A stretch of DNA of 64,000 bases from Streptomyces sp. NBC_00539 (GTDB taxonomy: Bacteria > Actinomycetota > Actinomycetes > Streptomycetales > Streptomycetaceae). The position numbers and the translations under genes were made by a program. Positions 1 through 64,000 of the stretch are shown one piece after another. The stretch's first letter is position 1. Each line of letters opens with the position of its first letter. A model generated the notes under the pieces. The model worked only from the letters and a program-made list of their open reading frames with translations, made no database searches and had not been told where the DNA came from. The DNA is taken from assembly GCF_036346105.1 (NCBI RefSeq), contig NZ_CP107811.1, positions 2,672,501-2,736,500 of the forward strand, given 5' to 3'.

Positions 1-197
1 GTCGGCGGCGTCACCCCGCACAGGCGCGAGAGCGCGGCGGCGGAGATGCCCGGCTTCTCGGCGAGCCAGAGCAGGGCGGCGTACTGGGGAACCGTTACCG
101 CGGCCGGCTTGCACGCCGTGTTCTTCGCCGCGAGGAGCGCTTGCTCGGCGCGCTTGAGGTGCGAGCCGATGCGCTCCTGGGCGGGCATGGACGTCAT
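1..197 (-). CDS. MarR-like transcriptional regulator, N-terminal part
   Basis: Only the first 65 codons lie inside the window; the gene runs off the left edge. From the ATG at 197 the protein starts MTSMPAQERIG and continues with segments such as RAEQALLAAK and VPQYAALLWLAEKPG, then SAAALSRLCGVTP. This order, a helix followed by a winged-helix entry with a T-x-x-Q-Y-A-x-L core, is typical of MarR-family regulators that bind palindromic DNA as dimers. A second in-frame ATG at 188 is an alternative start. It is divergent from the secreted SMP-30-like gene at 293, and a perfect palindrome lies between them, so it may regulate itself and that gene. The family assignment rests on the N-terminus only; PadR or another winged-helix family is possible. 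Confidence 0.7.
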   Translation of the reverse strand, partial: MTSMPAQERIGSHLKRAEQALLAAKNTACKPAAVTVPQYAALLWLAEKPGISAAALSRLCGVTPP

Positions 198-224
198 CCC
201 CACATCCTAGGCTCCTTGCACTCA

Positions 225-236
225 TTAGAGCTCTAA
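225..236. promoter_or_regulatory. 12-bp palindromic operator candidate in the divergent promoter region
   Basis: TTAGAGCTCTAA is a perfect 12-bp palindrome, AT-rich against the surrounding GC-rich DNA. It sits 28 bases before the MarR-like start (minus strand) and 57 bases before the SMP-30-like start (plus strand). Position and symmetry fit a MarR-type operator; binding is inferred. Confidence 0.5.
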
Positions 237-292
237 CTTACATTCGACCTCACATCATCAAACGAGCTCACACTGAACGAGGACGTGTCCAG

Positions 293-1318
293 ATGCGCTT
301 CTCCGCCCTAACCACCTCTCGTACCACTTCTCGAATCACCTCCCGGGCCACCTCCCGGGCCATCCCCCTCGCCGCCGCCCTCGCCGCGGTCCTCACCCTG
401 GGCGCCGCCCCTGCCGACGCGACCACCGCGCCCCGGCTCTCCACCGCCTTCGTCCTGCCCGGCGCCAAGGTCTACCCCGAGGGCATCACCTCCGACCCCC
501 GCACCGGCACGGTCTACGTCGGCTCGTACGCGGACGGCACCGTCTACCGCGCCCGCCCCGGCCAGGACACGGCCGAGGTCTTCCTCCCGGCCGGGACCGA
601 CGGCCGCCACACCGCGAACGGCCTCTCCGTGGACGCCCACGGCCGGCTGTGGGTCACCGACTCCACCAACGGCGTCGCGGTGTACGACACCCGCACCGGG
701 TCCCGCCTCGCCCGGTTCGGCATCCCGGGCGGCGCGCCGTCCTTCGTCAACGACCTCGCGCTGACCCCGGACGGCACGGCCTACCTCACCGACAGCCTCC
801 GCGCGGCGGTCTACCGCGTCACCCCGGCGCAGCTGGCCGCCGGCTCCGGCGTGCTGGAGGTGGCGTACGACCTGAGCGGCGGGATCACCCCGCCACCGGG
901 GGGCGGTGTCTTCCTGAACGGCATCGTCGCCGACCCGGCGGGCCGCTTCCTGCTGACCGTCGACATGACCGCCGGCGACCTCCACCGCATCGACCTCCGC
1001 ACGGGCGCCCTGTCCCGCGTCACCCTCCGCGGCGGCGACCTCAAGCACGGGGACGGCCTCCAGCTCTCCCCCGGCGGCGTCCTGCGCGTGGCCCACAACA
1101 CCACCAACACCCTGACCCGCTGGCAGCTCACCCCGAGCGGCACCGCCGCCCGCCTCACCCGCACCCTGACGGACCCGGCCCTGCAGATCCCCACCACCCT
1201 CACCCACACCCCGGGCCGCACCCTGGTGGTCCGCTCCCAGTTCGACAAGGACGGCCCCATGACCCCCTCCACCGGCACCCCCACCACCTTCACGGTGGCC
1301 TCCGTCCGCGGCCTCTGA
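293..1318 (+). CDS. secreted SMP-30/gluconolactonase-like beta-propeller protein
   Basis: A 341-residue protein with an N-terminal signal peptide: a basic and hydroxylated n-region holding four degenerate T-S-R repeats, a hydrophobic core near residues 23-38, and an APADA-like cleavage region near residue 42. The mature part shows repeated propeller blades, for example EGITSDPRTGTVYVGSY, ANGLSVDAHGRLWVTD, NDLALTPDGTAYLTD and NGIVADPAGRFLLTV. This is the pattern of the SMP-30/gluconolactonase/LRE superfamily, whose members hydrolyse lactones or related esters using a bound divalent metal. The substrate cannot be told from sequence. Start ATG 293 follows a GAGGACG stretch. Divergent from the MarR-like gene. 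Confidence 0.7.
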   Translation: MRFSALTTSRTTSRITSRATSRAIPLAAALAAVLTLGAAPADATTAPRLSTAFVLPGAKVYPEGITSDPRTGTVYVGSYADGTVYRARPGQDTAEVFLPAGTDGRHTANGLSVDAHGRLWVTDSTNGVAVYDTRTGSRLARFGIPGGAPSFVNDLALTPDGTAYLTDSLRAAVYRVTPAQLAAGSGVLEVAYDLSGGITPPPGGGVFLNGIVADPAGRFLLTVDMTAGDLHRIDLRTGALSRVTLRGGDLKHGDGLQLSPGGVLRVAHNTTNTLTRWQLTPSGTAARLTRTLTDPALQIPTTLTHTPGRTLVVRSQFDKDGPMTPSTGTPTTFTVASVRGL

Positions 1319-1363
1319 CCCGAAGCCCCCACCGCACCAAAGGCGGCGGAGGACCGAGAGCCG

Positions 1364-1392
1364 TTGTGTACACATGAGACACTCGGTACGCT
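1364..1392 (+). promoter_or_regulatory. Promoter with YefM-type TGTACA palindrome for the antitoxin-toxin pair
   Basis: TGTGTACACA (1365-1374) is a perfect palindrome containing the TGTACA core known from YefM-YoeB operators. It overlaps a -35-like TTGTGT (1364-1369). A -10-like TACGCT lies at 1387-1392 with 17-base spacing. Transcription would begin about 7 bases later, that is at or next to the ATG at 1400, so the mRNA is predicted to be leaderless. The operator over the -35 box fits the autorepression usual for such pairs. Confidence 0.6.
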
Positions 1393-1399
1393 TGTGCGC

Positions 1400-1669
1400 A
1401 TGACGCAGCCGCTGCCCATAGAGTCCATCCGCGACGTACGCGCACACCTGGCAGAGGTGGTGGAGCGCGCAGACCGCGACGACGTGCCCACGGTCATCAC
1501 GCGCCGGGGCAAGGAGGTCGCCGCCGTCGTCTCCATCGAGGTGCTGCGCAAGTACCAGGAGTGGGAAGAGCGCGAGATCAACCGGATCATCGACGAGCGC
1601 ATGGCCAACCCGGCCCCCGGCATCCCGATCGAGCACATCATGAGGGAGAGTCTGGCGCGCGGTGAGTGA
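1400..1669 (+). CDS. Phd/YefM-family antitoxin
   Basis: An 89-residue protein starting MTQPLPIESIRDVRAHL. The pattern I-x-D-V-R-x-H-L-A-E-V-V-E-R followed by V-P-T-V-I-T-R-R-G-K-E-V-A-A-V-V-S is the N-terminal DNA-binding dimer fold of Phd/YefM antitoxins, and the charged helical C-terminus is the usual toxin-wrapping part. The reading frame is open upstream to 1364, but ATG 1400 matches the family start and the predicted transcription start; no Shine-Dalgarno precedes it, which agrees with leaderless translation. The gene overlaps the toxin gene by 8 bases, so the two are translated in a coupled way. Role: neutralise the toxin and repress the operon. Confidence 0.85.
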   Translation: MTQPLPIESIRDVRAHLAEVVERADRDDVPTVITRRGKEVAAVVSIEVLRKYQEWEEREINRIIDERMANPAPGIPIEHIMRESLARGE

Positions 1670-1925
1670 GTACCGAACCGTCTTCCGCCCCGAGGCGCAG
1701 GCCGAGCTTCGGAAGATCCCTCGCGACATGGCGCTCCGCATCCTGGCCAAGCTGACCGAGCTGGAGACCGACCCTCTCGGCTTCGACACCACCGCACTCG
1801 TGTCCCAGCCAGAGCGACGCCGTCTGCGCGTCGGCGACTACCGCGTCGTCTACACGCTCGACGACGGAGAGCTGGTGGCGTGGGCCGTTCATGGGGGACA
1901 CCGATCCACCGCCTACGGGACCTGA
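1662..1925 (+). CDS. RelE/ParE-superfamily toxin
   Basis: An 87-residue protein from GTG 1662, overlapping the antitoxin gene by 8 bases. It begins SEYRTVFRPEAQAELRKIP and carries the family segment RRLRVGDYRVVYTLDDGEL near residues 52-70, where the conserved R-x-x-x-Y-R-V-x-Y core of RelE-type toxins lies. Family members either cleave mRNA on the ribosome (RelE) or poison gyrase (ParE); the arginine-rich RRRLRVGDYR segment and the YefM-type partner favour the RelE side. The length is normal and I see no sign of decay. It ends at a strong hairpin shared with the convergent ychF gene. Confidence 0.85.
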   Translation: MSEYRTVFRPEAQAELRKIPRDMALRILAKLTELETDPLGFDTTALVSQPERRRLRVGDYRVVYTLDDGELVAWAVHGGHRSTAYGT

Positions 1926-1978
1926 TTGCCGCTGATCTCCCGTCAGAACATCCGGCACCCACCCCACACGGTGACGAC

Positions 1979-2012
1979 GAAGGGGTCGGACTCGACAGAG
2001 TCCGACCCCTTC
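1979..2012. terminator. Bidirectional terminator between the toxin gene and ychF
   Basis: A perfect inverted repeat with 15-bp arms and a GACA loop, between convergent genes. No clear T-run follows, as is usual in Streptomyces. Confidence 0.75.
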
Positions 2013-2059
2013 TGACCTGCCTGTTTGCCACGTCAGCGACGTGGCGTCACTTCATCCGC

Positions 2060-3148
<1,089 letters not shown>

Positions 3149-3283
3149 GTTGGCGACTTCCCGTAGCTGGAGGGGGCGGCGGCCCGGGGATGGGCCACCT
3201 GACAGTTTACTTTCCGCTGAGTGGCACTCGATGTACGCGTGTCCAGGGCGCCCCGGAGGGCCCCTCCCGCCTAGTTTGGTGGC

Positions 3284-3784
3284 GTGGAGCCATACAGGGT
3301 GGAGCAGTACAGCAGCGGCCGGCGGTACGGGACGAAGCGCCCCGTGCGCCGGCCCCGGACGTCCCCGCCGCCGGGGCCGACGCCCGTACGACGGCTGCCC
3401 CGGCCCCGGCTGACCGGGCTCGGCGGGGGGCTCTTCGCCTGTGCCGCGATGGTGTTGGTCGGCGGGATCGACTGGCTGCTGTTCGGCTCCTCGCTGTTCG
3501 CCTACGGGCTGCTCTTCCTGCCCGTCGCCGCCTCGACCGCGCTCTGGGTCCGCCCGGCGGACCTGATCACCGCGCCGGTGTCCGTGCCGATCGCGTTCGC
3601 CGTCGGGGTCTGGCCCGTCTCGGGGGGCTCGGGCGGCTTCGGCGGGGAGCTGATGGGCATCGTGTCGGCCCTGTCCCTGCACGCCGGCTGGCTGTACGCG
3701 GGCACCGTGGTCGCCGCGCTGATCGCGCTGGTGCGCAAGGCCGCGCTGATCGGGAAGCGGAGGCTGCCCAGGCGCACGGCCTAG
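3284..3784 (+). CDS. DUF6542-like small membrane protein
   Basis: A 166-residue protein from GTG 3284. The first 45 residues are basic and proline-rich and probably cytoplasmic. After [11 protein letters not shown] come about four hydrophobic segments (about residues 46-65, 70-88, 96-112 and 128-150), and the tail KRRLPRRTA is basic. Actinobacterial proteins with this arrangement in the ychF-ispH-xseA neighbourhood are annotated DUF6542; function is unknown. It is divergent from ychF with 135 bases between the two starts and convergent with ppgK. Confidence 0.7.
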
Positions 3785-3805
3785 GCAACCGCCCCCGGTA
3801 CCGGC

Positions 3806-4549
3806 CTACCCCGCCGGGCGGGCCGCCATCGCCGCGCCGACGATGCCCGCGTTGTTCTGCAGCTGCGCCGGGACGATCTCCGCCCGGATGCCCTCGATCA
3901 GCGGGAGGAACTTCTCGGGCTTGCGGCTGACGCCGCCGCCGATGATGAACAGCTGCGGCGAGAACAGCATCTCCACGTGGGCCAGGTACTTCTGTACCCG
4001 CCGCGCCCAGCGCTCCCAGGTCATGTCGGCGTCCTCCTTGGCCTTGACCGAGGCCCGCTTCTCCGCGTCGTGCCCGTGCAGCTCCAGGTGCCCCAGCTCG
4101 GTGTTCGCCACCAGCCGGCCGTCCGTGAAGAGGGCGCTGCCGATGCCCGTGCCCAGCGTCAGCAGGATGACGGTGCCGTCGCGGCCGCGGCCGGCCCCGT
4201 ACGTCATCTCCGCGACCCCGGCCGCGTCCGCGTCGTTCAGCACCGTGACCGGGCGCCCGCCCAGCCGGCTCGCGAGCAGGCCCTCCGTGTCCATGCCGAC
4301 CCAGGCGGGGTCCATGTTGGCCGCGGTGCGCGTGACGCCGTCCGTGACGACGCCGGGGAAGGTGACGCCGACCGGGCCGTCCCACTCGAAGTGGCGGACG
4401 ACCTCGACCACGACGTCGGCCACCCCCTCGGGGGTGGCCGGGTGCGGTGTCGCAAGTTTGAGGCGCTCGTGCACCGGCTCGCCGCGGTCCAGGTCCACGG
4501 GAGCGCCCTTGATGCCGGTTCCGCCGATGTCCACGCCGAAGATCTCCAT
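3806..4549 (-). CDS. ppgK: Polyphosphate glucokinase (ROK family)
   Basis: A 247-residue ROK kinase beginning [19 protein letters not shown], with the phosphate-binding loop DIGGTGIKG near residues 6-14, a second ATP-binding segment [11 protein letters not shown], and the TPHPATPE stretch near residue 35 that resembles the polyphosphate-glucokinase signature. PpgK phosphorylates glucose with polyphosphate and often ATP, giving glucose 6-phosphate. The ROK zinc cluster of repressor-type members is absent, so this is an enzyme rather than a regulator. It lies 33 bases downstream of ispH on the same strand. Confidence 0.88.
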
Positions 4550-4582
4550 GGGACCACCGTAGAGAACGGCGCGGCCCGTGGC

Positions 4583-5614
4583 CTACTCGTCGGCGGTGCC
4601 CGTGTTCCCCGCGGCCCCGCCGCGTCCGGCGATCAGCTCGGCGGCCTCGGCGCGAAGATCACGTCGCAGCTCCTTCGGCAGCGAGAAGACGATCGACTCC
4701 TCGGCCGTCTTGACGATCTCCACGTCCCCGTAGCCGCGCTGGGCCAGCCACTCCAGCACCTCCTCGACCAGCACCTCCGGCACCGAGGCGCCCGAGGTCA
4801 GACCGACCGTGGTGACGCCCTCCAGCCATGCCTCGTCGATCTCGCTCGCGAAGTCCACGAGGTACGCGGCGCCCGCGCCCGCGTCCAGGGCGACCTCGAC
4901 GAGGCGGATGGAGTTCGAGGAGTTCTTGGAGCCGACGACGATGACCAGGTCGGAGTCGGCGCCCATCTGCTTGACGGCGGCCTGCCGGTTGGAGGTGGCG
5001 TAGCAGATGTCGTCGCTCGGCGGCGAGACCAGCAGCGGGAACTTGGTCTTGAGCGCGTCGACCGTCTCCATCGTCTCGTCCACCGAGAGGGTGGTCTGCG
5101 ACAGCCAGACGACCTTCGACTCGTCCCGGACGGTGACCTTCTCCACGTCGTGCGGACCGTCCACGATCGTGATGTGGTCGGGGGCCTCGCCGGAGGTGCC
5201 GATGACCTCCTCGTGGCCCTCGTGGCCGATGAGGAGGATGTCGAAGTCCTCGTTGGCGTAGCGGATGGCTTCCTTGTGCACCTTGGTGACCAGCGGGCAG
5301 GTCGCGTCGATCGTCGCGAGCTTGCCGCGCGCCGCCTCCTCGTGGACCACGGGGGCCACGCCGTGCGCGGAGAACATGACGATGGAGCCCTCGGGGACCT
5401 CCTCCGTCCGCTCGACGAAGATGGCGCCCTTCTTCTCCAGCGTCTGCACCACGTACTTGTTGTGCACGATCTCGTGGCGTACGTAGACCGGCGCGCCGTA
5501 CTGCTCAAGGGCTTTCTCGACGGCGATCACGGCTCGGTCGACACCCGCGCAGTAGCCGCGCGGGGCGGCGAGCAGGACGCGGCGGGAAGCGGGAGCAGGG
5601 GCGGGAGCAGTCAT
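4583..5614 (-). CDS. ispH: 4-Hydroxy-3-methylbut-2-enyl diphosphate reductase
   Basis: A 343-residue protein. It catalyses the last step of the non-mevalonate isoprenoid pathway, giving isopentenyl and dimethylallyl diphosphate. The three cysteines that hold the iron-sulfur cluster are visible at about residues 22 (PRGYCAGV), 106 (DATCPLV) and 204 (ICYATSNRQ), with SAHGV and GSKNSSNS substrate-contact motifs. Start ATG 5614 places the first cysteine at the family position; upstream in-frame ATG 5623 and a longer extension are less likely. Transcribed toward ppgK. It supplies the same C5 pool used by the isoprenyl transferase at 32.4 kb. Confidence 0.95.
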
Positions 5615-5709
5615 GTGCTCCATCGTACGGGGGTCTCCGGCAGGCCGGTCGTCGCCCGTTCGGCACAGACTGGGTCGCACGTACGTACCGGCTATCCCCC
5701 GGAGGAACG

Positions 5710-7209
5710 ATGGCGTCCGCGACGGACACCCCCACCGCGCCCGCCGCCCTGCGGCGGACCCTCGGCTTCCGGGACCTGGTCGTCTACGGGCTGCTCTTCA
5801 TCGCGCCGATGGCGCCGGTCGGAATCTTCGGGACGCTCGACGCGAAGTCGCACGGCGCGGTCGCCCTGGTCTACGTCGCCGCGACCGTGGCGATGGCCTT
5901 CACCGCCTCCTCCTACGCCCAGATGGTGCGGGTGGCGCCGCGTGCCGGGTCGGTGTTCACGTACGCCCGCCGGGGGCTGGGCGAGGGGCCGGGGCTGATC
6001 GCCGGATGGATGGCGATGCTGGACTACCTGCTGATCCCGGCGGTCGCCTACCTCTTCTCCGGCATCGCGATGAACGCCCTGGTCCCGGAGGTGTCCCGGT
6101 GGATGTGGACGGCGCTGGCGGTGGTGGTGACCACCCTGCTGAACCTGTGGGGCGTACGGGCGGCCGCGCGCGTCGGCTTCGCCGTGCTGGCGATGGAGAT
6201 CCTGGTGCTGCTGGTGTTCGTGGTGGCGGCGGTGACCGTGCTGGCCGAGGGCGGTGAGCGGCGCGGCTGGCTGTCCCCGCTGACGGGTGACGGCTCCTTG
6301 GGGTTCTCGGTGGCGGCCGTGCTGGGCGCGGTGTCGGTCGCGGTCCTGTCGTACCTGGGCTTCGACGCCATCGCGTCCTTCGCGGAGGAGGTGACCGGGG
6401 GCTCCGAACGGGTCGCGCGGGCGGTGCTGTTCTGTCTGGCGCTCGCCGGGGTGCTGTTCCTGGTGCAGAGCTACCTGGCGGCGCTGCTGATGCCCGTGTC
6501 CTCGGCGGAGCTGGCGGCCGACCCGTCGCTCCAGGGGGCCGCGTTCTACACCGCGGTGGAGTCGGCGGCCGGGACCTGGCTGCACGACCTGGTCGCGGCG
6601 AGCAAGGCGATCGGGGCGGCGTTCGCGGCGCTGGCGGGGCAGGCGGCGGCGGGCCGGCTGGTCTTCGCGATGGCCCGGGAGCGGCGGCTGCCGCGGGTGC
6701 TGGCGGGGACCTCGGACGGGACGCCCCGGGCGGCCCTGCTGGTGGCGGCGACGGTGACGCTGGTGGCGGCGGTGTGGGCGGCCCGGCGCGACGACGGCCT
6801 GGACCAGCTGGTGTCGGTGGTGGACATCGGGGCGCTGGTGGCGTTCACCCTGCTGCACGCCTCGGTAGTGGGATGGTTCGTCGTACGGCGCGGGTCCGGG
6901 GCCCCGAACTGGTGGCTGCACCTGGTGGTCCCGGTGCTGGGGGCGGCGGTGACCGTCGCGGTGATCGTGGAGGCGGCCTGGACGGCGCAGCTGGTGGGGG
7001 CCGTGTGGCTGGTGGTGGGGCTGGGGGTGCTGCTGGCCCAGCGGGGCCGGCGCGCGCGGGAGCGGGCGGCCGGCCCCGGCGCCCGCACGGGTACCGGCCT
7101 CGATAACACGGGTACCGGCCCGGGCGACACGGGTACCGGCCCCGGCTACACGGGTACCAGCCCCGGCGCGGGTACCGGTCCGGGCCCGGGTGTCGGTCCT
7201 GGCGGCTAG
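5710..7209 (+). CDS. APC-family amino-acid permease
   Basis: A 499-residue integral membrane protein with about 12-13 hydrophobic segments between residues 20 and 455. The start [25 protein letters not shown] and the [15 protein letters not shown] segment around residue 220 are typical of APC-superfamily transporters of amino acids or amines, driven by proton or sodium gradients. The substrate is not readable. The last 45 residues form a glycine-threonine-proline tail made of four 7-residue repeats, unlike the rest of the protein. It is divergent from ispH; the xseA start follows 9 bases after the stop. Confidence 0.85.
7087..7170 (+). repeat. Four 21-bp tandem repeats in the permease tail
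   Basis: Four in-frame 21-base units, each beginning ACGGGTACC, encode [21 protein letters not shown] and TGTSPGA at the C-terminus of the permease. Units differ at a few positions, so the array is a degenerate minisatellite that can change length without shifting frame. Confidence 0.9.
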
Positions 7210-7218
7210 CCTGCCTGC

Positions 7219-8463
7219 ATGGGTCTGAATACGTCGGCCGAGGCGCCGCTGCCGGTCGGTCAGGTGTCCCGGCTCATCGGGAGCTGGATCGACCGGCTCG
7301 GTCAGGTGTGGGTGGAGGGGCAGATCACGCAGCTGTCCCGGCGGCCGGGGGCGGGGGTGGTCTTCCTGACGCTGCGCGACCCGTCGCAGGACATCTCGCT
7401 CAGCGTCACCTGCTTCCGGCAGGTCTACGACGATGTCGCGGACGCCGTTTCGGAGGGCGCGCGCGTCGTCGTACGGGCCAAGCCGGAGTGGTACGCGCCG
7501 CGCGGGCAGCTGTCGCTGCGGGCGACGGAGATACGGCCGGTCGGCATCGGTGAGCTGCTGGCGCGCCTGGAGAAACTCAAGCGCTCGCTGGCCGCCGAAG
7601 GCCTGTTCGCGCTGGACCGCAAGCGGCCGCTGCCGTTCCTGCCGCAGCTGATCGGGCTGGTCGTGGGCCGGGCGTCGGCGGCCGAGCGGGACGTGCTGGA
7701 GAACGCGCGGCGCCGGTGGCCGGCGGTCCGCTTCGAGGTGCGCAACGTCGCCGTGCAGGGGGTGAACGCGGTGCCGCAGGTGATCTCGGCGGTCAGGGAA
7801 CTCGACGCCCTGGACGAGGTCGACGTGATCATCGTGGCGCGCGGCGGCGGCAGCGTGGAGGACCTGCTGCCGTTCTCCGACGAAGAGGTCGTACGGACGG
7901 TCGCGGCCGCCCGTACCCCCGTCGTCTCGGCGATCGGGCACGAGCCGGACTCCCCCCTGCTCGACCTGGTCGCGGACCTGCGGGCCTCCACGCCCACGGA
8001 CGCGGCGAAGAAGGTGGTCCCGGACGTCGGCGAGGAGCTGGAGCGGGTGCGCCAGCTCCAGGACCGGGGACTGCGCGCGCTGCGCGGGCTGCTCGACCGG
8101 GAGGAGCGCGGGCTCGCCCATGCGCTCGGCCGGCCGGTGTTCGTCCACCCGCAGCGGATGGTGGAGACCCGGGAGGCGGAGGTGGAGGCCCTGCTGGCGC
8201 GCAGCCGGCGGACACTGGGGCACCTGCTGGACCGGGCGGAGTCGGAGCTCACCCACACCCGGGCCCGGGTCGTGGCGCTGTCCCCGGCGGCGACCCTGGA
8301 GCGCGGGTACGCGGTGCTCCAGCGGGCCGACGGGCACGTGGTGCGCTCGCCGGAGGACGTCGCGGCGGGGGACGCACTGCGCGCGAGGGTGGCGGCCGGG
8401 GAGTTCTCCGTACGCGTGGCGGGCGCGCAGGCGGGACGAGAGCCGGCCGTGGACGCCGATTGA
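7219..8463 (+). CDS. xseA: Exodeoxyribonuclease VII large subunit
   Basis: A 414-residue protein. The N-terminal OB-fold (residues about 12-105) is seen in [18 protein letters not shown] and [16 protein letters not shown]. The nuclease core has [21 protein letters not shown] and [17 protein letters not shown], followed by a long coiled-coil-prone helical region (about 275-375). Together with XseB it degrades single-stranded DNA from both ends. Start ATG 7219 gives the normal N-terminus. xseB follows 80 bases downstream, so the two are probably one operon. Confidence 0.95.
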
Positions 8464-8543
8464 CGGGTGCCGGCCCACCGCAGGATCCGCTGCACCGGAA
8501 ATCAAGCAGGACCCGAGTCGATGCACAGAAAGTGGTACTGGGA

Positions 8544-8783
8544 ATGACTGAGGCCGATACGGCGCTGGGCTACGAGCAGGCCCGGGACGAGCTCATCGAG
8601 GTCGTCCGCAAGCTGGAGGCCGGCGGCACCTCGCTGGAGGACTCGCTCGCGCTCTGGGAGCGGGGCGAGGAGCTGGCGAAGGTGTGCCGGCACTGGCTCG
8701 AAGGCGCGCGGGCGCGGCTCGATTCGGCGCTCGCCGGGCGCGACCGGGCCGAGGACGGCGTCGAGGGCGGCAGCGCCGAGTGA
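8544..8783 (+). CDS. xseB: Exodeoxyribonuclease VII small subunit
   Basis: A 79-residue protein starting [20 protein letters not shown], followed by [25 protein letters not shown], the conserved helical hairpin of XseB that binds the coiled-coil of XseA. The acidic C-terminus is normal. Although the frame is open far upstream inside xseA, the family length and GGTACTGGGA before ATG 8544 fix this start. It lies directly downstream of xseA. Confidence 0.93.
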
Positions 8784-8805
8784 TCCCGGTCACCCCGAGC
8801 CAATT

Positions 8806-8837
8806 TAGTTGAAAATTCATCTATCTCTGCGTAGAGT
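8806..8837 (+). promoter_or_regulatory. Promoter and inverted-repeat operator of the nitroreductase gene
   Basis: TTGAAA (8809-8814), 17 bases, TAGAGT (8832-8837) form a good housekeeping promoter. The -35 box is inside TAGTTGAAAATTCATCTA (8806-8823), an inverted repeat with one mismatched pair around a central AA. This looks like a repressor site of MarR type; the regulator is not identified in the window. Confidence 0.6.
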
Positions 8838-8880
8838 CGGAGACATCGCGCTCCACCTCCGCATGGAAGAAGGCTTTCCG

Positions 8881-9471
8881 ATGTCTCTCGTTCTCGACGC
8901 CGCCGCTCAGGACCTGCTGTTCCGCGAGGCCCGTACCGCCAACACCTTCTCGGACGAGCCGGTGACCGAGGAGCAGGTCCAGGCGATCTACGACCTGGTG
9001 AAGTACGGCCCCACCGCGTTCAACCAGACGCCGCTGCGCATCACCCTGGTCCGCTCCCCCGAGGCCCGCGAGCGCCTCGTGAAGCACATGGCCGAGGGCA
9101 ACCAGGCCAAGACCGCCTCCGCCCCGCTGGTCGCGATCCTCTCCGCCGACAACGAGTTCCACGAGGAGCTGCCGCAGCTGCTCCCGCACTTCCCGCAGGC
9201 CAAGGACGCCTTCTTCTCCGAGCGCCCGGTCCGCGAGCAGGCCGCCCTGCTGAACGCCGCGCTGCAGGCCGGCTACTTCATCATCGGCGTCCGCGCCGCA
9301 GGTCTGGCCGCCGGCCCGATGACGGGTCTGGACTTCGCCGGTGTCCAGAAGGAGTTCCTGGACGCCGACCACACCCCGCTGATGGTCGTCAACATCGGCA
9401 AGCCGGGCGAGGACGCCTGGTTCCCGCGCTCGCCGCGCCTGGAGTTCGACCAGGTCATCACGACCGTCTGA
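8881..9471 (+). CDS. Nitroreductase-family protein, malonic semialdehyde reductase-like (RutE/HadB type)
   Basis: A 196-residue flavin-fold protein. MSLVLDAAAQDLLFREARTA, SDEPVTEEQVQAIYDLVKYGPTAFN and the end FPRSPRLEFDQVITTV match the short RutE-like branch of the nitroreductase family, which uses FMN and NAD(P)H to reduce malonic semialdehyde or similar carbonyl compounds. ATG 8881 gives the family start and follows a GAAGAAGG ribosome site; the frame reads upstream to 8809 only through the promoter. No other rut gene is nearby, so uracil breakdown is not implied. The promoter carries an operator-like inverted repeat. Confidence 0.83.
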   Translation: MSLVLDAAAQDLLFREARTANTFSDEPVTEEQVQAIYDLVKYGPTAFNQTPLRITLVRSPEARERLVKHMAEGNQAKTASAPLVAILSADNEFHEELPQLLPHFPQAKDAFFSERPVREQAALLNAALQAGYFIIGVRAAGLAAGPMTGLDFAGVQKEFLDADHTPLMVVNIGKPGEDAWFPRSPRLEFDQVITTV

Positions 9472-9492
9472 GCCCGGCCCCGCAGCAACGCC

Positions 9493-9531
9493 AGAGGCCG
9501 CCCACCCCGGATCCCGGAGTGGGCGGCCTCT
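9493..9531. terminator. Terminator between the nitroreductase and DUF4245 genes
   Basis: Thirteen-bp perfect arms (AGAGGCCGCCCAC and its complement) around a 13-base loop, between convergent genes. Confidence 0.75.
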
Positions 9532-9617
9532 CGCACGTCCGTCGGGGCGGCCGCCCCACACGTCGGCCGGCCCGGCTGCAACTACCCGCCGGCGCGGCTG
9601 CTGCTGCCGGGGGGCGG

Positions 9618-10163
9618 CTACTGCCCCTGCTTGTACTCCAGCGCCGCCGCCATCGCGCCGAGCTTCTCGAAGGAGACCGTCCCCGTCACCACCGTGACGT
9701 GACCCTGCTCCTGGCGCACCAGCGCGTCGTACTTGTCGCCGTCCCAGCGCTCCCAGCTCTGGTCCCCGACCTGCTGCGACTGCCCGGTCGGCTTCGCCTG
9801 CTGGGTCACCTTGGCGACGTTCTTCGCGGAGGCGTCACTGGACTGCTCCACCGCCACGTACTGCTTGTCCGGGTCGAGGAAGCCCAGGTGCCAGGCGTTG
9901 GCGTTCTTGCGCTCGAAGGACACGGAGGTCGCCCGCCACTCGGCCGGCAGCCCCACGGGCGCCGCGACCGGGTACGGAGCCGCGCGCCGGGCCGTCGCCG
10001 TCTCCACCCGGTAGTCGACCACGTGCGTCGGGTCGGCGTTCTCGTCATGCGGGACGAACATGTAGACCCCCGCCACGACGACACCGATCACCGCCAGCGA
10101 CCGGACCATGTCCAAGACCGTCTGCTTGCCCTTCATACCTGCCACGGCTCCATAGTCCCGCAT
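9618..10163 (-). CDS. DUF4245-family membrane-anchored protein
   Basis: A 181-residue protein with one transmembrane segment near residues 21-37 (MVRSLAVIGVVVAGVYMFVP) and an outward C-terminal domain containing LPAEWRATSVSFER, AWHLGFLDPDKQYVAVEQS, and GVQ/GDQSWERWDG-like segments. This fits DUF4245, an actinobacterial family of unknown function usually next to glpX. A second possible start is ATG 10136 (MKGKQTVLDMV), which gives 172 residues and is equally plausible. Divergent from glpX. Confidence 0.8.
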   Translation of the reverse strand: MRDYGAVAGMKGKQTVLDMVRSLAVIGVVVAGVYMFVPHDENADPTHVVDYRVETATARRAAPYPVAAPVGLPAEWRATSVSFERKNANAWHLGFLDPDKQYVAVEQSSDASAKNVAKVTQQAKPTGQSQQVGDQSWERWDGDKYDALVRQEQGHVTVVTGTVSFEKLGAMAAALEYKQGQ

Positions 10164-10361
10164 GGGCGGGAGCGATCACCGCCGGGGTAGGGCGCGGCGA
10201 CCTGGCGAAGCTGCTCGGCAAGGCGCAAGATGTCCGCTCAGGCCAACACCCTGACCGATATTCCGCTCATACGTGACCCGCTCTGCTCAATATGTCGACG
10301 TACCGATAGAGTTCCAGCACCCTCACATCCCGGCCGTCGTCGTACAGAAAGGTGCGCTCCG

Positions 10362-11393
10362 ATGACCGAGCACAACCTGCCGCCCCAGCTCGAAGTCTCC
10401 CCGGAGGCCCCCGACCGCAACCTCGCCCTGGAACTCGTCCGGGTCACCGAAGCCGCCGCCATGGCCGCCGGCCGCTGGGTGGGCCGTGGCGACAAGCTCG
10501 GCGCGGACGGCGCGGCGGTCAACGCCATGCGCACCCTGATCTCCACCGTCTCGATGAACGGCGTCGTCGTCATCGGCGAGGGCGAGAAGGACGAAGCCCC
10601 GATGCTCTTCAACGGCGAGCAGGTCGGCGACGGCACGGGCGCCGAGGTCGACATCGCCGTGGACCCGATCGACGGCACCACCCTGAACGCCAAGGGCATG
10701 CCGAACGCCATCGCCGTCCTGGCCGCCGCCGACCGCGGCACCATGTTCGACCCGTCGGCGGTCTTCTACATGGAGAAGCTGGTCACCGGCCCCGAGGCCG
10801 CCGACTTCGTCGACATCAACGCGCCCGTTTCGGTCAACATCCGCCGGGTCGCCAAAGCCAAGAACATGGCCGTCGAGGACGTCACCGTGGTCATCCTCGA
10901 CCGCCCCCGCCACGAGGGCATCGTCAAGGAGATCCGCGAGACCGGCGCCCGCATCAAGTTCATCTCGGACGGCGACGTCGCGGGCTCGGTCATGGCCGTG
11001 CGCGAGGGCACCGGCGTCGACCTCCTCCTCGGCATCGGCGGCACCCCCGAGGGCATCATCTCGGCCTGCGCCATCAAGTGCCTGGGCGGAACCATCCAGG
11101 GCAAGCTGTGGCCGAAGGACGACGCCGAGCGCCAGAAGGCCATCGACGCCGGACACGACCTGGACCGCGTCCTGCACACCAACGACCTGGTGTCCGGCGA
11201 CAACGTCTTCTTCGTCGCCACCGGCATCACGGACGGCGAGCTGCTGCGCGGCGTCCACTACCGCTCCGAGACCGCGACCACGTCCTCGCTGGTCATGCGG
11301 TCGAAGTCGGGCACGATCCGGCAGATCGACTCCACCCACCGGCTGTCGAAGCTGCGCGCCTACAGCGCGATCGACTTCCACCACGCCCGGTAG
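10362..11393 (+). CDS. glpX: Class II fructose-1,6-bisphosphatase
   Basis: A 343-residue GlpX-type enzyme, which hydrolyses fructose 1,6-bisphosphate in gluconeogenesis. Family motifs are [14 protein letters not shown], the metal-binding AVDPIDGTT, the segment [17 protein letters not shown], and [25 protein letters not shown] 10362 has a GAAAGG ribosome site and matches the family N-terminus ([20 protein letters not shown]); the frame is open to 10230 but that is upstream DNA. Its terminator is an exceptionally long perfect hairpin. Confidence 0.95.
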
Positions 11394-11413
11394 GAGCGTG
11401 CGGCCGGCAGCCG

Positions 11414-11459
11414 ACGCGCGTGGGGCGGTCCTCCTGGTGGAGGACCGCCCCACGCGCGT
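11414..11459. terminator. Terminator between glpX and the WhiB-like gene
   Basis: Perfect 21-bp arms with a TGGT loop between convergent genes; the longest perfect hairpin I found in the window. Confidence 0.85.
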
Positions 11460-11525
11460 GCTGTCCGCTCACGTTCCTTCGTACGCCCACGTCCGGAAGG
11501 GGCACACCGCCTCGGCGGCCCCGGC

Positions 11526-11924
11526 TCACCCCGCGGCCGCGACCGGGCCCGCCCCGCCGCTCTGGCGCAGTTCCGCCGACCGGCGCCGCCGCCGGGCCAG
11601 TACGACGCGCCGCTCGGCCGCGGTCAGTCCGCCCCACACCCCGTAGGGCTCGGGCTGCAGGAGTGCGTGTTCCCGGCAGGCGACCATCACCGGACACCGC
11701 GCGCAGACCCGCTTGGCGGCCTCCTCACGGGCGAGCCGCGCCGCGGTGGGCTCCTTGGAGGGGGCGAAGAACAGCCCCGCCTCGTCCCTGCGGCACACCG
11801 CCTCCGCATGCCATGGACCGTCCTCTTCCCTCGCCGGCACCCGCGGCCTCGGCACGGCGGACGGACGCGCCTGGAGCGTCTTGACGGCGGCTACCTGCAG
11901 GGACTGATGCGGCGGATGCGGCAC
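11526..11924 (-). CDS. wblI: WhiB-family iron-sulfur regulator (WblI-like)
   Basis: A 132-residue protein with the four cluster cysteines of WhiB-like proteins: C44 in EAVCRRDE, and C74, C77 and C83 in VCARCPVMVACREHAL. These bind a [4Fe-4S] cluster that responds to oxygen or nitric oxide. The turn PYGVWGGLT (about residues 93-101) precedes a basic tail, ARRRRR, that contacts DNA. Such proteins work with the housekeeping sigma factor. The symbol is inferred from position beside glpX, where Streptomyces carry wblI; another Wbl name is possible. The first 38 residues are poorly conserved, so the start may lie further in. Confidence 0.75.
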   Translation of the reverse strand: MPHPPHQSLQVAAVKTLQARPSAVPRPRVPAREEDGPWHAEAVCRRDEAGLFFAPSKEPTAARLAREEAAKRVCARCPVMVACREHALLQPEPYGVWGGLTAAERRVVLARRRRRSAELRQSGGAGPVAAAG

Positions 11925-12063
11925 GGTCTACTCCTGACGACGTATACGCGAGCGAGAGACGATGCGTCAGTCCCTACCCGCTGTGCGTGCCCCTAAGCAC
12001 TGCGTGCCGCGCGTCGGCCGCTCCACCGAACTTCGACCGAAACGCGTCCCTCCGCCCCCACGG

Positions 12064-12159
12064 GTGCCGGTCCGCACGCGTGCCCGTCCGTACGCGTTCC
12101 CGTCCGTAGGCGTGCCGGTCCGCACGCCTCCCGGACCACAGGCGTGCCGGTCCTCGGGC
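12064..12159. repeat. Six degenerate 16-bp tandem repeats in an intergenic region
   Basis: Six consecutive 16-base units of the form GTGCCGGTCCGCACGC, with units 1 and 4 identical and the others differing at 2-7 places. The array fills most of the 243-base space between the WhiB-like gene and the DUF1707 gene, both on the minus strand. No hairpin arrangement or spacer structure is seen. Confidence 0.85.
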
Positions 12160-12167
12160 CGCAGCGT

Positions 12168-12854
12168 TCAGGCGCCCAGCCGCCCGCGCAGCTTGCGCGC
12201 GAGGTCCGTGACCCGCGAGCCGCGCTTGGGCCGGGCCTCGATGTTGCCCAGCAGTGCGAAGCCGCGCACGATCACCACCGGCGCCTGCGGGTCGGCCCCC
12301 GCGGCGCTCTCGTCGGTCACCTCGAAGTTGCCGAGCACGCCGCCGCCGTAGCCGCGCAGCGTCACGTTCTCCGGGACGACGATGTCGACGTTGCCGAGGA
12401 CGCAGCTCACGTTGATCTCGGTGACCTGCTGCTCGAACACCGCCTCGGTCAGGTCGAGGGAGACGTCGCCGAGGACCGAGATCGCCCGGATGTGCGCGCC
12501 CGGGCGCCAGCGGCCCTTGCGCGCGGCGGAACTGCAGACGGCCAGCACCGTCTCCGCCGCGGCGCCCTGCGGGCCGGCGGCGGGAGAGGGCGGCGGCGCG
12601 CTCGCCGCGGGCAGCCGGGCAGCGCCGTGTGCCGCCGGGAGGTCGCGTACGAGCACGTCCAGCTCCCCGACGGTCTTCACGGCGTAGAGGGAGTCCAGGC
12701 GGCCGGAGTGCTCCTCGGCGGTCAGCCGGCCTTCGGCCAGGGCGTCGGCGAGGATCTGTGCGATCCGGTCCCGGTCGGCGTCGGAGGCGCGCAGCCCGAC
12801 GACCGGGGGGACGGCGGGCGCGGCAGGGGCGGCGGGGTGCTTTTCCAGGTCCAC
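12168..12854 (-). CDS. DUF1707 protein with LiaF-like C-terminal domain
   Basis: A 228-residue protein if read from GTG 12854 (VDLEKHPAAPAAPA); GTG 12875 would add seven residues. The domain GLRASDADRDRIAQILADALAEGRLTAEEHSGRLDSLYAVKTVGEL near residues 20-65 is DUF1707, common in actinobacteria. A proline/alanine linker follows. The C-terminal half has repeated beta-strand segments ending in ISVLGDVSLDL, VSCVLGNVDIVVP and GFALLGNIEAR, like the cell-envelope-stress domain of LiaF. There is no transmembrane segment. Function is unknown; a role in envelope stress signalling is only suggested. An ATCGCGAT palindrome lies just upstream. Confidence 0.8.
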   Translation of the reverse strand: MDLEKHPAAPAAPAVPPVVGLRASDADRDRIAQILADALAEGRLTAEEHSGRLDSLYAVKTVGELDVLVRDLPAAHGAARLPAASAPPPSPAAGPQGAAAETVLAVCSSAARKGRWRPGAHIRAISVLGDVSLDLTEAVFEQQVTEINVSCVLGNVDIVVPENVTLRGYGGGVLGNFEVTDESAAGADPQAPVVIVRGFALLGNIEARPKRGSRVTDLARKLRGRLGA

Positions 12855-12880
12855 ACCGCCAGCATAACGAAACACGATAG

Positions 12881-12888
12881 ATCGCGAT
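12881..12888. promoter_or_regulatory. ATCGCGAT palindrome upstream of the DUF1707 gene
   Basis: ATCGCGAT lies 27 bases before GTG 12854, inside CGATAGATCGCGATAC, which also holds a repeated CGATA. The position fits a promoter-proximal operator; PadR-type regulators often bind such ATCGCGAT cores. The regulator is unknown. Confidence 0.35.
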
Positions 12889-12918
12889 ACTCCCCGAGTC
12901 GCGAGCGTCGGCGCGGCC

Positions 12919-12937
12919 CAGTGAGCCTTACCTCACA
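12919..12937. promoter_or_regulatory. Iron-box-like sequence upstream of class I fumarase
   Basis: On the minus strand the segment reads GTGAGGTAAGGCTCACT, close to the DmdR/IdeR iron-box consensus TTAGGTTAGGCTCACCTAA (13 matches in the 16-base core alignment) and itself an inverted repeat GTGAG-N6-CTCAC. A -10-like TACGCT follows at 12961-12966 for the fumarase gene. It also lies upstream of the divergent DUF1707 gene. Confidence 0.4.
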
Positions 12938-13024
12938 AGCACAGCCGTCCGGGGAGGTCCTACGCTGGTGGACTGCGCTGCCAATTGGTCGTCAGTGCTG
13001 TCTGCCGAGTGAGGAATGGCCACG

Positions 13025-14692
<1,668 letters not shown>

Positions 14693-14699
14693 CCACCTC

Positions 14700-14732
14700 G
14701 CTGCGCCCCGCCCGTCGTGGGCGGGGCGCAGC
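14700..14732 (+). terminator. Terminator after class I fumarase
   Basis: Perfect 14-bp arms (GCTGCGCCCCGCCC and its complement) with a GTCGT loop, 8 bases after the fumarase stop codon. Confidence 0.8.
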
Positions 14733-14814
14733 CGTGTGGTGGGGCGGGGGTCGGTTAACGTCGGGGTGGCGGGGAGGCGGCTTCCCGTTCACTCCGGTTC
14801 GCAAGGATCCCCGT

Positions 14815-15621
14815 ATGACTGTGACGTCTTCCCACCGCACCGGTCGCACGGTGCGGGTCATCGCCCATCGCGGGGCTTCGTTCGCGCATCCCGAGCACAC
14901 GCTGGCCGCCTACCGGCAGGCCATTGCCGACGGGGCCGACGCGCTGGAGTGCGACGTGCGGCTGAGCGCCGACGGGCGGCTGGTGTGCGTGCACGACCGG
15001 CGGGTGGAGCGGACGTCGGACGGGCGCGGGGTCGTTTCCGCGATGTCCTACGAGGAGCTGGCCGCGCTCGACTTCGGCCGGTGGAAGGGCGAGGAGCACC
15101 GTGGGGCGCAGGTGCTGCTCTTCGAGGACCTGCTCAAGGAGGCGCTGGGCGCCGGGCGGCCCGTCGGGCTGGCCGTCGAGACCAAGCACCCCACCCGCGC
15201 CGGCGGCCGGCTGGAGACCGAGCTCGTACGGGTGCTCAAGGAGCACGGGCTGGCCGACGGCAAGGACGGCCTCGTCGAGGTGATGAGCTTTTCGCGGACC
15301 GCCCTGACCCGGTTGCACCGGCTCGCGCCCGGCCTTCCCGCCGTGTACCTGATCGAGCGGACGCTCCGCCCCCCGCGCCCGCCGTACGCCACGCACGCGG
15401 GCCCGGGCATCGACCTGGTGCGGCGCGATCCGGGGCTGGTGGGGCGGCTGCGGGCCAAGGGGCTCGCGGTGCGGGTGTGGACGGTCGACGAGCCCGAGGA
15501 CGTGGAGCTGTGCCTGCGCCTGGGCGTGGACACGCTGATCACCAACCGGCCCCGGCAGGTACGGGAGCTCGTGGAGCGACTGGAGGGGCTGGAGGGGCTG
15601 GAGGGGCTGGAGCGGCGGTGA
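14815..15621 (+). CDS. Glycerophosphodiester phosphodiesterase
   Basis: A 268-residue GDPD-fold enzyme that releases glycerol 3-phosphate from glycerophosphodiesters. The catalytic N-terminus is clear: VIAHRGASFAHPEHTLAAY (about residues 14-32), then GADALECDVRLSADGRLVCVHD with the metal-binding E/D pair and the second histidine, and AVETKHP. RVWTVDEPEDVELCLRLGVDTLITNRP closes the barrel. No signal peptide is seen, so it probably acts in the cytoplasm. ATG 14815 follows an AAGGA site. The C-terminus carries a short in-frame 9-base repeat encoding LEG units. Confidence 0.9.
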   Translation: MTVTSSHRTGRTVRVIAHRGASFAHPEHTLAAYRQAIADGADALECDVRLSADGRLVCVHDRRVERTSDGRGVVSAMSYEELAALDFGRWKGEEHRGAQVLLFEDLLKEALGAGRPVGLAVETKHPTRAGGRLETELVRVLKEHGLADGKDGLVEVMSFSRTALTRLHRLAPGLPAVYLIERTLRPPRPPYATHAGPGIDLVRRDPGLVGRLRAKGLAVRVWTVDEPEDVELCLRLGVDTLITNRPRQVRELVERLEGLEGLEGLERR

Positions 15622-15624
15622 AGG

Positions 15625-15651
15625 ACACCCGGCCGGGGACCGGCCGGGTGT
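15625..15651. terminator. Terminator between the GDPD gene and the secreted hydrolase gene
   Basis: Perfect 12-bp arms (ACACCCGGCCGG and its complement) with a 3-base loop, between convergent genes. Confidence 0.75.
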
Positions 15652-15671
15652 GGGGGGTGTACGGGGACGGG

Positions 15672-17201
15672 TCAGACGAAGCGCTGGCCGGGCGAGCCGT
15701 TGCAGGTCTGCAGGCGCAGCGGTTCGTGCGGGGCGGCGACGGTCAGGCACATGCCGGTGGCGGCCGCCGGGCGCAGGGTGGCGCCGTCACGGACGAACTG
15801 CTGGTTCGCTCCGCCGTGGCAGTTGTAGATGATCAGGGCGGTGCCGTTGCCGTAGTTGGCGCCGGGTGCGTCCAGGCAGCGGTCCTGCGTCAGTTCGGTG
15901 TGCAGGGCCTTGCGGGTGGTGTCGTACCACCAGCCCTGGTTGCGGCCGCCGTGGCAGTCCCAGCCCACAACCTTGGTGTCGTTGGCGCTGGACCCGCCGA
16001 AGGTGTCCAGGCAGTTGCCGGTCGCCTCGTTCTTGAGGGGCCGGTAAAGGGAGTCCCAGGCGCCGGCGGTCAGGACCGGGGTGCCCGTGCTCGCCGGGTC
16101 GGCGCAGGAGGCTTCGCGCAGGCCGGAGTCGTAGAGCTGGGTCAGACAGGAGGCGAAGGCGCCGTGGCCCCGGTAGTTGGGGTGGAAGGACTGCCGGGCG
16201 GTGTTCTCGTCCCACGGGAAGTGGTCCCCGAGGTCGAGGTAGAGGCCGCGGGCCCAGGCGTCCTCCATGCACACCTCGTGGCCGTGGAAGAGCCGCGAGT
16301 TGTCCAGGTAAGTGGCGCCGGAGGCGAGGGCCGCCTCGCGCATGCCCTTCTCGAACGTGGGTACCGCGTAGTTGCGGCCCCAGGCGGCGTCGGAGTCGTA
16401 GCCGGCGCATCCTCCGGGGAGCTTGCCGGGGAAGCCGGGGTTGTCGTTGAAGTCGGGGCCGATGGGGCTCGGGTAGCCCATGACCACCAGTTTGTAGTCG
16501 GAGTCGGCGTAGCCGGCTTGGCGCATGACCGTCTTGAGGTCGGCGACGGTGGCCTCCACCTTGGGCTTGAGGCCGTCGACGCGGGCCTGCCAGCCGGGGC
16601 CGTACTTGGGCTCGCAGGCGCCCTGGCTGAGGACCCAGCGGGTGACGCAGTCCGTCATCACGGGGCCGAACTGGAGGTCGTCGTTGGCGCCGGCGACCAG
16701 CAGCACCATCTTGATGCGGGTGTTGCGGGCCTTGATGGCGAGGTTGTCGCTCTGGACCAGCTCGTCGGGGTACTGCTTGCTGCCGCCGATCCGGATGTTG
16801 CCGGTGTACCCGCCCGAGCAGGCGACGTTGAAGGTGAGGTCGGCCGGGATGCCGGTGCGGTGGATCGCCGAGTCCGGCGAGCGGTGGCACTGGTTGGCGG
16901 ACGTGTTGGTGGCGGGGTCGTAGTTGCCGACGCCCTCGCCCGAGATCTCGCTGTCCCCGAGCGAGATCAGGCCGGTTTTGCGGTCGGCCACCGGGCGGAC
17001 GGCCGGGTCCCCGTAGATCTTGGTGGCCTCGGCCGCCCGGATGGCCTCCAGTTCGGGCGACAGGGGGGTGGCGGCCGGTCCGGCGGCGGGTGCCGCCTGG
17101 GCCAGGGGGGTGATGGCGGTGACGCCCCCGAGGGCGGCCGCGATCGCCGCGACGGCGGCGACGGTAGATCTGAGCCTGGGTTTCGTACGTGCACGTGCCA
17201 T
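15672..17201 (-). CDS. Secreted SGNH/GDSL hydrolase with C-terminal ricin-B lectin domain
   Basis: A 509-residue exported protein. The signal peptide ends near residue 37 (ITPLAQAAPA). The SGNH domain (about 75-370) has block I LISLGDSEISGEGVGNY with the nucleophilic serine, a block III-like VAGANDDL, and the C-terminal SFHPNYRGHGAF with the catalytic histidine. Residues about 380-509 form a ricin-type beta-trefoil with repeated Q-x-W-like segments (NQGWWYD, NQQFV, GQRFV) and paired cysteines. SGNH enzymes cleave esters of lipids or acetylated sugars; the lectin part suggests a polysaccharide-linked substrate. Convergent with the GDPD gene and divergent from fumC. Confidence 0.85.
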   Translation of the reverse strand: MARARTKPRLRSTVAAVAAIAAALGGVTAITPLAQAAPAAGPAATPLSPELEAIRAAEATKIYGDPAVRPVADRKTGLISLGDSEISGEGVGNYDPATNTSANQCHRSPDSAIHRTGIPADLTFNVACSGGYTGNIRIGGSKQYPDELVQSDNLAIKARNTRIKMVLLVAGANDDLQFGPVMTDCVTRWVLSQGACEPKYGPGWQARVDGLKPKVEATVADLKTVMRQAGYADSDYKLVVMGYPSPIGPDFNDNPGFPGKLPGGCAGYDSDAAWGRNYAVPTFEKGMREAALASGATYLDNSRLFHGHEVCMEDAWARGLYLDLGDHFPWDENTARQSFHPNYRGHGAFASCLTQLYDSGLREASCADPASTGTPVLTAGAWDSLYRPLKNEATGNCLDTFGGSSANDTKVVGWDCHGGRNQGWWYDTTRKALHTELTQDRCLDAPGANYGNGTALIIYNCHGGANQQFVRDGATLRPAAATGMCLTVAAPHEPLRLQTCNGSPGQRFV

Positions 17202-17308
17202 GAACGCCTCCCCGATATCAGTGTTACCCCCGGTATTTACTGGCCGGTAGGGGAGTTGGGAACACTTCTAACAAGACAATTGCTCAACTTTTTGAGGAGA
17301 CAACGAAC

Positions 17309-18724
17309 ATGACCGACGATCAGCAGCCCACGGACAGCGCCGCCGAGTTCCGGATCGAGCACGACTCCATGGGTGAGGTACGGGTCCCCGCACACGCCAA
17401 ATGGCGGGCCCAGACGCAGCGCGCGGTGGAGAACTTCCCCGTGTCCGGCCAGCGGCTGGAGCGCGCCCACATCGCCGCACTGGCCCGCGTCAAGGCCGCG
17501 GCCGCGCTGGTGAACGCCCGGCTCGGCGTCCTGGACGAGGACGTCGCCGGGGCGATCCGCTCCGCCGCCGAGGAGGTCGCCGACGGCCGCTGGGACGAGC
17601 ACTTCCCCGTGGACGTGTTCCAGACCGGCTCGGGGACCTCGTCCAACATGAACACCAACGAGGTCATCGCCACGCTGGCGAGCGAGCGGCTCGGCCGCCC
17701 GGTGCACCCCAACGACCACGTCAACGCATCGCAGAGCTCCAACGACGTCTTCCCCTCCTCCGTGCACATCGCGGCGACCGCCGCCGTCACCGGTGAGCTG
17801 ATCCCGGCACTGGAACACCTCGCCGCCGCGCTGGAGCGCAAGTCCGCGGAGTTCGCGGAGGTGGTCAAGGCCGGGCGTACGCACCTGATGGACGCGACCC
17901 CGGTCACCCTGGGCCAGGAGTTCGGCGGGTACGCCGCCCAGGTGCGCCACGGCGTCGAGCGGTTGCGCGCGGCCCTGCCCCGGCTCGCCGAACTCCCCCT
18001 GGGCGGGACGGCGGTGGGTACCGGGATCAACACCCCGCCCGGGTTCTCCGCCGCGGTGATCGCGGAGGTGGCCGCCGCGACGGGGCTGCCGCTGACCGAG
18101 GCGCGGGACCACTTCGAGGCCCAGGGCGCCCGGGACGCGCTGGTGGAGACCTCGGGGATGCTCCGTACGGTCGCCGTCTCCCTCACCAAGATCTGCAACG
18201 ACCTGCGCTGGATGGCTTCGGGTCCGCGCACCGGATTGGCCGAAATCAATCTCCCGGATCTCCAGCCGGGGTCCTCGATCATGCCGGGGAAGGTCAATCC
18301 GGTCATCCCGGAGGCCGTCCTGATGGTCGCCGCGCAGGTGACGGGCAACGACGCGGCGGTCGCCGTGGCGGGCGCGTCCGGCAACTTCGAGCTCAACGTG
18401 ATGATCCCGCTGATGGCCCGGAACCTGCTCGAATCGATCCGGCTGCTGGGCAACGCGAGCCGGCTGCTGGCCGACCGGACGGTGGACGGGATCACCGCCA
18501 ACTCCGAGCGGGCCAGGGAGTACGCGGAATCCTCGCCCTCGGTGGTGACCCCGCTGAACCGCTACATCGGCTACGAGGAGGCCGCCAAGGTGGCCAAGCG
18601 GGCCCTGGCCGAACGCAAGACGATCCGGGAGGTCGTCCTCGAATCCGGCTACGTCGAGCAGGGCGCGCTCACCCTCGCCCAGCTGGACGAGGCGCTGGAC
18701 GTGCTGCGCATGACCCGGCCCTGA
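17309..18724 (+). CDS. fumC: Class II fumarate hydratase
   Basis: A 471-residue enzyme of the fumarase/aspartase superfamily that interconverts fumarate and malate without an iron-sulfur cluster. Signatures include [16 protein letters not shown] (about residues 110-125), [29 protein letters not shown] and the active-site loop [12 protein letters not shown]. The ATG has a TGAGGAGA ribosome site. Together with the oxygen-sensitive class I enzyme at 13 kb it gives the cell two fumarases with different iron needs. Confidence 0.95.
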
Positions 18725-18826
18725 ACACCCGGGGGGCGGGGGCCGGATCCGGTCGTTTCCCGTCCCCGGACGAGGCCGTGACCTGCACCGCAGCACAGGG
18801 GCGGGCCCCCGCCCTAAGATCTGCGC

Positions 18827-19609
18827 ATGACAGGTACCGCAGGCCGCGGGGACGGCGGCGCGCACGGCCCCGCGCAGGACGTCACGCACGGCAGGACGCA
18901 CGGCGGCGCACAGGGCGGCCCGAACGACGGGGCGCCCGACGGGGCGTCGGACGCGCGCTGGGCGCCCGGGGAACAGATCCTGTGGCGCTACCGCGACCAC
19001 GCCCCGGCCCGCGCGGCGGGCCCGGTCCACATCTGCCGGCCGGTGACGGTGGTGCAGGACACCGCCGAGCTGCTGGCGGTGTGGATGGCGCCCGGCACCG
19101 AATGCGTCAAGCCGGTGCTCGCCGACGGCACCCCGGTGCACCAGGAACCCCTCGCCACCCGCTACACCGCGCCCCGGACCACCGTGCGCTCGCGCTGGTT
19201 CGGGGCGGGGGTGCTGAAACTGGCCCGGCCCGGGGAGCCGTGGTCGGTGTGGCTGTTCTGGGAACACGGCTGGCGGTTCAAGAACTGGTACGTCAACCTG
19301 GAGGAGCCCCTGACCCGTTGGGCGGGCGGGGTGGACTCCGTGGACCACTTCCTCGACATCTGCGTGTACCCCGACCGCAGCTGGGTGTGGCGCGACGAGG
19401 ACGAGTTCGCGCAGGCGCGGCGGGTCGGGCTGGTGGACCCCCCGCTGGCGCGCCGGGTGGAGGACGCGGGCCGCGCCGCCGTGGAGACCGTCAAGGAGTG
19501 GGGCCCTCCGTTCCGCGACGGCTGGCAGGACTGGCGCCCCGATCCACGTTGGCCGGTTCCGGTACTGCCGGAGGACTGGGACCGCACCCCGGCGCATATG
19601 ACGTCATGA
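18827..19609 (+). CDS. DUF402-domain protein
   Basis: A 260-residue protein. The first 45 residues are a low-complexity glycine, histidine and aspartate stretch. The folded part contains the DUF402 pattern: FWEHGWRFKNWYVNLEEPLTRW, VDSVDHFLDICVYPDRSWVWRDEDEFAQA. The acidic cluster and the W-Y-V-N-L-E core are typical of this family, some of whose members are nucleoside-phosphate phosphatases or RNA-associated, but the role of this one is unknown. No signal peptide. Stands between fumC and the PP2C gene. Confidence 0.8.
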   Translation: MTGTAGRGDGGAHGPAQDVTHGRTHGGAQGGPNDGAPDGASDARWAPGEQILWRYRDHAPARAAGPVHICRPVTVVQDTAELLAVWMAPGTECVKPVLADGTPVHQEPLATRYTAPRTTVRSRWFGAGVLKLARPGEPWSVWLFWEHGWRFKNWYVNLEEPLTRWAGGVDSVDHFLDICVYPDRSWVWRDEDEFAQARRVGLVDPPLARRVEDAGRAAVETVKEWGPPFRDGWQDWRPDPRWPVPVLPEDWDRTPAHMTS

Positions 19610-19838
19610 GACCCTTGATGCGCCCCCGGGGTTCAACCGTAGGATCGTCCTCCGCCGGGCTCGACATCCGTAATCGACGTGCCGCGCAGGGGACTTGGCG
19701 CCGGACCGACGCGAGGTGAGGTAACGAGCGGGACGCGGAACCGCGGGGTGGTGGTGCCCCTGCCGCTGAGCGGGTATACCGCGACTGAACCGAGTTGAGT
19801 GCAGCGCACATCGAGCGCAAACGGACGGAAATCCACGC

Positions 19839-21926
19839 GTGACGGAGTACCCCACCTCCCAGGAGGGCCCGCAGCCCGTCGCCTCCGGCGGAGGTACGGA
19901 CGACGCCGGCCACGGCAAGGCCCCGATCGTGGCCGCCGAGGCCGTGCGCACGCATGCGCAGAACGCGGCCGGTGACCCGGACGGCGCCCGCGCGCCCGGC
20001 CGTTCCGCCGGACTGCCCCGGCCCAGGGGCGGCAGCGCCGGCAAAGGCGGCGGCAGCGGTATGGGAGGCGGCGCCCGTCCGGCCCTCGACGGGACGTCCG
20101 CGGTGAGCGGCGCGGGCGCCGCCGGGGCCGGTTCCGGCGGACCGGGCGGCGCCGGGACGACGGAGGTCACCGCCTCGCGCCGCGAGGGCGACCGGCTGCG
20201 CTTCGTCGGCGCGGCCACCCGCAGGATCGCGCGCGGCATCGACCTGGACGAGATCGTGCTCGGCCTGTGCCGGGCCACCGTGCCGACGTTCTCCGACGCC
20301 ATCCTCGTCTACCTGCGCGATCCCCTGCCGGTCGGCGACGAACGTCCCGTCGGCCCGGTCGTCTTAAGGCTGCGCCGCACCGACCGGCTCCGGCCCCTGG
20401 ACGACCTGACGGGCGGCGAGTTCGCCGGGGCGGCCGGGTCGGGCGGCGAACTCGATTTCAGCCGGCTGCCGCTGGTCGGCCCGCAGGGTGACCTGCCCGC
20501 GTCCGAGCTGTGCGAGATCCGGCCGGGCGGCCCGCTCGCCGAGGTGCTGCGCGGCGTCCGCCCCGTGTTCGGCTCCTCCGTCGCCGCGAACGACGCCCTG
20601 TCGGAGCTGCTGGGCGGCGACCACCCCGTACCGCGCGGGCAGCGGGCGATCCTCGCGCCGCTGCGCGGGCGGCGCCGGGTGATCGGCGCGGCGGTGTTCC
20701 TGCGTACCCCCGAGCGGCCCGCCTTCGAGACCAACGACCTGCTGGTGGCGGCCCAGCTGGCCACGCACACCGCGCTCGGCATCGACAAGGCGGTGCTGTA
20801 CGGCCGCGAGGCGTACATCGCCGACGAACTCCAGCGCACCATGCTCCCCGACAGCCTCCCCCAGCCCACCGGGGTCCGCCTCGCCTCCCGGTACCTGCCG
20901 GCCGCCGAGACGGCCCGGGTCGGCGGCGACTGGTACGACGCCATACCGCTGCCCGGCAGCCGCGTCGCGCTGGTCGTCGGTGACGTCATGGGCCACTCCA
21001 TGACCTCCGCCGCGATCATGGGGCAGCTCCGCACCACCGCGCAGACCCTGGCGCAGCTCGACCTGCCGCCCGCGGAGGTCCTGCACCACCTGGACGAGCA
21101 GGCCCAGCGCCTGGGTTCCGACCGGATGGCGACCTGCCTCTACGCGGTCTACGACCCCGTCTCGCACCGGATCACCATCGCCAACGCCGGTCACCCCCCG
21201 CCGGTGCTCCTGCACCTGGGCGGCCGCGCGGAGGTGCTGCGCGTACCGCCGGGCGCCCCCATCGGCGTCGGCGGCGTGGACTTCGAGGCGGTGGAGCTGG
21301 ACGCCCCGGCCGGGGCCACCTTGCTGCTGTACACCGACGGGCTGGTGGAGTCCCGGCTCCGCGACGTCTGGACCGGCATCGAGCAGCTGCGGGAGCGGCT
21401 GGCCACCACCGCGCAGCTGACCGGCGTGGACCACCCGCCGCCGCTGGAGGCGCTGTGCGACGACGTGCTGGACATGCTCGGCCCCGGCGACCGGGACGAC
21501 GACATCGCGCTGCTGGCGGCCCGCTTCGACGGGATCGCGCCCAGTGACGTGGCGTACTGGTTCCTGGACCCGGAGGAGACCGCTCCGGGCCGGGCCCGCC
21601 GCTTCGCCCGCCGCGCGCTCGCCCGTTGGGGTCTGGAGGAGCTCCAGGACTCCCTCGAACTGCTGGTCAGCGAGGTGGTGACGAACGCCGTCCGGTACGC
21701 GGAGCGGCCCGTGACGCTGCGCCTGCTGCGGACGGACGTGCTGCGCTGCGAGGTCGGCGACGACTCACCGCAGCTGCCGCGCCAGCGCCGGGCCCGGGAC
21801 ACGGACGAGGGCGGCCGTGGCCTGTTCCTGGTAAACCGGATGGCCCGCCGATGGGGTGCCACCCGGCTGAGCAGCGGAAAGGTCGTGTGGTTCGAACTCA
21901 CGCTGCCGCGCGGCGACGCGGGCTGA
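19839..21926 (+). CDS. PP2C-type (SpoIIE) phosphatase with GAF and anti-sigma-like ATPase domains
   Basis: A 695-residue protein from GTG 19839. A glycine/proline-rich leader (1-110) precedes a GAF-like sensor domain (about 125-320). The SpoIIE/PP2C domain (about 345-560) shows ETARVGGDWYDAIPL, ALVVGDVMGHS, and GDRDDDIALLAARF, the metal-binding aspartates. The C-terminal domain (about 575-690) is an RsbW-like histidine-kinase ATPase, with ELLVSEVVTNAVRYA (N-box) and GRGLFLVNRMARRWG. Such proteins set sigma-factor activity by dephosphorylating anti-anti-sigma factors, and the fused ATPase may act as kinase or anti-sigma factor. No sigma partner gene is adjacent. Confidence 0.88.
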   Translation: MTEYPTSQEGPQPVASGGGTDDAGHGKAPIVAAEAVRTHAQNAAGDPDGARAPGRSAGLPRPRGGSAGKGGGSGMGGGARPALDGTSAVSGAGAAGAGSGGPGGAGTTEVTASRREGDRLRFVGAATRRIARGIDLDEIVLGLCRATVPTFSDAILVYLRDPLPVGDERPVGPVVLRLRRTDRLRPLDDLTGGEFAGAAGSGGELDFSRLPLVGPQGDLPASELCEIRPGGPLAEVLRGVRPVFGSSVAANDALSELLGGDHPVPRGQRAILAPLRGRRRVIGAAVFLRTPERPAFETNDLLVAAQLATHTALGIDKAVLYGREAYIADELQRTMLPDSLPQPTGVRLASRYLPAAETARVGGDWYDAIPLPGSRVALVVGDVMGHSMTSAAIMGQLRTTAQTLAQLDLPPAEVLHHLDEQAQRLGSDRMATCLYAVYDPVSHRITIANAGHPPPVLLHLGGRAEVLRVPPGAPIGVGGVDFEAVELDAPAGATLLLYTDGLVESRLRDVWTGIEQLRERLATTAQLTGVDHPPPLEALCDDVLDMLGPGDRDDDIALLAARFDGIAPSDVAYWFLDPEETAPGRARRFARRALARWGLEELQDSLELLVSEVVTNAVRYAERPVTLRLLRTDVLRCEVGDDSPQLPRQRRARDTDEGGRGLFLVNRMARRWGATRLSSGKVVWFELTLPRGDAG

Positions 21927-22015
21927 GCCGCCTCGGCCACGACACGGCGCCGACAGGACACCCCCGACACGACACCGCCGACAGGACACCGCCGAAACGG
22001 CCCCGCAGAAACGAC

Positions 22016-22047
22016 ACCGCCCCGCGACGATCACGTCGCGGGGCGGT
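22016..22047. terminator. Terminator between the PP2C gene and the penicillin-binding protein gene
   Basis: Perfect 14-bp arms with an ATCA loop, followed on the plus strand by TTT. The DNA just before it (21950-22015) is a degenerate GACACCGCCGA-type repeat. Confidence 0.75.
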
Positions 22048-22065
22048 TTCCCGTTCTCCGGCCCG

Positions 22066-24351
22066 TCAGGGCTGTCGCTGCTGCTCCTGCGGCGGCGGCG
22101 GGAAGAGGAACGACTTCGTCGGATCCGGGGTCTTCGTCGGGTCCTTCGTCGGCTTGGTCGGGTCGGCCGTCTTCGTCGGGTCCTTGGTGTGGCTGCTCGG
22201 GTCGCCGGTCTTCGTGGGGCTCGTGGTGGTCGTCGGCGACTTGGTGCTCCCCGTCGCCGTGGCGGTCGGGCTCGGGTCCTTGGTGGGCGCCGCACTGCGG
22301 GTGGGCGCCTGGACGGGGCCCATGTCCGCGTCCGACAGGTCGAACTCGTCGGTGCTCACGCCGCTGAGGGCGGACTGGGTGTACGCCTTCCAGATGTCGG
22401 CGGGGAAGCTGGAGCCGCCCGCGCGGCCACCGCCGGCGGTACCGGTCAGGGTGACCTGCTTGTGCGAGTTGGGGTCCTCACCGAACATCGCGACGACGGT
22501 GACGAGCTCCGGGGTGTAACCGGTGAACCAGGCCGCCACGTTGGACTCGGTGGTGCCGGTCTTGCCGGCGGCCTCGTAGGCGTCGCTCTTCACGGCTCGG
22601 CCGGAGCCGTTCTCGACCACGCCCGTGAGCACCTTGGTGACGGTGTCGGCGGTCTTGTGGCTGAGGACCTGGCCGCCGATGGGACTGCCCGGGTTGTACG
22701 TGGCGTCCTTGCGCTCGGCCTTCTTGACGATGGTCGGGGTGACCTTCTTGCCGTGGTTGTCGAAGGTGGCGTAGACGCCGGCCATTTCCACGGTGTCGGC
22801 GCTCATGGTGCCCAGCGACATGGCCGGCTTGTCCTCGGGCCAGCCGTCGCGGTCCTGCATGCCGAGGGCGAGCGCCTGCTTCTTCACGTTCGGCGGCTTG
22901 GCGTCCACGATCATCTGGGCGTAGACGGAGTTCACGGAGGAGTTGGTGGCCTCCTGGACCGTGAGCATCGGGTCGCCGTAGTTGTGGTCGTCCTGGTTCT
23001 GCGGGGCGAACGCGACGGGGCTGCCGACGACGGGGCGCTTGCTCGTGCCGTCGTAGAGGGTGTTCGGGGTGATCTTGCGGCCGTCCTGGGTGGTCGCCCC
23101 GGTCTCCAGCGCGGTGGCCAGCACGACCGGCTTGAAGGTCGAGCCGGGCTGGAAGTCCTTGCGCAGCGCGTTGCTGTCGTACTTCTCGCTCAGGCCCGTG
23201 CCGCCGTACATCGCGACGATCGCGCCGGTCTTCGGGTCCACCGAGGTGGCGCCGGCCTGCACGCTCTGGTCCTGCGGCCTTTGCTCGACGTTCTTGCGTT
23301 CGAGCTGGGACTCCAACTTGTCCTGGACCGCCTTCTCCAGGGCGGCCTGCTTCTTCTTGTCGATGTTGAGCGTGAAGGTCCAGCCGCCGGCCGCGATCTG
23401 CTCGTCCTTGACGCCGTGGGCGTTCAGCTCGGCGTTGGCCGCCTGGATCAGGTAGCCCTTCTGGCCGTCCATCCCGGGGGCGGGCTTGGGCTTGATGGGC
23501 TCCGGCAGCTGGATCGTCTTGCGCGTGGCGGGGTCCAGTTTGCCCATCTCGACCATGTTGTCGAGCACGGCGTTGAAGCGGACGTTCACCAGGTGCCTGC
23601 CGTTGGGGCCCGCGAACGCCAGGTCGTACTGGCTGGGGGCCTGGATGACGGCGGCGAGGTACGCGCCCTGCGCGAGGGTCAGCTTGTCGGCGTCGACGCC
23701 GTAGAAGGCCTGGGCGGCGGCCTGGATGCCGTAGGCGTTGCGGCCGTAGAAGTTGGTGTTGAGGTAGCCGGCGAGGATGTCGTTCTTCGACATGCGCTGG
23801 TCGACCTTGATGGCGATCACCAGCTCGCGGAGCTTGCGGGACGCCGACTGGTCCTGGGTGAGGTAGTAGTTCTTGACGTACTGCTGGGTGATCGTCGAAC
23901 CGCCGGCCGTGCCCTTGCCGCGGAGGGTGTTGAACAGGCCGCGGCCCACACCCATCAGGTCGACGCCGCTGTCCTTGTAGAAGGACTTGTTCTCGATGGC
24001 GATGAACGCCGTCCGCACGTCCTCGGGGATCTTGTCGAGCGGGACGATGACACGGTTCTTCTCTCCCGTGCGCGCCATGATCGAGCCGTCGGCGTACTTG
24101 TAGGTGTTGCTCTGGAGCACCGCGTCGTTGCGGGGGTCCGGCGGCTCCACCATGAAGTAGGCGGCGATCGCACCCGCCACCAGGAGCAGGATCGTCCCGA
24201 AGAAGGCTCCGAGGATCTTCTTCCAGGTGAAGAAGCGGCGTATGCCGGTGCGTTTACCGGACGCCTTGTCCGCGCGCCCGCCTGGGCGCCCGCTCGGTGC
24301 CTTCTGCGCACCGCGCTGCTGCTGCGCCCGTCGCGCTTCTGCTCGGCCCAT
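22066..24351 (-). CDS. Class A penicillin-binding protein (transglycosylase/transpeptidase)
   Basis: A 761-residue bifunctional peptidoglycan synthase. A basic cytoplasmic tail (1-45) and one membrane anchor (about 47-68) precede the GT51 glycosyltransferase domain, with the catalytic glutamate in FIAIENKSFY and GGSTITQQYVKNYYL. The transpeptidase domain has PGSTFKPVV (S-x-x-K), SSVNSVY (S-x-N) and GKTGTTE (K-T-G). The last 90 residues are a threonine/proline/lysine tail with repeated TKDPTK and TPDPTK units, probably outside the membrane and perhaps wall-associated. Acts in cell wall growth. It faces the PP2C gene tail to tail and is divergent from the SPFH gene. Confidence 0.92.
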   Translation of the reverse strand: MGRAEARRAQQQRGAQKAPSGRPGGRADKASGKRTGIRRFFTWKKILGAFFGTILLLVAGAIAAYFMVEPPDPRNDAVLQSNTYKYADGSIMARTGEKNRVIVPLDKIPEDVRTAFIAIENKSFYKDSGVDLMGVGRGLFNTLRGKGTAGGSTITQQYVKNYYLTQDQSASRKLRELVIAIKVDQRMSKNDILAGYLNTNFYGRNAYGIQAAAQAFYGVDADKLTLAQGAYLAAVIQAPSQYDLAFAGPNGRHLVNVRFNAVLDNMVEMGKLDPATRKTIQLPEPIKPKPAPGMDGQKGYLIQAANAELNAHGVKDEQIAAGGWTFTLNIDKKKQAALEKAVQDKLESQLERKNVEQRPQDQSVQAGATSVDPKTGAIVAMYGGTGLSEKYDSNALRKDFQPGSTFKPVVLATALETGATTQDGRKITPNTLYDGTSKRPVVGSPVAFAPQNQDDHNYGDPMLTVQEATNSSVNSVYAQMIVDAKPPNVKKQALALGMQDRDGWPEDKPAMSLGTMSADTVEMAGVYATFDNHGKKVTPTIVKKAERKDATYNPGSPIGGQVLSHKTADTVTKVLTGVVENGSGRAVKSDAYEAAGKTGTTESNVAAWFTGYTPELVTVVAMFGEDPNSHKQVTLTGTAGGGRAGGSSFPADIWKAYTQSALSGVSTDEFDLSDADMGPVQAPTRSAAPTKDPSPTATATGSTKSPTTTTSPTKTGDPSSHTKDPTKTADPTKPTKDPTKTPDPTKSFLFPPPPQEQQRQP

Positions 24352-24508
24352 CGCTCCCGCTCCGCTCGATTACCCCCCCGACGTCAGCTCAGAAAACTAA
24401 CACCGCAGGCTGTGACAAAGGTTGGCTAACCCTGATCAATTCCGGTCATTTCGGACGTGAGAATCAGCACCCACATCACTGGAACCGACGCACTTGAGGC
24501 CCCAAGGG

Positions 24509-24539
24509 TTGCGGTGGGGGCAAAAAGTGATATCACTTT
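24509..24539 (+). promoter_or_regulatory. Promoter with 16-bp perfect palindrome before the SPFH gene
   Basis: AAAGTGATATCACTTT (24524-24539) is a perfect palindrome in otherwise GC-rich DNA, 55 bases before the SPFH start. A plausible promoter TTGCGG (24509-24514), 16 bases, TATCAC (24531-24536) puts the -10 box inside it. This fits a tight repressor site; the regulator is unknown. Confidence 0.55.
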
Positions 24540-24593
24540 GCTAGAAGCTCCGGCCGAACCGGGCCGGGCATCACCGACAAACGGGGGCGCACC

Positions 24594-25526
24594 ATGACCA
24601 CTGCATCGGCCACTGCATCCGGCCGGATCGACGGATCGTCCGGTGACATAAGGGAGTTCACCGCGCACAGCATCGGCGGCGGCCCGGCCCTGCTGCTCGG
24701 CCTGGCGGGCCTCGCGGGCGGTGCCGGCCTGGTGCTCCTCGGCTCGGTGATGGGCTCGGACGCGCTCAAGGTGGCCTTGATCGCGGTGGGCATCCTGCTG
24801 GCCGTCTCGGCGTTCTTCGCGATGAGCGGGCTCAACACGATCGCCCCCGGGCAGGCGCGGGTCGTACAGCTCTTCGGCCGCTACCGGGGGACGATCCGGA
24901 CCGAGGGGCTGCGCTGGGTCAACCCGCTGACCAGCCGCGAGAAGGTCTCCACCCGCGTCCGCAACCACGAGACGAACGTCCTCAAGGTCAACGACGCGTA
25001 CGGCAACCCCATCGAGCTGGCGGCGGTCGTGGTGTGGCGGGTGGAGGACACGGCCCGCGCGGTGTTCGAGGTCCAGGACTTCACCGAGTTCGTCGAGACG
25101 CAGACCGAGACGGCCGTGCGGCACATCGCCATCGAGTACCCCTACGACGCCCACGAAGAGGGCGGCCTCTCGCTGCGCGGCAACGCCGAGGAGATCACCC
25201 GCAAGCTCGCGGACGAGCTCTCGACCCGCGTCGAAGCCGCGGGCGTGCACATCATCGAGTCCCGCTTCACGCATCTCGCGTACGCTCCCGAGATCGCCTC
25301 CGCGATGCTCCAGCGCCAGCAGGCCGGGGCCGTGGTGGCGGCCCGCCGGGAGATCGTCGAGGGCGCGGTGGGCATGGTGGAGCTGGCCCTGACCCGCCTG
25401 GCGGAGGAGGACATCGTGGACCTGGACCCGGAGCGCAAGGCCTCCATGGTGTCGAACCTGATGGTGGTCCTCTGCGGCGACCGCGCGGCCCAGCCCGTCC
25501 TCAACACCGGCACGCTCTACCAGTGA
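24594..25526 (+). CDS. SPFH/band-7 membrane protein
   Basis: A 310-residue protein. Two hydrophobic segments (about residues 32-52 and 58-78) are followed by [24 protein letters not shown] and [15 protein letters not shown], the SPFH/prohibitin-like domain, then [18 protein letters not shown] and a long helical C-terminal part with [28 protein letters not shown] proteins oligomerise and organise membrane microdomains. The ATG lies after a GGGGGCG stretch. The stop codon overlaps the start of the next gene by 4 bases (GTGA), so the two are translated in a coupled way. Confidence 0.88.
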
Positions 25527-25801
25527 GTCCCGCCGGCGGCGCGCCCCGCTCCGGACCCGGCCCGGCCGAGGAGCCGGAGCGGGGCGCGCGTGCGGGGCGC
25601 CAGGCGCGCAAGCAGGTGCTGCTGCGGCTGGACCCGCAGGTGTACGAGGCGCTGGCGCGCTGGGCGGGTGAGGAGCTGCGCAGCGCGAACGCCCAGATCG
25701 AGTTCCTGCTCCGGCGCGCCCTCGCCGAGTCCGGCCGCCTCCCGGGCGGCGCGGCCCCGATCCCGCCCCGCGGCCGGCCCCGGGCCGATCCCGAGTCCTG
25801 A
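25523..25801 (+). CDS. Small ribbon-helix-helix/Arc-like protein coupled to the SPFH gene
   Basis: A 92-residue protein from GTG 25523, overlapping the SPFH stop by 4 bases. After a disordered start, residues about 30-70 read KQVLLRLDPQVYEALARWAGEELRSANAQIEFLLRRAL. A beta-strand KQVLLRLD followed by two helices with N-A-Q-I-E-F-L-L matches the Arc/MetJ ribbon-helix-helix pattern used for DNA binding by dimers. The proline/arginine-rich tail is disordered. It may regulate its own operon through the upstream palindrome, but this is inference. It could equally serve as an assembly partner of the SPFH protein. Confidence 0.75.
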   Translation: MSPAGGAPRSGPGPAEEPERGARAGRQARKQVLLRLDPQVYEALARWAGEELRSANAQIEFLLRRALAESGRLPGGAAPIPPRGRPRADPES

Positions 25802-25826
25802 ACGGGCCGGCGGGTGCGGGGCCGGC

Positions 25827-26807
25827 TCAGGCCTGGTCGGTCGGCCAGACCGGGAGCGGGCGTACTGCTTCCCGCAGCGAGGCGGCGATCGCCGTGAACT
25901 CCTCCTGGCGGGCGGTCCCGGTCCGCATGGCCAGCGCGATGCGCCGCGAGGGGGCCGGCTCGGCGAAGTAACCGGTGGCCAGGTATTCGTTGCGGGCGGT
26001 CTCCAGGCGCAGCGCCGTACGCGGCAGCAGCGTCACCCCGAGTCCCCCGGCGACGAGTTGCACGAGCGTGGAGAGCCCGGCCGCGGTGGTGGTGACGTCC
26101 GCCCCGGCCGTGCGCCCGGCCTCCCGGCAGATGTCCAGGGCCTGGTCCCGCAGGCAGTGGCCCTCGTCGAGCAACAGCAGCTGGAGCTCGCGCAGTTCCT
26201 CGCGGGGGATGTCCCTGCGCCCGGCGAGGGGGTGCTCCCTGGGTGCGAGCAGGACGAAGTCCTCGTCGAAGAGCGGGAGTTCGGTGACCCCGGGGACGCC
26301 GAGCGGTACCGCGAGCAGCAGCAGGTCGAGGCGTCCGCCGGCCAGTCCCTCCAGCAGCGAGGCCGTCTGCTCCTCGTGCACCTGGAGGTCCATGCCGGGG
26401 TAGCGGCGGTGGAACAGCCCGAGCACGGTCGGCAGCAGGTACGGGGCCACGGTGGGGATCACACCGAGCCGCAGCATCCCCGTGAAGGGCGCGCGCACCG
26501 CCTCGGACTCCTCCAGCAGGGCGCCCATCGCGTCGAGCACGGCCCGCGCCCGGGCGGCGATCCGCTCGCCGGCCGGGGACAGCAGCACCTTGCGGGTGGT
26601 GCGCTCCAGCAACCGGACGCCGAGGGCCTCCTCCAGGGCGGAGACGGCACCGGACAGGGCCGGCTGGCTCATCCCGATCGCCGCGGCGGCGTCGCGGAAG
26701 TGCAGGTGCTCGGCGACGGCGGCGAAGGCGCGCAGCTGCGCGAGCGTCGCCTGCCGGGCCGAACCGTTCTTCGGTCCGAGCTTCGCTCCCCTATTACCGA
26801 TAGCCAC
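25827..26807 (-). CDS. oxyR: Hydrogen-peroxide-sensing LysR-type regulator OxyR
   Basis: A 326-residue LysR-type protein. The helix-turn-helix is at about residues 18-70 (ATLAQLRAFAAVAEHLHFRDAAAAIGMSQPALSGAVSALE). The regulatory domain has DEGHCLRDQALDICREAG, with two cysteines nine residues apart as in the peroxide-sensing disulfide of OxyR. GTG 26807 follows a GGAGGTG ribosome site and matches the family N-terminus; the frame reads upstream to 26858 through the promoter. Divergent from ahpC-ahpD, its classic target. It should activate that operon after oxidation by peroxide. Confidence 0.92.
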   Translation of the reverse strand: MAIGNRGAKLGPKNGSARQATLAQLRAFAAVAEHLHFRDAAAAIGMSQPALSGAVSALEEALGVRLLERTTRKVLLSPAGERIAARARAVLDAMGALLEESEAVRAPFTGMLRLGVIPTVAPYLLPTVLGLFHRRYPGMDLQVHEEQTASLLEGLAGGRLDLLLLAVPLGVPGVTELPLFDEDFVLLAPREHPLAGRRDIPREELRELQLLLLDEGHCLRDQALDICREAGRTAGADVTTTAAGLSTLVQLVAGGLGVTLLPRTALRLETARNEYLATGYFAEPAPSRRIALAMRTGTARQEEFTAIAASLREAVRPLPVWPTDQA

Positions 26808-26942
26808 TGATAGGCACCTCCGATCACCAAGCACAAGAGTAGCTATTTCTGTAATCAATGCAGCTGTGCCAGCATGTGAGATCCGTCCAACCCCCTTGGA
26901 AAGCCCCCAAAAGGGTTACTTTCCTGTCCGCAAGGAGAGCAC

Positions 26943-27497
26943 GTGCTCACTGTCGGTGACAAGTTCCCCACCTACGATCTGACCGCCTGCGTCTCGCTCG
27001 AAGCCGGCAGCGAGTTCGCGCAGATCGACCACAAGACCTACGAGGGCAAGTGGCGCGTGGTGTTCTTCTGGCCGAAGGACTTCACCTTCGTCTGCCCGAC
27101 CGAGATCGCCGCCTTCGGCAAGCTCAACGAGGAGTTCCAGGACCGGGACGCCCAGATCCTCGGCGTCTCCGGCGACTCGGAGTTCGTCCACCACGCCTGG
27201 CGCAAGGACCACGCCGACCTGCGTGACCTGCCCTTCCCGATGCTGGCCGACTCCAAGCACGAGCTCATGCAGGCCTGTGGCGTGCAGGGCGAGGACGGCT
27301 TCGCGCAGCGCGCCGTCTTCATCGTCGACCAGAACAACGAGATCCAGTTCACGATGGTGACCGCCGGTTCCGTGGGCCGTAACCCCAAGGAGGTCCTGCG
27401 GGTCCTCGACGCCCTGCAGACCGACGAGCTGTGCCCCTGCAACTGGAACAAGGGCGAGGGCACCCTGGACGCCGGCGCGCTGCTGGCCGGTGAGTGA
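26943..27497 (+). CDS. ahpC: Alkyl hydroperoxide reductase subunit C (peroxiredoxin)
   Basis: A 184-residue 2-Cys peroxiredoxin from GTG 26943. The peroxidatic cysteine is C51 in [12 protein letters not shown]. The C-terminus has two cysteines, C164 and C166 in [14 protein letters not shown], as in actinobacterial AhpC where the resolving residues pair with AhpD rather than AhpF. It reduces hydrogen peroxide, organic peroxides and peroxynitrite. A CAAGGAG ribosome site precedes it. ahpD starts 2 bases after its stop; oxyR is divergent. Confidence 0.95.
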
Positions 27498-27499
27498 CG

Positions 27500-28036
27500 A
27501 TGTCCCTCGACTCCCTCAAGGCCGCCGTCCCGGACTTCGCCAAGGACCTGAGGCTGAACCTCGGTTCGGTCATCGGCAACAGCGACCTGCCGCAGCAGCA
27601 GCTGTGGGGCACGGTCCTGGCCTGCGCGATCGCCGCCCGCTCCGCGCGCGTCCTGCGTGAGCTGGAGCCGGAGGCGAAGGCGGCCCTGTCGCCGGAGGCG
27701 TACACCGCCGCCAAGTCCGCGGCCGCGGTCATGGCGATGAACAACGTCTTCTACCGGACCCGGCACCTGCTGTCCGACCCGGAGTACGGCACCCTGCGCG
27801 CGGGCCTGCGGATGAACATCATCGGCAACCCGGGTGTGGAGAAGGTCGACTTCGAGCTGTGGTCGCTCGCGGTCTCCGCGATCAACGGCTGCGGCCAGTG
27901 CCTCGACTCGCACGAGCAGGTGCTGCGCAAGGCCGGTGTCGGCCGCGAGACGGTCCAGGAGGCCTTCAAGATCGCCTCGGTGATCCAGGCCGTCGCCGTC
28001 ACCCTCGACGCCGAGGACGCCCTCGCCGCCGAGTAG
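27500..28036 (+). CDS. ahpD: Alkyl hydroperoxidase AhpD
   Basis: A 178-residue protein that reduces AhpC and has weak peroxidase activity. The C-x-x-C pair is C131/C134 with H138 in [13 protein letters not shown], and the proton-relay glutamate E119 sits in KVDFELW, as in mycobacterial AhpD. ATG 27500 ([13 protein letters not shown]) overlaps almost directly with the ahpC stop (TGA followed by CG and the ATG), so the genes form one operon. A terminator hairpin follows. Confidence 0.95.
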
Positions 28037-28062
28037 GCACCCCTCGTACGCGTACGACCACC

Positions 28063-28099
28063 AAGGCCCCCGCCGCCGTCCACCGGCAGCGGGGGCCTT
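28063..28099. terminator. Terminator between ahpD and the AI-2E family gene
   Basis: Perfect 11-bp arms (AAGGCCCCCGC and its complement), with a 15-base loop that can pair further, between convergent genes. Confidence 0.75.
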
Positions 28100-28138
28100 G
28101 TCGGTTCCGCGGACCCGAGGAGCCCGCCCCGACGGGGA

Positions 28139-29476
28139 CTACGCGTGCGCGCCCTGGTCCCGCTCGGCCTGCGGCAGGGCCGTGGCGCCGTGCGGGCCCG
28201 GGCCCGTCGCGGCGGCCGCCGCGCGCTGCTGGTCGCGCGAGTACGCCCGCAGGTACACCACGACGGTGTTGGTGACGGCCACCAGCGGCACGGCGACCAC
28301 CGCACCGCCGATGCCGGCGACCATCCCGCCGGCCGCCACCGCCAGCACCACCGCGAGCGGGTGCACCCGTACGGCGCGGCCCAGGATGAACGGCTGGAGC
28401 ACGTGCCCCTCCAGCTGCTGCACCGCCAGCACCACCGCGAGGACCATCAGGGCGATGAACGGCCCCTGGGTCACCAGGGCCACCACCACGGCCAGGGCGC
28501 CGGAGACGACCGCGCCGACGAGCGGGATGAAGGCGAACAGGAAGATGAAGACGGCGAGCGGTACCGCCATCGTGACGTCGAGGAAGTACAGCCCGAGGCC
28601 GATGAAGACGGCGTCGATGAGGGCGACGAGCACGGTGCCCCGGACGTATGCGGTCAGCGTGCGCCAGGCACGCGGGCCGGCGCCGGCGACCCCGGGGCGG
28701 GCCGCGCGCGGGACCAGGCCGAGCACCCAGGTCCAGATGCGCTTGCCGTCGTAGAGCAGGAAGAGCGTCGAGAACATCGAGAGCAGGATGCCCGTGAGTA
28801 CCTCGACGAGCACCGTCACGCCCTGCAGGCCGGCGGAGGTGATCTGCTCGGTGTTGGTGCCGATGGTGTCGGTGAGGCTCTTCGCGATGTCGTTGATCTG
28901 CTTCTCGGTGACGTGGAACGGGCTGTCCAGCAACCAGAGTTTGAGTTCGTCGATGCCCTCGCGCACCCGGGCGGAGAGGGTGTCGAGGTTCTCCATGACC
29001 TGCCAGACCACGAACCAGCCGACCAGGCCGATCACGACGAAACCGAGGATCGCGGTCACGGCCGTGGCGAGCCCGCGCGGCAGCCCGAGCCTGCGCAGTC
29101 GTACGACGAAGGGCTGGAGCAGGGCGGTGACGAGCAGGGCGGCGGAGAAGGCGAGCACCACGAGGCGGACCTCGCTGATCACCTTCATCAGCACCCAGAG
29201 CATCCCGGCCAGGAGCAGCAGCCGCCAACTGGCCTCGGCGGCCACCCGCATGCCCCACGGGATGACCGTCACCGGGTCGGGCCGCTCCCGCCAGCCGGAG
29301 GCGCCACCGGGGGCCACCACGGTCGCGGGCACCGGTCCGTCCATGGGGAGCGGGACGGGGACGGGCACGTCGACGGCGGTCTCCGCCTCGACCTCGGCCC
29401 GCCGTTCGTCCAGCCGCGCGCCGATCTGGCTGAGCCCTCTGCCGATCCGGCCGAGCCAGCCTGCCCTCTTCGTCAT
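28139..29476 (-). CDS. AI-2E family (DUF20) membrane transporter-like protein
   Basis: A 445-residue membrane protein. ATG 29476 (MTKRAGWLGRIGRGL) has a GGGAAAG ribosome site; the frame continues upstream only through intergenic DNA. After a 70-residue acidic/proline cytoplasmic part there are about eight hydrophobic segments, including LLLLAGMLWVLMKVISEV, LLVTALLQPFVVRLRRLGL and the conserved IDAVFIGLGLYFLDVTMAVPLAVF, with HPLAVVLAVAAGGMVAGIGG near the end. This is the AI-2E/PerM permease family; substrates differ and autoinducer-2 transport should not be assumed. Confidence 0.85.
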   Translation of the reverse strand: MTKRAGWLGRIGRGLSQIGARLDERRAEVEAETAVDVPVPVPLPMDGPVPATVVAPGGASGWRERPDPVTVIPWGMRVAAEASWRLLLLAGMLWVLMKVISEVRLVVLAFSAALLVTALLQPFVVRLRRLGLPRGLATAVTAILGFVVIGLVGWFVVWQVMENLDTLSARVREGIDELKLWLLDSPFHVTEKQINDIAKSLTDTIGTNTEQITSAGLQGVTVLVEVLTGILLSMFSTLFLLYDGKRIWTWVLGLVPRAARPGVAGAGPRAWRTLTAYVRGTVLVALIDAVFIGLGLYFLDVTMAVPLAVFIFLFAFIPLVGAVVSGALAVVVALVTQGPFIALMVLAVVLAVQQLEGHVLQPFILGRAVRVHPLAVVLAVAAGGMVAGIGGAVVAVPLVAVTNTVVVYLRAYSRDQQRAAAAATGPGPHGATALPQAERDQGAHA

Positions 29477-29607
29477 GTCTTTCCCTTTCCCCCCGACCGC
29501 GGACGCACTCGCCCGACCGTACACGCGCGGGAGCCCCGCACCGTAGGACGGTGCGGGGCTCCCCGAGGTTGTTCGCCGCAGCCGGGTTCCCGAGGCGGCT
29601 CGCAGAC

Positions 29608-30315
29608 TCAGTACCAGCCGTTGCTCTGGTGGAAGCTCCAGGCGCTGCACGGGCTGCCGTACCGGTCGTTCATGTAGCCCAGGCCCCACTGGATCTGCGT
29701 GGCCGGGTTGGTGCGCCAGTCGGCGCCCGCCGAGGCCATCTTGGAGCCGGGCAGGGCCTGGACCAGGCCGTAGGCGCCCGAGGAGGAGTTCACGGCCTGG
29801 TAGTTCCAGGTCGATTCCTCGTTGATGATGTTGGAGAAGCACTGGAACTGGCCGGCCGGCACGATCTGGCGGGCGATTTCCTTGACCTGGGCGACCGTGT
29901 AGGAGCCCTGGACGGCGAAGTCTCCGGCGCTGCGCGTCGCGGAGCGGCTGGCGACCTGCTCCTCGTCGCGCTTCTTCGCTTCCGCTTCGGCCTGCTTCTT
30001 CTTCTCCGCGGCCTCGGCGTCCGTCTTCTTCGCCTTGGCGTCCTGCGCGGCCTGGACGCGTGCCGCTTCCTCGGCCGAGCGCTTGGCGTCGGCGTCGGCG
30101 GCGTGGGCGATGGCGTCGGCCTGCTGCGTCAGGGACGCGCTCTGGACCTGCGCCTGGTCGCCGACCGGGATGTCAGTGAGGAGAGTCGTTCCGGCGGCGG
30201 TCGTTTCGATGTCGTTCGGGGTGGCGTCGCCCGCTGCAACGCCTACGACTGCGCCGACGGTGGTGACCGCGGTGGCCGAAGCCACTGCGAACCCCCGGAC
30301 CGAGATCCGGCTCAC
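29608..30315 (-). CDS. Secreted SLT-type transglycosylase
   Basis: A 235-residue exported protein from GTG 30315, with a GGAAGG ribosome site. A signal segment (about residues 8-30) is followed by a helical alanine/lysine/glutamate coiled-coil (about 60-125; EAAEKKKQAEAEAKKRDEEQ). The C-terminal domain (about 145-235) has GQFQCFSNIINEESTWNYQAV, with the catalytic glutamate, then SSSGAYGLVQALPGSKMASAG and TQIQWGLGYMNDRYG: the lysozyme-like SLT fold common in Streptomyces cell-wall hydrolases. It cuts peptidoglycan glycan strands. The long leader is highly structured, which suggests RNA-level control. Confidence 0.88.
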   Translation of the reverse strand: MSRISVRGFAVASATAVTTVGAVVGVAAGDATPNDIETTAAGTTLLTDIPVGDQAQVQSASLTQQADAIAHAADADAKRSAEEAARVQAAQDAKAKKTDAEAAEKKKQAEAEAKKRDEEQVASRSATRSAGDFAVQGSYTVAQVKEIARQIVPAGQFQCFSNIINEESTWNYQAVNSSSGAYGLVQALPGSKMASAGADWRTNPATQIQWGLGYMNDRYGSPCSAWSFHQSNGWY

Positions 30316-30339
30316 ACGGTGTCCTTCCAGCAGCGTCCG

Positions 30340-30524
30340 CAGTGACCGCGCGGGCGCAATAGTGCCCCTCGACACTGGCCTCCATGAATCTGCGGTCACT
30401 GGAGGCGCGGACCCGGGGCAACTCCCTCGCGGGAGCTGCCGTCTAGCTCGGGCGGCATACGGCGACCGGCTCTGGAGTTGTTGGTGTGCGCGTACCTCGC
30501 GAGAGGTACAGAAGTGCCGTATGC
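30340..30524 (-). ncRNA. Structured 5' leader of the SLT transglycosylase gene
   Basis: Several inverted repeats fall in the 222-base leader between the predicted transcription start (about 30537) and GTG 30315. From 5' to 3' in the RNA: a 9-bp helix between 30516-30524 and 30455-30463 that encloses a 7-bp hairpin (30492-30509); a 10-bp hairpin with a GCGA tetraloop (30417-30440) that pairs fully on the minus strand only through a G-U pair; and a 10-bp long-range helix (30392-30401 with 30340-30349). Streptomyces cell-wall hydrolase genes often carry c-di-AMP (ydaO) riboswitches, but I do not see the CCGACAGCTAAC hallmark, so this is left unclassified. Confidence 0.55.
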
Positions 30525-30543
30525 GGGGCCTGACGGAAAGCAG

Positions 30544-30573
30544 ACTCTGCCGGACCGCGACGCCGCAGGGCAA
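30544..30573 (-). promoter_or_regulatory. Promoter of the SLT transglycosylase gene
   Basis: On the minus strand TTGCCC (30568-30573), 18 bases, CAGAGT (30544-30549). This sets the start near 30537, just before the structured leader. Confidence 0.45.
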
Positions 30574-30749
30574 TTCCACGTTGCGTGGGAAAGGTCACAC
30601 CTGCCCGAACGCCCCCGATTGCGGCGAAGACCTGTGCAGCACGACGCCGCCCGGCTAGGCTGCTGGACCTTTGTCGGGCGGCGCCAACTCATCGTGCACC
30701 TATGGGGTTTCTGCCCCTTTTCGCCGTCAGGGCCGACGGGCGGCCCCCG

Positions 30750-32066
30750 TCACAGCGCCTCCAGCATCTCGGTGACGAGCGCGGCGATCGGGGAGCGCTC
30801 GGAACGCGTCAGCGTGACGTGCGCGAACAGCGGGTGCCCCTTGAGCTTCTCAACGACCGCGACCACCCCGTCGTACCGGCCGACCCTCAAGTTGTCCCGC
30901 TGGGCCACGTCGTGGGTCAGGACGACCCGCGAGTTGGCACCGATCCGGGACAGCACGGTCAGCAGGACGTTGCGCTCCAGCGACTGGGCCTCGTCCACGA
31001 TCACGAAGGCGTCGTGCAGCGAACGGCCCCGGATGTGCGTGAGGGGCAGGACCTCCAGCATCCCGCGGTTCAGCACCTCCTCGATGACCTCCCGCCCGGC
31101 GACGGAGGAGAGGGTGTCGAAGACCGCCTGCGCCCAGGGGCTCATCTTCTCGGCGGCGTCGCCCGGCAGGTAGCCGAGGTCCTGCCCGCCCACCGCGTAC
31201 AGCGGCCGGAAGACCATCACCTTCTGGTGCTGCCTGCGCTCCAGGACCGCCTCCAGGCCCGCGCACAGCGCCAGCGCCGACTTTCCGGTGCCGGCCCGGC
31301 CGCCCATGGAGAGGATCCCGATCTCGGGATCGAGCAGCAGGTCCAGGGCGATGCGCTGCTCGGCGCTGCGGCCGTGCAGCCCGAAGGCCTCGCGGTCGCC
31401 GCGCACGAGGCGGACGTTGCCGTCCGCCGTGACCCGGCCGAGCGCCTTGCCCCGCTCGGACTGGAGGACGAGCCCGGTGTGGACCGGCAGTTCGGCGGCC
31501 TCCGGCACGTAGAGCCGCTCCTCCGAGAAGAGCAGGTCGACCTGTTCCCCGGAGAGCGCGAGCTCGCTCATGCCGGTCCAGCCGCTGTCGGTGATCGCGA
31601 GCTCGGCCCGGTACTCCTCGGCGAGCAGCCCCACCGAGGAGGCCTTGATGCGCAGCGGCAGGTCCTTCGAGACCACCGTGACGTCGTAGCCCTCGGCCTG
31701 GAGGTTGCGGGCGACGGCCAGGATGCGGGAGTCGTTGTCCCCCAGCCGGAAGCCCGCCGGCAGGACGCCGGGGTCGGAGTGGTTGAGTTCGACGCGCAGG
31801 GTGCCGCCCAGATCGCCCAGCGGGATGGGGGCGTCGAGGCGACCGTAGCGGACCCGGAAGTCGTCGAGCAGGCGCAGGGCCTGGCGCGCGAAGTAGCCGA
31901 GTTCGGGATGGTGCCTCTTGGCCTCCAGCTCGGTGATCACCACGATCGGGAGCACGACCTCGTGCTCCTCGAAGCGGGATACCGCGTTGGGGTCTGCCAG
32001 CAGGACGCTGGTGTCGAGGACGTAGGTCCGCCTGTCGGGCAGGCGGCGCTTTGTGCTGGTCACCAC
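30750..32066 (-). CDS. PIN-PhoH fusion protein (PhoH2 type)
   Basis: A 438-residue protein from GTG 32066. An N-terminal PIN RNase domain ([20 protein letters not shown] at about residues 11-30, [25 protein letters not shown] with the acidic metal ligands, VVSKDLPLR) is joined to a C-terminal PhoH ATPase: Walker [13 protein letters not shown], Walker [13 protein letters not shown], and sensor segment [11 protein letters not shown]. PhoH2 proteins unwind and cleave RNA in an ATP-dependent way. The tandem GTG codons make the start uncertain by one residue. It lies downstream of the isoprenyl transferase gene on the same strand. Confidence 0.9.
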
Positions 32067-32203
32067 GGAAGGACGTACCCCCTCGGAAGAGGTCGGGCCA
32101 TGAAGACCGGACCGGTCATCGGCACCCATGCGCGGGCCGAATTCCGGCCCTCCACTACGTCCGTGCGAACCGCACGCGCGTCCTGGTGCAAAGGGCCTCC
32201 CGG

Positions 32204-32226
32204 GCGGACGGCCCCATGCCGTCCGC
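32204..32226 (-). terminator. Hairpin in the gap between the isoprenyl transferase and PhoH genes
   Basis: GCGGACGGC and its complement form perfect 9-bp arms around a CCCAT loop. It stands in the 328-base gene-free stretch 32067-32394 and may end the upstream transferase transcript. No T-run follows. I see nothing else in that stretch apart from unremarkable GC-rich DNA. Confidence 0.4.
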
Positions 32227-32394
32227 TGAGACTCGACACCCGTGGATCGGGCGTCGACCTGCTAGGGGTATGCCCTCGAACCGGTGCGCCCATGCCATGG
32301 CATATGACGGACGCTCGGTGAACCGCTGGTGAAGGCTTCGCGACGGGAGGGGGAGGCACCCGGACGGCCCCGAGGGGGCGTCAGGTCCCGCGGC

Positions 32395-33156
32395 TCAGGT
32401 GCCGTACCGGCGGTGGCGCGCGGCGTAGTCGCGCAGGGCCCGCAGGAAGTCGACCTTGCGGAAGGCCGGCCAGAAGACCTCGCAGAAGTAGTACTCCGAA
32501 TGGGCGCTCTGCCACAGCATGAAACCGGACAACCGCTGCTCGCCGCTGGTGCGGATCACCAGGTCGGGGTCGGGCTGGCCGCGCGTGTAGAGGTGCTCGG
32601 CGATGTGGTCGATGTCCAGGACCTCGGCGAGCTCCTCGAACGAGGTGCCCTTCTCGGCGTGCTCCAGCAGCAGCGAGCGGACCGCGTCCGCGATCTCCTG
32701 CCGGCCGCCGTAGCCCACCGCGACGTTGACGAGTATCCCCTCGACGTCGTGCGTGGCCTGCTCGGCCTCCTTGAGCACCGTCTGGGTTCCGGCCGGGAGG
32801 ATGTCCAGGTTGCCGACGTGGTGGACCCGCCAGCGGCCGTCCGCGGCGAGGCCCCGCACGGTGTTCTCGATGATGTTGAGCAGCGGACGGAGCTCGACTT
32901 CCGGCCGGTCCAGGTTGTCGGTGGAGAGCATCCACAAGGTGACGACCTCGACGTCCGTCTCGGTGCACCAGCCCAGCATTTCGGAGATCTTGTCGGCCCC
33001 GGCCTGGTGGCCCTGTTCCGTCGTGCCTCCGGACGCCTTCGCCCAGCGCCTGTTCCCGTCCAGGATCACGCCGATGTGCTTGGGCGACGCGTCGTGGTCG
33101 AGGCGGCCTTCCACCCGGCGTGCGTAGAGCCTGTACACCAGGTCGCGCAGCTTCAC
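32395..33156 (-). CDS. uppS: Isoprenyl (polyprenyl) transferase, cis type
   Basis: A 253-residue cis-prenyltransferase. The catalytic aspartate D33 is in GVILDGNRRWAKAS, followed by GHQAGADKISEML, the LWMLSTDNLDRPEVE segment and the C-terminal DLVIRTSGEQRLSGFMLWQSAHSEY block that binds the allylic diphosphate. It extends prenyl diphosphates with isopentenyl diphosphate to make the lipid carrier for cell-wall synthesis or a shorter Z-product; actinobacteria have two such enzymes and the length class cannot be told here. Start ATG 33156. Divergent from the aldo/keto reductase gene. Confidence 0.93.
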   Translation of the reverse strand: MKLRDLVYRLYARRVEGRLDHDASPKHIGVILDGNRRWAKASGGTTEQGHQAGADKISEMLGWCTETDVEVVTLWMLSTDNLDRPEVELRPLLNIIENTVRGLAADGRWRVHHVGNLDILPAGTQTVLKEAEQATHDVEGILVNVAVGYGGRQEIADAVRSLLLEHAEKGTSFEELAEVLDIDHIAEHLYTRGQPDPDLVIRTSGEQRLSGFMLWQSAHSEYYFCEVFWPAFRKVDFLRALRDYAARHRRYGT

Positions 33157-33283
33157 GATCTTCCAGCCCCTCCGTGCGTCCCCCGTGCGGATTGCGGTCC
33201 CTACCCCCGAGCCGCCACATTACTGCGCGCCGGGATCGGGTACCCAACTCGGCCGGTCACAGGTCCGTGATAGGGAGGACAAC

Positions 33284-34321
<1,038 letters not shown>

Positions 34322-34382
34322 GGTCTCCCCGCGGCACTGACCTGCGATTTCGCGGCGGTGCCCGCAGGGGCGGCGAAAAACG

Positions 34383-34422
34383 AAAAACGGGCCGGTCCGT
34401 GGGGGGGATACGGACCGGCCCG
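34383..34422 (-). terminator. Rho-independent terminator of the prepilin peptidase gene
   Basis: Perfect 13-bp arms (CGGGCCGGTCCGT and its complement) with a 9-base loop. On the minus strand the hairpin is followed by TTTTTCG TTTTTCG, a T-run that is rare in this genome, so it mainly stops transcription coming from the peptidase gene; it can also serve the facing reductase gene. Confidence 0.88.
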
Positions 34423-34481
34423 AGGGGGGGGTTCCACCATAACCCTTCGTAAAGCATCCTGCGTGCATCGGCGCGAAACGA

Positions 34482-35219
34482 TTACGCTCCGAATCCGCCC
34501 AGCAGCATTCCGGTGAGAGCGCCGGCGGCCATGAAGGGTCCGAAGGGGAAGGCCGCCCCGGGTCCCCCGCGGCCGCGCAGCACAAGGGCGAGGCCGTATG
34601 CGGCGCCGTAGAGGAAGCCGAGGAACGCCCCCGCGATCCATACCCCCCACCCGTACCACCCAAGAGCGACCCCGAGCGAGAGCGCCAGTTTGACGTCGCC
34701 GAAGCCCATCCCGGCGGGGTTGATCAGGAACAGCACGAGGTACGAGGCCCCGAGCGCCGCCCCGCCGAGCAGGGCGAGCCGCCACGACCCGGCGGCGCCG
34801 GGCAAGAGGGCCGCGCCGCCGAGCAGTGCGGCGGTGAGCGCGGCGAGCGGCAGGGTCAGCGGGTCGGGCAGCCGGTGCACGGCGAGGTCCACGAGGGCGA
34901 GCAGGACCAGGGCGGGCGCGAGCACCACGAAGGCGGCCACCTCGGGGCGCGGGCCCCCGGCCGCGGCGAGGGCGGCGCAGACCGCGCCGGTCAGCGCGGC
35001 GGTGCGGGCCCAGGAGGGCCCGTACGGGTGCGGCCGCGCGGGTGACGAGCCCCCCGGGCAGCGGGCGAGGCCGAGCCAGCCGGGCAGCGGGTGGCCCTCG
35101 GGGCAGCGGTCCCGCCAGGGCCGGTCCGGCTCCACGGACAGCCGGTAGGCGGCGCGGGGCAGCAGCAGCCCGCCGGTCACGCCGTAGACGGCGGCGAGGA
35201 TGATCACGGCCAGGCCCAT
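34482..35219 (-). CDS. A24-family prepilin peptidase (TadV/CpaA type)
   Basis: A 245-residue membrane protein if read from ATG 35219 (MGLAVIILAAVYGVTGG); an in-frame ATG at 35255 adds 12 residues. It has about seven hydrophobic segments. The two catalytic aspartates of aspartyl prepilin peptidases are visible in LLALVDLAVHRLPDPLTLP and in PAGMGFGDVKLALSLG (G-x-G-D motif). The N-terminal methyltransferase region of type IVa peptidases is only partly suggested (a C-x-n-C segment, RCPEGHPLPGWLGLARCPGG). It is the only such enzyme in the window, so it probably cleaves the pilin-like proteins of the Tad locus at 46-57 kb. Confidence 0.88.
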   Translation of the reverse strand: MGLAVIILAAVYGVTGGLLLPRAAYRLSVEPDRPWRDRCPEGHPLPGWLGLARCPGGSSPARPHPYGPSWARTAALTGAVCAALAAAGGPRPEVAAFVVLAPALVLLALVDLAVHRLPDPLTLPLAALTAALLGGAALLPGAAGSWRLALLGGAALGASYLVLFLINPAGMGFGDVKLALSLGVALGWYGWGVWIAGAFLGFLYGAAYGLALVLRGRGGPGAAFPFGPFMAAGALTGMLLGGFGA

Positions 35220-35305
35220 CCGCCGACCGTAGGCCCCGGCGGGCGGCGGGGACATGGGCCCGGGGGCCCATCGGCCGGGACGCGTCGGCGCCTACCCTGA
35301 CGGAC

Positions 35306-35740
35306 ATGGCGATCAGGCGGCACTGGACGGACGGCGAAGCCACCCTCAGGGTCTGCGCACCGCCCGGAGCCGGGGAGTCGGGGGCGGCGGGGTCCCTCGT
35401 GGAGGTCCCGCTGGAGATCGCGGCCTCGTACCGGGCCCGCACCCGCGGCCTGCTCGGCCGGGACGGGGTCACCGGGGCCCTGCTGCTGACCCCCGCGGGC
35501 AGCGTCCACACCTTCCGGATGCGCTTCGCCATCGACGTGGCGTACCTCGACCGGAACCTCACCGTGATCGCCGTGACCACGATGCCCCCCGGCCGCCTCG
35601 GCCTGCCCCGCCCCCGCTCCCGCCACGTCCTGGAAGCCGCGGCCGGCGCCATGGCGGAGTGGCACCTGCGCCCCGGATGCCGGGTGGAAGTGGTGACCGC
35701 CGAGCGGGACCGCCTAGGCGACGCGACGCCCCGGGGGTAG
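35306..35740 (+). CDS. DUF192 protein
   Basis: A 144-residue protein. The DUF192 core is clear: YRARTRGLLGRDGVTGALLLTPAGSVHTFRMRFAIDVAYLDR, then VLEAAAGAMAEWHLRPGCRVEV. The family is widespread; its exact role is unknown. There is no signal peptide here, unlike many members. It stands between the divergent prepilin peptidase gene and the SUKH gene. Prepilin-peptidase and DUF192 genes are sometimes neighbours, which could hint at a link with surface structures, but I would not rely on it. Confidence 0.85.
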   Translation: MAIRRHWTDGEATLRVCAPPGAGESGAAGSLVEVPLEIAASYRARTRGLLGRDGVTGALLLTPAGSVHTFRMRFAIDVAYLDRNLTVIAVTTMPPGRLGLPRPRSRHVLEAAAGAMAEWHLRPGCRVEVVTAERDRLGDATPRG

Positions 35741-35776
35741 GTTGAGGCGGTTGAGCTGGGGTGGCAGGGGAGCGGC

Positions 35777-36394
35777 ATGACGGAGAACGTTGCGGTCAAG
35801 GCGCTGGAGCAGATCATGCCCGCGACGCACGGCGCCGACGAGGACATCGACTGGCCCGCCGCGGAGGCGGCCTGGGGGACCCGGTTCCCGGCCGATTTCA
35901 TCGCGTTCATGGGCCGTTTCGGCTCCGGCTCCATCAACGGCGAGGCCGGCATCCTGCTGCCGCTCCCCAAGCCCGGACTCCAGTGGGCCCCCGCCGAGAT
36001 GGCGGAGGAGACCGAGAACGCCCGGCAGGTGTGGGAGGCGGAGGGCGGCCGGGCCGCCTTCGACGTGGACCCCGAGTCGATCATCGCCTGGGGCGTCACC
36101 GGCGGCTCCGACATCCTGTGCTGGCTGACCGTCGACCCCGACCCGGACCGGTGGCCCGTCCTCGTCATCGGACGGCACAACGCGGACCCGTTCGCCCTCT
36201 ACCCGTACGGCATGGCCGAATTCCTCTACCGGCTCTGCTCCGACGAGTTCGACGTCAGCCCCGTCAGCATCACGTTCTGGGACGGCGGGCACCTCAGCTT
36301 CGTGCACTGGCGCAAGGCCCAGCGCCGCTGGCAGGAGGGCCGCAACCCCGAGACGGGCGAGCCCGACCCGTACGCGGGCGACTTCGCCGACTGA
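35777..36394 (+). CDS. SUKH (SMI1/KNR4) family protein
   Basis: A 205-residue protein. The start has the SUKH pattern: IDWPAAEAAWGTRFPADFIAFMGRFGSGSINGEAGILLP, with the W at the first helix and the F-x-x-F-M-x-x-F-G turn. Later segments DPESIIAWGVTGGSDILCWLTVDPDPDRWPVLVIGRHNADPFALYPYGMAEFLY form the central sheet. SUKH proteins are often immunity proteins against polymorphic toxins, though many in Streptomyces stand alone. No toxin gene is adjacent, so the role is open. Confidence 0.85.
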   Translation: MTENVAVKALEQIMPATHGADEDIDWPAAEAAWGTRFPADFIAFMGRFGSGSINGEAGILLPLPKPGLQWAPAEMAEETENARQVWEAEGGRAAFDVDPESIIAWGVTGGSDILCWLTVDPDPDRWPVLVIGRHNADPFALYPYGMAEFLYRLCSDEFDVSPVSITFWDGGHLSFVHWRKAQRRWQEGRNPETGEPDPYAGDFAD

Positions 36395-36439
36395 GCGGCG
36401 CCGCCGCCGCGGACCCCGGCGGCCCTGACCGACCATCGA

Positions 36440-36463
36440 CCCGTTTCCCAGGCCGGAAACGGG
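36440..36463 (+). terminator. Terminator after the SUKH gene
   Basis: CCCGTTTCC and GGAAACGGG (9-bp arms, 6-base loop), followed by CGTTTCG. The remaining gene-free stretch to 36686 is lower in GC than its surroundings and carries the upstream region of the lipoprotein gene; I cannot fix a promoter there. Confidence 0.6.
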
Positions 36464-36686
36464 CGTTTCGCCATGTCTACGCGCGTCGGATTTGTTGATC
36501 AGATATCGGAAAACACCATAGGGAATAACGCCAGTTGGAGCATTGCCCACAACTGCCGCCCCAATGGGACCAACCGCCCTGCCGTCAGGAGAGAATTCCG
36601 GCCAACGGGCCATGAAGGGGACACCTCGGCCCGGAGTAACTCATAAGTAACACCGGGAATCAGAAGAAACTCAGGGGAATCCACCC

Positions 36687-37970
36687 GTGCGACGAAGAAT
36701 GTTCGGCCCAACCGCCGGTGCGGCCGTAATCGGCCTATTGATACCTCTCGCAGGCTGTGGCAGCTCCGACGACGGCGCAGGTGACAGCGGCACGCTGCGC
36801 CTGGTCGCCGCGGAATACGGCGACAGTCCGGCCACCAGTTCCAAGGTGTACTGGGACAAGGTGACGCAGGACTTCACCGCCGCCAATCCCGGCATCAAAG
36901 TCGAGGTGCAGCTGCTTCCCTGGGCCGACATCGACCGCGAGGTCTCCCGCATGGTCAAGGCCGGCCACGCGCCGGACATGGCACTCATGGGCTCGTACTC
37001 CGACTTCGCGGCGCAGGGCAAGCTCTATACCGCCGATGACCTCCTCGCCATCACCGCCGAGGCGAACTTCCTCCAGCCCCTCGCCGAGGCCGGTTCGATC
37101 GGCAACACCCTCTACGGCCTGCCCTTCGTGGCGAGCAGCCGTCTGCTCTTCTACAACGAGGGCCTGTTCAAGCAGGCCGGAATCCCGGCCCCCAAGACGT
37201 GGAACGACCTCAAGGCCGACGCCAAGGCCCTCAAGGAGAAGGGCGTGAAGGTTCCGTACGCCCTTCCCCTGGGCCCTGAGGAGGCGCACGCGGAGGCGCT
37301 CATCTGGGAGCTGAGCAACGGCGGCGGCTACGCCGACAGCAGCGGCAACTACAGCCTCGCGTCGGAGCAGAACATAGAGACCTTCGAGTGGGTCAAGGAC
37401 AACCTGGTCACCCCCGGTCTGACCGGACCCGTCGCTCCGTCGCAGCTCAACCGCGCCGACGCCTTCACCGCGTTCCTGCGCGGCGAGGTCGGCATGGTCA
37501 ACGGCTACCCGTCGCTCGCCTACGAGGCCCGCGCCAAGGGCATCAGCGTCGGCACCGTCCCCATGCCGGTCTCGAACACGCTCGGGTCGGGCGAGACCCC
37601 GCCGACCGTCGGCGTGGCGGACTGGATGATGGCGTTCAAGCAGAACGGCAAGGGGCCGGAGATCGGCAAGTTCCTGGACTTCGTCTACCAGGACAAGAAC
37701 CTGTCGGACTTCGCCAACCGCTACCACCTGCTGCCCGCGACCGTCACCGCCTCGCGCACCCCGGCGGGCGGCGGCCTCGACAGGAACGACGAGCAGTTCC
37801 TGACCGCGCTGCGCGGCGCCCAGCTGTACCCGGTGAACGACCCGTCCTGGGTGACGGTCAGCGACACCATCAAGCGCAACATCGGCCGTGCGGTGGAACC
37901 GTCGGGCGACGCCAAGAGCGTCCTGGAGGACATCTCCGCCAAGGCCGCCGCGGCCCGCAAGAAGCACTGA
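36687..37970 (+). CDS. ABC sugar-type solute-binding lipoprotein (orphan)
   Basis: A 427-residue exported lipoprotein from GTG 36687. The signal peptide ends at the lipobox IPLAGCGSS with lipidated C24. The mature part is a cluster B (MalE-like) substrate-binding protein: LRLVAAEYGD, DFTAANPGIKVEVQLLPW, APDMALMGSYSDFAAQGKL, YGLPFVASSRLLFYNEGLF and PPTVGVADWMMAFKQNG. It should deliver a sugar or oligosaccharide to an ABC importer, but no permease or ATPase gene is adjacent, so it must pair with components encoded elsewhere. Confidence 0.87.
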   Translation: MRRRMFGPTAGAAVIGLLIPLAGCGSSDDGAGDSGTLRLVAAEYGDSPATSSKVYWDKVTQDFTAANPGIKVEVQLLPWADIDREVSRMVKAGHAPDMALMGSYSDFAAQGKLYTADDLLAITAEANFLQPLAEAGSIGNTLYGLPFVASSRLLFYNEGLFKQAGIPAPKTWNDLKADAKALKEKGVKVPYALPLGPEEAHAEALIWELSNGGGYADSSGNYSLASEQNIETFEWVKDNLVTPGLTGPVAPSQLNRADAFTAFLRGEVGMVNGYPSLAYEARAKGISVGTVPMPVSNTLGSGETPPTVGVADWMMAFKQNGKGPEIGKFLDFVYQDKNLSDFANRYHLLPATVTASRTPAGGGLDRNDEQFLTALRGAQLYPVNDPSWVTVSDTIKRNIGRAVEPSGDAKSVLEDISAKAAAARKKH

Positions 37971-38126
37971 GCGCGATACGCGCTCCTCACCGCACGCCGC
38001 CCCCACCCCATGCGGCATCATGACTTCCACGGCCCTTGATCCGAGGCCGCGGCCCCAGCCGCCCTGCGACCACCCACAAGGTGCGCGGGCGGCCGGCCTT
38101 CCGAACTCGGCCCGCCCCGGCCCGTT

Positions 38127-38753
38127 CTACTTGATGTGCCCGTTGTCGTCCGAGAACGCCGTACGGTACTGCTCGCAGCCGGAGTCCCAGGGCAGGGTTC
38201 CCCGGAGCGTCCCGTAGCCGGAGCGGGTGAGCGACCACTCCACCGTGTACCGACCGGTGTCGCAGGCGATCCGCTTCCCGCCCGGGACCTTGACCCGGCC
38301 CGTGGCCGGCCGGCCGGTCAGCTCCTGGTCCACCTCCGCCGCCTTCGCCCGGCCGGGGGTGAGCAGCACGGCGTGCAGGACGATCGGGTGCTTGCCGTCC
38401 TTCGTCGTCACCGCCTTCTTGACGAGCTGGGAGTCGGCGACCGACCACGCGAACTCGTACGAGGGCATCCAGGCGAGCGTCTTGGGGTCGGGGACGTCCC
38501 GCTCCCACTGCTGGCCGCCCTTGGATTCGGTCCGCTTGACGGTCTTGTACTGGATGGTCGGGTAGAGGCGGAACTGGGCTTCCACCTTGTGCATGTCGTC
38601 CTTCGTCCACATCGACTTCATCGCCTTCTCGCCGCCTGCCGGGTCCTGCAGGTAGGTGCCCTGGGCGGCGGTGGCGGCGGACTGGGCGAGGGCCGGGGCG
38701 AGGGCCGCCAGGGCGGCGGAGAGGGCGAGGGCGGCGGTGCGGGTGCGGTTCAT
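38127..38753 (-). CDS. Secreted hypothetical protein
   Basis: I do not recognise a family. The 208-residue product has a clear signal peptide (residues 1 to about 30; LALSAALAALAPALAQSAATA). The mature part contains GTYLQDPAGGEKAMKSMWTKDDM, SYEFAWSVADSQLV and GKRIACDTGRYTVEWSLTRSGYGT, with two cysteines (one here and one in WDSGCEQYR) that could form a disulfide. No transmembrane segment follows the signal. Stands alone between the lipoprotein gene and the serine hydrolase gene. Confidence 0.75.
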   Translation of the reverse strand: MNRTRTAALALSAALAALAPALAQSAATAAQGTYLQDPAGGEKAMKSMWTKDDMHKVEAQFRLYPTIQYKTVKRTESKGGQQWERDVPDPKTLAWMPSYEFAWSVADSQLVKKAVTTKDGKHPIVLHAVLLTPGRAKAAEVDQELTGRPATGRVKVPGGKRIACDTGRYTVEWSLTRSGYGTLRGTLPWDSGCEQYRTAFSDDNGHIK

Positions 38754-38927
38754 GCCCGGACCAACGGGGGCTCGGGGCGGGCCGGAACGACGCCGCGGGC
38801 GCGTTCACCCGTAAGGGAGCCGGGGCCGGAGGCGGAGGTGACGGATTCGCGCAGACCCAGGAATACCAGCTGATGAGCGCCAGTTGGGCCGTGCATTCGA
38901 TACGTACGGGTACCACAGGGGGATTAC

Positions 38928-40061
38928 ATGAGCGTGCAGGTGAACGGCACCGTGGCGGCGGGCTGGGAGACGGTCCGGGCCGAGTTCGAGGCCGTGGTGG
39001 CGGCCGAGCGGCACTCGCCGGAGGCACAGCTGGCCGTACGCCACCACGGGCGCACGGTCGTCGACCTGTGGGCGGGCGAGGACACCGACGGCGAGACCCT
39101 CACCGGCGTCTTCTCGATCAGCAAGGGCGCGGCTCACCTGGTGGTGGCGCTGCTCGTCCAGGACGGCGTGCTGGAACTGGACCGGCCGGTCGTCTCGTAC
39201 TGGCCGGAGTTCACCGGCGACGGCAAGGAGCGGCTGACGGTGCGGGAGCTGGTCTCGCACCGGGCCGGCCTGGTCAACACCCCCGAGGGCTTCACCATCG
39301 AGGAGCTGGCCGACGACGCGCTGGTCGCGGCCCGGCTGGCGGCCACGAAGCCGTACTGGGAGCCGGGGACGGCGTACGGGTACCACGCACTCGTCATCGC
39401 CGCGCTGACCGGTGAGGTCGTACGGCGGGTCACCGGCCGCTCGGTCCAGGAGGTCTACGAGGAGCGCGTGCGCGCGCCGTACGGGCTGGACCTGTACCTG
39501 GGGTTGCCGGCGGAGGCGGAGTCCCGCTGGAAGCCGGTCCTGGAGGCGCTGCCGACGCCCGCGCAGCTGGAGATCGCGGCGGCGGCGCCGCGGCCCGAGC
39601 TGATGCCGATCGCGTTCAACTGGCACACCGATCCGCCGCTGGACCTCGTCGCGTACGCCAACCACCCCCTGGTGAAGGCGCAGGGTCCGGCGTCGGCGGG
39701 CGGTGTCGGCACGGCGGCCGCGATCGCGGGCATGTACGCGGCGGCGATCAGCGGGGTCGACGGCCGGCCGGCGCTGCTGCTGCCGCAGACGGTCGCCGAG
39801 ATCGCGAAGCCGCACACCCCGGGCGAGGACCGGGTGACCTCGGAGGCGGACCACTTCGCGCTGGGCTTCGAACGGCAGCCGGCGGTGGGTCCGGAGGCGT
39901 TCGGGCACTGCGGCGCGGCGGGCGCGAACGGCTTCGCGGACCCCGTCACGGGCATCGCGTACGGGTACACGCGCCGCCGCTTCGGCTTCCCGGGCGGTAC
40001 GGCCCCGGAGAACCTCCCCCTGACCGCGGCGGTGCTGAAGGTGGCCCGGGCGGCCTCCTGA
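38928..40061 (+). CDS. Serine hydrolase of the class C beta-lactamase/esterase family
   Basis: A 377-residue protein without signal peptide. The S-x-x-K nucleophile is S63-I-S-K66 in GVFSISKGAAH. The tyrosine of the second motif is in AYGYHALVIAAL, and an HCGAAG segment near residue 325 takes the place of the K-T-G-like H-x-G box. This is the EstB-like branch, cytoplasmic esterases or peptidases that resemble penicillin-binding proteins, rather than a resistance enzyme. It ends at a GC-rich repeat region shared with the deacetylase gene. Confidence 0.85.
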   Translation: MSVQVNGTVAAGWETVRAEFEAVVAAERHSPEAQLAVRHHGRTVVDLWAGEDTDGETLTGVFSISKGAAHLVVALLVQDGVLELDRPVVSYWPEFTGDGKERLTVRELVSHRAGLVNTPEGFTIEELADDALVAARLAATKPYWEPGTAYGYHALVIAALTGEVVRRVTGRSVQEVYEERVRAPYGLDLYLGLPAEAESRWKPVLEALPTPAQLEIAAAAPRPELMPIAFNWHTDPPLDLVAYANHPLVKAQGPASAGGVGTAAAIAGMYAAAISGVDGRPALLLPQTVAEIAKPHTPGEDRVTSEADHFALGFERQPAVGPEAFGHCGAAGANGFADPVTGIAYGYTRRRFGFPGGTAPENLPLTAAVLKVARAAS

Positions 40062-40062
40062 C

Positions 40063-40164
40063 GGCCGGGGCGCGGGTCAGGGCGCGGTGCGGGGCGCGGT
40101 GCGGGGCGCAGGCCGCGGCGCGGTGCGGGGCGCAGGCCGGGGCGCGGGTCAGGGCGCGGTGCGG
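40063..40164. repeat. 30-bp direct duplication and short tandem GC repeats
   Basis: A perfect 30-base sequence at 40063-40092 recurs at 40135-40164. The DNA between is built of GGCGCGGTGCGG-type units. The second copy contains the stop codon of the deacetylase gene (40149-40151), so the first looks like a copy of that gene end. Confidence 0.9.
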
Positions 40165-40964
40165 ACCGGGAAGCCGGTCGGCCGGCCCTGGCCGGCGAGC
40201 CGGTCGAGCACCAGGTCGAGGGCCTGGACGGTCTGGGAGCGGTTGCCCCCGCCGTCGTGGAAGAGCAGGGTCGGCCCGTTCTTCATCTCCCGCTCGACGG
40301 TGGCGACGATCGCCGCGACGCCCGGCTTGGCGAAGTCCTTGCTGTCGACGTTCCAGCCGAGCGGGCGCATGCCGTTCTCGGCGGCGAGGCGACGGCTCTG
40401 CGGGGTGAAGGCGCCGCCGGGCGCCCGGTAGTACGCGACCTCGGCGGCGCCGCCCGCCGCCCGCTCTATCTGCCGCTTCGCGGCCAGGATCTGCTCCTGC
40501 TGGTAGGCGGTGGGCTTCTTGTCCATCGCCGTGTCGTGCGAGGTGGTGTGGTCACAGAGCCGGTGGCCCCCCGCGACGACCTGCTCGACGAGGTCGGGGC
40601 GGGCCTCGGCCTGGGGCCCGATCATGCAGAAGGTGGCCTTCACGTCGTGCCGCTTGAGCACGTCGAGGACCTGCGGGGTCCAGCGGGGGTCGGGCCCGTC
40701 GTCGATGGTGATGTTGACGGCCCGCGCTCCGCCTTCGGAGGCGTGGGCTATGCCCTCGGGTATGCGCCGGGACGTGTCGTGGGGAGCGGTGGCCCCTGGC
40801 GCCGCGGAGGGCCCCCCACCCGCCCGGGGGCTGTCCTGGACCGGTCCGGTGAGGGTCGTCGCTCCCCACACCGTCGCCGCGGCGGCCGCCGCCACTGCCG
40901 CTGTCGCGATGGCCGGCCGGGCCGTCGTCGTTCCCCGTCGCCGTCCGCCTGCCGTGAACTTCAT
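40149..40964 (-). CDS. Exported polysaccharide deacetylase (NodB domain, CE4)
   Basis: A 271-residue protein. A basic start (MKFTAGGRRRG) and a hydrophobic segment (about 17-35) form a signal peptide or membrane anchor. The NodB domain (about 80-260) has the motif-1 aspartates in AVNITIDDGPDPRW, the metal-binding histidines in LCDHTTSHDTA, YYRAPGGAF, and LLFHDGGGNRSQTV near the end. It removes acetyl groups from chitin, peptidoglycan or a similar polysaccharide. The ATG at 40964 is chosen because upstream frame is antisense intergenic DNA. Its 3' end lies in a repeat. Confidence 0.9.
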   Translation of the reverse strand: MKFTAGGRRRGTTTARPAIATAAVAAAAAATVWGATTLTGPVQDSPRAGGGPSAAPGATAPHDTSRRIPEGIAHASEGGARAVNITIDDGPDPRWTPQVLDVLKRHDVKATFCMIGPQAEARPDLVEQVVAGGHRLCDHTTSHDTAMDKKPTAYQQEQILAAKRQIERAAGGAAEVAYYRAPGGAFTPQSRRLAAENGMRPLGWNVDSKDFAKPGVAAIVATVEREMKNGPTLLFHDGGGNRSQTVQALDLVLDRLAGQGRPTGFPVRTAP

Positions 40965-41122
40965 GAGCCGTTTCAACTCCCCGCATCGCGTCCGCTTTGT
41001 GTGATCCGTCCATAGATCATGACGTCCGCCGCCGGTGAGGAGTTCCGCCCGAAAGGGCGTCAAGTGCCGTGTCGGAGATTTGTCGGTGATCGTCCTTGCG
41101 GTGGCGGGGAGTTGGACGCGCG

Positions 41123-41167
41123 AAAAAAGCCCGGCCCCGGGGGATCGGCGGATCCCCGGGGCCGGGC
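41123..41167 (-). terminator. Rho-independent terminator of the DHA2 exporter gene
   Basis: A long GC-rich hairpin with at least 14 bp (41129-41142 with 41154-41167), 17 bases after the exporter stop codon and followed on the minus strand by TTTTTT (41123-41128). Confidence 0.88.
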
Positions 41168-41183
41168 CTTCATGAGGCACGAC

Positions 41184-42874
<1,691 letters not shown>

Positions 42875-42888
42875 TTCTTGGGAGAGTC

Positions 42889-43470
42889 ATGTCCAGCAGC
42901 AGTCCGCACCAGCGGCGCGGGAACACGCGCCAGCGCATCCAGGACGTCGCGCTGGAGCTCTTCGCCGAGCAGGGGTACGAGAAGACGTCGCTGCGCGAGA
43001 TCGCGGAGCGGCTCGATGTCACGAAGGCGGCGCTGTACTACCACTTCAAGACCAAGGAAGACATCATCATCAGCGTCTTCGAGGACCTGACCCAGCCCAT
43101 CGACGACTTGATCGGCTGGGCCGAGGGCGAGCCGCGCACCCTGGAGACCAAGCGGGAGGTGCTGCGCCGCTACAGCGAGGCGATGGCGGCGGGAACCTCG
43201 CTCTACCGGTTCATGCAGGAGAACCAGGCGACGGTGCGGGAGCTCAGCATCGGCGACACCATGAAGAAGCGGCTCTTCGCCCTGGTGGAACTCCTCAGGG
43301 CGCCGGACGCACCCCTGGCCGACCAAGTCCGCTGCATCAGCGCGCTGTTCACCCTGCATGCCGGAATGATGTTCCTCCAGCACGTGGAGGGCGACCCCGA
43401 GGAGACCCGTAAAGCTGCCCTGGAGGTCGCCACGGACCTCATCGTCCAGGCCCACCACCAGCAGCCGTAA
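42889..43470 (+). CDS. TetR-family repressor
   Basis: A 193-residue regulator. ATG 42889 follows GGGAGAG. The DNA-binding domain is clear at about residues 10-58: TRQRIQDVALELFAEQGYEKTSLREIAERLDVTKAALYYHFKTKED. The rest is the helical ligand-binding and dimer domain, with RFMQENQATVRELSIGD. It is divergent from the DHA2 exporter, and the shared inverted repeat covers both promoters. It probably represses both until a toxic ligand binds. Convergent with the ATPase gene at 14 bases. Confidence 0.92.
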   Translation: MSSSSPHQRRGNTRQRIQDVALELFAEQGYEKTSLREIAERLDVTKAALYYHFKTKEDIIISVFEDLTQPIDDLIGWAEGEPRTLETKREVLRRYSEAMAAGTSLYRFMQENQATVRELSIGDTMKKRLFALVELLRAPDAPLADQVRCISALFTLHAGMMFLQHVEGDPEETRKAALEVATDLIVQAHHQQP

Positions 43471-43484
43471 CCCCTGGGGGCCGG

Positions 43485-44003
43485 TCAGGCGGCAAGGTAG
43501 CCGACCGCGCCCGTCGCGGGCAGGGCCGCCCACGTGCGCGTACCGCCACCGGGCTCACGCGATCCCTCGATCCCCCAGGCCCCGCCGCACTCCCGGACGA
43601 CCGCCGCCATCAGCCGCAGCGCGGAGCGCCGGCGCGCCTCGCAGTGCGCGGCGAGGCGGGGGTGCGCGTGGGGGGCGTGGCCGTCGTAGACGGTGAGCCG
43701 GAGCGCGCCCTCGCGGTGCCGGACGGACAGGTACAGACTTCGCGCGGGGTCCAAGTACCAGGTCGCCCCGACCAGTTCGCCGGTGACCTGCACGGCGGCC
43801 GGCGCGAGCGGGTCGAGCCCGTGGGCGTGCAGGGCGGCGCGTACGGCGCTGCGGGCGATCTGCGCGCTGTGCGGCTCGCCGGGGAGGGTGAGGCTGCACG
43901 AGAGGTCGTCGGGGACCGGAGGTCCGGTGGGGGCGGTGGGCACGACCGGGCAGGCGGTGAACCCGCCGGTGGGGGTGGCGGCCGGGTCGAAGGGGCTGGG
44001 CAT
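43485..44003 (-). CDS. RsbW-like ATP-binding protein
   Basis: A 172-residue protein of the anti-sigma-like ATPase group common in Streptomyces. ATG 44003 has a GGGAGT ribosome site; the frame stays open upstream without a better start. It shows a degenerate ATPase pattern: LPGEPHSAQIARSAVRAAL, VQVTGELVGATWYLDP (N-box region, with the usual NA replaced by T-W), LRLTVYDGH (G1-like), and GGTRTWAALPA. The glycine-rich lid is poor, so nucleotide binding may be weak. The XRE/DUF397-like genes are divergent, forming a familiar three-gene regulatory set. Confidence 0.72.
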   Translation of the reverse strand: MPSPFDPAATPTGGFTACPVVPTAPTGPPVPDDLSCSLTLPGEPHSAQIARSAVRAALHAHGLDPLAPAAVQVTGELVGATWYLDPARSLYLSVRHREGALRLTVYDGHAPHAHPRLAAHCEARRRSALRLMAAVVRECGGAWGIEGSREPGGGTRTWAALPATGAVGYLAA

Positions 44004-44254
44004 CGGTGACTCCCTGGTGCGACGTTGCTGTTCGGCTGACGTGACTTCGGTGAGTTCGACGCGCACGGGTGGCTGACGCGGGCGGGGAGCGTGGCTCGTC
44101 GCCGAGGCCCGAGGCATGCTGCGGCGGTGCACTTCAACTCCCCTGCGTGAGCGGTGCGTTACCCAATGTAGTGCCTGGGTGGACTATTGACCACCTCCTT
44201 GCGATGATTCGTTCACTTCTGGAGGCGAAGGTCCCGACACGGCAGACTGCACCC

Positions 44255-45106
44255 ATGCCGCCGAGGATTGCGCCCACCGAACGACAGAAGCGACTGGGCG
44301 CCGAGCTGCGCAGGATGAGGCTGGCGGCGGACGTGTCCGCCGAATCCGCCGCAGGGCTGCTCGGCGTCGACCGCTCCAAGGTGTCGGCCATCGAGCAGGG
44401 CATCCGGACCATCAGTGAGGAACGGCTCCGGACGCTGGCCTGCCACTGCGACTGCGCGGACGAGGAGTACATCGATGCGCTCGTGGCCATGGCCCAGCCG
44501 CGGAAGCGAGGTTGGTGGGAGCGCTACCGGGGCACCCTGTCCGCCGCCATGCTCGACATCGCCGAGACGGAGGCGCACGCCACCCGCATGCGGTGCGCAC
44601 ACTCGGTGCACGTTCCGGGGCTGCTCCAGACCAGCGACCACGCACTCGCCCTCTTCCGGTTCGTCGTACCGACCCTCCCGGAACAAGAGATCGCCCTGCG
44701 CTTGGCCCATCGTCTGGAGCGACAGCAGGTGTTGGAGGGTGACTCGGCACCCGAGTACGTCGCGGTCGTCCACGAGGCGGCTCTGCGGATGCGCTTCGGC
44801 GGCCGGAAGGTGGCGCGGGCCCAGCTGGAGCACCTGCTGACCGCGTCGGACAGGCCCAACGTGGTCCTGCGCGTCCTCCCCTTCGAGGCGGAAGGGTTCC
44901 CCGGCGCGGGCCAGACGGTCAACTACCTGGAGGGCCCGGTCCCGCGGCTGGACACGGTCCAGGTCGACAGCACGCACGGCGCGGACTTCCTGCACACCGA
45001 GGCGCAACTGGCGCAGTACCGTTGCCAATTGGACTGGACGGAACGGCTCAGCCTGCCACCCGGCCCGTCCCGGGACTTCATCCACCACCTGGCTCGCGAA
45101 CTCTGA
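44255..45106 (+). CDS. XRE-family regulator with DUF5753 domain
   Basis: A 283-residue protein. The helix-turn-helix is at about residues 8-60: RQKRLGAELRRMRLAADVSAESAAGLLGVDRSKVSAIEQGIRTIS. The DUF5753 domain (about 95-275) has VPGLLQTSDHALALF, YVAVVHEAALRMRFGG and VLRVLPFEAEGFPGAGQTVNYLEGP. This is the Streptomyces family that works with DUF397 proteins and anti-sigma-like ATPases in development and antibiotic control. ATG 44255 is preferred; in-frame ATG 44204 would add 17 residues. The DUF397-like gene follows 10 bases later. Confidence 0.9.
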   Translation: MPPRIAPTERQKRLGAELRRMRLAADVSAESAAGLLGVDRSKVSAIEQGIRTISEERLRTLACHCDCADEEYIDALVAMAQPRKRGWWERYRGTLSAAMLDIAETEAHATRMRCAHSVHVPGLLQTSDHALALFRFVVPTLPEQEIALRLAHRLERQQVLEGDSAPEYVAVVHEAALRMRFGGRKVARAQLEHLLTASDRPNVVLRVLPFEAEGFPGAGQTVNYLEGPVPRLDTVQVDSTHGADFLHTEAQLAQYRCQLDWTERLSLPPGPSRDFIHHLAREL

Positions 45107-45116
45107 GGGGACACCG

Positions 45117-45308
45117 ATGGCAGACATCACCTGGGAAGACGCCTTCTGCGGCGAGGGCGCGAGCTGCTACCGGATCGGGGTGGACGGGGACGGCAACAGC
45201 TACATCGCCCTCTCCGGCCAAGAGGACACGTACCTCACCGACACCACGGACGCCCTGCGCCAGCTCATCCGGGACATCAAGGCCGGCAAGGCCGACCACC
45301 TCCTATGA
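45117..45308 (+). CDS. DUF397-like small protein
   Basis: A 63-residue acidic protein (MADITWEDAFCGEGASC, YIALSGQEDTYLTDTTDALRQLIRDIKAGKADHLL). The layout, a short N-terminal cysteine-containing part, an S-G-Q-E-D turn and a C-terminal helix ending K-A-G-K-A-D, follows DUF397 proteins, although the match is weak. Such proteins sit beside XRE/DUF5753 regulators and are thought to bind them. It starts 10 bases after the XRE stop and its end overlaps the convergent hydrolase gene by 6 bases. Confidence 0.75.
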   Translation: MADITWEDAFCGEGASCYRIGVDGDGNSYIALSGQEDTYLTDTTDALRQLIRDIKAGKADHLL

Positions 45309-46103
45309 CCGCAGGAACCCCGTGAGGGTGTCGACGTAGGCGTCCGGGTGGGTGACGTGGGGGACGTGACCGGCGCCCTCCAGGGTGACGACCCGCGCCC
45401 CCCGCAGCGCCTTGCCGAGCTTGGCGACGATTCCCGGGAACCAGGGCATGCCCTCGCTGCCCGTGGTCAGCAGGGCGGGGCCGGTGTAGCCGGCGGCGAG
45501 GCGCGGCAGGTCGATCATGGCCCAAGACGGGTCCGACTGCTCGTCGAGGAAGGTGGGGGCGTTGGCGATGAACGTCTCGCGGATCGGCTCAGGCACCCTG
45601 CCCCACTCGCCCGGCCCGGAGACCACCTCTTCCACGAAGCGCCGGGCCGCGGCCGCGTGGTCACCGCCGCGGATGTCCGCGAAGACCGCGTCCAGGCGCA
45701 GGCGGGCGGCTTGCGCTTCCTCATCGCCCTCGACGAGACCCAGCAGCGGGGGCTCGTGGGCGGCGAGGGTGCGGAACAGCTCGGGGCGGCGGGCGGCGAG
45801 CCCGAGGGCGGTGGACCCGCCGAAGGAACTCCCCGCGACGTGGGCCGGGGCGAGGTCCAGGGTCTCGATGAGCGCCGCGAGGTCGTCCTCGTCTTCCCTG
45901 CGGGTCCCCTGGCCGGGCGGGCGCTCGCTGCCGCTGTGACCGCGGCGGTCGTAGACCACCACCCGGTACGACCCGGCCAGGCGCGGGGCGACCAGGCGCC
46001 AGGAGTGGTGGTCGACCCAGGACCCGTGGACCAGTACGAGGGGATCACCCTCGCCCGTGACCTCGTAGAACAGTTCCACGCCGTTCACCCGGGTCCGTGG
46101 CAT
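45303..46103 (-). CDS. Alpha/beta hydrolase
   Basis: A 266-residue hydrolase. MPRTRVNGVELFYEVTGEGDPLVLVHGSWVDHHSW shows the lid-strand and oxyanion HGS motif; the nucleophile elbow is AGSSFGGSTALGLA; the catalytic histidine is in LEGAGHVPHVTHP near residue 245. ATG 46103 gives the usual family start. No signal peptide. The substrate is unknown. It ends inside the convergent DUF397-like gene with a 6-base overlap and no intervening terminator. Confidence 0.85.
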   Translation of the reverse strand: MPRTRVNGVELFYEVTGEGDPLVLVHGSWVDHHSWRLVAPRLAGSYRVVVYDRRGHSGSERPPGQGTRREDEDDLAALIETLDLAPAHVAGSSFGGSTALGLAARRPELFRTLAAHEPPLLGLVEGDEEAQAARLRLDAVFADIRGGDHAAAARRFVEEVVSGPGEWGRVPEPIRETFIANAPTFLDEQSDPSWAMIDLPRLAAGYTGPALLTTGSEGMPWFPGIVAKLGKALRGARVVTLEGAGHVPHVTHPDAYVDTLTGFLRS

Positions 46104-46216
46104 GCCGAGTCTCCTCCTCCGCCGGTAGGTCCGCCGGGACACATACCTCGGACGGCGCCCCCTCACACGCGGCGTTAGCCCGGGTGGCGGTGCGCGTGCG
46201 GGGGCGAGCGGGCGGC

Positions 46217-46852
46217 CTACTTCTCGCTGCGGGGGAAGGTGATCTCGACGCGGCGGTTCTTCTTGCGGCCCTCTTCAGTGCCGTTGTCGGCGATCGGGTA
46301 GTCCTCGCTGTAACCCCGGACGTCGAAGATGACCCCGGGGCTGGTCACCGTCTTGGCGAGTTCCGCCTGTACGGCGTCGGCGCGCTGCTTGGACAGTTCC
46401 TTGCCGTGCTCGTAGCTGCCCTGGTCGTCGGTGAACCCGAAGACCCGGACGCGGGTCGCCTTCTGCTGGTTGATCTCCTGTGCGATGGCCTGGATGCGGG
46501 CGGCGGCCTGGGCGTTGAAGACGGCGCTGTCCTCGGGGAAGAGCACCTCGGCCTGCAGGGCCATCATGACGGTCTGGTTGGTCTCCTGCCGCCGCTGCTC
46601 CCCGCCGAGGTCCTCGACGACCTCGGCGATGTCGAGCACCTTGATGGGGGCCAGCGTTCCGCCCTGCGGGATCTTGAGGCCGGGCGCGTTGGAGTCGATG
46701 GCCACGGGCGCGGCGGCGGAGGGCTCGGTCCCGGGCGGCACGGAAGGCTTGACGTCGTCGGCGTACGCGGTGGTCGCGCCGAGGATGTGGGCGCCGGCGA
46801 TGACGAGGCCGGCGACGGCGGTCGCGGCGGAGACGCGGTGGCGTTTGGTCAT
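46217..46852 (-). CDS. Exported OmpA-like peptidoglycan-binding protein of the Tad locus
   Basis: A 211-residue protein. Signal peptide at about 1-31 (VAGLVIAGAHILGATTAYA). The mature start is proline/serine-rich. Residues about 95-205 are an OmpA C-terminal domain: EVLFPEDSAVFNAQAAARIQAIAQEI, RVRVFGFTDDQGS with the conserved G-F-T-D-D, LSKQRADAVQAEL, and the end GRKKNRRVEITF. Such domains bind meso-diaminopimelic acid in peptidoglycan. Last gene of the flp-tadG operon, 4 bases after the lipoprotein gene, so it may anchor the pilus to the wall. Confidence 0.88.
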   Translation of the reverse strand: MTKRHRVSAATAVAGLVIAGAHILGATTAYADDVKPSVPPGTEPSAAAPVAIDSNAPGLKIPQGGTLAPIKVLDIAEVVEDLGGEQRRQETNQTVMMALQAEVLFPEDSAVFNAQAAARIQAIAQEINQQKATRVRVFGFTDDQGSYEHGKELSKQRADAVQAELAKTVTSPGVIFDVRGYSEDYPIADNGTEEGRKKNRRVEITFPRSEK

Positions 46853-46856
46853 GGGG

Positions 46857-47444
46857 TCACCCGGAGATTTTGACGGTGGCCGTGGCGAAGGTGGGGAGGC
46901 TGAAGTCCACCTCGGTGGTGGCGGCGGGGGGTGCGGGGAACTGGGCGAAGAACGGGATCGATTCCCCGGGGCCGACACTGGAGACGCCCGTTGTGCAGAG
47001 GCAGCGGGACTCCGTGTCCCGAAGTACGTAGTAGCGCTTCTTGCCCGCCTTATCGACCAGAGTCGCCCCCGCAACTGACTCTCCGGTGCCGTTGAGCTCG
47101 ACACCACGCCAGGTCGCCGTGTCGTTGTAGGACTGGGACCCCGTGTTCTTGATCTGACCGTTGACAGTGAGGAAGCCACCTTGGTCACGCCGCACTGAGT
47201 TGAGTTCCAACACCATCCCGCTGGCCCCCTTGGCGGTCGCCAAGATCTCAGTCGGTGCTGAGCTCTGGCCGTTGCTCGGTGCGGCGGACTGCTTCCCCGC
47301 CCCCGGAGATTGCGGAGAGGGTGGATTCTTCGACTTGCCCTCCCCGCCGTCGTCACCGCCGCATCCGGCCAACGCGAGGGCCAGGACCGCCGCAATCGCG
47401 ACGACCGTTCCCCTGCGAACCTTCGCCTTCTGCCGCATGCTCAT
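46857..47444 (-). CDS. Lipoprotein of the Tad locus
   Basis: A 195-residue exported lipoprotein of unknown family. The signal peptide ends at the lipobox ALALAGCGG with C28 as the lipidated residue. A serine/proline/glycine spacer (about 29-65) leads to a compact beta-rich domain: GMVLELNSVRRDQGGFLTVNGQIKNTGSQ, then a C-x-C pair in SRCLCTTGV, and GESIPFFAQFPAPPA. The pattern resembles immunoglobulin-like or DUF4352-type domains of surface lipoproteins. It lies between TadG-like and OmpA-like genes. Confidence 0.75.
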   Translation of the reverse strand: MSMRQKAKVRRGTVVAIAAVLALALAGCGGDDGGEGKSKNPPSPQSPGAGKQSAAPSNGQSSAPTEILATAKGASGMVLELNSVRRDQGGFLTVNGQIKNTGSQSYNDTATWRGVELNGTGESVAGATLVDKAGKKRYYVLRDTESRCLCTTGVSSVGPGESIPFFAQFPAPPAATTEVDFSLPTFATATVKISG

Positions 47445-47475
47445 TTGTGCTGCTTCCTTGTCGATTCGTTGTGGG

Positions 47476-48108
47476 TCAGTCGGTCAGGCGCACGTCGAAG
47501 AGCTTTCTTGCCAGCACATGCCAGGGGTCGGGCTTGGACGGCTCAAAGCTGAGCTCCACCCCACCCTTGCACTCGATCTTTACGGGGCCCGAGTTCAGCA
47601 CCCCACTATCGACAGGACTCTGTGGTGCGCCGGGCGCCGCCGACGCCCCCAGGTGGCAGCGTGGTGTGATCAAAGCAGTGGCGTGGGCCGTGCCGTGCAT
47701 GGATTCAGTACCGGGGATGACCGAGGTCCCCACCGTGCCGTTGGTCTGTACCTTGACGGTGAAGCTGAGCCCGGACGATGTGCAGGTCGCACTTGCGTCG
47801 TTCCGCGTGGCGAAGCTCGTGGCCTCCCCGCATGCGCCCGCTGGGTCGAATAGGTTGCCGAGAACGAGCTTCTCCCAGTCCTTGGGCTGGAGATCAGTTA
47901 GGACCACACCTGGAACCAACGTGTCCCTGGCCTTTTGAGCCGCTGCCAATGCCGCGGCATCAGCCGCTCCTTGTGCATCACTGCGGGTGACTCCGGCTTG
48001 GCCGATGACAAAAAACGCGAGCGCGGCGAAGAGCAGTCCCGCCACCATCACCACATATATGGGAAAGGCCTGCCCGCGGTCGCGGTCACGCACCCGGCGT
48101 GCGGCCAC
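47476..48108 (-). CDS. TadG-like pilus assembly protein
   Basis: A 210-residue protein from GTG 48108, whose first base is shared with the last base of the flp stop codon (TAGTG). The N-terminus has RDRDRGQAFPIYVVMVAGLLFA, the same R-G-Q processing-like motif as the pilins, but with I instead of E at position +5 after the putative cut. The next segment, VTRSDAQGAADAAALAAAQKARD, is the conserved TadG N-terminal helix. The rest is an extracytoplasmic domain with several cysteines. TadG is a minor or anchoring component of Tad pili. Confidence 0.82.
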   Translation of the reverse strand: MAARRVRDRDRGQAFPIYVVMVAGLLFAALAFFVIGQAGVTRSDAQGAADAAALAAAQKARDTLVPGVVLTDLQPKDWEKLVLGNLFDPAGACGEATSFATRNDASATCTSSGLSFTVKVQTNGTVGTSVIPGTESMHGTAHATALITPRCHLGASAAPGAPQSPVDSGVLNSGPVKIECKGGVELSFEPSKPDPWHVLARKLFDVRLTD

Positions 48109-48353
48109 TAGCCGGCTTTGATGCTCGTCACCGCGTCCTTGATGCGCTTGGTGATCTCCGAACCGATACCCGAGCCGACGATCGCGCCGATGATGACCAC
48201 CACGACCAGGATGATCCCCAGGTACTCGAAGGCCGTTTGGCCGCGGTCCAGGCCCGCGTATCGCTTGCGGAGGCTCGCCACCGCCGTGTCCGTCCACCCA
48301 CTTACCCGGACCTTCGTCTGAACGGTGGCCTTGAGCAGGGTGTTGTGTGACAT
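48108..48353 (-). CDS. flp: Flp-type major pilin
   Basis: An 81-residue prepilin. The cleavage motif is at G38-Q39, in LDRGQTAFEYLG, with the pilin glutamate E43 at position +5 and Y44, then the hydrophobic helix IILVVVVIIGAIVGSGIG and a short lysine-rich tail. This matches Flp pilins of type IVb (Tad) pili. The leader of 38 residues is long; many Flp leaders are under 20. A promoter and an inverted repeat lie directly upstream, so it can be expressed apart from the ATPase operon. Confidence 0.88.
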   Translation of the reverse strand: MSHNTLLKATVQTKVRVSGWTDTAVASLRKRYAGLDRGQTAFEYLGIILVVVVIIGAIVGSGIGSEITKRIKDAVTSIKAG

Positions 48354-48393
48354 GGGGGTTTCCTCCCGGGCCGGTGCCGCTGTCGATGGGCGG

Positions 48394-48449
48394 ACAATAC
48401 GGGGAGTTAGCGGTGGTGACCAAGGGTCCCGGGGCCCAAATACGGACCC
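48394..48449 (-). promoter_or_regulatory. flp promoter with upstream inverted repeat
   Basis: On the minus strand TTGGTC (48418-48423), 18 bases, TATTGT (48394-48399), then a 40-base leader to the flp start. Directly upstream of the -35 box is GGGTCC-N14-GGACCC (48424-48429 and 48444-48449). This is the place where an activator would sit; the response regulator encoded next door is the obvious candidate. Confidence 0.55.
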
Positions 48450-48463
48450 ACTGCGTCAGGCGT

Positions 48464-49150
48464 CTACCCATGGCCGGTCACTCCTGGACGGGCCGTTCCG
48501 AGCCAGCGGGCTATCGCTTCGCTGCGGGTGGTGGTCTGGAGCTTCGCGAAGATGCGGTTGATGTGGTTCTTGACCGTCTTCTCGCTGATGAAGCAGGCCG
48601 CCGCGATCTGTTGGTTGTTCATCCCGGATGCGATCAGGTCCATGACCTCCTCCTCCCGGGAACTCAGGCCGTAGGCCATCTGGTTGACGAGTTGCTGAGA
48701 AGACTGTGCCACAACTGGTTGCGTTTGCGAAGAGGCGCGGAGTTCCGCGAGCAGGGCGTTCGCCGCCGTCGGGGTGAGGTGGGCGCGGCCGGCGTGGGTG
48801 TCGTGGATGGCCCGGATCAGGTGGTCCGGGGTGAATTCGCCGTGGACCAGGTAGCCGCCCGCGCCCAGGAGCAGGGCCTCCCGGACGACCTCCGCCTCCT
48901 GGCTGTACGTCAGCATCAGGACCGGCGCCAGCCGGACGAGGTGCGGGAGGGCCGAGATGCCGTCGACGCCCGGCATGCGGACGTCGAGTAGGACGACGTC
49001 GGGCCGGTGGAGGCGGGTCAGGTTCAGCGCCTCGCGGCCGTCCGCCGCCTGGGCGGTGACCTCCAGGCCCTCGGCGGTCGCCAGCAGGGCGGCCAGGCCC
49101 GCCCGGACGACGGGGTTGTCGTCGGCGATCAGGATCCGCAGCGGGGGCAT
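48464..49150 (-). CDS. NarL/FixJ-type response regulator of the Tad locus
   Basis: A 228-residue two-component regulator. The receiver domain starts MPPLRILIADDNPVVRAGLAALL; the acidic pocket is D10/D11 and the phosphorylated aspartate is D56 in VVLLDVRMPGVDG. The LuxR-type helix-turn-helix near the C-terminus reads LSSREEEVMDLIASGMNNQQIAAACFISEKTVKNHINRIFAKL. The ATG overlaps the kinase stop by one base (TGATG), so the pair is coupled. It is the last gene of the upstream Tad operon and precedes the flp promoter by one intergenic region. Confidence 0.92.
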   Translation of the reverse strand: MPPLRILIADDNPVVRAGLAALLATAEGLEVTAQAADGREALNLTRLHRPDVVLLDVRMPGVDGISALPHLVRLAPVLMLTYSQEAEVVREALLLGAGGYLVHGEFTPDHLIRAIHDTHAGRAHLTPTAANALLAELRASSQTQPVVAQSSQQLVNQMAYGLSSREEEVMDLIASGMNNQQIAAACFISEKTVKNHINRIFAKLQTTTRSEAIARWLGTARPGVTGHG

Positions 49151-50511
49151 CACGGGCTCCCCAAGGGGAGGTCGACCCGGACCAGGGTGCCGGGGCCGCC
49201 GTCCGGGCGGCCGCCGATGCGCAGGCCGGCCCCGATCGTCGCCGCGCGCTCCGTCATACCGAGCAGGCCGTAGTGGCCGGCGTCCGCCAGGGCGGTGACG
49301 TCGATCCCGGCGGGAGGCAGGCCCCGGCCGTCGTCCTCGACGGTCAGGGTCAGGGACGGGCCGGACACCGCCGCTTCCACCACGACCCGGGACGCGCACG
49401 CGTGGCGCCGGGCGTTCTCCAGGGCCTCGGAGGCCACCGCCAGGAGGTGCCCGGCGACGTCCGGGGGGAGCAGCGGCAGCGGCCCGGTGATACGGAGCTC
49501 CGCGCCCCCGCGCGCCAGCGCCCGCAGCTCCGCCGCGAGCGGGACGCCCGGGGCGTCCAGGTCCCGGCGCAGGTCCCGGCGCAGGTCCCGGCGCAGGTCC
49601 CGGCGCAGGTCCGTCAGCAGCTCCCGGGACTCCGCCGCCGCCCGGCGGGCCGCCTCCGCGACCGCCCGGGCCCGGCGGCGGGTGGCCTCCGGGTCGTCGG
49701 CGGTGCGGGAGAGGGCGTCGGCGGACAGGGCCAGGCCGTGCAGGGTCTTCGCCACCGAGTCGTGCATCTCGCGGGCCAGGCGCTCCCGTTCGGCCCGTAC
49801 CGCTTCGGCCGCCGCCAGCCGCGCCCGGGTCTCCGTCAGGGCCTGGCTCGCCGCCCCGAAGCGGAAGAGGAGGTCCCGCAGCGAGGCCCCCGCCGCGCCC
49901 GCCAGCAGGCACAGCGCGGCAAGCGTGAACCCGCCGGTGACGGCCGCCACCCACGCCACCCACGCCACCAACGCCGCCTGCGCGGCCGCGTAGAGCGCCG
50001 AGCCGCGCCACCCGTAGACCAGCCCGGCCAGCAGCGGTGTGCAGAGCGAGAGCAGGCCGAGCGGGGAGGAGGGGGTGGCGGTGATCAGGAGCAGCGCGCT
50101 GAACGCCGTGTCCACGGCCAGCAGCCAGGGGTGGCGCAGCAGCAGCGGCCCGAAGCGCTCCCAGTCGCGGAACAGGACGTAGGACAGCATGAAGGTGAGC
50201 AGGACCGCGCCGCCCACCAGGTACACGGGGGCGCCGGGCGCGGTGCGGCCGAGGGCCACGGGCGCGCCCAGGCCGAGCATCACCATCCGGAACGCGAAGA
50301 CCCGACGGCACAGTGCCTGCAACGCGTTCACCTGGAGGGCGAGCGGAGGGGCCGGCCGCGCCGCGGCACCACGCGCGGCCGTAACCGGGGCCGAGACCGG
50401 GGCCGGGGCGGTGGACGTGGCCGGGGCCGAGGCGGTGGACGTGGCCGGGGCCGAGGCGGTGGACGTGGCCGGGGCCGGGGCCGGGGCCCCGAAATCGATC
50501 GTGGCGGCCAT
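49150..50511 (-). CDS. NarX-type sensor histidine kinase of the Tad locus
   Basis: A 453-residue membrane kinase. The N-terminal 55 residues are a low-complexity alanine/threonine/serine/proline stretch made of repeats. About five or six hydrophobic segments follow (about 70-225), with almost no outside domain. The dimerisation box is RERLAREMHDSVAKTLHGLALSAD with the phosphorylated histidine in M-H-D-S-V. A four-fold LRRD repeat leads to the ATPase domain: SEALENARRHACASRV (N-box), VEDDGRGLPP and HYGLLGMTERAATIG. With no large sensor domain, the signal may come from the membrane. Confidence 0.9.
   Translation of the reverse strand: MAATIDFGAPAPAPATSTASAPATSTASAPATSTAPAPVSAPVTAARGAAARPAPPLALQVNALQALCRRVFAFRMVMLGLGAPVALGRTAPGAPVYLVGGAVLLTFMLSYVLFRDWERFGPLLLRHPWLLAVDTAFSALLLITATPSSPLGLLSLCTPLLAGLVYGWRGSALYAAAQAALVAWVAWVAAVTGGFTLAALCLLAGAAGASLRDLLFRFGAASQALTETRARLAAAEAVRAERERLAREMHDSVAKTLHGLALSADALSRTADDPEATRRRARAVAEAARRAAAESRELLTDLRRDLRRDLRRDLRRDLDAPGVPLAAELRALARGGAELRITGPLPLLPPDVAGHLLAVASEALENARRHACASRVVVEAAVSGPSLTLTVEDDGRGLPPAGIDVTALADAGHYGLLGMTERAATIGAGLRIGGRPDGGPGTLVRVDLPLGSP
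49560..49607 (-). repeat. Four 12-bp tandem repeats in the kinase gene
   Basis: Four identical copies of GGTCCCGGCGCA (plus-strand orientation) encode four LRRD units between the histidine-containing helix domain and the ATPase domain. A partial fifth copy follows. Length change would keep the frame. Confidence 0.93.
50408..50479 (-). repeat. Three 24-bp tandem repeats in the kinase gene
   Basis: Three 24-base units (50408-50431, 50432-50455, 50456-50479), the first two identical, encode SAPATSTA-type units in the N-terminal tail of the kinase. Confidence 0.93.
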
Positions 50512-50514
50512 GGC

Positions 50515-51408
50515 TCACCCGCTCCCGAACAGGGCGCCGAAGTCGATGTCCGCCCCGTAGACGAACCCGCACACGAGCAGGATCAGCGTGCCCGGCAGCA
50601 TGAACATGGTGACGGTGAAGGTGGCCTTGGGGACCGCCCGCGCAGCCCGGCGGCGGGCGTTCTGCGCGTCCGTGCGGCGCATGTCCTCCGCGATCGCGAT
50701 CAGCGTCTCCACGATCGGGGAGCCCAGCTCCTCGCCCTGCTGGAGGGCGGTGACGAACTGCGCCACCTGCTCGGAGTCGTTGCGCCGGCGCAGCTCGTCG
50801 AAGGCCTGGCGGCGGCTGACGCCCATGTCCATCTGCTGGAGGGTGATACGGATCTCGTCCGACCAGGGCCCCTCGTACTTGCCCGCGACCCGGTCCAGCG
50901 CCTGCCGGAAACCGAGCCCGGCGCTGACGACGACCGCCAGCACGTCCAGGAAGTCCGGCAGCGTCCGCTCGATGTGGTCCCGGCGCACCCGGATCGCCGA
51001 CCACAGGCCCGCCTCGATCCAGAACAGGCCGAAGGCGACCATGAGCAGGGCGGCCACCAACTGCCCGTTGACCAGCATCGCGAAGGCGCCGAGCGCGCCG
51101 AGGAACCCGTAGACGGCGCGCCGGGCCGCGTACCGGTCGATGGTCAGGCCGGCCGGGTTGCCCGCCATGTCGATCTGACGGCGCTTGCGGGCCACCCGGT
51201 CCGGGCCCATCAGCCGCAGCACCAGGGGGGCCCAGCGGATGCCCGTGCGGTCGACGAGCGAGCCGACGGCCGTGGTGCGGGTCGCGCCGACTTCGAGGGC
51301 GAGGGCGAGGTCGCTGGGCAGTTTGACGTCGGCGCGGTAGAGGCGGACCCCGTACAGGGCCCCGAAGACCGACAGCCCGAGGGCCGCGGCGAGCAGCAGT
51401 GCGGTCAC
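50515..51408 (-). CDS. tadC: TadC-like pilus inner-membrane protein
   Basis: A 297-residue type II secretion F-like membrane protein. GTG 51408 has a GAGGGGG ribosome site. Hydrophobic segments lie near the start (VTALLLAAALGLSVFGALYG), at about residues 105-140, and at the end (TVTMFMLPGTLILLVCGFVYG). The cytoplasmic T2SF domain has LPDFLDVLAVVVSAGLGFRQALDRVA and GSPIVETLIAIAEDMR. TadB and TadC form the membrane platform driven by the TadA ATPase. The kinase gene starts 3 bases after its stop. Confidence 0.88.
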   Translation of the reverse strand: MTALLLAAALGLSVFGALYGVRLYRADVKLPSDLALALEVGATRTTAVGSLVDRTGIRWAPLVLRLMGPDRVARKRRQIDMAGNPAGLTIDRYAARRAVYGFLGALGAFAMLVNGQLVAALLMVAFGLFWIEAGLWSAIRVRRDHIERTLPDFLDVLAVVVSAGLGFRQALDRVAGKYEGPWSDEIRITLQQMDMGVSRRQAFDELRRRNDSEQVAQFVTALQQGEELGSPIVETLIAIAEDMRRTDAQNARRRAARAVPKATFTVTMFMLPGTLILLVCGFVYGADIDFGALFGSG

Positions 51409-51418
51409 GTCGTCCCCC

Positions 51419-52357
51419 TCACACGTCGATCTTCGACAGCCGGCGGATGAGGACGAACCCCAGGGTGAACAGGCCGAGGGCGATGATGACCGCCGTCTGC
51501 CCGATGAACGCACCCGTCATGCGGTCCAGGGCGCCCGGCATCATCATGTCCACGAGCAGCAGCGACCCGAGCCCGATGGCCGGGACCAGGTACGCCGTCA
51601 CCGTCACCTGCGAGAGCTGCGTACGGATCTCCCTGCGCGTCTCCTTGCGCTGCTCCAGCGTCACCGTGAGGTTGCGCAGGCTCCCCACGAGGGCGCCGCC
51701 CGCGCGCGCGGACAGGACCAGGGTGGAGACGAGCACGACGAGTTCGCGCGAGGGCAGGCGTTCGGTCAGTTCGCCCAGGGACTCCTCGATGGAGTGGCCG
51801 ACGGCGAGGCGGTCGGCGACGCGGCCGAGCTCCTCGCCGGCCGGTGCCTCCAGTTCCTCCGCCGCCATGCCGATGGCGGTACGCAGCGCCAGGCCGGCCT
51901 GGGTGGCGTTGGCCAGGATGCGGGCGAGTTCGGGGAGCTGGTTGATGAACCGCTCCGTGCGGCGCGTGCGCTGCCAGTTGAGGAAGGCGTTGCCCGCCCA
52001 CAGCCCGATCAGGCCCGCCACCGGGCCGAAGAACGGGGCCAGCAGGGACGCCGAGACGAGCCAGACCCCGGTCACGGACATCAGCATGTAGACGAGGAAC
52101 TCGCCGGGGGTGAGGTCCAGGCCCGTGGTCGCCAGCTTCACCTCGATCCGGCGGCCCAGCCGGGTGCGGCGCAGCCGGCGGTCGACCCCGCGGAAGCGGC
52201 GCCGGCGGCCGAGCGGCTCCGGGGTTCCGCTCGCGGAGAGGCGTTCGACGAGGGCGGCGCGCTGGGCGCGGCCGGCGGCGTAGGCGTGTACGCCGAGGAC
52301 CACGAGCAGGCAGGCGAGCAGCGTGGCGCCGAGGGTGAGGAGGATCAAAGGGTTCAC
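51419..52357 (-). CDS. tadB: TadB-like pilus inner-membrane protein
   Basis: A 312-residue T2SF-family membrane protein. GTG 52357 overlaps the tadA stop by 4 bases (GTGA), so translation is coupled. Hydrophobic segments are at about 3-23, 95-130 and at the end (VIIALGLFTLGFVLI). The T2SF domain has INQLPELARILANATQAGLALRTAIGMAAEEL and SRELVVLVSTLVLSARAGGALVGSL. It forms the platform with TadC. The gap to tadC is 10 bases. Confidence 0.88.
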   Translation of the reverse strand: MNPLILLTLGATLLACLLVVLGVHAYAAGRAQRAALVERLSASGTPEPLGRRRRFRGVDRRLRRTRLGRRIEVKLATTGLDLTPGEFLVYMLMSVTGVWLVSASLLAPFFGPVAGLIGLWAGNAFLNWQRTRRTERFINQLPELARILANATQAGLALRTAIGMAAEELEAPAGEELGRVADRLAVGHSIEESLGELTERLPSRELVVLVSTLVLSARAGGALVGSLRNLTVTLEQRKETRREIRTQLSQVTVTAYLVPAIGLGSLLLVDMMMPGALDRMTGAFIGQTAVIIALGLFTLGFVLIRRLSKIDV

Positions 52358-53709
52358 AGGACGGTCCGGGTGGTCCGAGCGGTACGGGCGGCGAGCTGGT
52401 CGTCGGACATGGCGACCCCGAAGGCCTGCGGGATCGGCTGGTTGTTCATGTAGAGGCGGTCGGCGATCGTGCGCGGCAGCGGGTAGTACGCGAAGTGGCC
52501 GTGCACGCGCCCGTCCGCGGCCATCGGGCGGGCGGCGAACCGGCACACGGTGATGATCCGGAAGGGTTCGCGGCCGTGCGAGTCGAGGATGGAGATCTCG
52601 GTGATGCGGCGCGAGCCGTCGCCGAAGCGGGTGAGCTGGACGACGACGTTCACCGCGCTGTTGATCTGGTCCTGGAGCGCCTCGAACGGGATCTCCACCT
52701 CGGACATGGACGCCAGGGTCTGCAGGCGCATCAGGGCGTCCTCGGCGCTGTTGGCGTGGACGGTGGCCAGGGAGCCGTCGTGTCCGGTCGACATGGCCTG
52801 GAGCATGTCGAGGGTCTCGCCGCCGCGGACCTCGCCGACGATGATGCGGTCTGGGCGCATGCGCAGGGAGTTGCGCACGAGGTCGCGGATGGTGATCCGG
52901 CCGCTGCCCTCGACGTTGGCGGGGCGCGATTCGAGGCGGATGACGTGCGCCTGCTGGAGCTGGAGTTCGGCCGAGTCCTCGATGGTGATGATCCGCTCGC
53001 CCTCCGGGATCAGGCCGGAGAGGGCGTTGAGGAGGGTGGTCTTGCCGGTGCCGGTGGCCCCGGAGACGATCACGTTCATCTTCGCCTGCACCAGGCCGGA
53101 CAACAGGAGCAGCATCTGCTCGTCCAGCGAACCGAGGCTGATCATCTCGTGCAGGGTGAACGCGCGCGGGAAGCGGCGGATGGTGAGCGTGGCGCCGGTG
53201 AGGGAGAGCGGGGGGATGATCACGTTGACGCGCTCACCGCTGGGCAGGCGGGCGTCGACCATCGGATTGGCCTCGTCCACGCGGCGGTTGACGGTGGAGA
53301 CGATGCGCTCGATGGTCTGCATGAGCTGCTCGTGCGAGGCGAAGCGCAGCGGCAGCTGTTCGACGCGTCCGGCGCGCTCCACGAAGATCTGGTCGGGGCC
53401 GTTGACCATGATCTCGGAGATCGACGGGTCTTCGAGGAGCGGTTCCAGGACGCCGAGGCCGAGCGCCTCGTCGACGACGCGCCGGATGAGCTGGGCGCGT
53501 TCGACGGTGGACAGAACGGGGCCCTCGCGGCTGATGATGTGGCCCAGTACGCGTTCCAGCCGGGCCCGGCGCTCGGCGGGCGCGAGCGCCGACATCTCGG
53601 CGAGGTCGATCTCCTCCAGCAGCTTGGCGCGGTAGGAGGAGACCAGCCGGCCGTCCTCGCGCGGGTTGTGGCGGTCGTCGGGGGTGTTGACCCGGGAACG
53701 CAGGCTCAT
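52354..53709 (-). CDS. tadA: TadA/CpaF-type pilus assembly ATPase
   Basis: A 451-residue secretion ATPase. ATG 53709 (MSLRSRVNTPDDRHN) is the usual start for this group. The N-terminal domain has DPSISEIMVNGPDQIFVE. The core has Walker A IVSGATGTGKTTLLNALS, the Asp box EGERIITIEDSAELQLQ, IRDLVRNSLRMRPDRIIVGEVRGGE (Walker B) and the His box MSTGHDGSLATVHANS. It powers Flp pilus assembly by moving pilin through the TadB/TadC platform. It sits between the TadE-like gene (2 bases) and tadB (overlap). Confidence 0.95.
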   Translation of the reverse strand: MSLRSRVNTPDDRHNPREDGRLVSSYRAKLLEEIDLAEMSALAPAERRARLERVLGHIISREGPVLSTVERAQLIRRVVDEALGLGVLEPLLEDPSISEIMVNGPDQIFVERAGRVEQLPLRFASHEQLMQTIERIVSTVNRRVDEANPMVDARLPSGERVNVIIPPLSLTGATLTIRRFPRAFTLHEMISLGSLDEQMLLLLSGLVQAKMNVIVSGATGTGKTTLLNALSGLIPEGERIITIEDSAELQLQQAHVIRLESRPANVEGSGRITIRDLVRNSLRMRPDRIIVGEVRGGETLDMLQAMSTGHDGSLATVHANSAEDALMRLQTLASMSEVEIPFEALQDQINSAVNVVVQLTRFGDGSRRITEISILDSHGREPFRIITVCRFAARPMAADGRVHGHFAYYPLPRTIADRLYMNNQPIPQAFGVAMSDDQLAARTARTTRTVL

Positions 53710-53711
53710 CG

Positions 53712-54080
53712 TCAGGGTCCCTTCGGGTCGTCGTTGGGCATGACGGCGGTGGCGGTGGCGGGGTCGAGCGCGAGCCCGGGGATGATCGAGGTGACCGGGA
53801 TGGAGACGTTGGCGGTGACCGCGTCCCCGCCGCCGGACACCGTGATGGTGGCCGCGAGCCCCGAACGGATCGCCGCGTGGCCGGCCGCCTCCCCCGACCC
53901 CGGTTTGCGGGCTTCCACCCGGGCCGCCGTGCGCGCCGCCGTCTCGGCCTGCTGGTGGACGTAGCCGACCCAGCCGAGTTGGATGCCGCACAGCGCGACG
54001 AAGAGCAGGATGGGGATGAAGCCGATGTACTCCAGGGCCACTTGACCCCGGTCCCGAAAGGCGCGCCGGGTCCCTGTCAT
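53712..54080 (-). CDS. TadE-like minor pseudopilin 1
   Basis: A 122-residue protein. The motif FRDRGQVALEYIG places the putative cut at G12-Q13, with E17 at position +5, followed by the hydrophobic stretch FIPILLFVALCGIQLGWVGYV and QQAETAARTAARVEARK, the TadE helix. The C-terminal part is outside the membrane. Its start lies one base after the stop of the second TadE-like gene and has a GGGGAG ribosome site. Minor pilins of this class help to start or cap pilus assembly. Confidence 0.88.
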   Translation of the reverse strand: MTGTRRAFRDRGQVALEYIGFIPILLFVALCGIQLGWVGYVHQQAETAARTAARVEARKPGSGEAAGHAAIRSGLAATITVSGGGDAVTANVSIPVTSIIPGLALDPATATAVMPNDDPKGP

Positions 54081-54081
54081 C

Positions 54082-54450
54082 TCACTCCCCTCCCCTCTCC
54101 TGCTCCTGTGGCGAGCCGCCCTCGCCCGTGATGGGAACGCCGATGTCCAGCCCGGGGAACAGCACGGGGACGTGGAGCCTGACGGTCGCCTTGTAGATGT
54201 CCCCCGCGTTCCCGCAGTCCACCTCCACGGCCCAGGCGCCCCCGATGTGCCTGCGGGCCGCCGTCCCGCACGCGGCGTCGCCGTGCACGGCCCCGGCCCG
54301 CGCCGCCTCGTCGGCCGCATTGCCCGCCAGCGAGAACGCGTACCCGATCAGGACGCACTCCCACACCGCCGCGACGAGCAGCAGGATCAGCGGCACCATG
54401 CCGACGAACTCGACGGCCACCTGTCCACGGTCCCGGCTCCGCGCGGCCAC
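54082..54450 (-). CDS. TadE-like minor pseudopilin 2
   Basis: A 122-residue protein from GTG 54450. The motif SRDRGQVAVEFVG puts the putative cut at G9-Q10, with E14 at position +5. The hydrophobic helix MVPLILLLVAAVWECVLIGYAFSLAG and the A-D-E-A-A-R-A-G-A-V segment match TadE. The periplasm-like domain has two cysteines (DAACGTA and VDCGNAG) that may form a disulfide, and a PVLFPGLDIGVPITGEGG segment shared in form with pseudopilin 1. It lies 4 bases after the CpaE-like gene. Confidence 0.87.
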   Translation of the reverse strand: MAARSRDRGQVAVEFVGMVPLILLLVAAVWECVLIGYAFSLAGNAADEAARAGAVHGDAACGTAARRHIGGAWAVEVDCGNAGDIYKATVRLHVPVLFPGLDIGVPITGEGGSPQEQERGGE

Positions 54451-54454
54451 GGCC

Positions 54455-55720
54455 TCACCCCTCCCGGCCCCGGCGGAGCCGGGCCAGTGGTCCGGCCGCC
54501 GCCCGTACGGCCAGTTCGGCGGAGGGGGGTTCGGCGGTGGTGGTGGCCGGGGCGGACAGCAGGCCGAGTTCCCCCGCCAGCTTCCACAGAGCCTGCTTGA
54601 CCGTCGAGCGGTTGTCGAGGTCCTGGACGCGGCCCGCGTCCACCACCGCCTGGAGCTCCTTGAAGGCGGCGGGGACCGGGGTGCGGGTGACCCGGGTCCC
54701 GGTGATCTTCTCGATGAGGGCGGGCTGGATCTCGGTGTGCCTGCTCCAGCGGTTGACGACCATCACGGTGTCCTCGGCCTTGCGGACCTGGAGCCGCTCC
54801 CACATCCGCACCAGCCGTTTGGCGGCCCGTACCGCGACCACGTCGGGGGTGGTGACCAGGACCGCGACCTCGGCCAGCTCCACGGCGGCCGCGTTCGCCC
54901 CGGTGACCTGGGTCCCGCAGTCGATGACGACCAGCTCGTAGCGGGCGCGCAGGGCGGCGATGACGAGCCGGGCGGCCCGTTCGTCGACCTCCTCGCCCCG
55001 TTCGCCGTCGCCCGGGGCCAGCAGCAGCGCGAGCCCGGTGCGGTCGTCGTACACGGCGTCCTGGAGGACGCGGGGGGAGATGTCCTGGATCCCGGCGAGG
55101 TCGGCGACCGAGCGGCGGAACTGCACGTCGAGGTAAGAACCGACGTCCCCGGCCTGGAGGTCCAGGTCCATCAGGGCCGTACGGCGCCCGGAGGCGGCCG
55201 CGGCGAGGGCGAACTGCACCGCCGTGAAGGTGGTCCCGACGCCGCCCTTGGCTCCGGCGACGGTCACCACCCGGCCGCCGGGACCGGACGGCTGCTGCTG
55301 GCCACCGCCCAGGTGGCGGCGTACGCCCGCGGACCACTGGGCGGCGGCCTGGACGCGGGCGGCCAGTTCCTCGTAGGTGACGGGCAGTCCGATCAGGCCC
55401 CGCGCCCCGGAGTCCATGGCGGCGGAGAACAGGGCGGGCCCGGCGTCGGACGACAGCAGGACCACGCCCACCGCCGGGAAGCGCAGGGCGACCTCCCGGA
55501 CGAGTTCCAGGGCGGGCAGCGGGCCGATCCGCTCGTGGACGAGGACCACCTCGGGCAGTGCGTCGACGGACTCGGCGGCGAGCCGTGCCAGCGTGTCGAG
55601 CAGGGCCGTCGAGTCGGTGACGGGCCCGGCCGGTTCGGCGTCGGGGAGCCGGCCCAGGAGGGTGGCGATGAGGCGGGCGGCGTCCGGGTCGCCGGCCGCG
55701 GGGAGGATTCGGGTGCTCAT
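54455..55720 (-). CDS. CpaE-like (TadZ) ATPase
   Basis: A 421-residue protein. The N-terminal third is a receiver-like domain (LPEVVLVHERIGPLPALELVREV, VGVVLLSSDAG) without a clear phosphorylation site. The C-terminal domain is a MinD/ParA-type ATPase with the deviant Walker A AGAKGGVGTTFTAVQFA, ALMDLDLQAGDVGSYLDV, and VVIDCGTQ. CpaE/TadZ proteins place the pilus machine in the cell. It belongs to the same compact operon, 7 bases from cpaB. Confidence 0.88.
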   Translation of the reverse strand: MSTRILPAAGDPDAARLIATLLGRLPDAEPAGPVTDSTALLDTLARLAAESVDALPEVVLVHERIGPLPALELVREVALRFPAVGVVLLSSDAGPALFSAAMDSGARGLIGLPVTYEELAARVQAAAQWSAGVRRHLGGGQQQPSGPGGRVVTVAGAKGGVGTTFTAVQFALAAAASGRRTALMDLDLQAGDVGSYLDVQFRRSVADLAGIQDISPRVLQDAVYDDRTGLALLLAPGDGERGEEVDERAARLVIAALRARYELVVIDCGTQVTGANAAAVELAEVAVLVTTPDVVAVRAAKRLVRMWERLQVRKAEDTVMVVNRWSRHTEIQPALIEKITGTRVTRTPVPAAFKELQAVVDAGRVQDLDNRSTVKQALWKLAGELGLLSAPATTTAEPPSAELAVRAAAGPLARLRRGREG

Positions 55721-55727
55721 CCGGGCC

Positions 55728-56429
55728 TCACTTGTCCCCGTCGAGGGTGTACGTGCGGTCGCCCGGGCCGGGGGCCGACTCGGTGCCGGGGGCCACCAGG
55801 GCCAGCCGTACGTGCTCCGCGAACGACTCGGCGTACGCGACGCGCTGGGTGTCCTTGGTGTTCAGGGCGAAGGTGATCGGGACCGCCTCGGCGGGGCCCT
55901 TCTTGTCGCTGTCCTTGTCCAGGGGGGTGAGCTTGCCGACGTTCAGGACGCGGGCGTTGGCGACGATGATCACCGAGCGGGAGGGATCGGTGTCCTTCGC
56001 GCCCTTGAAGGTGGCGATGATGTTGACCTTGGCACCGGAGGTGATCTTGCCGGCCACCCCGGTCGCGGCGTCGATCATGATCGCGATCTCCTGCTCGCCC
56101 GGCTGGAGCTGGGGCTTGTCGACGAACATGTCCTCCTGGAGGAGGGAGCCCTTCTTGAGCGTGGTGAGGGCGATCTTGCCCTTGAGCGCGCCGAGGTCGG
56201 TGACGGCGGTCTCGGACAGCCATCGCTTGGGGACCTTGACCTCCTCGAACTGGCCCGCGCCGAGGGGGCTGTACGGGGCGATGTCCCCCTTCACGCGGTA
56301 CGCGACGACCTCGGACCCGACCTTGGAGTTGACGTCGCCGATCACCACGAGGACCCCGGCGAACGCCGCGAGCGCGCACAGGACGGACAGCAGCAGCAGG
56401 ATGACGCCGCGGCGCTGGCGTGAGTTCAT
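55728..56429 (-). CDS. CpaB/RcpC-like Flp pilus assembly protein
   Basis: A 233-residue protein. A membrane anchor at about 8-30 (GVILLLLSVLCALAAFAGVLVVIG) is followed by an SAF-type domain: VVAYRVKGDIAPYSPLGAGQFEEVKVPKRWL and TTLKKGSLLQEDMF. Then comes the RcpC/CpaB C-terminal domain (EQEIAIMIDAATGVAGKITSGAKVNIIATF). In Gram-negative cells CpaB works with the secretin; here it must act in a monoderm envelope, so its partner differs. Start ATG 56429. Confidence 0.87.
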   Translation of the reverse strand: MNSRQRRGVILLLLSVLCALAAFAGVLVVIGDVNSKVGSEVVAYRVKGDIAPYSPLGAGQFEEVKVPKRWLSETAVTDLGALKGKIALTTLKKGSLLQEDMFVDKPQLQPGEQEIAIMIDAATGVAGKITSGAKVNIIATFKGAKDTDPSRSVIIVANARVLNVGKLTPLDKDSDKKGPAEAVPITFALNTKDTQRVAYAESFAEHVRLALVAPGTESAPGPGDRTYTLDGDK

Positions 56430-56469
56430 GAGCCGTACTACCTCGCCGTTCTTCGTTCGTTCGGGCCGG

Positions 56470-57381
56470 TCAGAGTCGGGATCTGGACGGTGCTGCGCTC
56501 TGCCCGCCGGCGGGCGGCGGCGCCGGTGGCGGCGCGGTCAGCGGGGCCGAGCAGAAGCCGCAGCGGTCGCCGATGAGTTCCATGCCGCACCAGCGGCACT
56601 CCTCGCGGCGGACCGAGGCGACGAGCTGGTAGAGCACGGACGGGTCCGGGATGGCGGCGGCGAACTCGACGAGCTTCGGGGTCGCCCACCAGGCGGCCGA
56701 GTCGGCGGGCAGCGGGTTCTCCATGACGCCGGCGACCTGCCAGGCGGGCGCCAGTTCGGCCGCCACCCAGTCGGAGGCGAGCTGGCCGCGGGCGAAGGTG
56801 AGGTGCGTGACGAAACCGGGGCCGGGCGGCAGTACGGCGGCGCCGCCCGCGTGCGCACCCGAGGAGGCCGAGGGCGCCAGCCTGGCGAGGTGGGGCGTGG
56901 GGTGCGCGAGTACGGCGAACTGGGCACCCGGTGACCAGGAGCGGGCGTGGGCCTTGAGCCCGACCGGCACCCGGTCCAGTTTGGCGACGCTGCCCAGCAG
57001 GGCGCCCGCGTAGATGTAGTGGGACAGCAGCCTGGCCGCCGAGGCGAGGACCCCGGGGCTGAACTCGCAGACGCTGAGCTGGCGCAGCTGACGGACCAGC
57101 AGGGCGGTGCCCAGCGGGGGCAGGTCGGCCTCGACCAGCGCCATGCGGTCGGTTTCCAGGATGGCCCGTACGGTGTGCAGCCGCCGCACGGTGGCGGCGG
57201 GCAGCCAGGACGGTACGACCACCACGAGGTGGCCGTGCGCCTCCAGCAGGGCGGTGGTCTCGGCGAGCGCCCCTTCGAGGTCGAGCTGTCCGGGCGGGCG
57301 CAGCACGGCGGCGCCCGGGGTGTGCCGGTCGGGGGCGGGCAGCACCAGGTCGGCGCTGGTGACAGCAATGGCGGTCGGCAC
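56470..57381 (-). CDS. Uncharacterised protein with C-terminal zinc ribbon, first gene of the Tad operon
   Basis: A 303-residue protein from GTG 57381, with GGGGGGA as ribosome site; an in-frame start at 57408 is less well placed. I do not recognise a family. The body is mixed alpha/beta without membrane segments (LLEAHGHLVVVVPSWLP, LGTALLVRQLRQLSVCEFSPGVLASAARLL). Near the end ECRWCGMELIGDRCGFC has two C-x-x-C pairs ten residues apart, a zinc ribbon. A proline/alanine tail follows. It lies 40 bases before cpaB and starts the compact operon, so a link with the pilus is likely but unproven. Confidence 0.75.
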   Translation of the reverse strand: MPTAIAVTSADLVLPAPDRHTPGAAVLRPPGQLDLEGALAETTALLEAHGHLVVVVPSWLPAATVRRLHTVRAILETDRMALVEADLPPLGTALLVRQLRQLSVCEFSPGVLASAARLLSHYIYAGALLGSVAKLDRVPVGLKAHARSWSPGAQFAVLAHPTPHLARLAPSASSGAHAGGAAVLPPGPGFVTHLTFARGQLASDWVAAELAPAWQVAGVMENPLPADSAAWWATPKLVEFAAAIPDPSVLYQLVASVRREECRWCGMELIGDRCGFCSAPLTAPPPAPPPAGGQSAAPSRSRL

Positions 57382-57631
57382 GCGAATCCCCCCGTTCACC
57401 CCGTACACCGCGGTCTTCGCCCGTCCGTCACGCGGCCTTCACCTGCGCTGCACGGACGGCGCGACCGCACACGACCAGCGCCTTCCCCCCTGCGTCAGCA
57501 CCATATCCGCGTCGTCCGCGGTGGGGCAGGGCCTTGGTGATTCCCGTGCCGCGAGCACATGTCACAGGTGACCGGAAACCGGGACAACGGGGACCGGACG
57601 ACAAGGGGAACTGCGCTGATTTCAGGCCAGA

Positions 57632-57670
57632 TTGACAAGAGCCTTGACACCGCGATTGGTCTGGACCAAC
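57632..57670 (+). promoter_or_regulatory. Chitinase promoter region with DasR-type site
   Basis: ATTGGTCTGGACCAAC (57655-57670) closely matches the DasR-responsive element ACTGGTCTAGACCACT. Just upstream TTGACA occurs twice, at 57632-57637 and 57644-57649, exactly 12 bases apart, like the direct repeats of Streptomyces chitinase promoters. The gene-free stretch 57382-57742 holds this region and the divergent Tad-operon promoter region; I see nothing else there. Confidence 0.75.
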
Positions 57671-57742
57671 TTGGCTCCCGGGGGTCCCCCACACGCCCCC
57701 GTCACCCCGTTCACATCCCCCTCTCCCCCCACCGGAGCCTTC

Positions 57743-59437
57743 GTGAACCGCATACGCTCCCTCGCCCTGCCCCTCGCCGCCACGCTCGCCGCCGGCGCCC
57801 TGACCGCCGCCGGCGCCGGTACGGCACAAGCCGCCGACGTCAACGTCGCCCGTAACGGAGGCTTCGAGTCCGGCCTGGCCGACTGGTCCTGTTCGGGCGG
57901 CAGCGGCGCCGCCGTCACCTCCCCCGTCTTCTCGGGCAGCGGCGCCCTCAGGGCCACCCCGGCCGGCCAGGACGAGGCCCGGTGTTCCCAGACCGTCACG
58001 GTCAAGCCGAATTCCACGTACACGCTCAGCGCGCAGGTGCAGGGCTCGTACGTGTACCTCGGCGCGACCGGGACCGGCACCCAGGACGTGTCCACCTGGA
58101 CCCCGGGGTCCGGCGGCGGCTGGCAGAAGCTGTCCACCACCTTCTCCACCGGGCCGAACACCACCAAGGTCACCGTCTGGACGCACGGCTGGTACGGCCA
58201 GCCGGCCTACGTGGCGGACGAGTTCAGCGTCTTCGGCCCGGACGGGGGCGGCGGCACCGACCCCGGTCCGAGCGTCCCGGGGGCGCCCTCGGCGCCCGCC
58301 GTTTCCGGTCAGAGCGCGAGCGCCCTCACCCTTTCGTGGAACGCGGTCGGCGGCGCGAGCGGCTACCACGTGTATCAGGACGGCGTCCGCGTCCGGACCG
58401 TCACCGCCTCCCCCGTCCAGCTCACCGGGCTCGCCGCCGCCACCTCGTACTCGTTCCAGGTGAGCGCGTACAACGCGGCGGGCGAGGGCCCGAGGTCGGC
58501 GGCGGTGACCGGGACCACCACCGGCGGCGGCAACCCGAACCCCAACCCGGCGGTACCCAAGCACGCCCTGACGGGCTACTGGCAGAACTTCAACAACGGT
58601 GCGACCGTCCAGAAGATCTCGGACGTCTCCGCCCAGTACGACATCATCGCCGTCTCCTTCGCCGACGCCACGACCACGCCGGGTGCCATCTCCTTCACCC
58701 TGGACTCGGCCGGCCTGGGCGGGTACACGCCGGCGCAGTTCAAGGCGGACGTCGCGGCGAAGAAGGCGGCCGGGAAGTCCGTCGTCCTCTCGATCGGCGG
58801 CGAGAAGGGCACCATCTCGGTGGGCGACTCCGCCTCCGCGAACAACCTGGCGAACTCGGCGTACGCACTGATGCAGGAGTACGGGTTCAGCGGCATCGAC
58901 ATCGACCTGGAGAACGGCCTCAACCCGACCTACATGACGCAGGCGCTGCGCTCGCTGTCCGCCAAGGCCGGATCGTCGTTCGTGCTGACGATGGCGCCGC
59001 AGACGATCGACATGCAGTCGACCGCGGGCGGCTATTTCAAGACGGCCCTGAACGTCAAGGACATCCTGACCGTCGTCAACATGCAGTACTACAACAGCGG
59101 CTCGATGAACGGCTGTGACGGCAAGGTCTACTCCCAGGGGACGGTGGACTTCCTGACCGCCCTCGCCTGCATCCAGCTGGAGGGCGGCCTCGACCCCTCG
59201 CAGGTGGGACTCGGCGTCCCCGCCTCGCCCAGCGGCGCGGGCAGCGGCTACGTCTCGCCGACCACGGTGAACAACGCCCTGGACTGCCTCGCGCGGGGCA
59301 CGAACTGCGGGTCCTTCAAGCCGTCGAAGACCTACCCCGGGCTGCGCGGCGCAATGACCTGGTCGACCAACTGGGACGCCAAGGCGGGTAGCGCTTGGTC
59401 CGACACGGTGGGTCCGAAGGTCCACGCGCTCCCTTAG
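57743..59437 (+). CDS. Secreted chitinase, family 18, with CBM and fibronectin domains
   Basis: A 564-residue exported enzyme from GTG 57743. Signal peptide ends near residue 31 (AGTAQAADV). A beta-sandwich carbohydrate-binding domain follows (about 33-168; NGGFESGLADWSCSGG, VTVKPNSTYTLSAQV). A fibronectin type III domain lies at about 178-258 (APSAPAVSGQSASALTLSWNAVGGASGYHVY), with a short N-P linker. The GH18 domain (about 272-564) has KSVVLSIGGEKGT and the catalytic FSGIDIDLENG (D-x-D-x-E), then VLTMAPQT and MQYYNSG. It breaks chitin to oligosaccharides. The DasR-type site upstream agrees with control by N-acetylglucosamine status. Confidence 0.93.
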   Translation: MNRIRSLALPLAATLAAGALTAAGAGTAQAADVNVARNGGFESGLADWSCSGGSGAAVTSPVFSGSGALRATPAGQDEARCSQTVTVKPNSTYTLSAQVQGSYVYLGATGTGTQDVSTWTPGSGGGWQKLSTTFSTGPNTTKVTVWTHGWYGQPAYVADEFSVFGPDGGGGTDPGPSVPGAPSAPAVSGQSASALTLSWNAVGGASGYHVYQDGVRVRTVTASPVQLTGLAAATSYSFQVSAYNAAGEGPRSAAVTGTTTGGGNPNPNPAVPKHALTGYWQNFNNGATVQKISDVSAQYDIIAVSFADATTTPGAISFTLDSAGLGGYTPAQFKADVAAKKAAGKSVVLSIGGEKGTISVGDSASANNLANSAYALMQEYGFSGIDIDLENGLNPTYMTQALRSLSAKAGSSFVLTMAPQTIDMQSTAGGYFKTALNVKDILTVVNMQYYNSGSMNGCDGKVYSQGTVDFLTALACIQLEGGLDPSQVGLGVPASPSGAGSGYVSPTTVNNALDCLARGTNCGSFKPSKTYPGLRGAMTWSTNWDAKAGSAWSDTVGPKVHALP

Positions 59438-59576
59438 GCGGTACGTGTGGGGGTGACCGGTGACCGACCGGCCCGACCGCATTCTGGCCGGTTTCGGATT
59501 CTTGACCCGGACATGCCACGAGAGCACGCTGTGCGCGTCCGCACGGCTACCCCCACACTCCCACCCAGGAGAACGC

Positions 59577-60914
59577 ATGCGGCTCCACAACCGTCGGAGG
59601 GCCGCCGTCACGGCGGCCCTCCTGGCCCTGGCGCTCGGCGCACCCGCCTACGGGATGAGCGCGACGGCCGCCCCGCCACCCACCCCCTCCACCGCCACCC
59701 AGGACGAGTCCGTCGCCCAGTACGAGGTCCGGGGCCCGGCAACGGCGGCCGAACGCACCGCCCTGCTGCGCACCGGCGTCTCGATCGACGAGGTGGACGC
59801 CCGCTCCGTCGTCGTCAGCGCGGACCCCGCCCAGGCCAAGCACCTCCGTGCGCTCGGCTACGAGATCACCCCGCTGCCCGGGCCGCCCGACCGCTCGCTG
59901 AGCGGCGTGGCCACGGGAGTGAACGACTTCCCGTCCGCCGACTCGAATTACCACAACTACGCCGAGGCGACGGCGGAGATCAACCAGCGCATCGCCCAGT
60001 ACCCGTCGATCATGAGCAAGCAGGTCATCGGGAAGTCGTACCAGGGCCGGGACATCATCGCGATCAAGATCAGCGACAACGTCGGGACCGACGAGGCCGA
60101 GCCCGAAGTGCTCTTCACGCACCACCAGCACGCCCGTGAGCACCTGACCGTGGAAATGGCCCTGTACCTGCTCAAGGAGTTCGGCTCCAAGTACGGCTCC
60201 GACGCCCGGGTCACCAACATGGTCAACAGCCGCGAGATCTGGATCGTCCCGGACCTCAACCCCGACGGCGGCGAGTACGACATCGCCTCCGGCTCCTACC
60301 GCTCGTGGCGCAAGAACCGGCAGCCCAACTCCGGCTCCTCCTACGTCGGCACGGACCTGAACCGGAACTGGGACTACAAGTGGGGCTGCTGCGGCGGCTC
60401 CAGCGGCAGCAAGAGCTCCGAGACCTACCGCGGCACGGCCGGCGAGTCGGCCCCCGAGGTGAAGGTCGTCGCGGACTTCGTCCGCAGCCGCGTGGTCGGC
60501 GGCAAGCAGCAGATCAAGGCCGCCATCGACTTCCACACCTACAGCGAGCTCGTGCTGTGGCCGTTCGGGTGGACGTACAACGACACGGCGCCCGGCATGA
60601 CCGCCGACGACCTCGCCGCGTACAAGAAGATCGGCACCAGCATGGCCACCAGCAACGGCTACACGCCGGAGCAGTCCAGCGACCTGTACATCACCGACGG
60701 CACGATCGACGACTGGCTGTGGGGCAACCAGAAGGTCTTCGCCTACACCTTCGAGATGTACCCGAGCGACACGGGCGGCGGGGGCGGCTTCTACCCGCCC
60801 GACGAGGTGATCGACCGCGAGACGGCGCGCAACCGGGACGCCGTGCTCCAACTGCTGGAGAACGCGGACTGCATGTACCGCTCGATCGGCAAGGAGGCGC
60901 AGTACTGCGCCTAG
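59577..60914 (+). CDS. Secreted zinc carboxypeptidase (M14)
   Basis: A 445-residue exported preproenzyme. ATG 59577 has an AGGAGA site. Signal peptide about 1-32, then a propeptide (about 33-115). The M14 domain starts near [13 protein letters not shown]. Zinc ligands H185 and E188 are in [13 protein letters not shown], the third ligand in [17 protein letters not shown]; the substrate-binding residues are in [17 protein letters not shown]; and the catalytic glutamate is in YTFEMYPSD. It resembles the T-type carboxypeptidase of Streptomyces griseus, which removes both hydrophobic and basic C-terminal residues. Stands alone between the chitinase gene and a terminator. Confidence 0.93.
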
Positions 60915-60937
60915 CCGGCGCGTGACCGGCCGGGCCG

Positions 60938-60964
60938 GGGCGCCCCACCGCCAGGGGGGCGCCC
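60938..60964. terminator. Terminator between the carboxypeptidase and RidA genes
   Basis: GGGCGCCCC and GGGGCGCCC (9-bp arms, 9-base loop) between convergent genes. Confidence 0.65.
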
Positions 60965-60976
60965 TTCGCGCGGGAG

Positions 60977-61387
60977 CTAACCGAGGACCGCCAGCGCGTC
61001 GATCTCGACCAGCATCCCGGCGGGCAGACCCACGTAGACCGTGGTCCGGGCGGCCGGGGCCTGCTTGATGCCCTGCTCCTCGAAGTACGCGTCGTAGATC
61101 TCGTTCATCTCGGCGAAGTGCCCGGTGTCGGTGAGGTACACGCGGATCATCACCGCGTCCTCCCAGCTCGCGCCGCCCGCCTCCAGCACGGAGCGGACGT
61201 TCTCCAGCGTCCGCAGCGTCTGCTCGCGCAGCGACGGGCCCGCGAGGGCGGCCGGCTGCCCCTCCACATGCGGCAGGTAGCCGACCTGGCCCGCGACCTG
61301 GAGGATGTTCCCCTTGCGCACGCCGTGCGAGAACCTCGCGGGCGGGGCGTTGTGGGTCTCGGGCGTGACGGCGGTCTTCTCGGTCAT
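60977..61387 (-). CDS. RidA-family enamine/imine deaminase
   Basis: A 136-residue protein. The RidA fold is shown by HGVRKGNILQVAGQVGYLP, REQTLRTLENVRSVLEAGGASWEDAVMIRVYLTD and QAPAARTTVYVGLPAGMLVEIDALAV, where the arginine of P-A-A-R-T-T binds the carboxylate of the imine. RidA hydrolyses reactive enamines formed by PLP-dependent deaminases. ATG 61387 is the family start. It is divergent from the PLP enzyme gene at 61549, which fits a shared task: removing the enamine that the PLP enzyme releases. Confidence 0.9.
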   Translation of the reverse strand: MTEKTAVTPETHNAPPARFSHGVRKGNILQVAGQVGYLPHVEGQPAALAGPSLREQTLRTLENVRSVLEAGGASWEDAVMIRVYLTDTGHFAEMNEIYDAYFEEQGIKQAPAARTTVYVGLPAGMLVEIDALAVLG

Positions 61388-61548
61388 GGGGTGCCTTCCT
61401 GTAGGGCTCGTACGGTCCCGTACGGCTCGCCGCCGCTGGCGGCGTCGGGAACCGGCCCCCGTTGCCCCGTCGTCAACGGGGATGTTAGACAGCAACAGGC
61501 ACCACCTGCAACGAACGTCGCGCCCAGCGCGACGCGAGAGGATTCCGC

Positions 61549-62829
61549 ATGGGCAGCGACGCAGTCCGACGGCTCGCCGACGAACCGGTGGACCACCGCT
61601 TCAAGGGCCTCCCCCCGGACGCGGAGCGCTCCGCCCTGACCGTGGGCCGGCTCGCGGCCGAGCGCCGCGACCTGTTCACGGGCGGCTTCACCACACCCGT
61701 CCTCACCCTCGACGCGGACGCGCTCGCCCACAACCTGGCCGCACTGGAGACGTACGCCCAGCGCCACGGGCTGTCCTTCGCCCCGCACGGCAAGACCTGC
61801 ATGGCCCCGCAGCTGTTCCGGCGCCAGCTGGAGCACGGCGCCTGGGGCATCACGGCCGCCGTCCCGCACCAGGCCCGCGTCTACCGCGCGTTCGGCATCC
61901 AGCGGATCTTCCTCGCCAACGAGCTCGTCGACGCCGCCGCCCTGCACTGGGTCGCCGCGGAACTCGCCGCCGACCCCTCGTTCCGCTTCGTCTGCTACGT
62001 CGACTCCGTGCGCGGCGTCCGCCTGATGGACCGGGCCCTCGCGGGCCGGGGCGCCACCGTCGACGTCGTCGTGGAACTCGGCGCCGGGGAGGGTGCCCGC
62101 ACGGGCGCCCGCACCGAGGACGACTGCCGCGCCGTCGCCGACGCCGTCGCACAGAGCGACACCCTGCGCCTGGTCGGCGTCGCCGGGTACGAGGCGGAGG
62201 TGCCCGGGGCCGATCCGGACTCCGTGCACGCCTACCTGCGCCGGCTCACCGGTCTCGCCGTCGAGTTCGACAAGGCGGGCCGCTTCTCGGGGGACACGGA
62301 GGAGATCGTCGTCAGCGCGGGCGGCTCGGCCTGGTTCGACGCCGTCGCCGACGTGTTCGCGGAGCTGCCGCAGCTGTCGCGGCCGACGCTGCGGCTCCTG
62401 CGCTCGGGCGCGTACGTCTCCCACGACCACGGCTGGTACACCCGCCTAACGCCCTTCAACCGTCACCCCGACGAGGGCGGGCTGCGCCCCGCGTTCCGGC
62501 TGTGGACGCAGGTCGTCTCGCGCCCCTCCCCCACCCAGGCCTTCGTCAACGCCGGCAAGCGGGACATCGCCTACGACCTCGGGCTGCCCGGGGCGGAGCT
62601 GGTGCGGGACCCGCTCGACGGCACCGAGCGGCCCGCCACCGGGATCCGGGTGGTCAAACTCTCCGACCAGCACGCCTGGCTGGAGACCGACTCGGCCGAC
62701 GACCTCCAGGTGGGCGACTGGGTGGCGCTGGGCATGTCCCACCCCTGCACCATCTTCGAGAAGTGGCCGCTGATCCCCTTGGTGGAGGCGGACGGCACCG
62801 TCACCGACTACGTCCGCACCTTCTTCTAG
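61549..62829 (+). CDS. PLP-dependent D-amino-acid deaminase/aldolase-like protein
   Basis: A 426-residue enzyme of the alanine-racemase-fold family that holds D-threonine aldolase and eukaryotic-type D-serine dehydratase. The PLP lysine is K82 in SFAPHGKTCMAPQLF. The PLP phosphate site includes VVSAGGSAWF. The C-terminal beta-domain has LGMSHPCTIFEKW, in which H and C bind the metal as in D-serine dehydratase. It should deaminate or cleave a D-amino acid. Divergent from ridA, and the deacylase gene starts 14 bases after its stop, so the three form one functional unit. Confidence 0.87.
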   Translation: MGSDAVRRLADEPVDHRFKGLPPDAERSALTVGRLAAERRDLFTGGFTTPVLTLDADALAHNLAALETYAQRHGLSFAPHGKTCMAPQLFRRQLEHGAWGITAAVPHQARVYRAFGIQRIFLANELVDAAALHWVAAELAADPSFRFVCYVDSVRGVRLMDRALAGRGATVDVVVELGAGEGARTGARTEDDCRAVADAVAQSDTLRLVGVAGYEAEVPGADPDSVHAYLRRLTGLAVEFDKAGRFSGDTEEIVVSAGGSAWFDAVADVFAELPQLSRPTLRLLRSGAYVSHDHGWYTRLTPFNRHPDEGGLRPAFRLWTQVVSRPSPTQAFVNAGKRDIAYDLGLPGAELVRDPLDGTERPATGIRVVKLSDQHAWLETDSADDLQVGDWVALGMSHPCTIFEKWPLIPLVEADGTVTDYVRTFF

Positions 62830-62843
62830 GCCCGGGGCCCGGC

Positions 62844-64000
62844 GTGGACCTGGTGGTCCGGGGGGCCCGTGTCGTGGACGGCACGGGCGGCCCCTCGTAC
62901 ACCGCGGACGTCGCCGTCCACGAGGGCCGGATCGAGGCGGTCGGCCGGATCCGGGCGGGCGGCCGGCGCACCCTCGACGCGCACGGCCTGGTGCTGGCCC
63001 CCGGCTTCGTGGACATGCACGCCCACAGCGACCTGGCCCTGCTGCGCGATCCGGACCACAGCGCGAAGGCCGCCCAGGGCGTGACCCTGGAGGTCCTCGG
63101 CCAGGACGGCATGTCCTACGCGCCCGCCGACGACCGCACCCTGGCCGGGGTCCGGGCGGCGATCGCGGGCTGGAACGGTCCCGGGGACGACGCCGACTTC
63201 GGCTGGCGCACCGTCGGCGGGTACCTGGACCGGCTCGACTCCACCGGCATCGCCGTCAACGCCGCCTACCTCGTGCCGCAGGGCACCGTGCGCGCGTACG
63301 CGGTCGGCTGGGACGACCGCCCCGCCACCCCCGCCGAGCTCGACCGGATGCGCACGCTCGTCGCCGAGGGCCTTGCCGAGGGCGCCGTCGGCATGTCCTC
63401 CGGGCTCACCTACACGCCCGGCATGTACGCCGACGGCGCCGAACTGACCGAGCTGTGCCGGGTGGTGGCCCGGTACGGCGGTTACTACTGCCCGCACCAC
63501 CGCTCGTACGGGCGCGGCGCCCTGGCGGCCTACGCCGAGATGATCGCCCTGGCCCGCGGAGCGGGCTGCGCCCTGCACCTCGCGCACGCCACCATGAACT
63601 TCGCGGAGAACCGGGGCCGGGCGGGGGAACTCCTCGCCCTCCTCGACCGGGCGCTGGCCGAGGGCGCCGACCTCACCCTCGACAGCTACCCGTACACCCC
63701 CGGCTGCACCACCCTCGTCGCCCTGCTGCCGAGCTGGGCGGGCGCGGGCGGCCCCGAAGCCGTGCTCGCCCGGCTCCGGGACGACGCCGAGGCCGGGCGG
63801 ATCCGGCACGCGCTGGAGGTCACCGGCTCCGACGGCTGCCACGGGGTACCGGTGGACTGGGCGGCGGTCGAGGTGTCCGGGGTCGTGGACCCCGCCTTCG
63901 GCGCGCACGTCGGCACCCGCCTGCGCGACTGGGAGCAGGCGCGGCGGCTGCTCCTCGGGGACCGGCTGCGGCCCACCGTCCTGCAGCACGTGGGCCACGA
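62844..64000 (+). CDS. N-acyl-D-amino-acid deacylase, 3' end beyond window
   Basis: A metal-dependent amidohydrolase from GTG 62844; 385 codons are visible and the gene runs off the right edge. The start is VDLVVRGARVVDGTGGPSYTADVAVHEGRIEAVG. The metal motif is H59-A-H61 in FVDMHAHSDLALL, followed by a GVTLEVLGQDGMSYAP block where the D-aminoacylases studied have a cysteine metal ligand (N-C-G); here D87 stands in its place. Later marks are VGMSSGLTYTPGMYAD, YYCPHHRSYG, LHLAHATMNF and LDSYPYTPG. It should free D-amino acids from N-acyl forms and feed the PLP enzyme upstream, 14 bases away. Confidence 0.85.
   Translation, partial: MDLVVRGARVVDGTGGPSYTADVAVHEGRIEAVGRIRAGGRRTLDAHGLVLAPGFVDMHAHSDLALLRDPDHSAKAAQGVTLEVLGQDGMSYAPADDRTLAGVRAAIAGWNGPGDDADFGWRTVGGYLDRLDSTGIAVNAAYLVPQGTVRAYAVGWDDRPATPAELDRMRTLVAEGLAEGAVGMSSGLTYTPGMYADGAELTELCRVVARYGGYYCPHHRSYGRGALAAYAEMIALARGAGCALHLAHATMNFAENRGRAGELLALLDRALAEGADLTLDSYPYTPGCTTLVALLPSWAGAGGPEAVLARLRDDAEAGRIRHALEVTGSDGCHGVPVDWAAVEVSGVVDPAFGAHVGTRLRDWEQARRLLLGDRLRPTVLQHVGH

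Follow-up and report, generated by a model that had tools for sequence, protein, structure and literature searches.

We find that the 64-kb window analysed here, the whole stretch of Streptomyces sp. NBC_00539 DNA under study, carries an intact monoderm Tad (type IVc) pilus locus of 14 genes in two packed blocks (46217-57381, minus strand), and that an operator-like box with a 7-2-7 heptamer, new here, lies before its major prepilin gene, flp. The most likely reading, which we hold as probable, is that this machine belongs to the Streptomyces core genome and makes a regulated pilus, with a two-component pair acting on the box and with pilin displayed, joined in some species by pilin-linked toxins or adhesins. 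Gene content, conservation, the operator, co-loss and the fusions were all observed by computation and are described below.

All 14 minus-strand genes named in the original prediction were present, in the predicted order and at the predicted coordinates. Spacing inside both blocks is -4 to 40 bp, and the sole wider gap, 110 bp, separates the regulator gene from flp. A TadA ortholog was found in 120 of 121 same-genus genomes in a genus survey, and synteny was followed across 80 loci picked by hand from 119 TadA matches in other genomes: eight locus genes were present in 80/80 loci and tadG, the lipoprotein gene and ompA each in 79/80, bringing the pilus-locus genes kept in 79-80 of 80 relatives to eleven. 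This conservation is far above chance. Among the matches listed from the open-licence literature, none was a study of what a Tad pilus does in Streptomyces.

Pfam and NCBIfam searches assigned families to most of the genes, the lipoprotein, the first gene and Flp having none over cut-off, and recovered the Tad core traits: TadA with a TadB/TadC platform, TadZ/CpaE, RcpC/CpaB and TadE/G minor pilins. The secretion/assembly ATPase TadA (52354..53709; T2SSE, 1.2e-76) would power the membrane platform proteins TadB (51419..52357; T2SSF, 2.4e-17) and TadC (50515..51408; N-domain DUF5936, 1.7e-64; T2SSF, 7.4e-21). The ParA/MinD-type localisation ATPase CpaE/TadZ (54455..55720; CbiA, 3.5e-10; AAA_31, 4.9e-9; 80/80 loci) would place the machine, and the alignment-complex protein CpaB/RcpC (55728..56429; SAF + RcpC; Pfam RcpC, 7e-19; NCBIfam TIGR03177, 80.8 bits against a cut-off of 71; 80/80 loci) would extend the conduit beyond the membrane. 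Minor pilins are encoded by tadE1 (54082..54450; TadE, 6.2e-9), tadE2 (53712..54080; TadE, 6.1e-8) and a tadG-like gene (47476..48093; PF13400, TadE/G-like, 3.8e-8). The major prepilin gene, flp (48108..48353), encodes an 81-aa protein whose own sequence holds the canonical prepilin motif G|QTAFEY, with a mature part of 44 aa (G|QTAFEYLGIILVVVV). The motif comes with the hydrophobic segment typical of Flp prepilins. An HMM of this protein plus 63 relatives matched it at E 4e-33, and 72/80 relatives have a motif of the G|xxxxEY kind in the stretch from tadC to tadG. The Pfam domains together with the Flp motif uphold the predicted monoderm Tad system with intact motor, platform and pilin, from which we infer that a pilus is assembled; in line with the predicted lack of a secretin, Pfam found no RcpA/CpaC among the scanned proteins of the locus and its neighbours.

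The Caulobacter Cpa system (Tad/Flp, type IVc) shares TadA/B/C, TadZ, RcpC/CpaB, an Flp with G|xxxxEY, TadE/G and an A24 peptidase, whereas in the Streptomyces locus no secretin was seen, the lipoprotein and OmpA protein are two genes in a single-membrane cell, a DegV-like zinc-ribbon protein is added and the peptidase is detached by 11 kb. The same genome has a second type of Tad locus (L004), which we take to be the actinobacterial Tad/Ssd locus of the Rv3654c-Rv3660c type. Its TadA is 42% identical to that of the window locus, but L004 has no box match above 10 bits by position weight matrix (PWM), and no two-component pair or OmpA was noticed by eye among its open reading frames (ORFs).

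The first gene, znr (56470..57381; 303 aa), had been described as a zinc-ribbon protein. A C-terminal Cys4 ribbon is indeed there, but the name falls short as a full description, as residues 1-245 have a DegV fold in the predicted model (DegV/FakB-like), which rules out a plain zinc ribbon. True membership of the DegV family is ruled out at the sequence level: the gene gave no Pfam family over cut-off, Pfam DegV matched none of 31 znr family members, and profile-profile comparison with 25 DegV domains, a repeat of an earlier comparison with 6 sequences from a strict regex, did no better than unrelated controls. Sequence homology to DegV being absent, we make no claim of fatty-acid binding for znr.

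At the other end of the locus, a lipoprotein with a lipobox, a low-complexity linker and a beta-sandwich domain (46857..47444; no Pfam family over cut-off) and an OmpA-family protein, a predicted peptidoglycan binder (46217..46852; Pfam OmpA PF00691, 2.9e-15), would together tether the machine to peptidoglycan in place of the Gram-negative secretin complex. Residues D142 and R157 of the OmpA protein are invariant (33/33), and we take this conserved Asp and Arg to be peptidoglycan-binding residues. Neither protein matched Pilus_CpaD (presumably the CpaD family, PF09476) at E <= 1, so likeness to CpaD is functional only. The lipoprotein and OmpA domains form a single polypeptide in three outgroup loci, which strengthens the wall-anchor reading. 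That role, put forward earlier as an inference, thus gains from the three fusions, the invariant residues and the likeness to Caulobacter CpaD, which PMC13170226 describes as a lipoprotein whose predicted fold resembles OmpA and can bind peptidoglycan.

The box before flp (48420..48452, minus strand; PWM 39.7 bits) spans about 33 bp. Its core, at 48424-48438 and 71 bp before the flp start, is a 7-2-7 inverted heptamer, TGGGYCC-N2-GGRCCC, and a third, direct heptamer copy upstream completes the consensus TGGGYCC-N5-TGGGYCC-N2-GGRCCC. The long pattern matched once in the window at <=3 mismatches (0.08 expected), and the flp site is its single match at <=1 mismatch in the 7.5-Mb genome; the core dyad occurs at two places in the window, before flp and before a peptidase gene. 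Directly upstream of the box lie the genes for a NarL/LuxR-type response regulator (48464..49150; Response_reg, 5.2e-23; GerE, 1.2e-19) and a HisKA_3-type sensor histidine kinase (49150..50511; HisKA_3, 4.2e-13; HATPase_c, 5.3e-8), which would act on it. The 7-2-7 arrangement is, we presume, the site layout of NarL-type regulators. With NarL-type two-component systems the pair shares a HisKA_3 + HATPase_c kinase, a Response_reg + GerE regulator and this heptamer site, while the heptamer TGGGYCC, the third direct copy upstream and the target, a candidate pilus regulon, set it apart.

The locus had been credited with its own two-component system, and the absence of the pair from orthologous loci had been named as evidence against this. 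Such absence was found in part: both genes follow tadC in 52/80 loci (49/80 by a stricter script) and the regulator is present in 54/80 relatives, but both are missing in 26/80, which rules out the pair as an invariable part of the locus. What stands of the claim is that the operator accompanies the regulator. The kinase alone is missing in two more loci (L006, L007), and in L045 it is reduced to 37% of its length. For 25 of the 26 genomes without the pair, a search of the rest of the genome gave no close regulator, so the pair seems to have been lost from loci that retained the pilus; in G039, without the pair at the locus, a different contig carries a regulator ortholog at 67%, without an OmpA match. 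On the tree, the pair underwent at least six changes of state, and the pilus was retained through them. This might suggest that the pair is a mere neighbour unlinked to the pilus, but it is also kept beside tadC in outgroup families (L085-L087, L093-L095), and the operator is found together with the regulator and is directed at flp, leaving that explanation highly improbable. By PWM, these pair-carrying outgroups have no site above 14 bits, which indicates that the operator is younger than the pair.

Within the interval from tadC to the lipoprotein gene, and with one locus lacking tadG (L015) excluded from the counts, a box scoring >14 bits precedes flp in 55/55 regulator-bearing loci and in 1/25 without the regulator, the PWM having been trained on regulator-bearing loci; a fixed regex gave 52/55 and 0/25. 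Independent tree pairs were concordant in 5.5 of 6 on average and opposite in none, which is borderline (sign test, P 0.03-0.06). In whole genomes, matches at <=1 mismatch occurred in 21/23 regulator-bearing genomes and 1/22 others; the sole match in a regulator-less genome (G088) is taken as chance, since it lies 1.16 Mb from the tad locus and no gene for a pilin was noticed nearby. In hold-out runs, all of which began from the full-data matrix and were then retrained, the seven clade C loci, which have the core dyad only, went undetected when kept out of the training set, scoring -2 to 4.

The box could instead be a core promoter element of flp, the terminator of the regulator gene or a site for another protein, being a GC-rich inverted repeat directly past the regulator stop codon that deletions of the pair could remove passively. 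We regard this as unlikely: the sequence of the box is conserved and not its pairing alone, it is missing before flp in 24 of 25 regulator-less loci, its heptamers fit the NarL-type layout, and peptidase genes, as well as large pilin fusions far from the locus, are likewise preceded by the box or by its core dyad.

The locus had also been called complete, yet it needs a prepilin peptidase, whose gene the original prediction overlooked although the window includes it, at a distance of 11 kb. This TadV/PilD-like A24 peptidase gene (34482..35219, minus strand; PF01478, 9.5e-12), whose start was put at 35219 by similarity to the L140 peptidase, is the sole Peptidase_A24 match in the whole genome, and its product would mature Flp and the minor pilins. 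A peptidase gene lies <=40 kb downstream of tadA in 24/47 genomes (0.22 expected). The second 7-2-7 dyad (35255..35270, minus strand; PWM 16.7) sits 36 bp before the peptidase start, and its sequence, TGGGCCC-N2-GGGCCCA, occurs once in the window (0.01 expected). This dyad was found in 8/28 regulator-bearing genomes: 8/11 with a linked peptidase and 0/17 without linkage. The same regulator would act on the core dyad before the peptidase in most genomes with a peptidase near the locus.

Further targets of the box emerged in relatives. A scan of an 84,980-species collection of public genomes gave, among the matches listed, 115 testable sites, of which 105 are followed by a Flp-like ORF (91 Flp, 13 large and 1 truncated) and 10 have no Flp-like gene; the Flp matches are partly expected because the pattern was derived from flp promoters. 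The box also precedes Flp genes in Cellulomonas and Xylanimonas. Among the loci fetched, 88 sites were found by PWM, 8 of them with no Flp-like gene. Whole-genome searches at <=1 mismatch yielded 18 non-flp sites, whose surroundings were all retrieved, 15 of them closely upstream of large Flp-like ORFs, so that pilus and fusions seem to be under shared control. At one further site (G049:5324724) a large Flp-like ORF comes only 770 bp further on, and at another (G063:3906687) there is none.

The large ORFs of these relatives encode proteins in which toxin-like domains come after an Flp-like prepilin segment. Among 26 scanned fusion proteins (25 distinct, L132 and L166 being identical), Tox-REase-5 was found in 11 (best E 2.7e-22), Abhydrolase_8 in 4 and PT-HINT in 2; Imm52 was matched in 3 of 4 neighbour proteins tested, at 20.0-24.8 bits, under the Pfam cut-off of 25. 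Two large matches, L154 and L031, probably represent a short Flp read on in frame, and the same probably holds for the L018 ORF at 12872, one of 16 counted as large. Three of the 16 have no operator, and two of those three start at the locus edge. The L130 fusion is shorter than its relatives.

We consider it possible, if tentatively so, that the Streptomyces Tad pilus serves as launcher in a regulated system of contact antagonism, in which a NarL-type pair would switch on, through one operator, the pilin, the peptidase where still linked, and polymorphic toxins of Tox-REase-5, hydrolase and HINT types; these, fused to a pilin and each with a prepilin cleavage site, would be displayed or delivered by the pilus, with immunity genes alongside. 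Toxin delivery by the pilus is what we infer from these fusions, and contact antagonism is plausible. As the 64-kb window showed no large fusion and, in its own genome, the flp site alone fits the long pattern at <=1 mismatch, reading the pilus as a weapon rests on relatives. The locus may instead encode an ordinary adhesion or surface-sensing pilus whose toxin-like fusions are lineage-specific accessories, silent on its main role here too, a reading to which we give somewhat less than an even chance. Just 13 of 54 regulator-bearing loci have a large fusion inside the 18 kb fetched, the genome's flp site stands alone at <=1 mismatch, and in 25 loci the pilus genes persist although the regulator is missing, as is the operator in 24 of these; Tad pili elsewhere function in adhesion and sensing, as far as PMC13170226 describes. 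Against this stand the extra operator sites, 15 of 18 of which lie closely before large Flp-like ORFs.

A DNA-uptake pilus would have a precedent in Micrococcus luteus, which shares actinobacterial Flp pilus genes and whose transformation depends on the Flp pilus (PMC4322843). Here, however, Pfam revealed no competence family among the scanned locus and neighbour proteins, and such further targets of the operator as were found are fusions with pilin, so we think this role improbable.

Pilin-linked killing would have parallels. The Myxococcus Kil system is a Tad pilus whose minor pilins expose variable domains and which is tied to contact killing (PMC12075869, PMC8460266), but it belongs to a diderm predator working with a T3SS* and its tips are separate KilLMN complexes; as far as these sources describe, no toxin domain is fused to a pilin segment. 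Flp pilins are among the domains joined to ARC toxin domains in a 2025 JBC study (PMC12605009), one figure of which includes a Streptomyces mirabilis protein, the Flp-bearing protein not being specified in the parts concerned; those parts describe no operator, two-component control or Tad-locus link, and the fusions here carry Tox-REase-5, Abhydrolase_8 and PT-HINT rather than ARC domains.

Taken as a regulated Tad pilus, then, the system would most likely display pilin on contact with surfaces or neighbour cells, and in some species pilin-linked toxins or adhesins too. With the Tad locus in nearly all genus genomes sampled, the purpose of the pilus is now directly testable, as the operator supplies a promoter, names a regulator and brings in co-regulated genes suggestive of cell-cell contact. 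The fused lipoprotein-OmpA proteins suggest a way to fix a Tad machine in the wall without an outer membrane. If the contact-antagonism reading is true, a monoderm famed for diffusible antibiotics would also own a pilus-based contact weapon.

All 14 minus-strand genes of the original prediction, which described a complete Tad pilus locus with its own two-component system, are present as stated, and HMM searches confirmed the gene families of those that have one. The pilus machine in itself is of an ordinary kind and was mostly read correctly; spacing within both blocks runs from -4 to 40 bp, the gap between the regulator gene and flp is 110 bp, and the prepilin Flp reads DRG/QTAFEYLGIILVVVV. 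TadA occurs at ≥72% identity in 120 of 121 genomes of the genus, this one counted. The single negative genome is a 1420-contig draft in which the absence is likely an assembly gap, because its OmpA-protein match (56%) is present. In the wider family, 20 of 51 other-genus genomes carry close TadA orthologs and the remainder more distant matches only. Across 80 loci hand-picked from 119 TadA matches in other genomes, eight locus genes are found in every case, and three more (ompA, tadG and the lipoprotein gene) in 79. Gene order, including kinase and regulator, is kept in three loci from other families (L085–L087), and three more (L093–L095) keep the pair beside tadC; L093 has a tandem of three near-identical Flp genes adjoining its pilus locus.

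The same 80 loci carry kinase and NarL-type regulator in 52 cases, the regulator only in 2 and neither in 26 (49, 5 and 26 under a cruder rule). Both regulator-only loci (L006 and L007), from near relatives, have lost the kinase and kept the regulator and the putative operator. The window kinase (49150–50511) has a low-complexity N-terminus rich in Ala, Pro and Thr, plus an RRDL tandem repeat. No regulator ortholog was found elsewhere in 25 of the 26 pair-less genomes, where the best match (≤46%) is at the level of generic paralogs; control searches returned orthologs at 67–69% in four genomes. The remaining genome, G039, has the ortholog on a separate contig; its pilus locus (L015) carries the prepilin peptidase gene directly after tadC, and an OmpA-protein match is absent genome-wide. 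On a tree built from 1687 core columns, presence of the pair requires 7 changes, at least 6 of them on strongly supported branches, and since outgroups have the pair, its absences would most simply be losses.

An inverted-repeat search upstream of flp returned GGGCC/GGCCC dyads in regulator-bearing loci only, the commonest in 26 of 49 such loci versus 0 of 20 regulator-less ones. The model of this putative operator, TTGGGCCC-N4-TTGGGCCC-N2-GGRCCC (30.6 bits), comprises an inverted pair of heptamers, the core dyad, and a third heptamer upstream; NarL-type regulators recognize 7-2-7 heptamer sites. Scores above 14 bits were obtained in 55 of 55 regulator-bearing loci (the window counted) versus 1 of 25 regulator-less loci, the lone case (L053, 14.9 bits) looking like a relic, and a fixed regular expression gave 52 of 55 versus 0 of 25. 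This co-occurrence supports the reading of the two-component system as the pilus's own, though 26 of the 80 orthologous loci do without both genes. In six independent tree pairs, operator and regulator agreed in 5.5 on average and were opposed in none (p 0.03–0.06). When clades were held out, with the full-data matrix as the starting point for retraining, all loci of clades A, B and D but one scored 19–39, with regulator-less loci at ≤16; the exception, L023, scored 3 with a mis-set search interval. Clade C, seven loci with the core dyad only, was not recovered when held out. Across 45 whole genomes, the long pattern matched in 21 of 23 with the regulator versus 1 of 22 without, and a reversed control pattern gave 3 matches. 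Within the window, the core TGGGYCC-N2-RGRCCC occurs in two places, before flp (48424–48438) and before the prepilin peptidase gene (35255–35270), amounting to 3 strand-wise matches versus 0.11 expected.

This peptidase gene (34482–35219), the sole Peptidase_A24 match in the 7.5-Mb genome, was overlooked when the locus was called complete, a description that also needs this gene. A single match is also the rule in 44 of 46 other well-assembled genomes of the genus, and among 47 genomes, this one counted, 24 have the gene on the downstream side of tadA at a distance of 6–39 kb (0.22 expected by chance). The dyad precedes it in 8 of the 28 genomes with the regulator in the main set, as well as in the window genome, G017 and G049; in 3 of 4 regulator-bearing loci of a second set, the exception (L042, from G089) being negative in the main set too; and in none of the regulator-less genomes of two sets (12 and 18 genomes, nine of them shared). 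Split by linkage, the 28 genomes have the dyad in 8 of the 11 with the peptidase near the locus and in 0 of the 17 unlinked ones, and every genome with the peptidase dyad has the peptidase close to the pilus locus. A second, distinct Tad locus lies at 3.81 Mb in the same genome (L004, G000:C1:3803000-3822000, genes at about 8479–13500), read by eye as a septum-site-type ATPase, TadA and a pair of platform proteins, along with small pilin-like genes. Its TadA is 42% identical to that of the window, no operator score exceeds 10 bits there, and one peptidase probably serves both loci.

The OmpA protein has invariant Asp142 and Arg157 (33 of 33), which we take to be the diaminopimelate-binding pair. 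In L085, L086 and L087, one ORF encodes the OmpA domain (E 5e-40 to 1e-37) together with the lipoprotein domain (E 5e-20 to 2e-15) and, read by eye, a lipobox, a fusion which argues that the adjacent Streptomyces proteins may act as one membrane-to-wall tether. Caulobacter CpaD, described as a lipoprotein needed for Tad biogenesis with a predicted OmpA-like, possibly peptidoglycan-binding fold (PMC13170226), would be an analogue of this anchor in function.

The operator also occurs beyond pilus loci. A scan of an 84,980-species collection sampled at least 121 sites on at least 120 stretches; 69 of 80 record titles among the matches listed were Streptomyces. Among the matches listed, 115 sites were testable (six had too little DNA): 91 lie ahead of a short Flp gene, 13 ahead of a large ORF with an Flp-like segment (L154 doubtful) and 1 ahead of a truncated Flp gene, and 10 have no Flp-like gene; Cellulomonas (2 of 3 sites) and Xylanimonas sites, also among those listed, precede Flp genes. 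The Flp matches are partly expected, because the pattern was derived from flp promoters; the large-ORF matches are not. In the 45-genome scan, 15 of 18 non-flp sites closely precede large Flp-like ORFs. In a separate count over 18-kb stretches around the pilus loci, such ORFs lie in 13 of 54 regulator-bearing versus 0 of 25 regulator-less loci. None was seen in the window, the rest of this genome having been scanned by operator pattern only.

Across 26 large proteins (those of L132 and L166 being identical), the prepilin motif G/xxxxEYxG has invariant cleavage Gly, Tyr and next Gly, with Glu nearly so. Their C-termini match Tox-REase-5 (11 of 26), Abhydrolase_8 (4) and PT-HINT (2), the remainder lacking a clear family, and 3 of 4 tested neighbours of Tox-REase-5-type fusions match Imm52 at scores just below the family cut-off. 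In L134, the one locus tested of the L134–L137 group, a lipoprotein, a transglycosylase and an NlpC/P60 wall hydrolase adjoin the Abhydrolase_8 pilin fusion, as if a wall-crossing module travelled with it. A stand-alone membrane protein (L142:4351-4797) resembles, by eye, the pilin-fused N-terminal membrane region of L139:1909-3927. Flp-like proteins of ~500 amino acids that end ...FLGAP...YSYCA, without a clear Pfam family and possibly tip proteins, occur in L142–L144, L160, L244, L012, L043, L044, L046, L047, L050 and L082. In the window, two plus-strand genes point away from the first pilus gene, one for a family-18 chitinase-like protein (CBM and fn3; 57632–59437) and one for an M14 carboxypeptidase (59460–60914); several relatives, L142–L144 among them, hold a large Flp-like fusion with operator in their place.

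A Tad locus of S. coelicolor is mentioned in print (PMC3666418) and an S. coelicolor Flp appears in a published alignment (PMC9531140); among the titles and abstract openings listed for open-licence journal papers, we found no study of how a Streptomyces Tad pilus, its operator or its regulon functions. The operator is a regulatory signature for which we found no earlier report. Flp pilins are listed among the trafficking domains of ARC toxins (PMC12605009), and Myxococcus is described as killing prey by Tad pili with variable tips (PMC12075869; PMC8460266). Pilin–toxin fusions under the same operator in relatives offer a testable purpose for the pilus.
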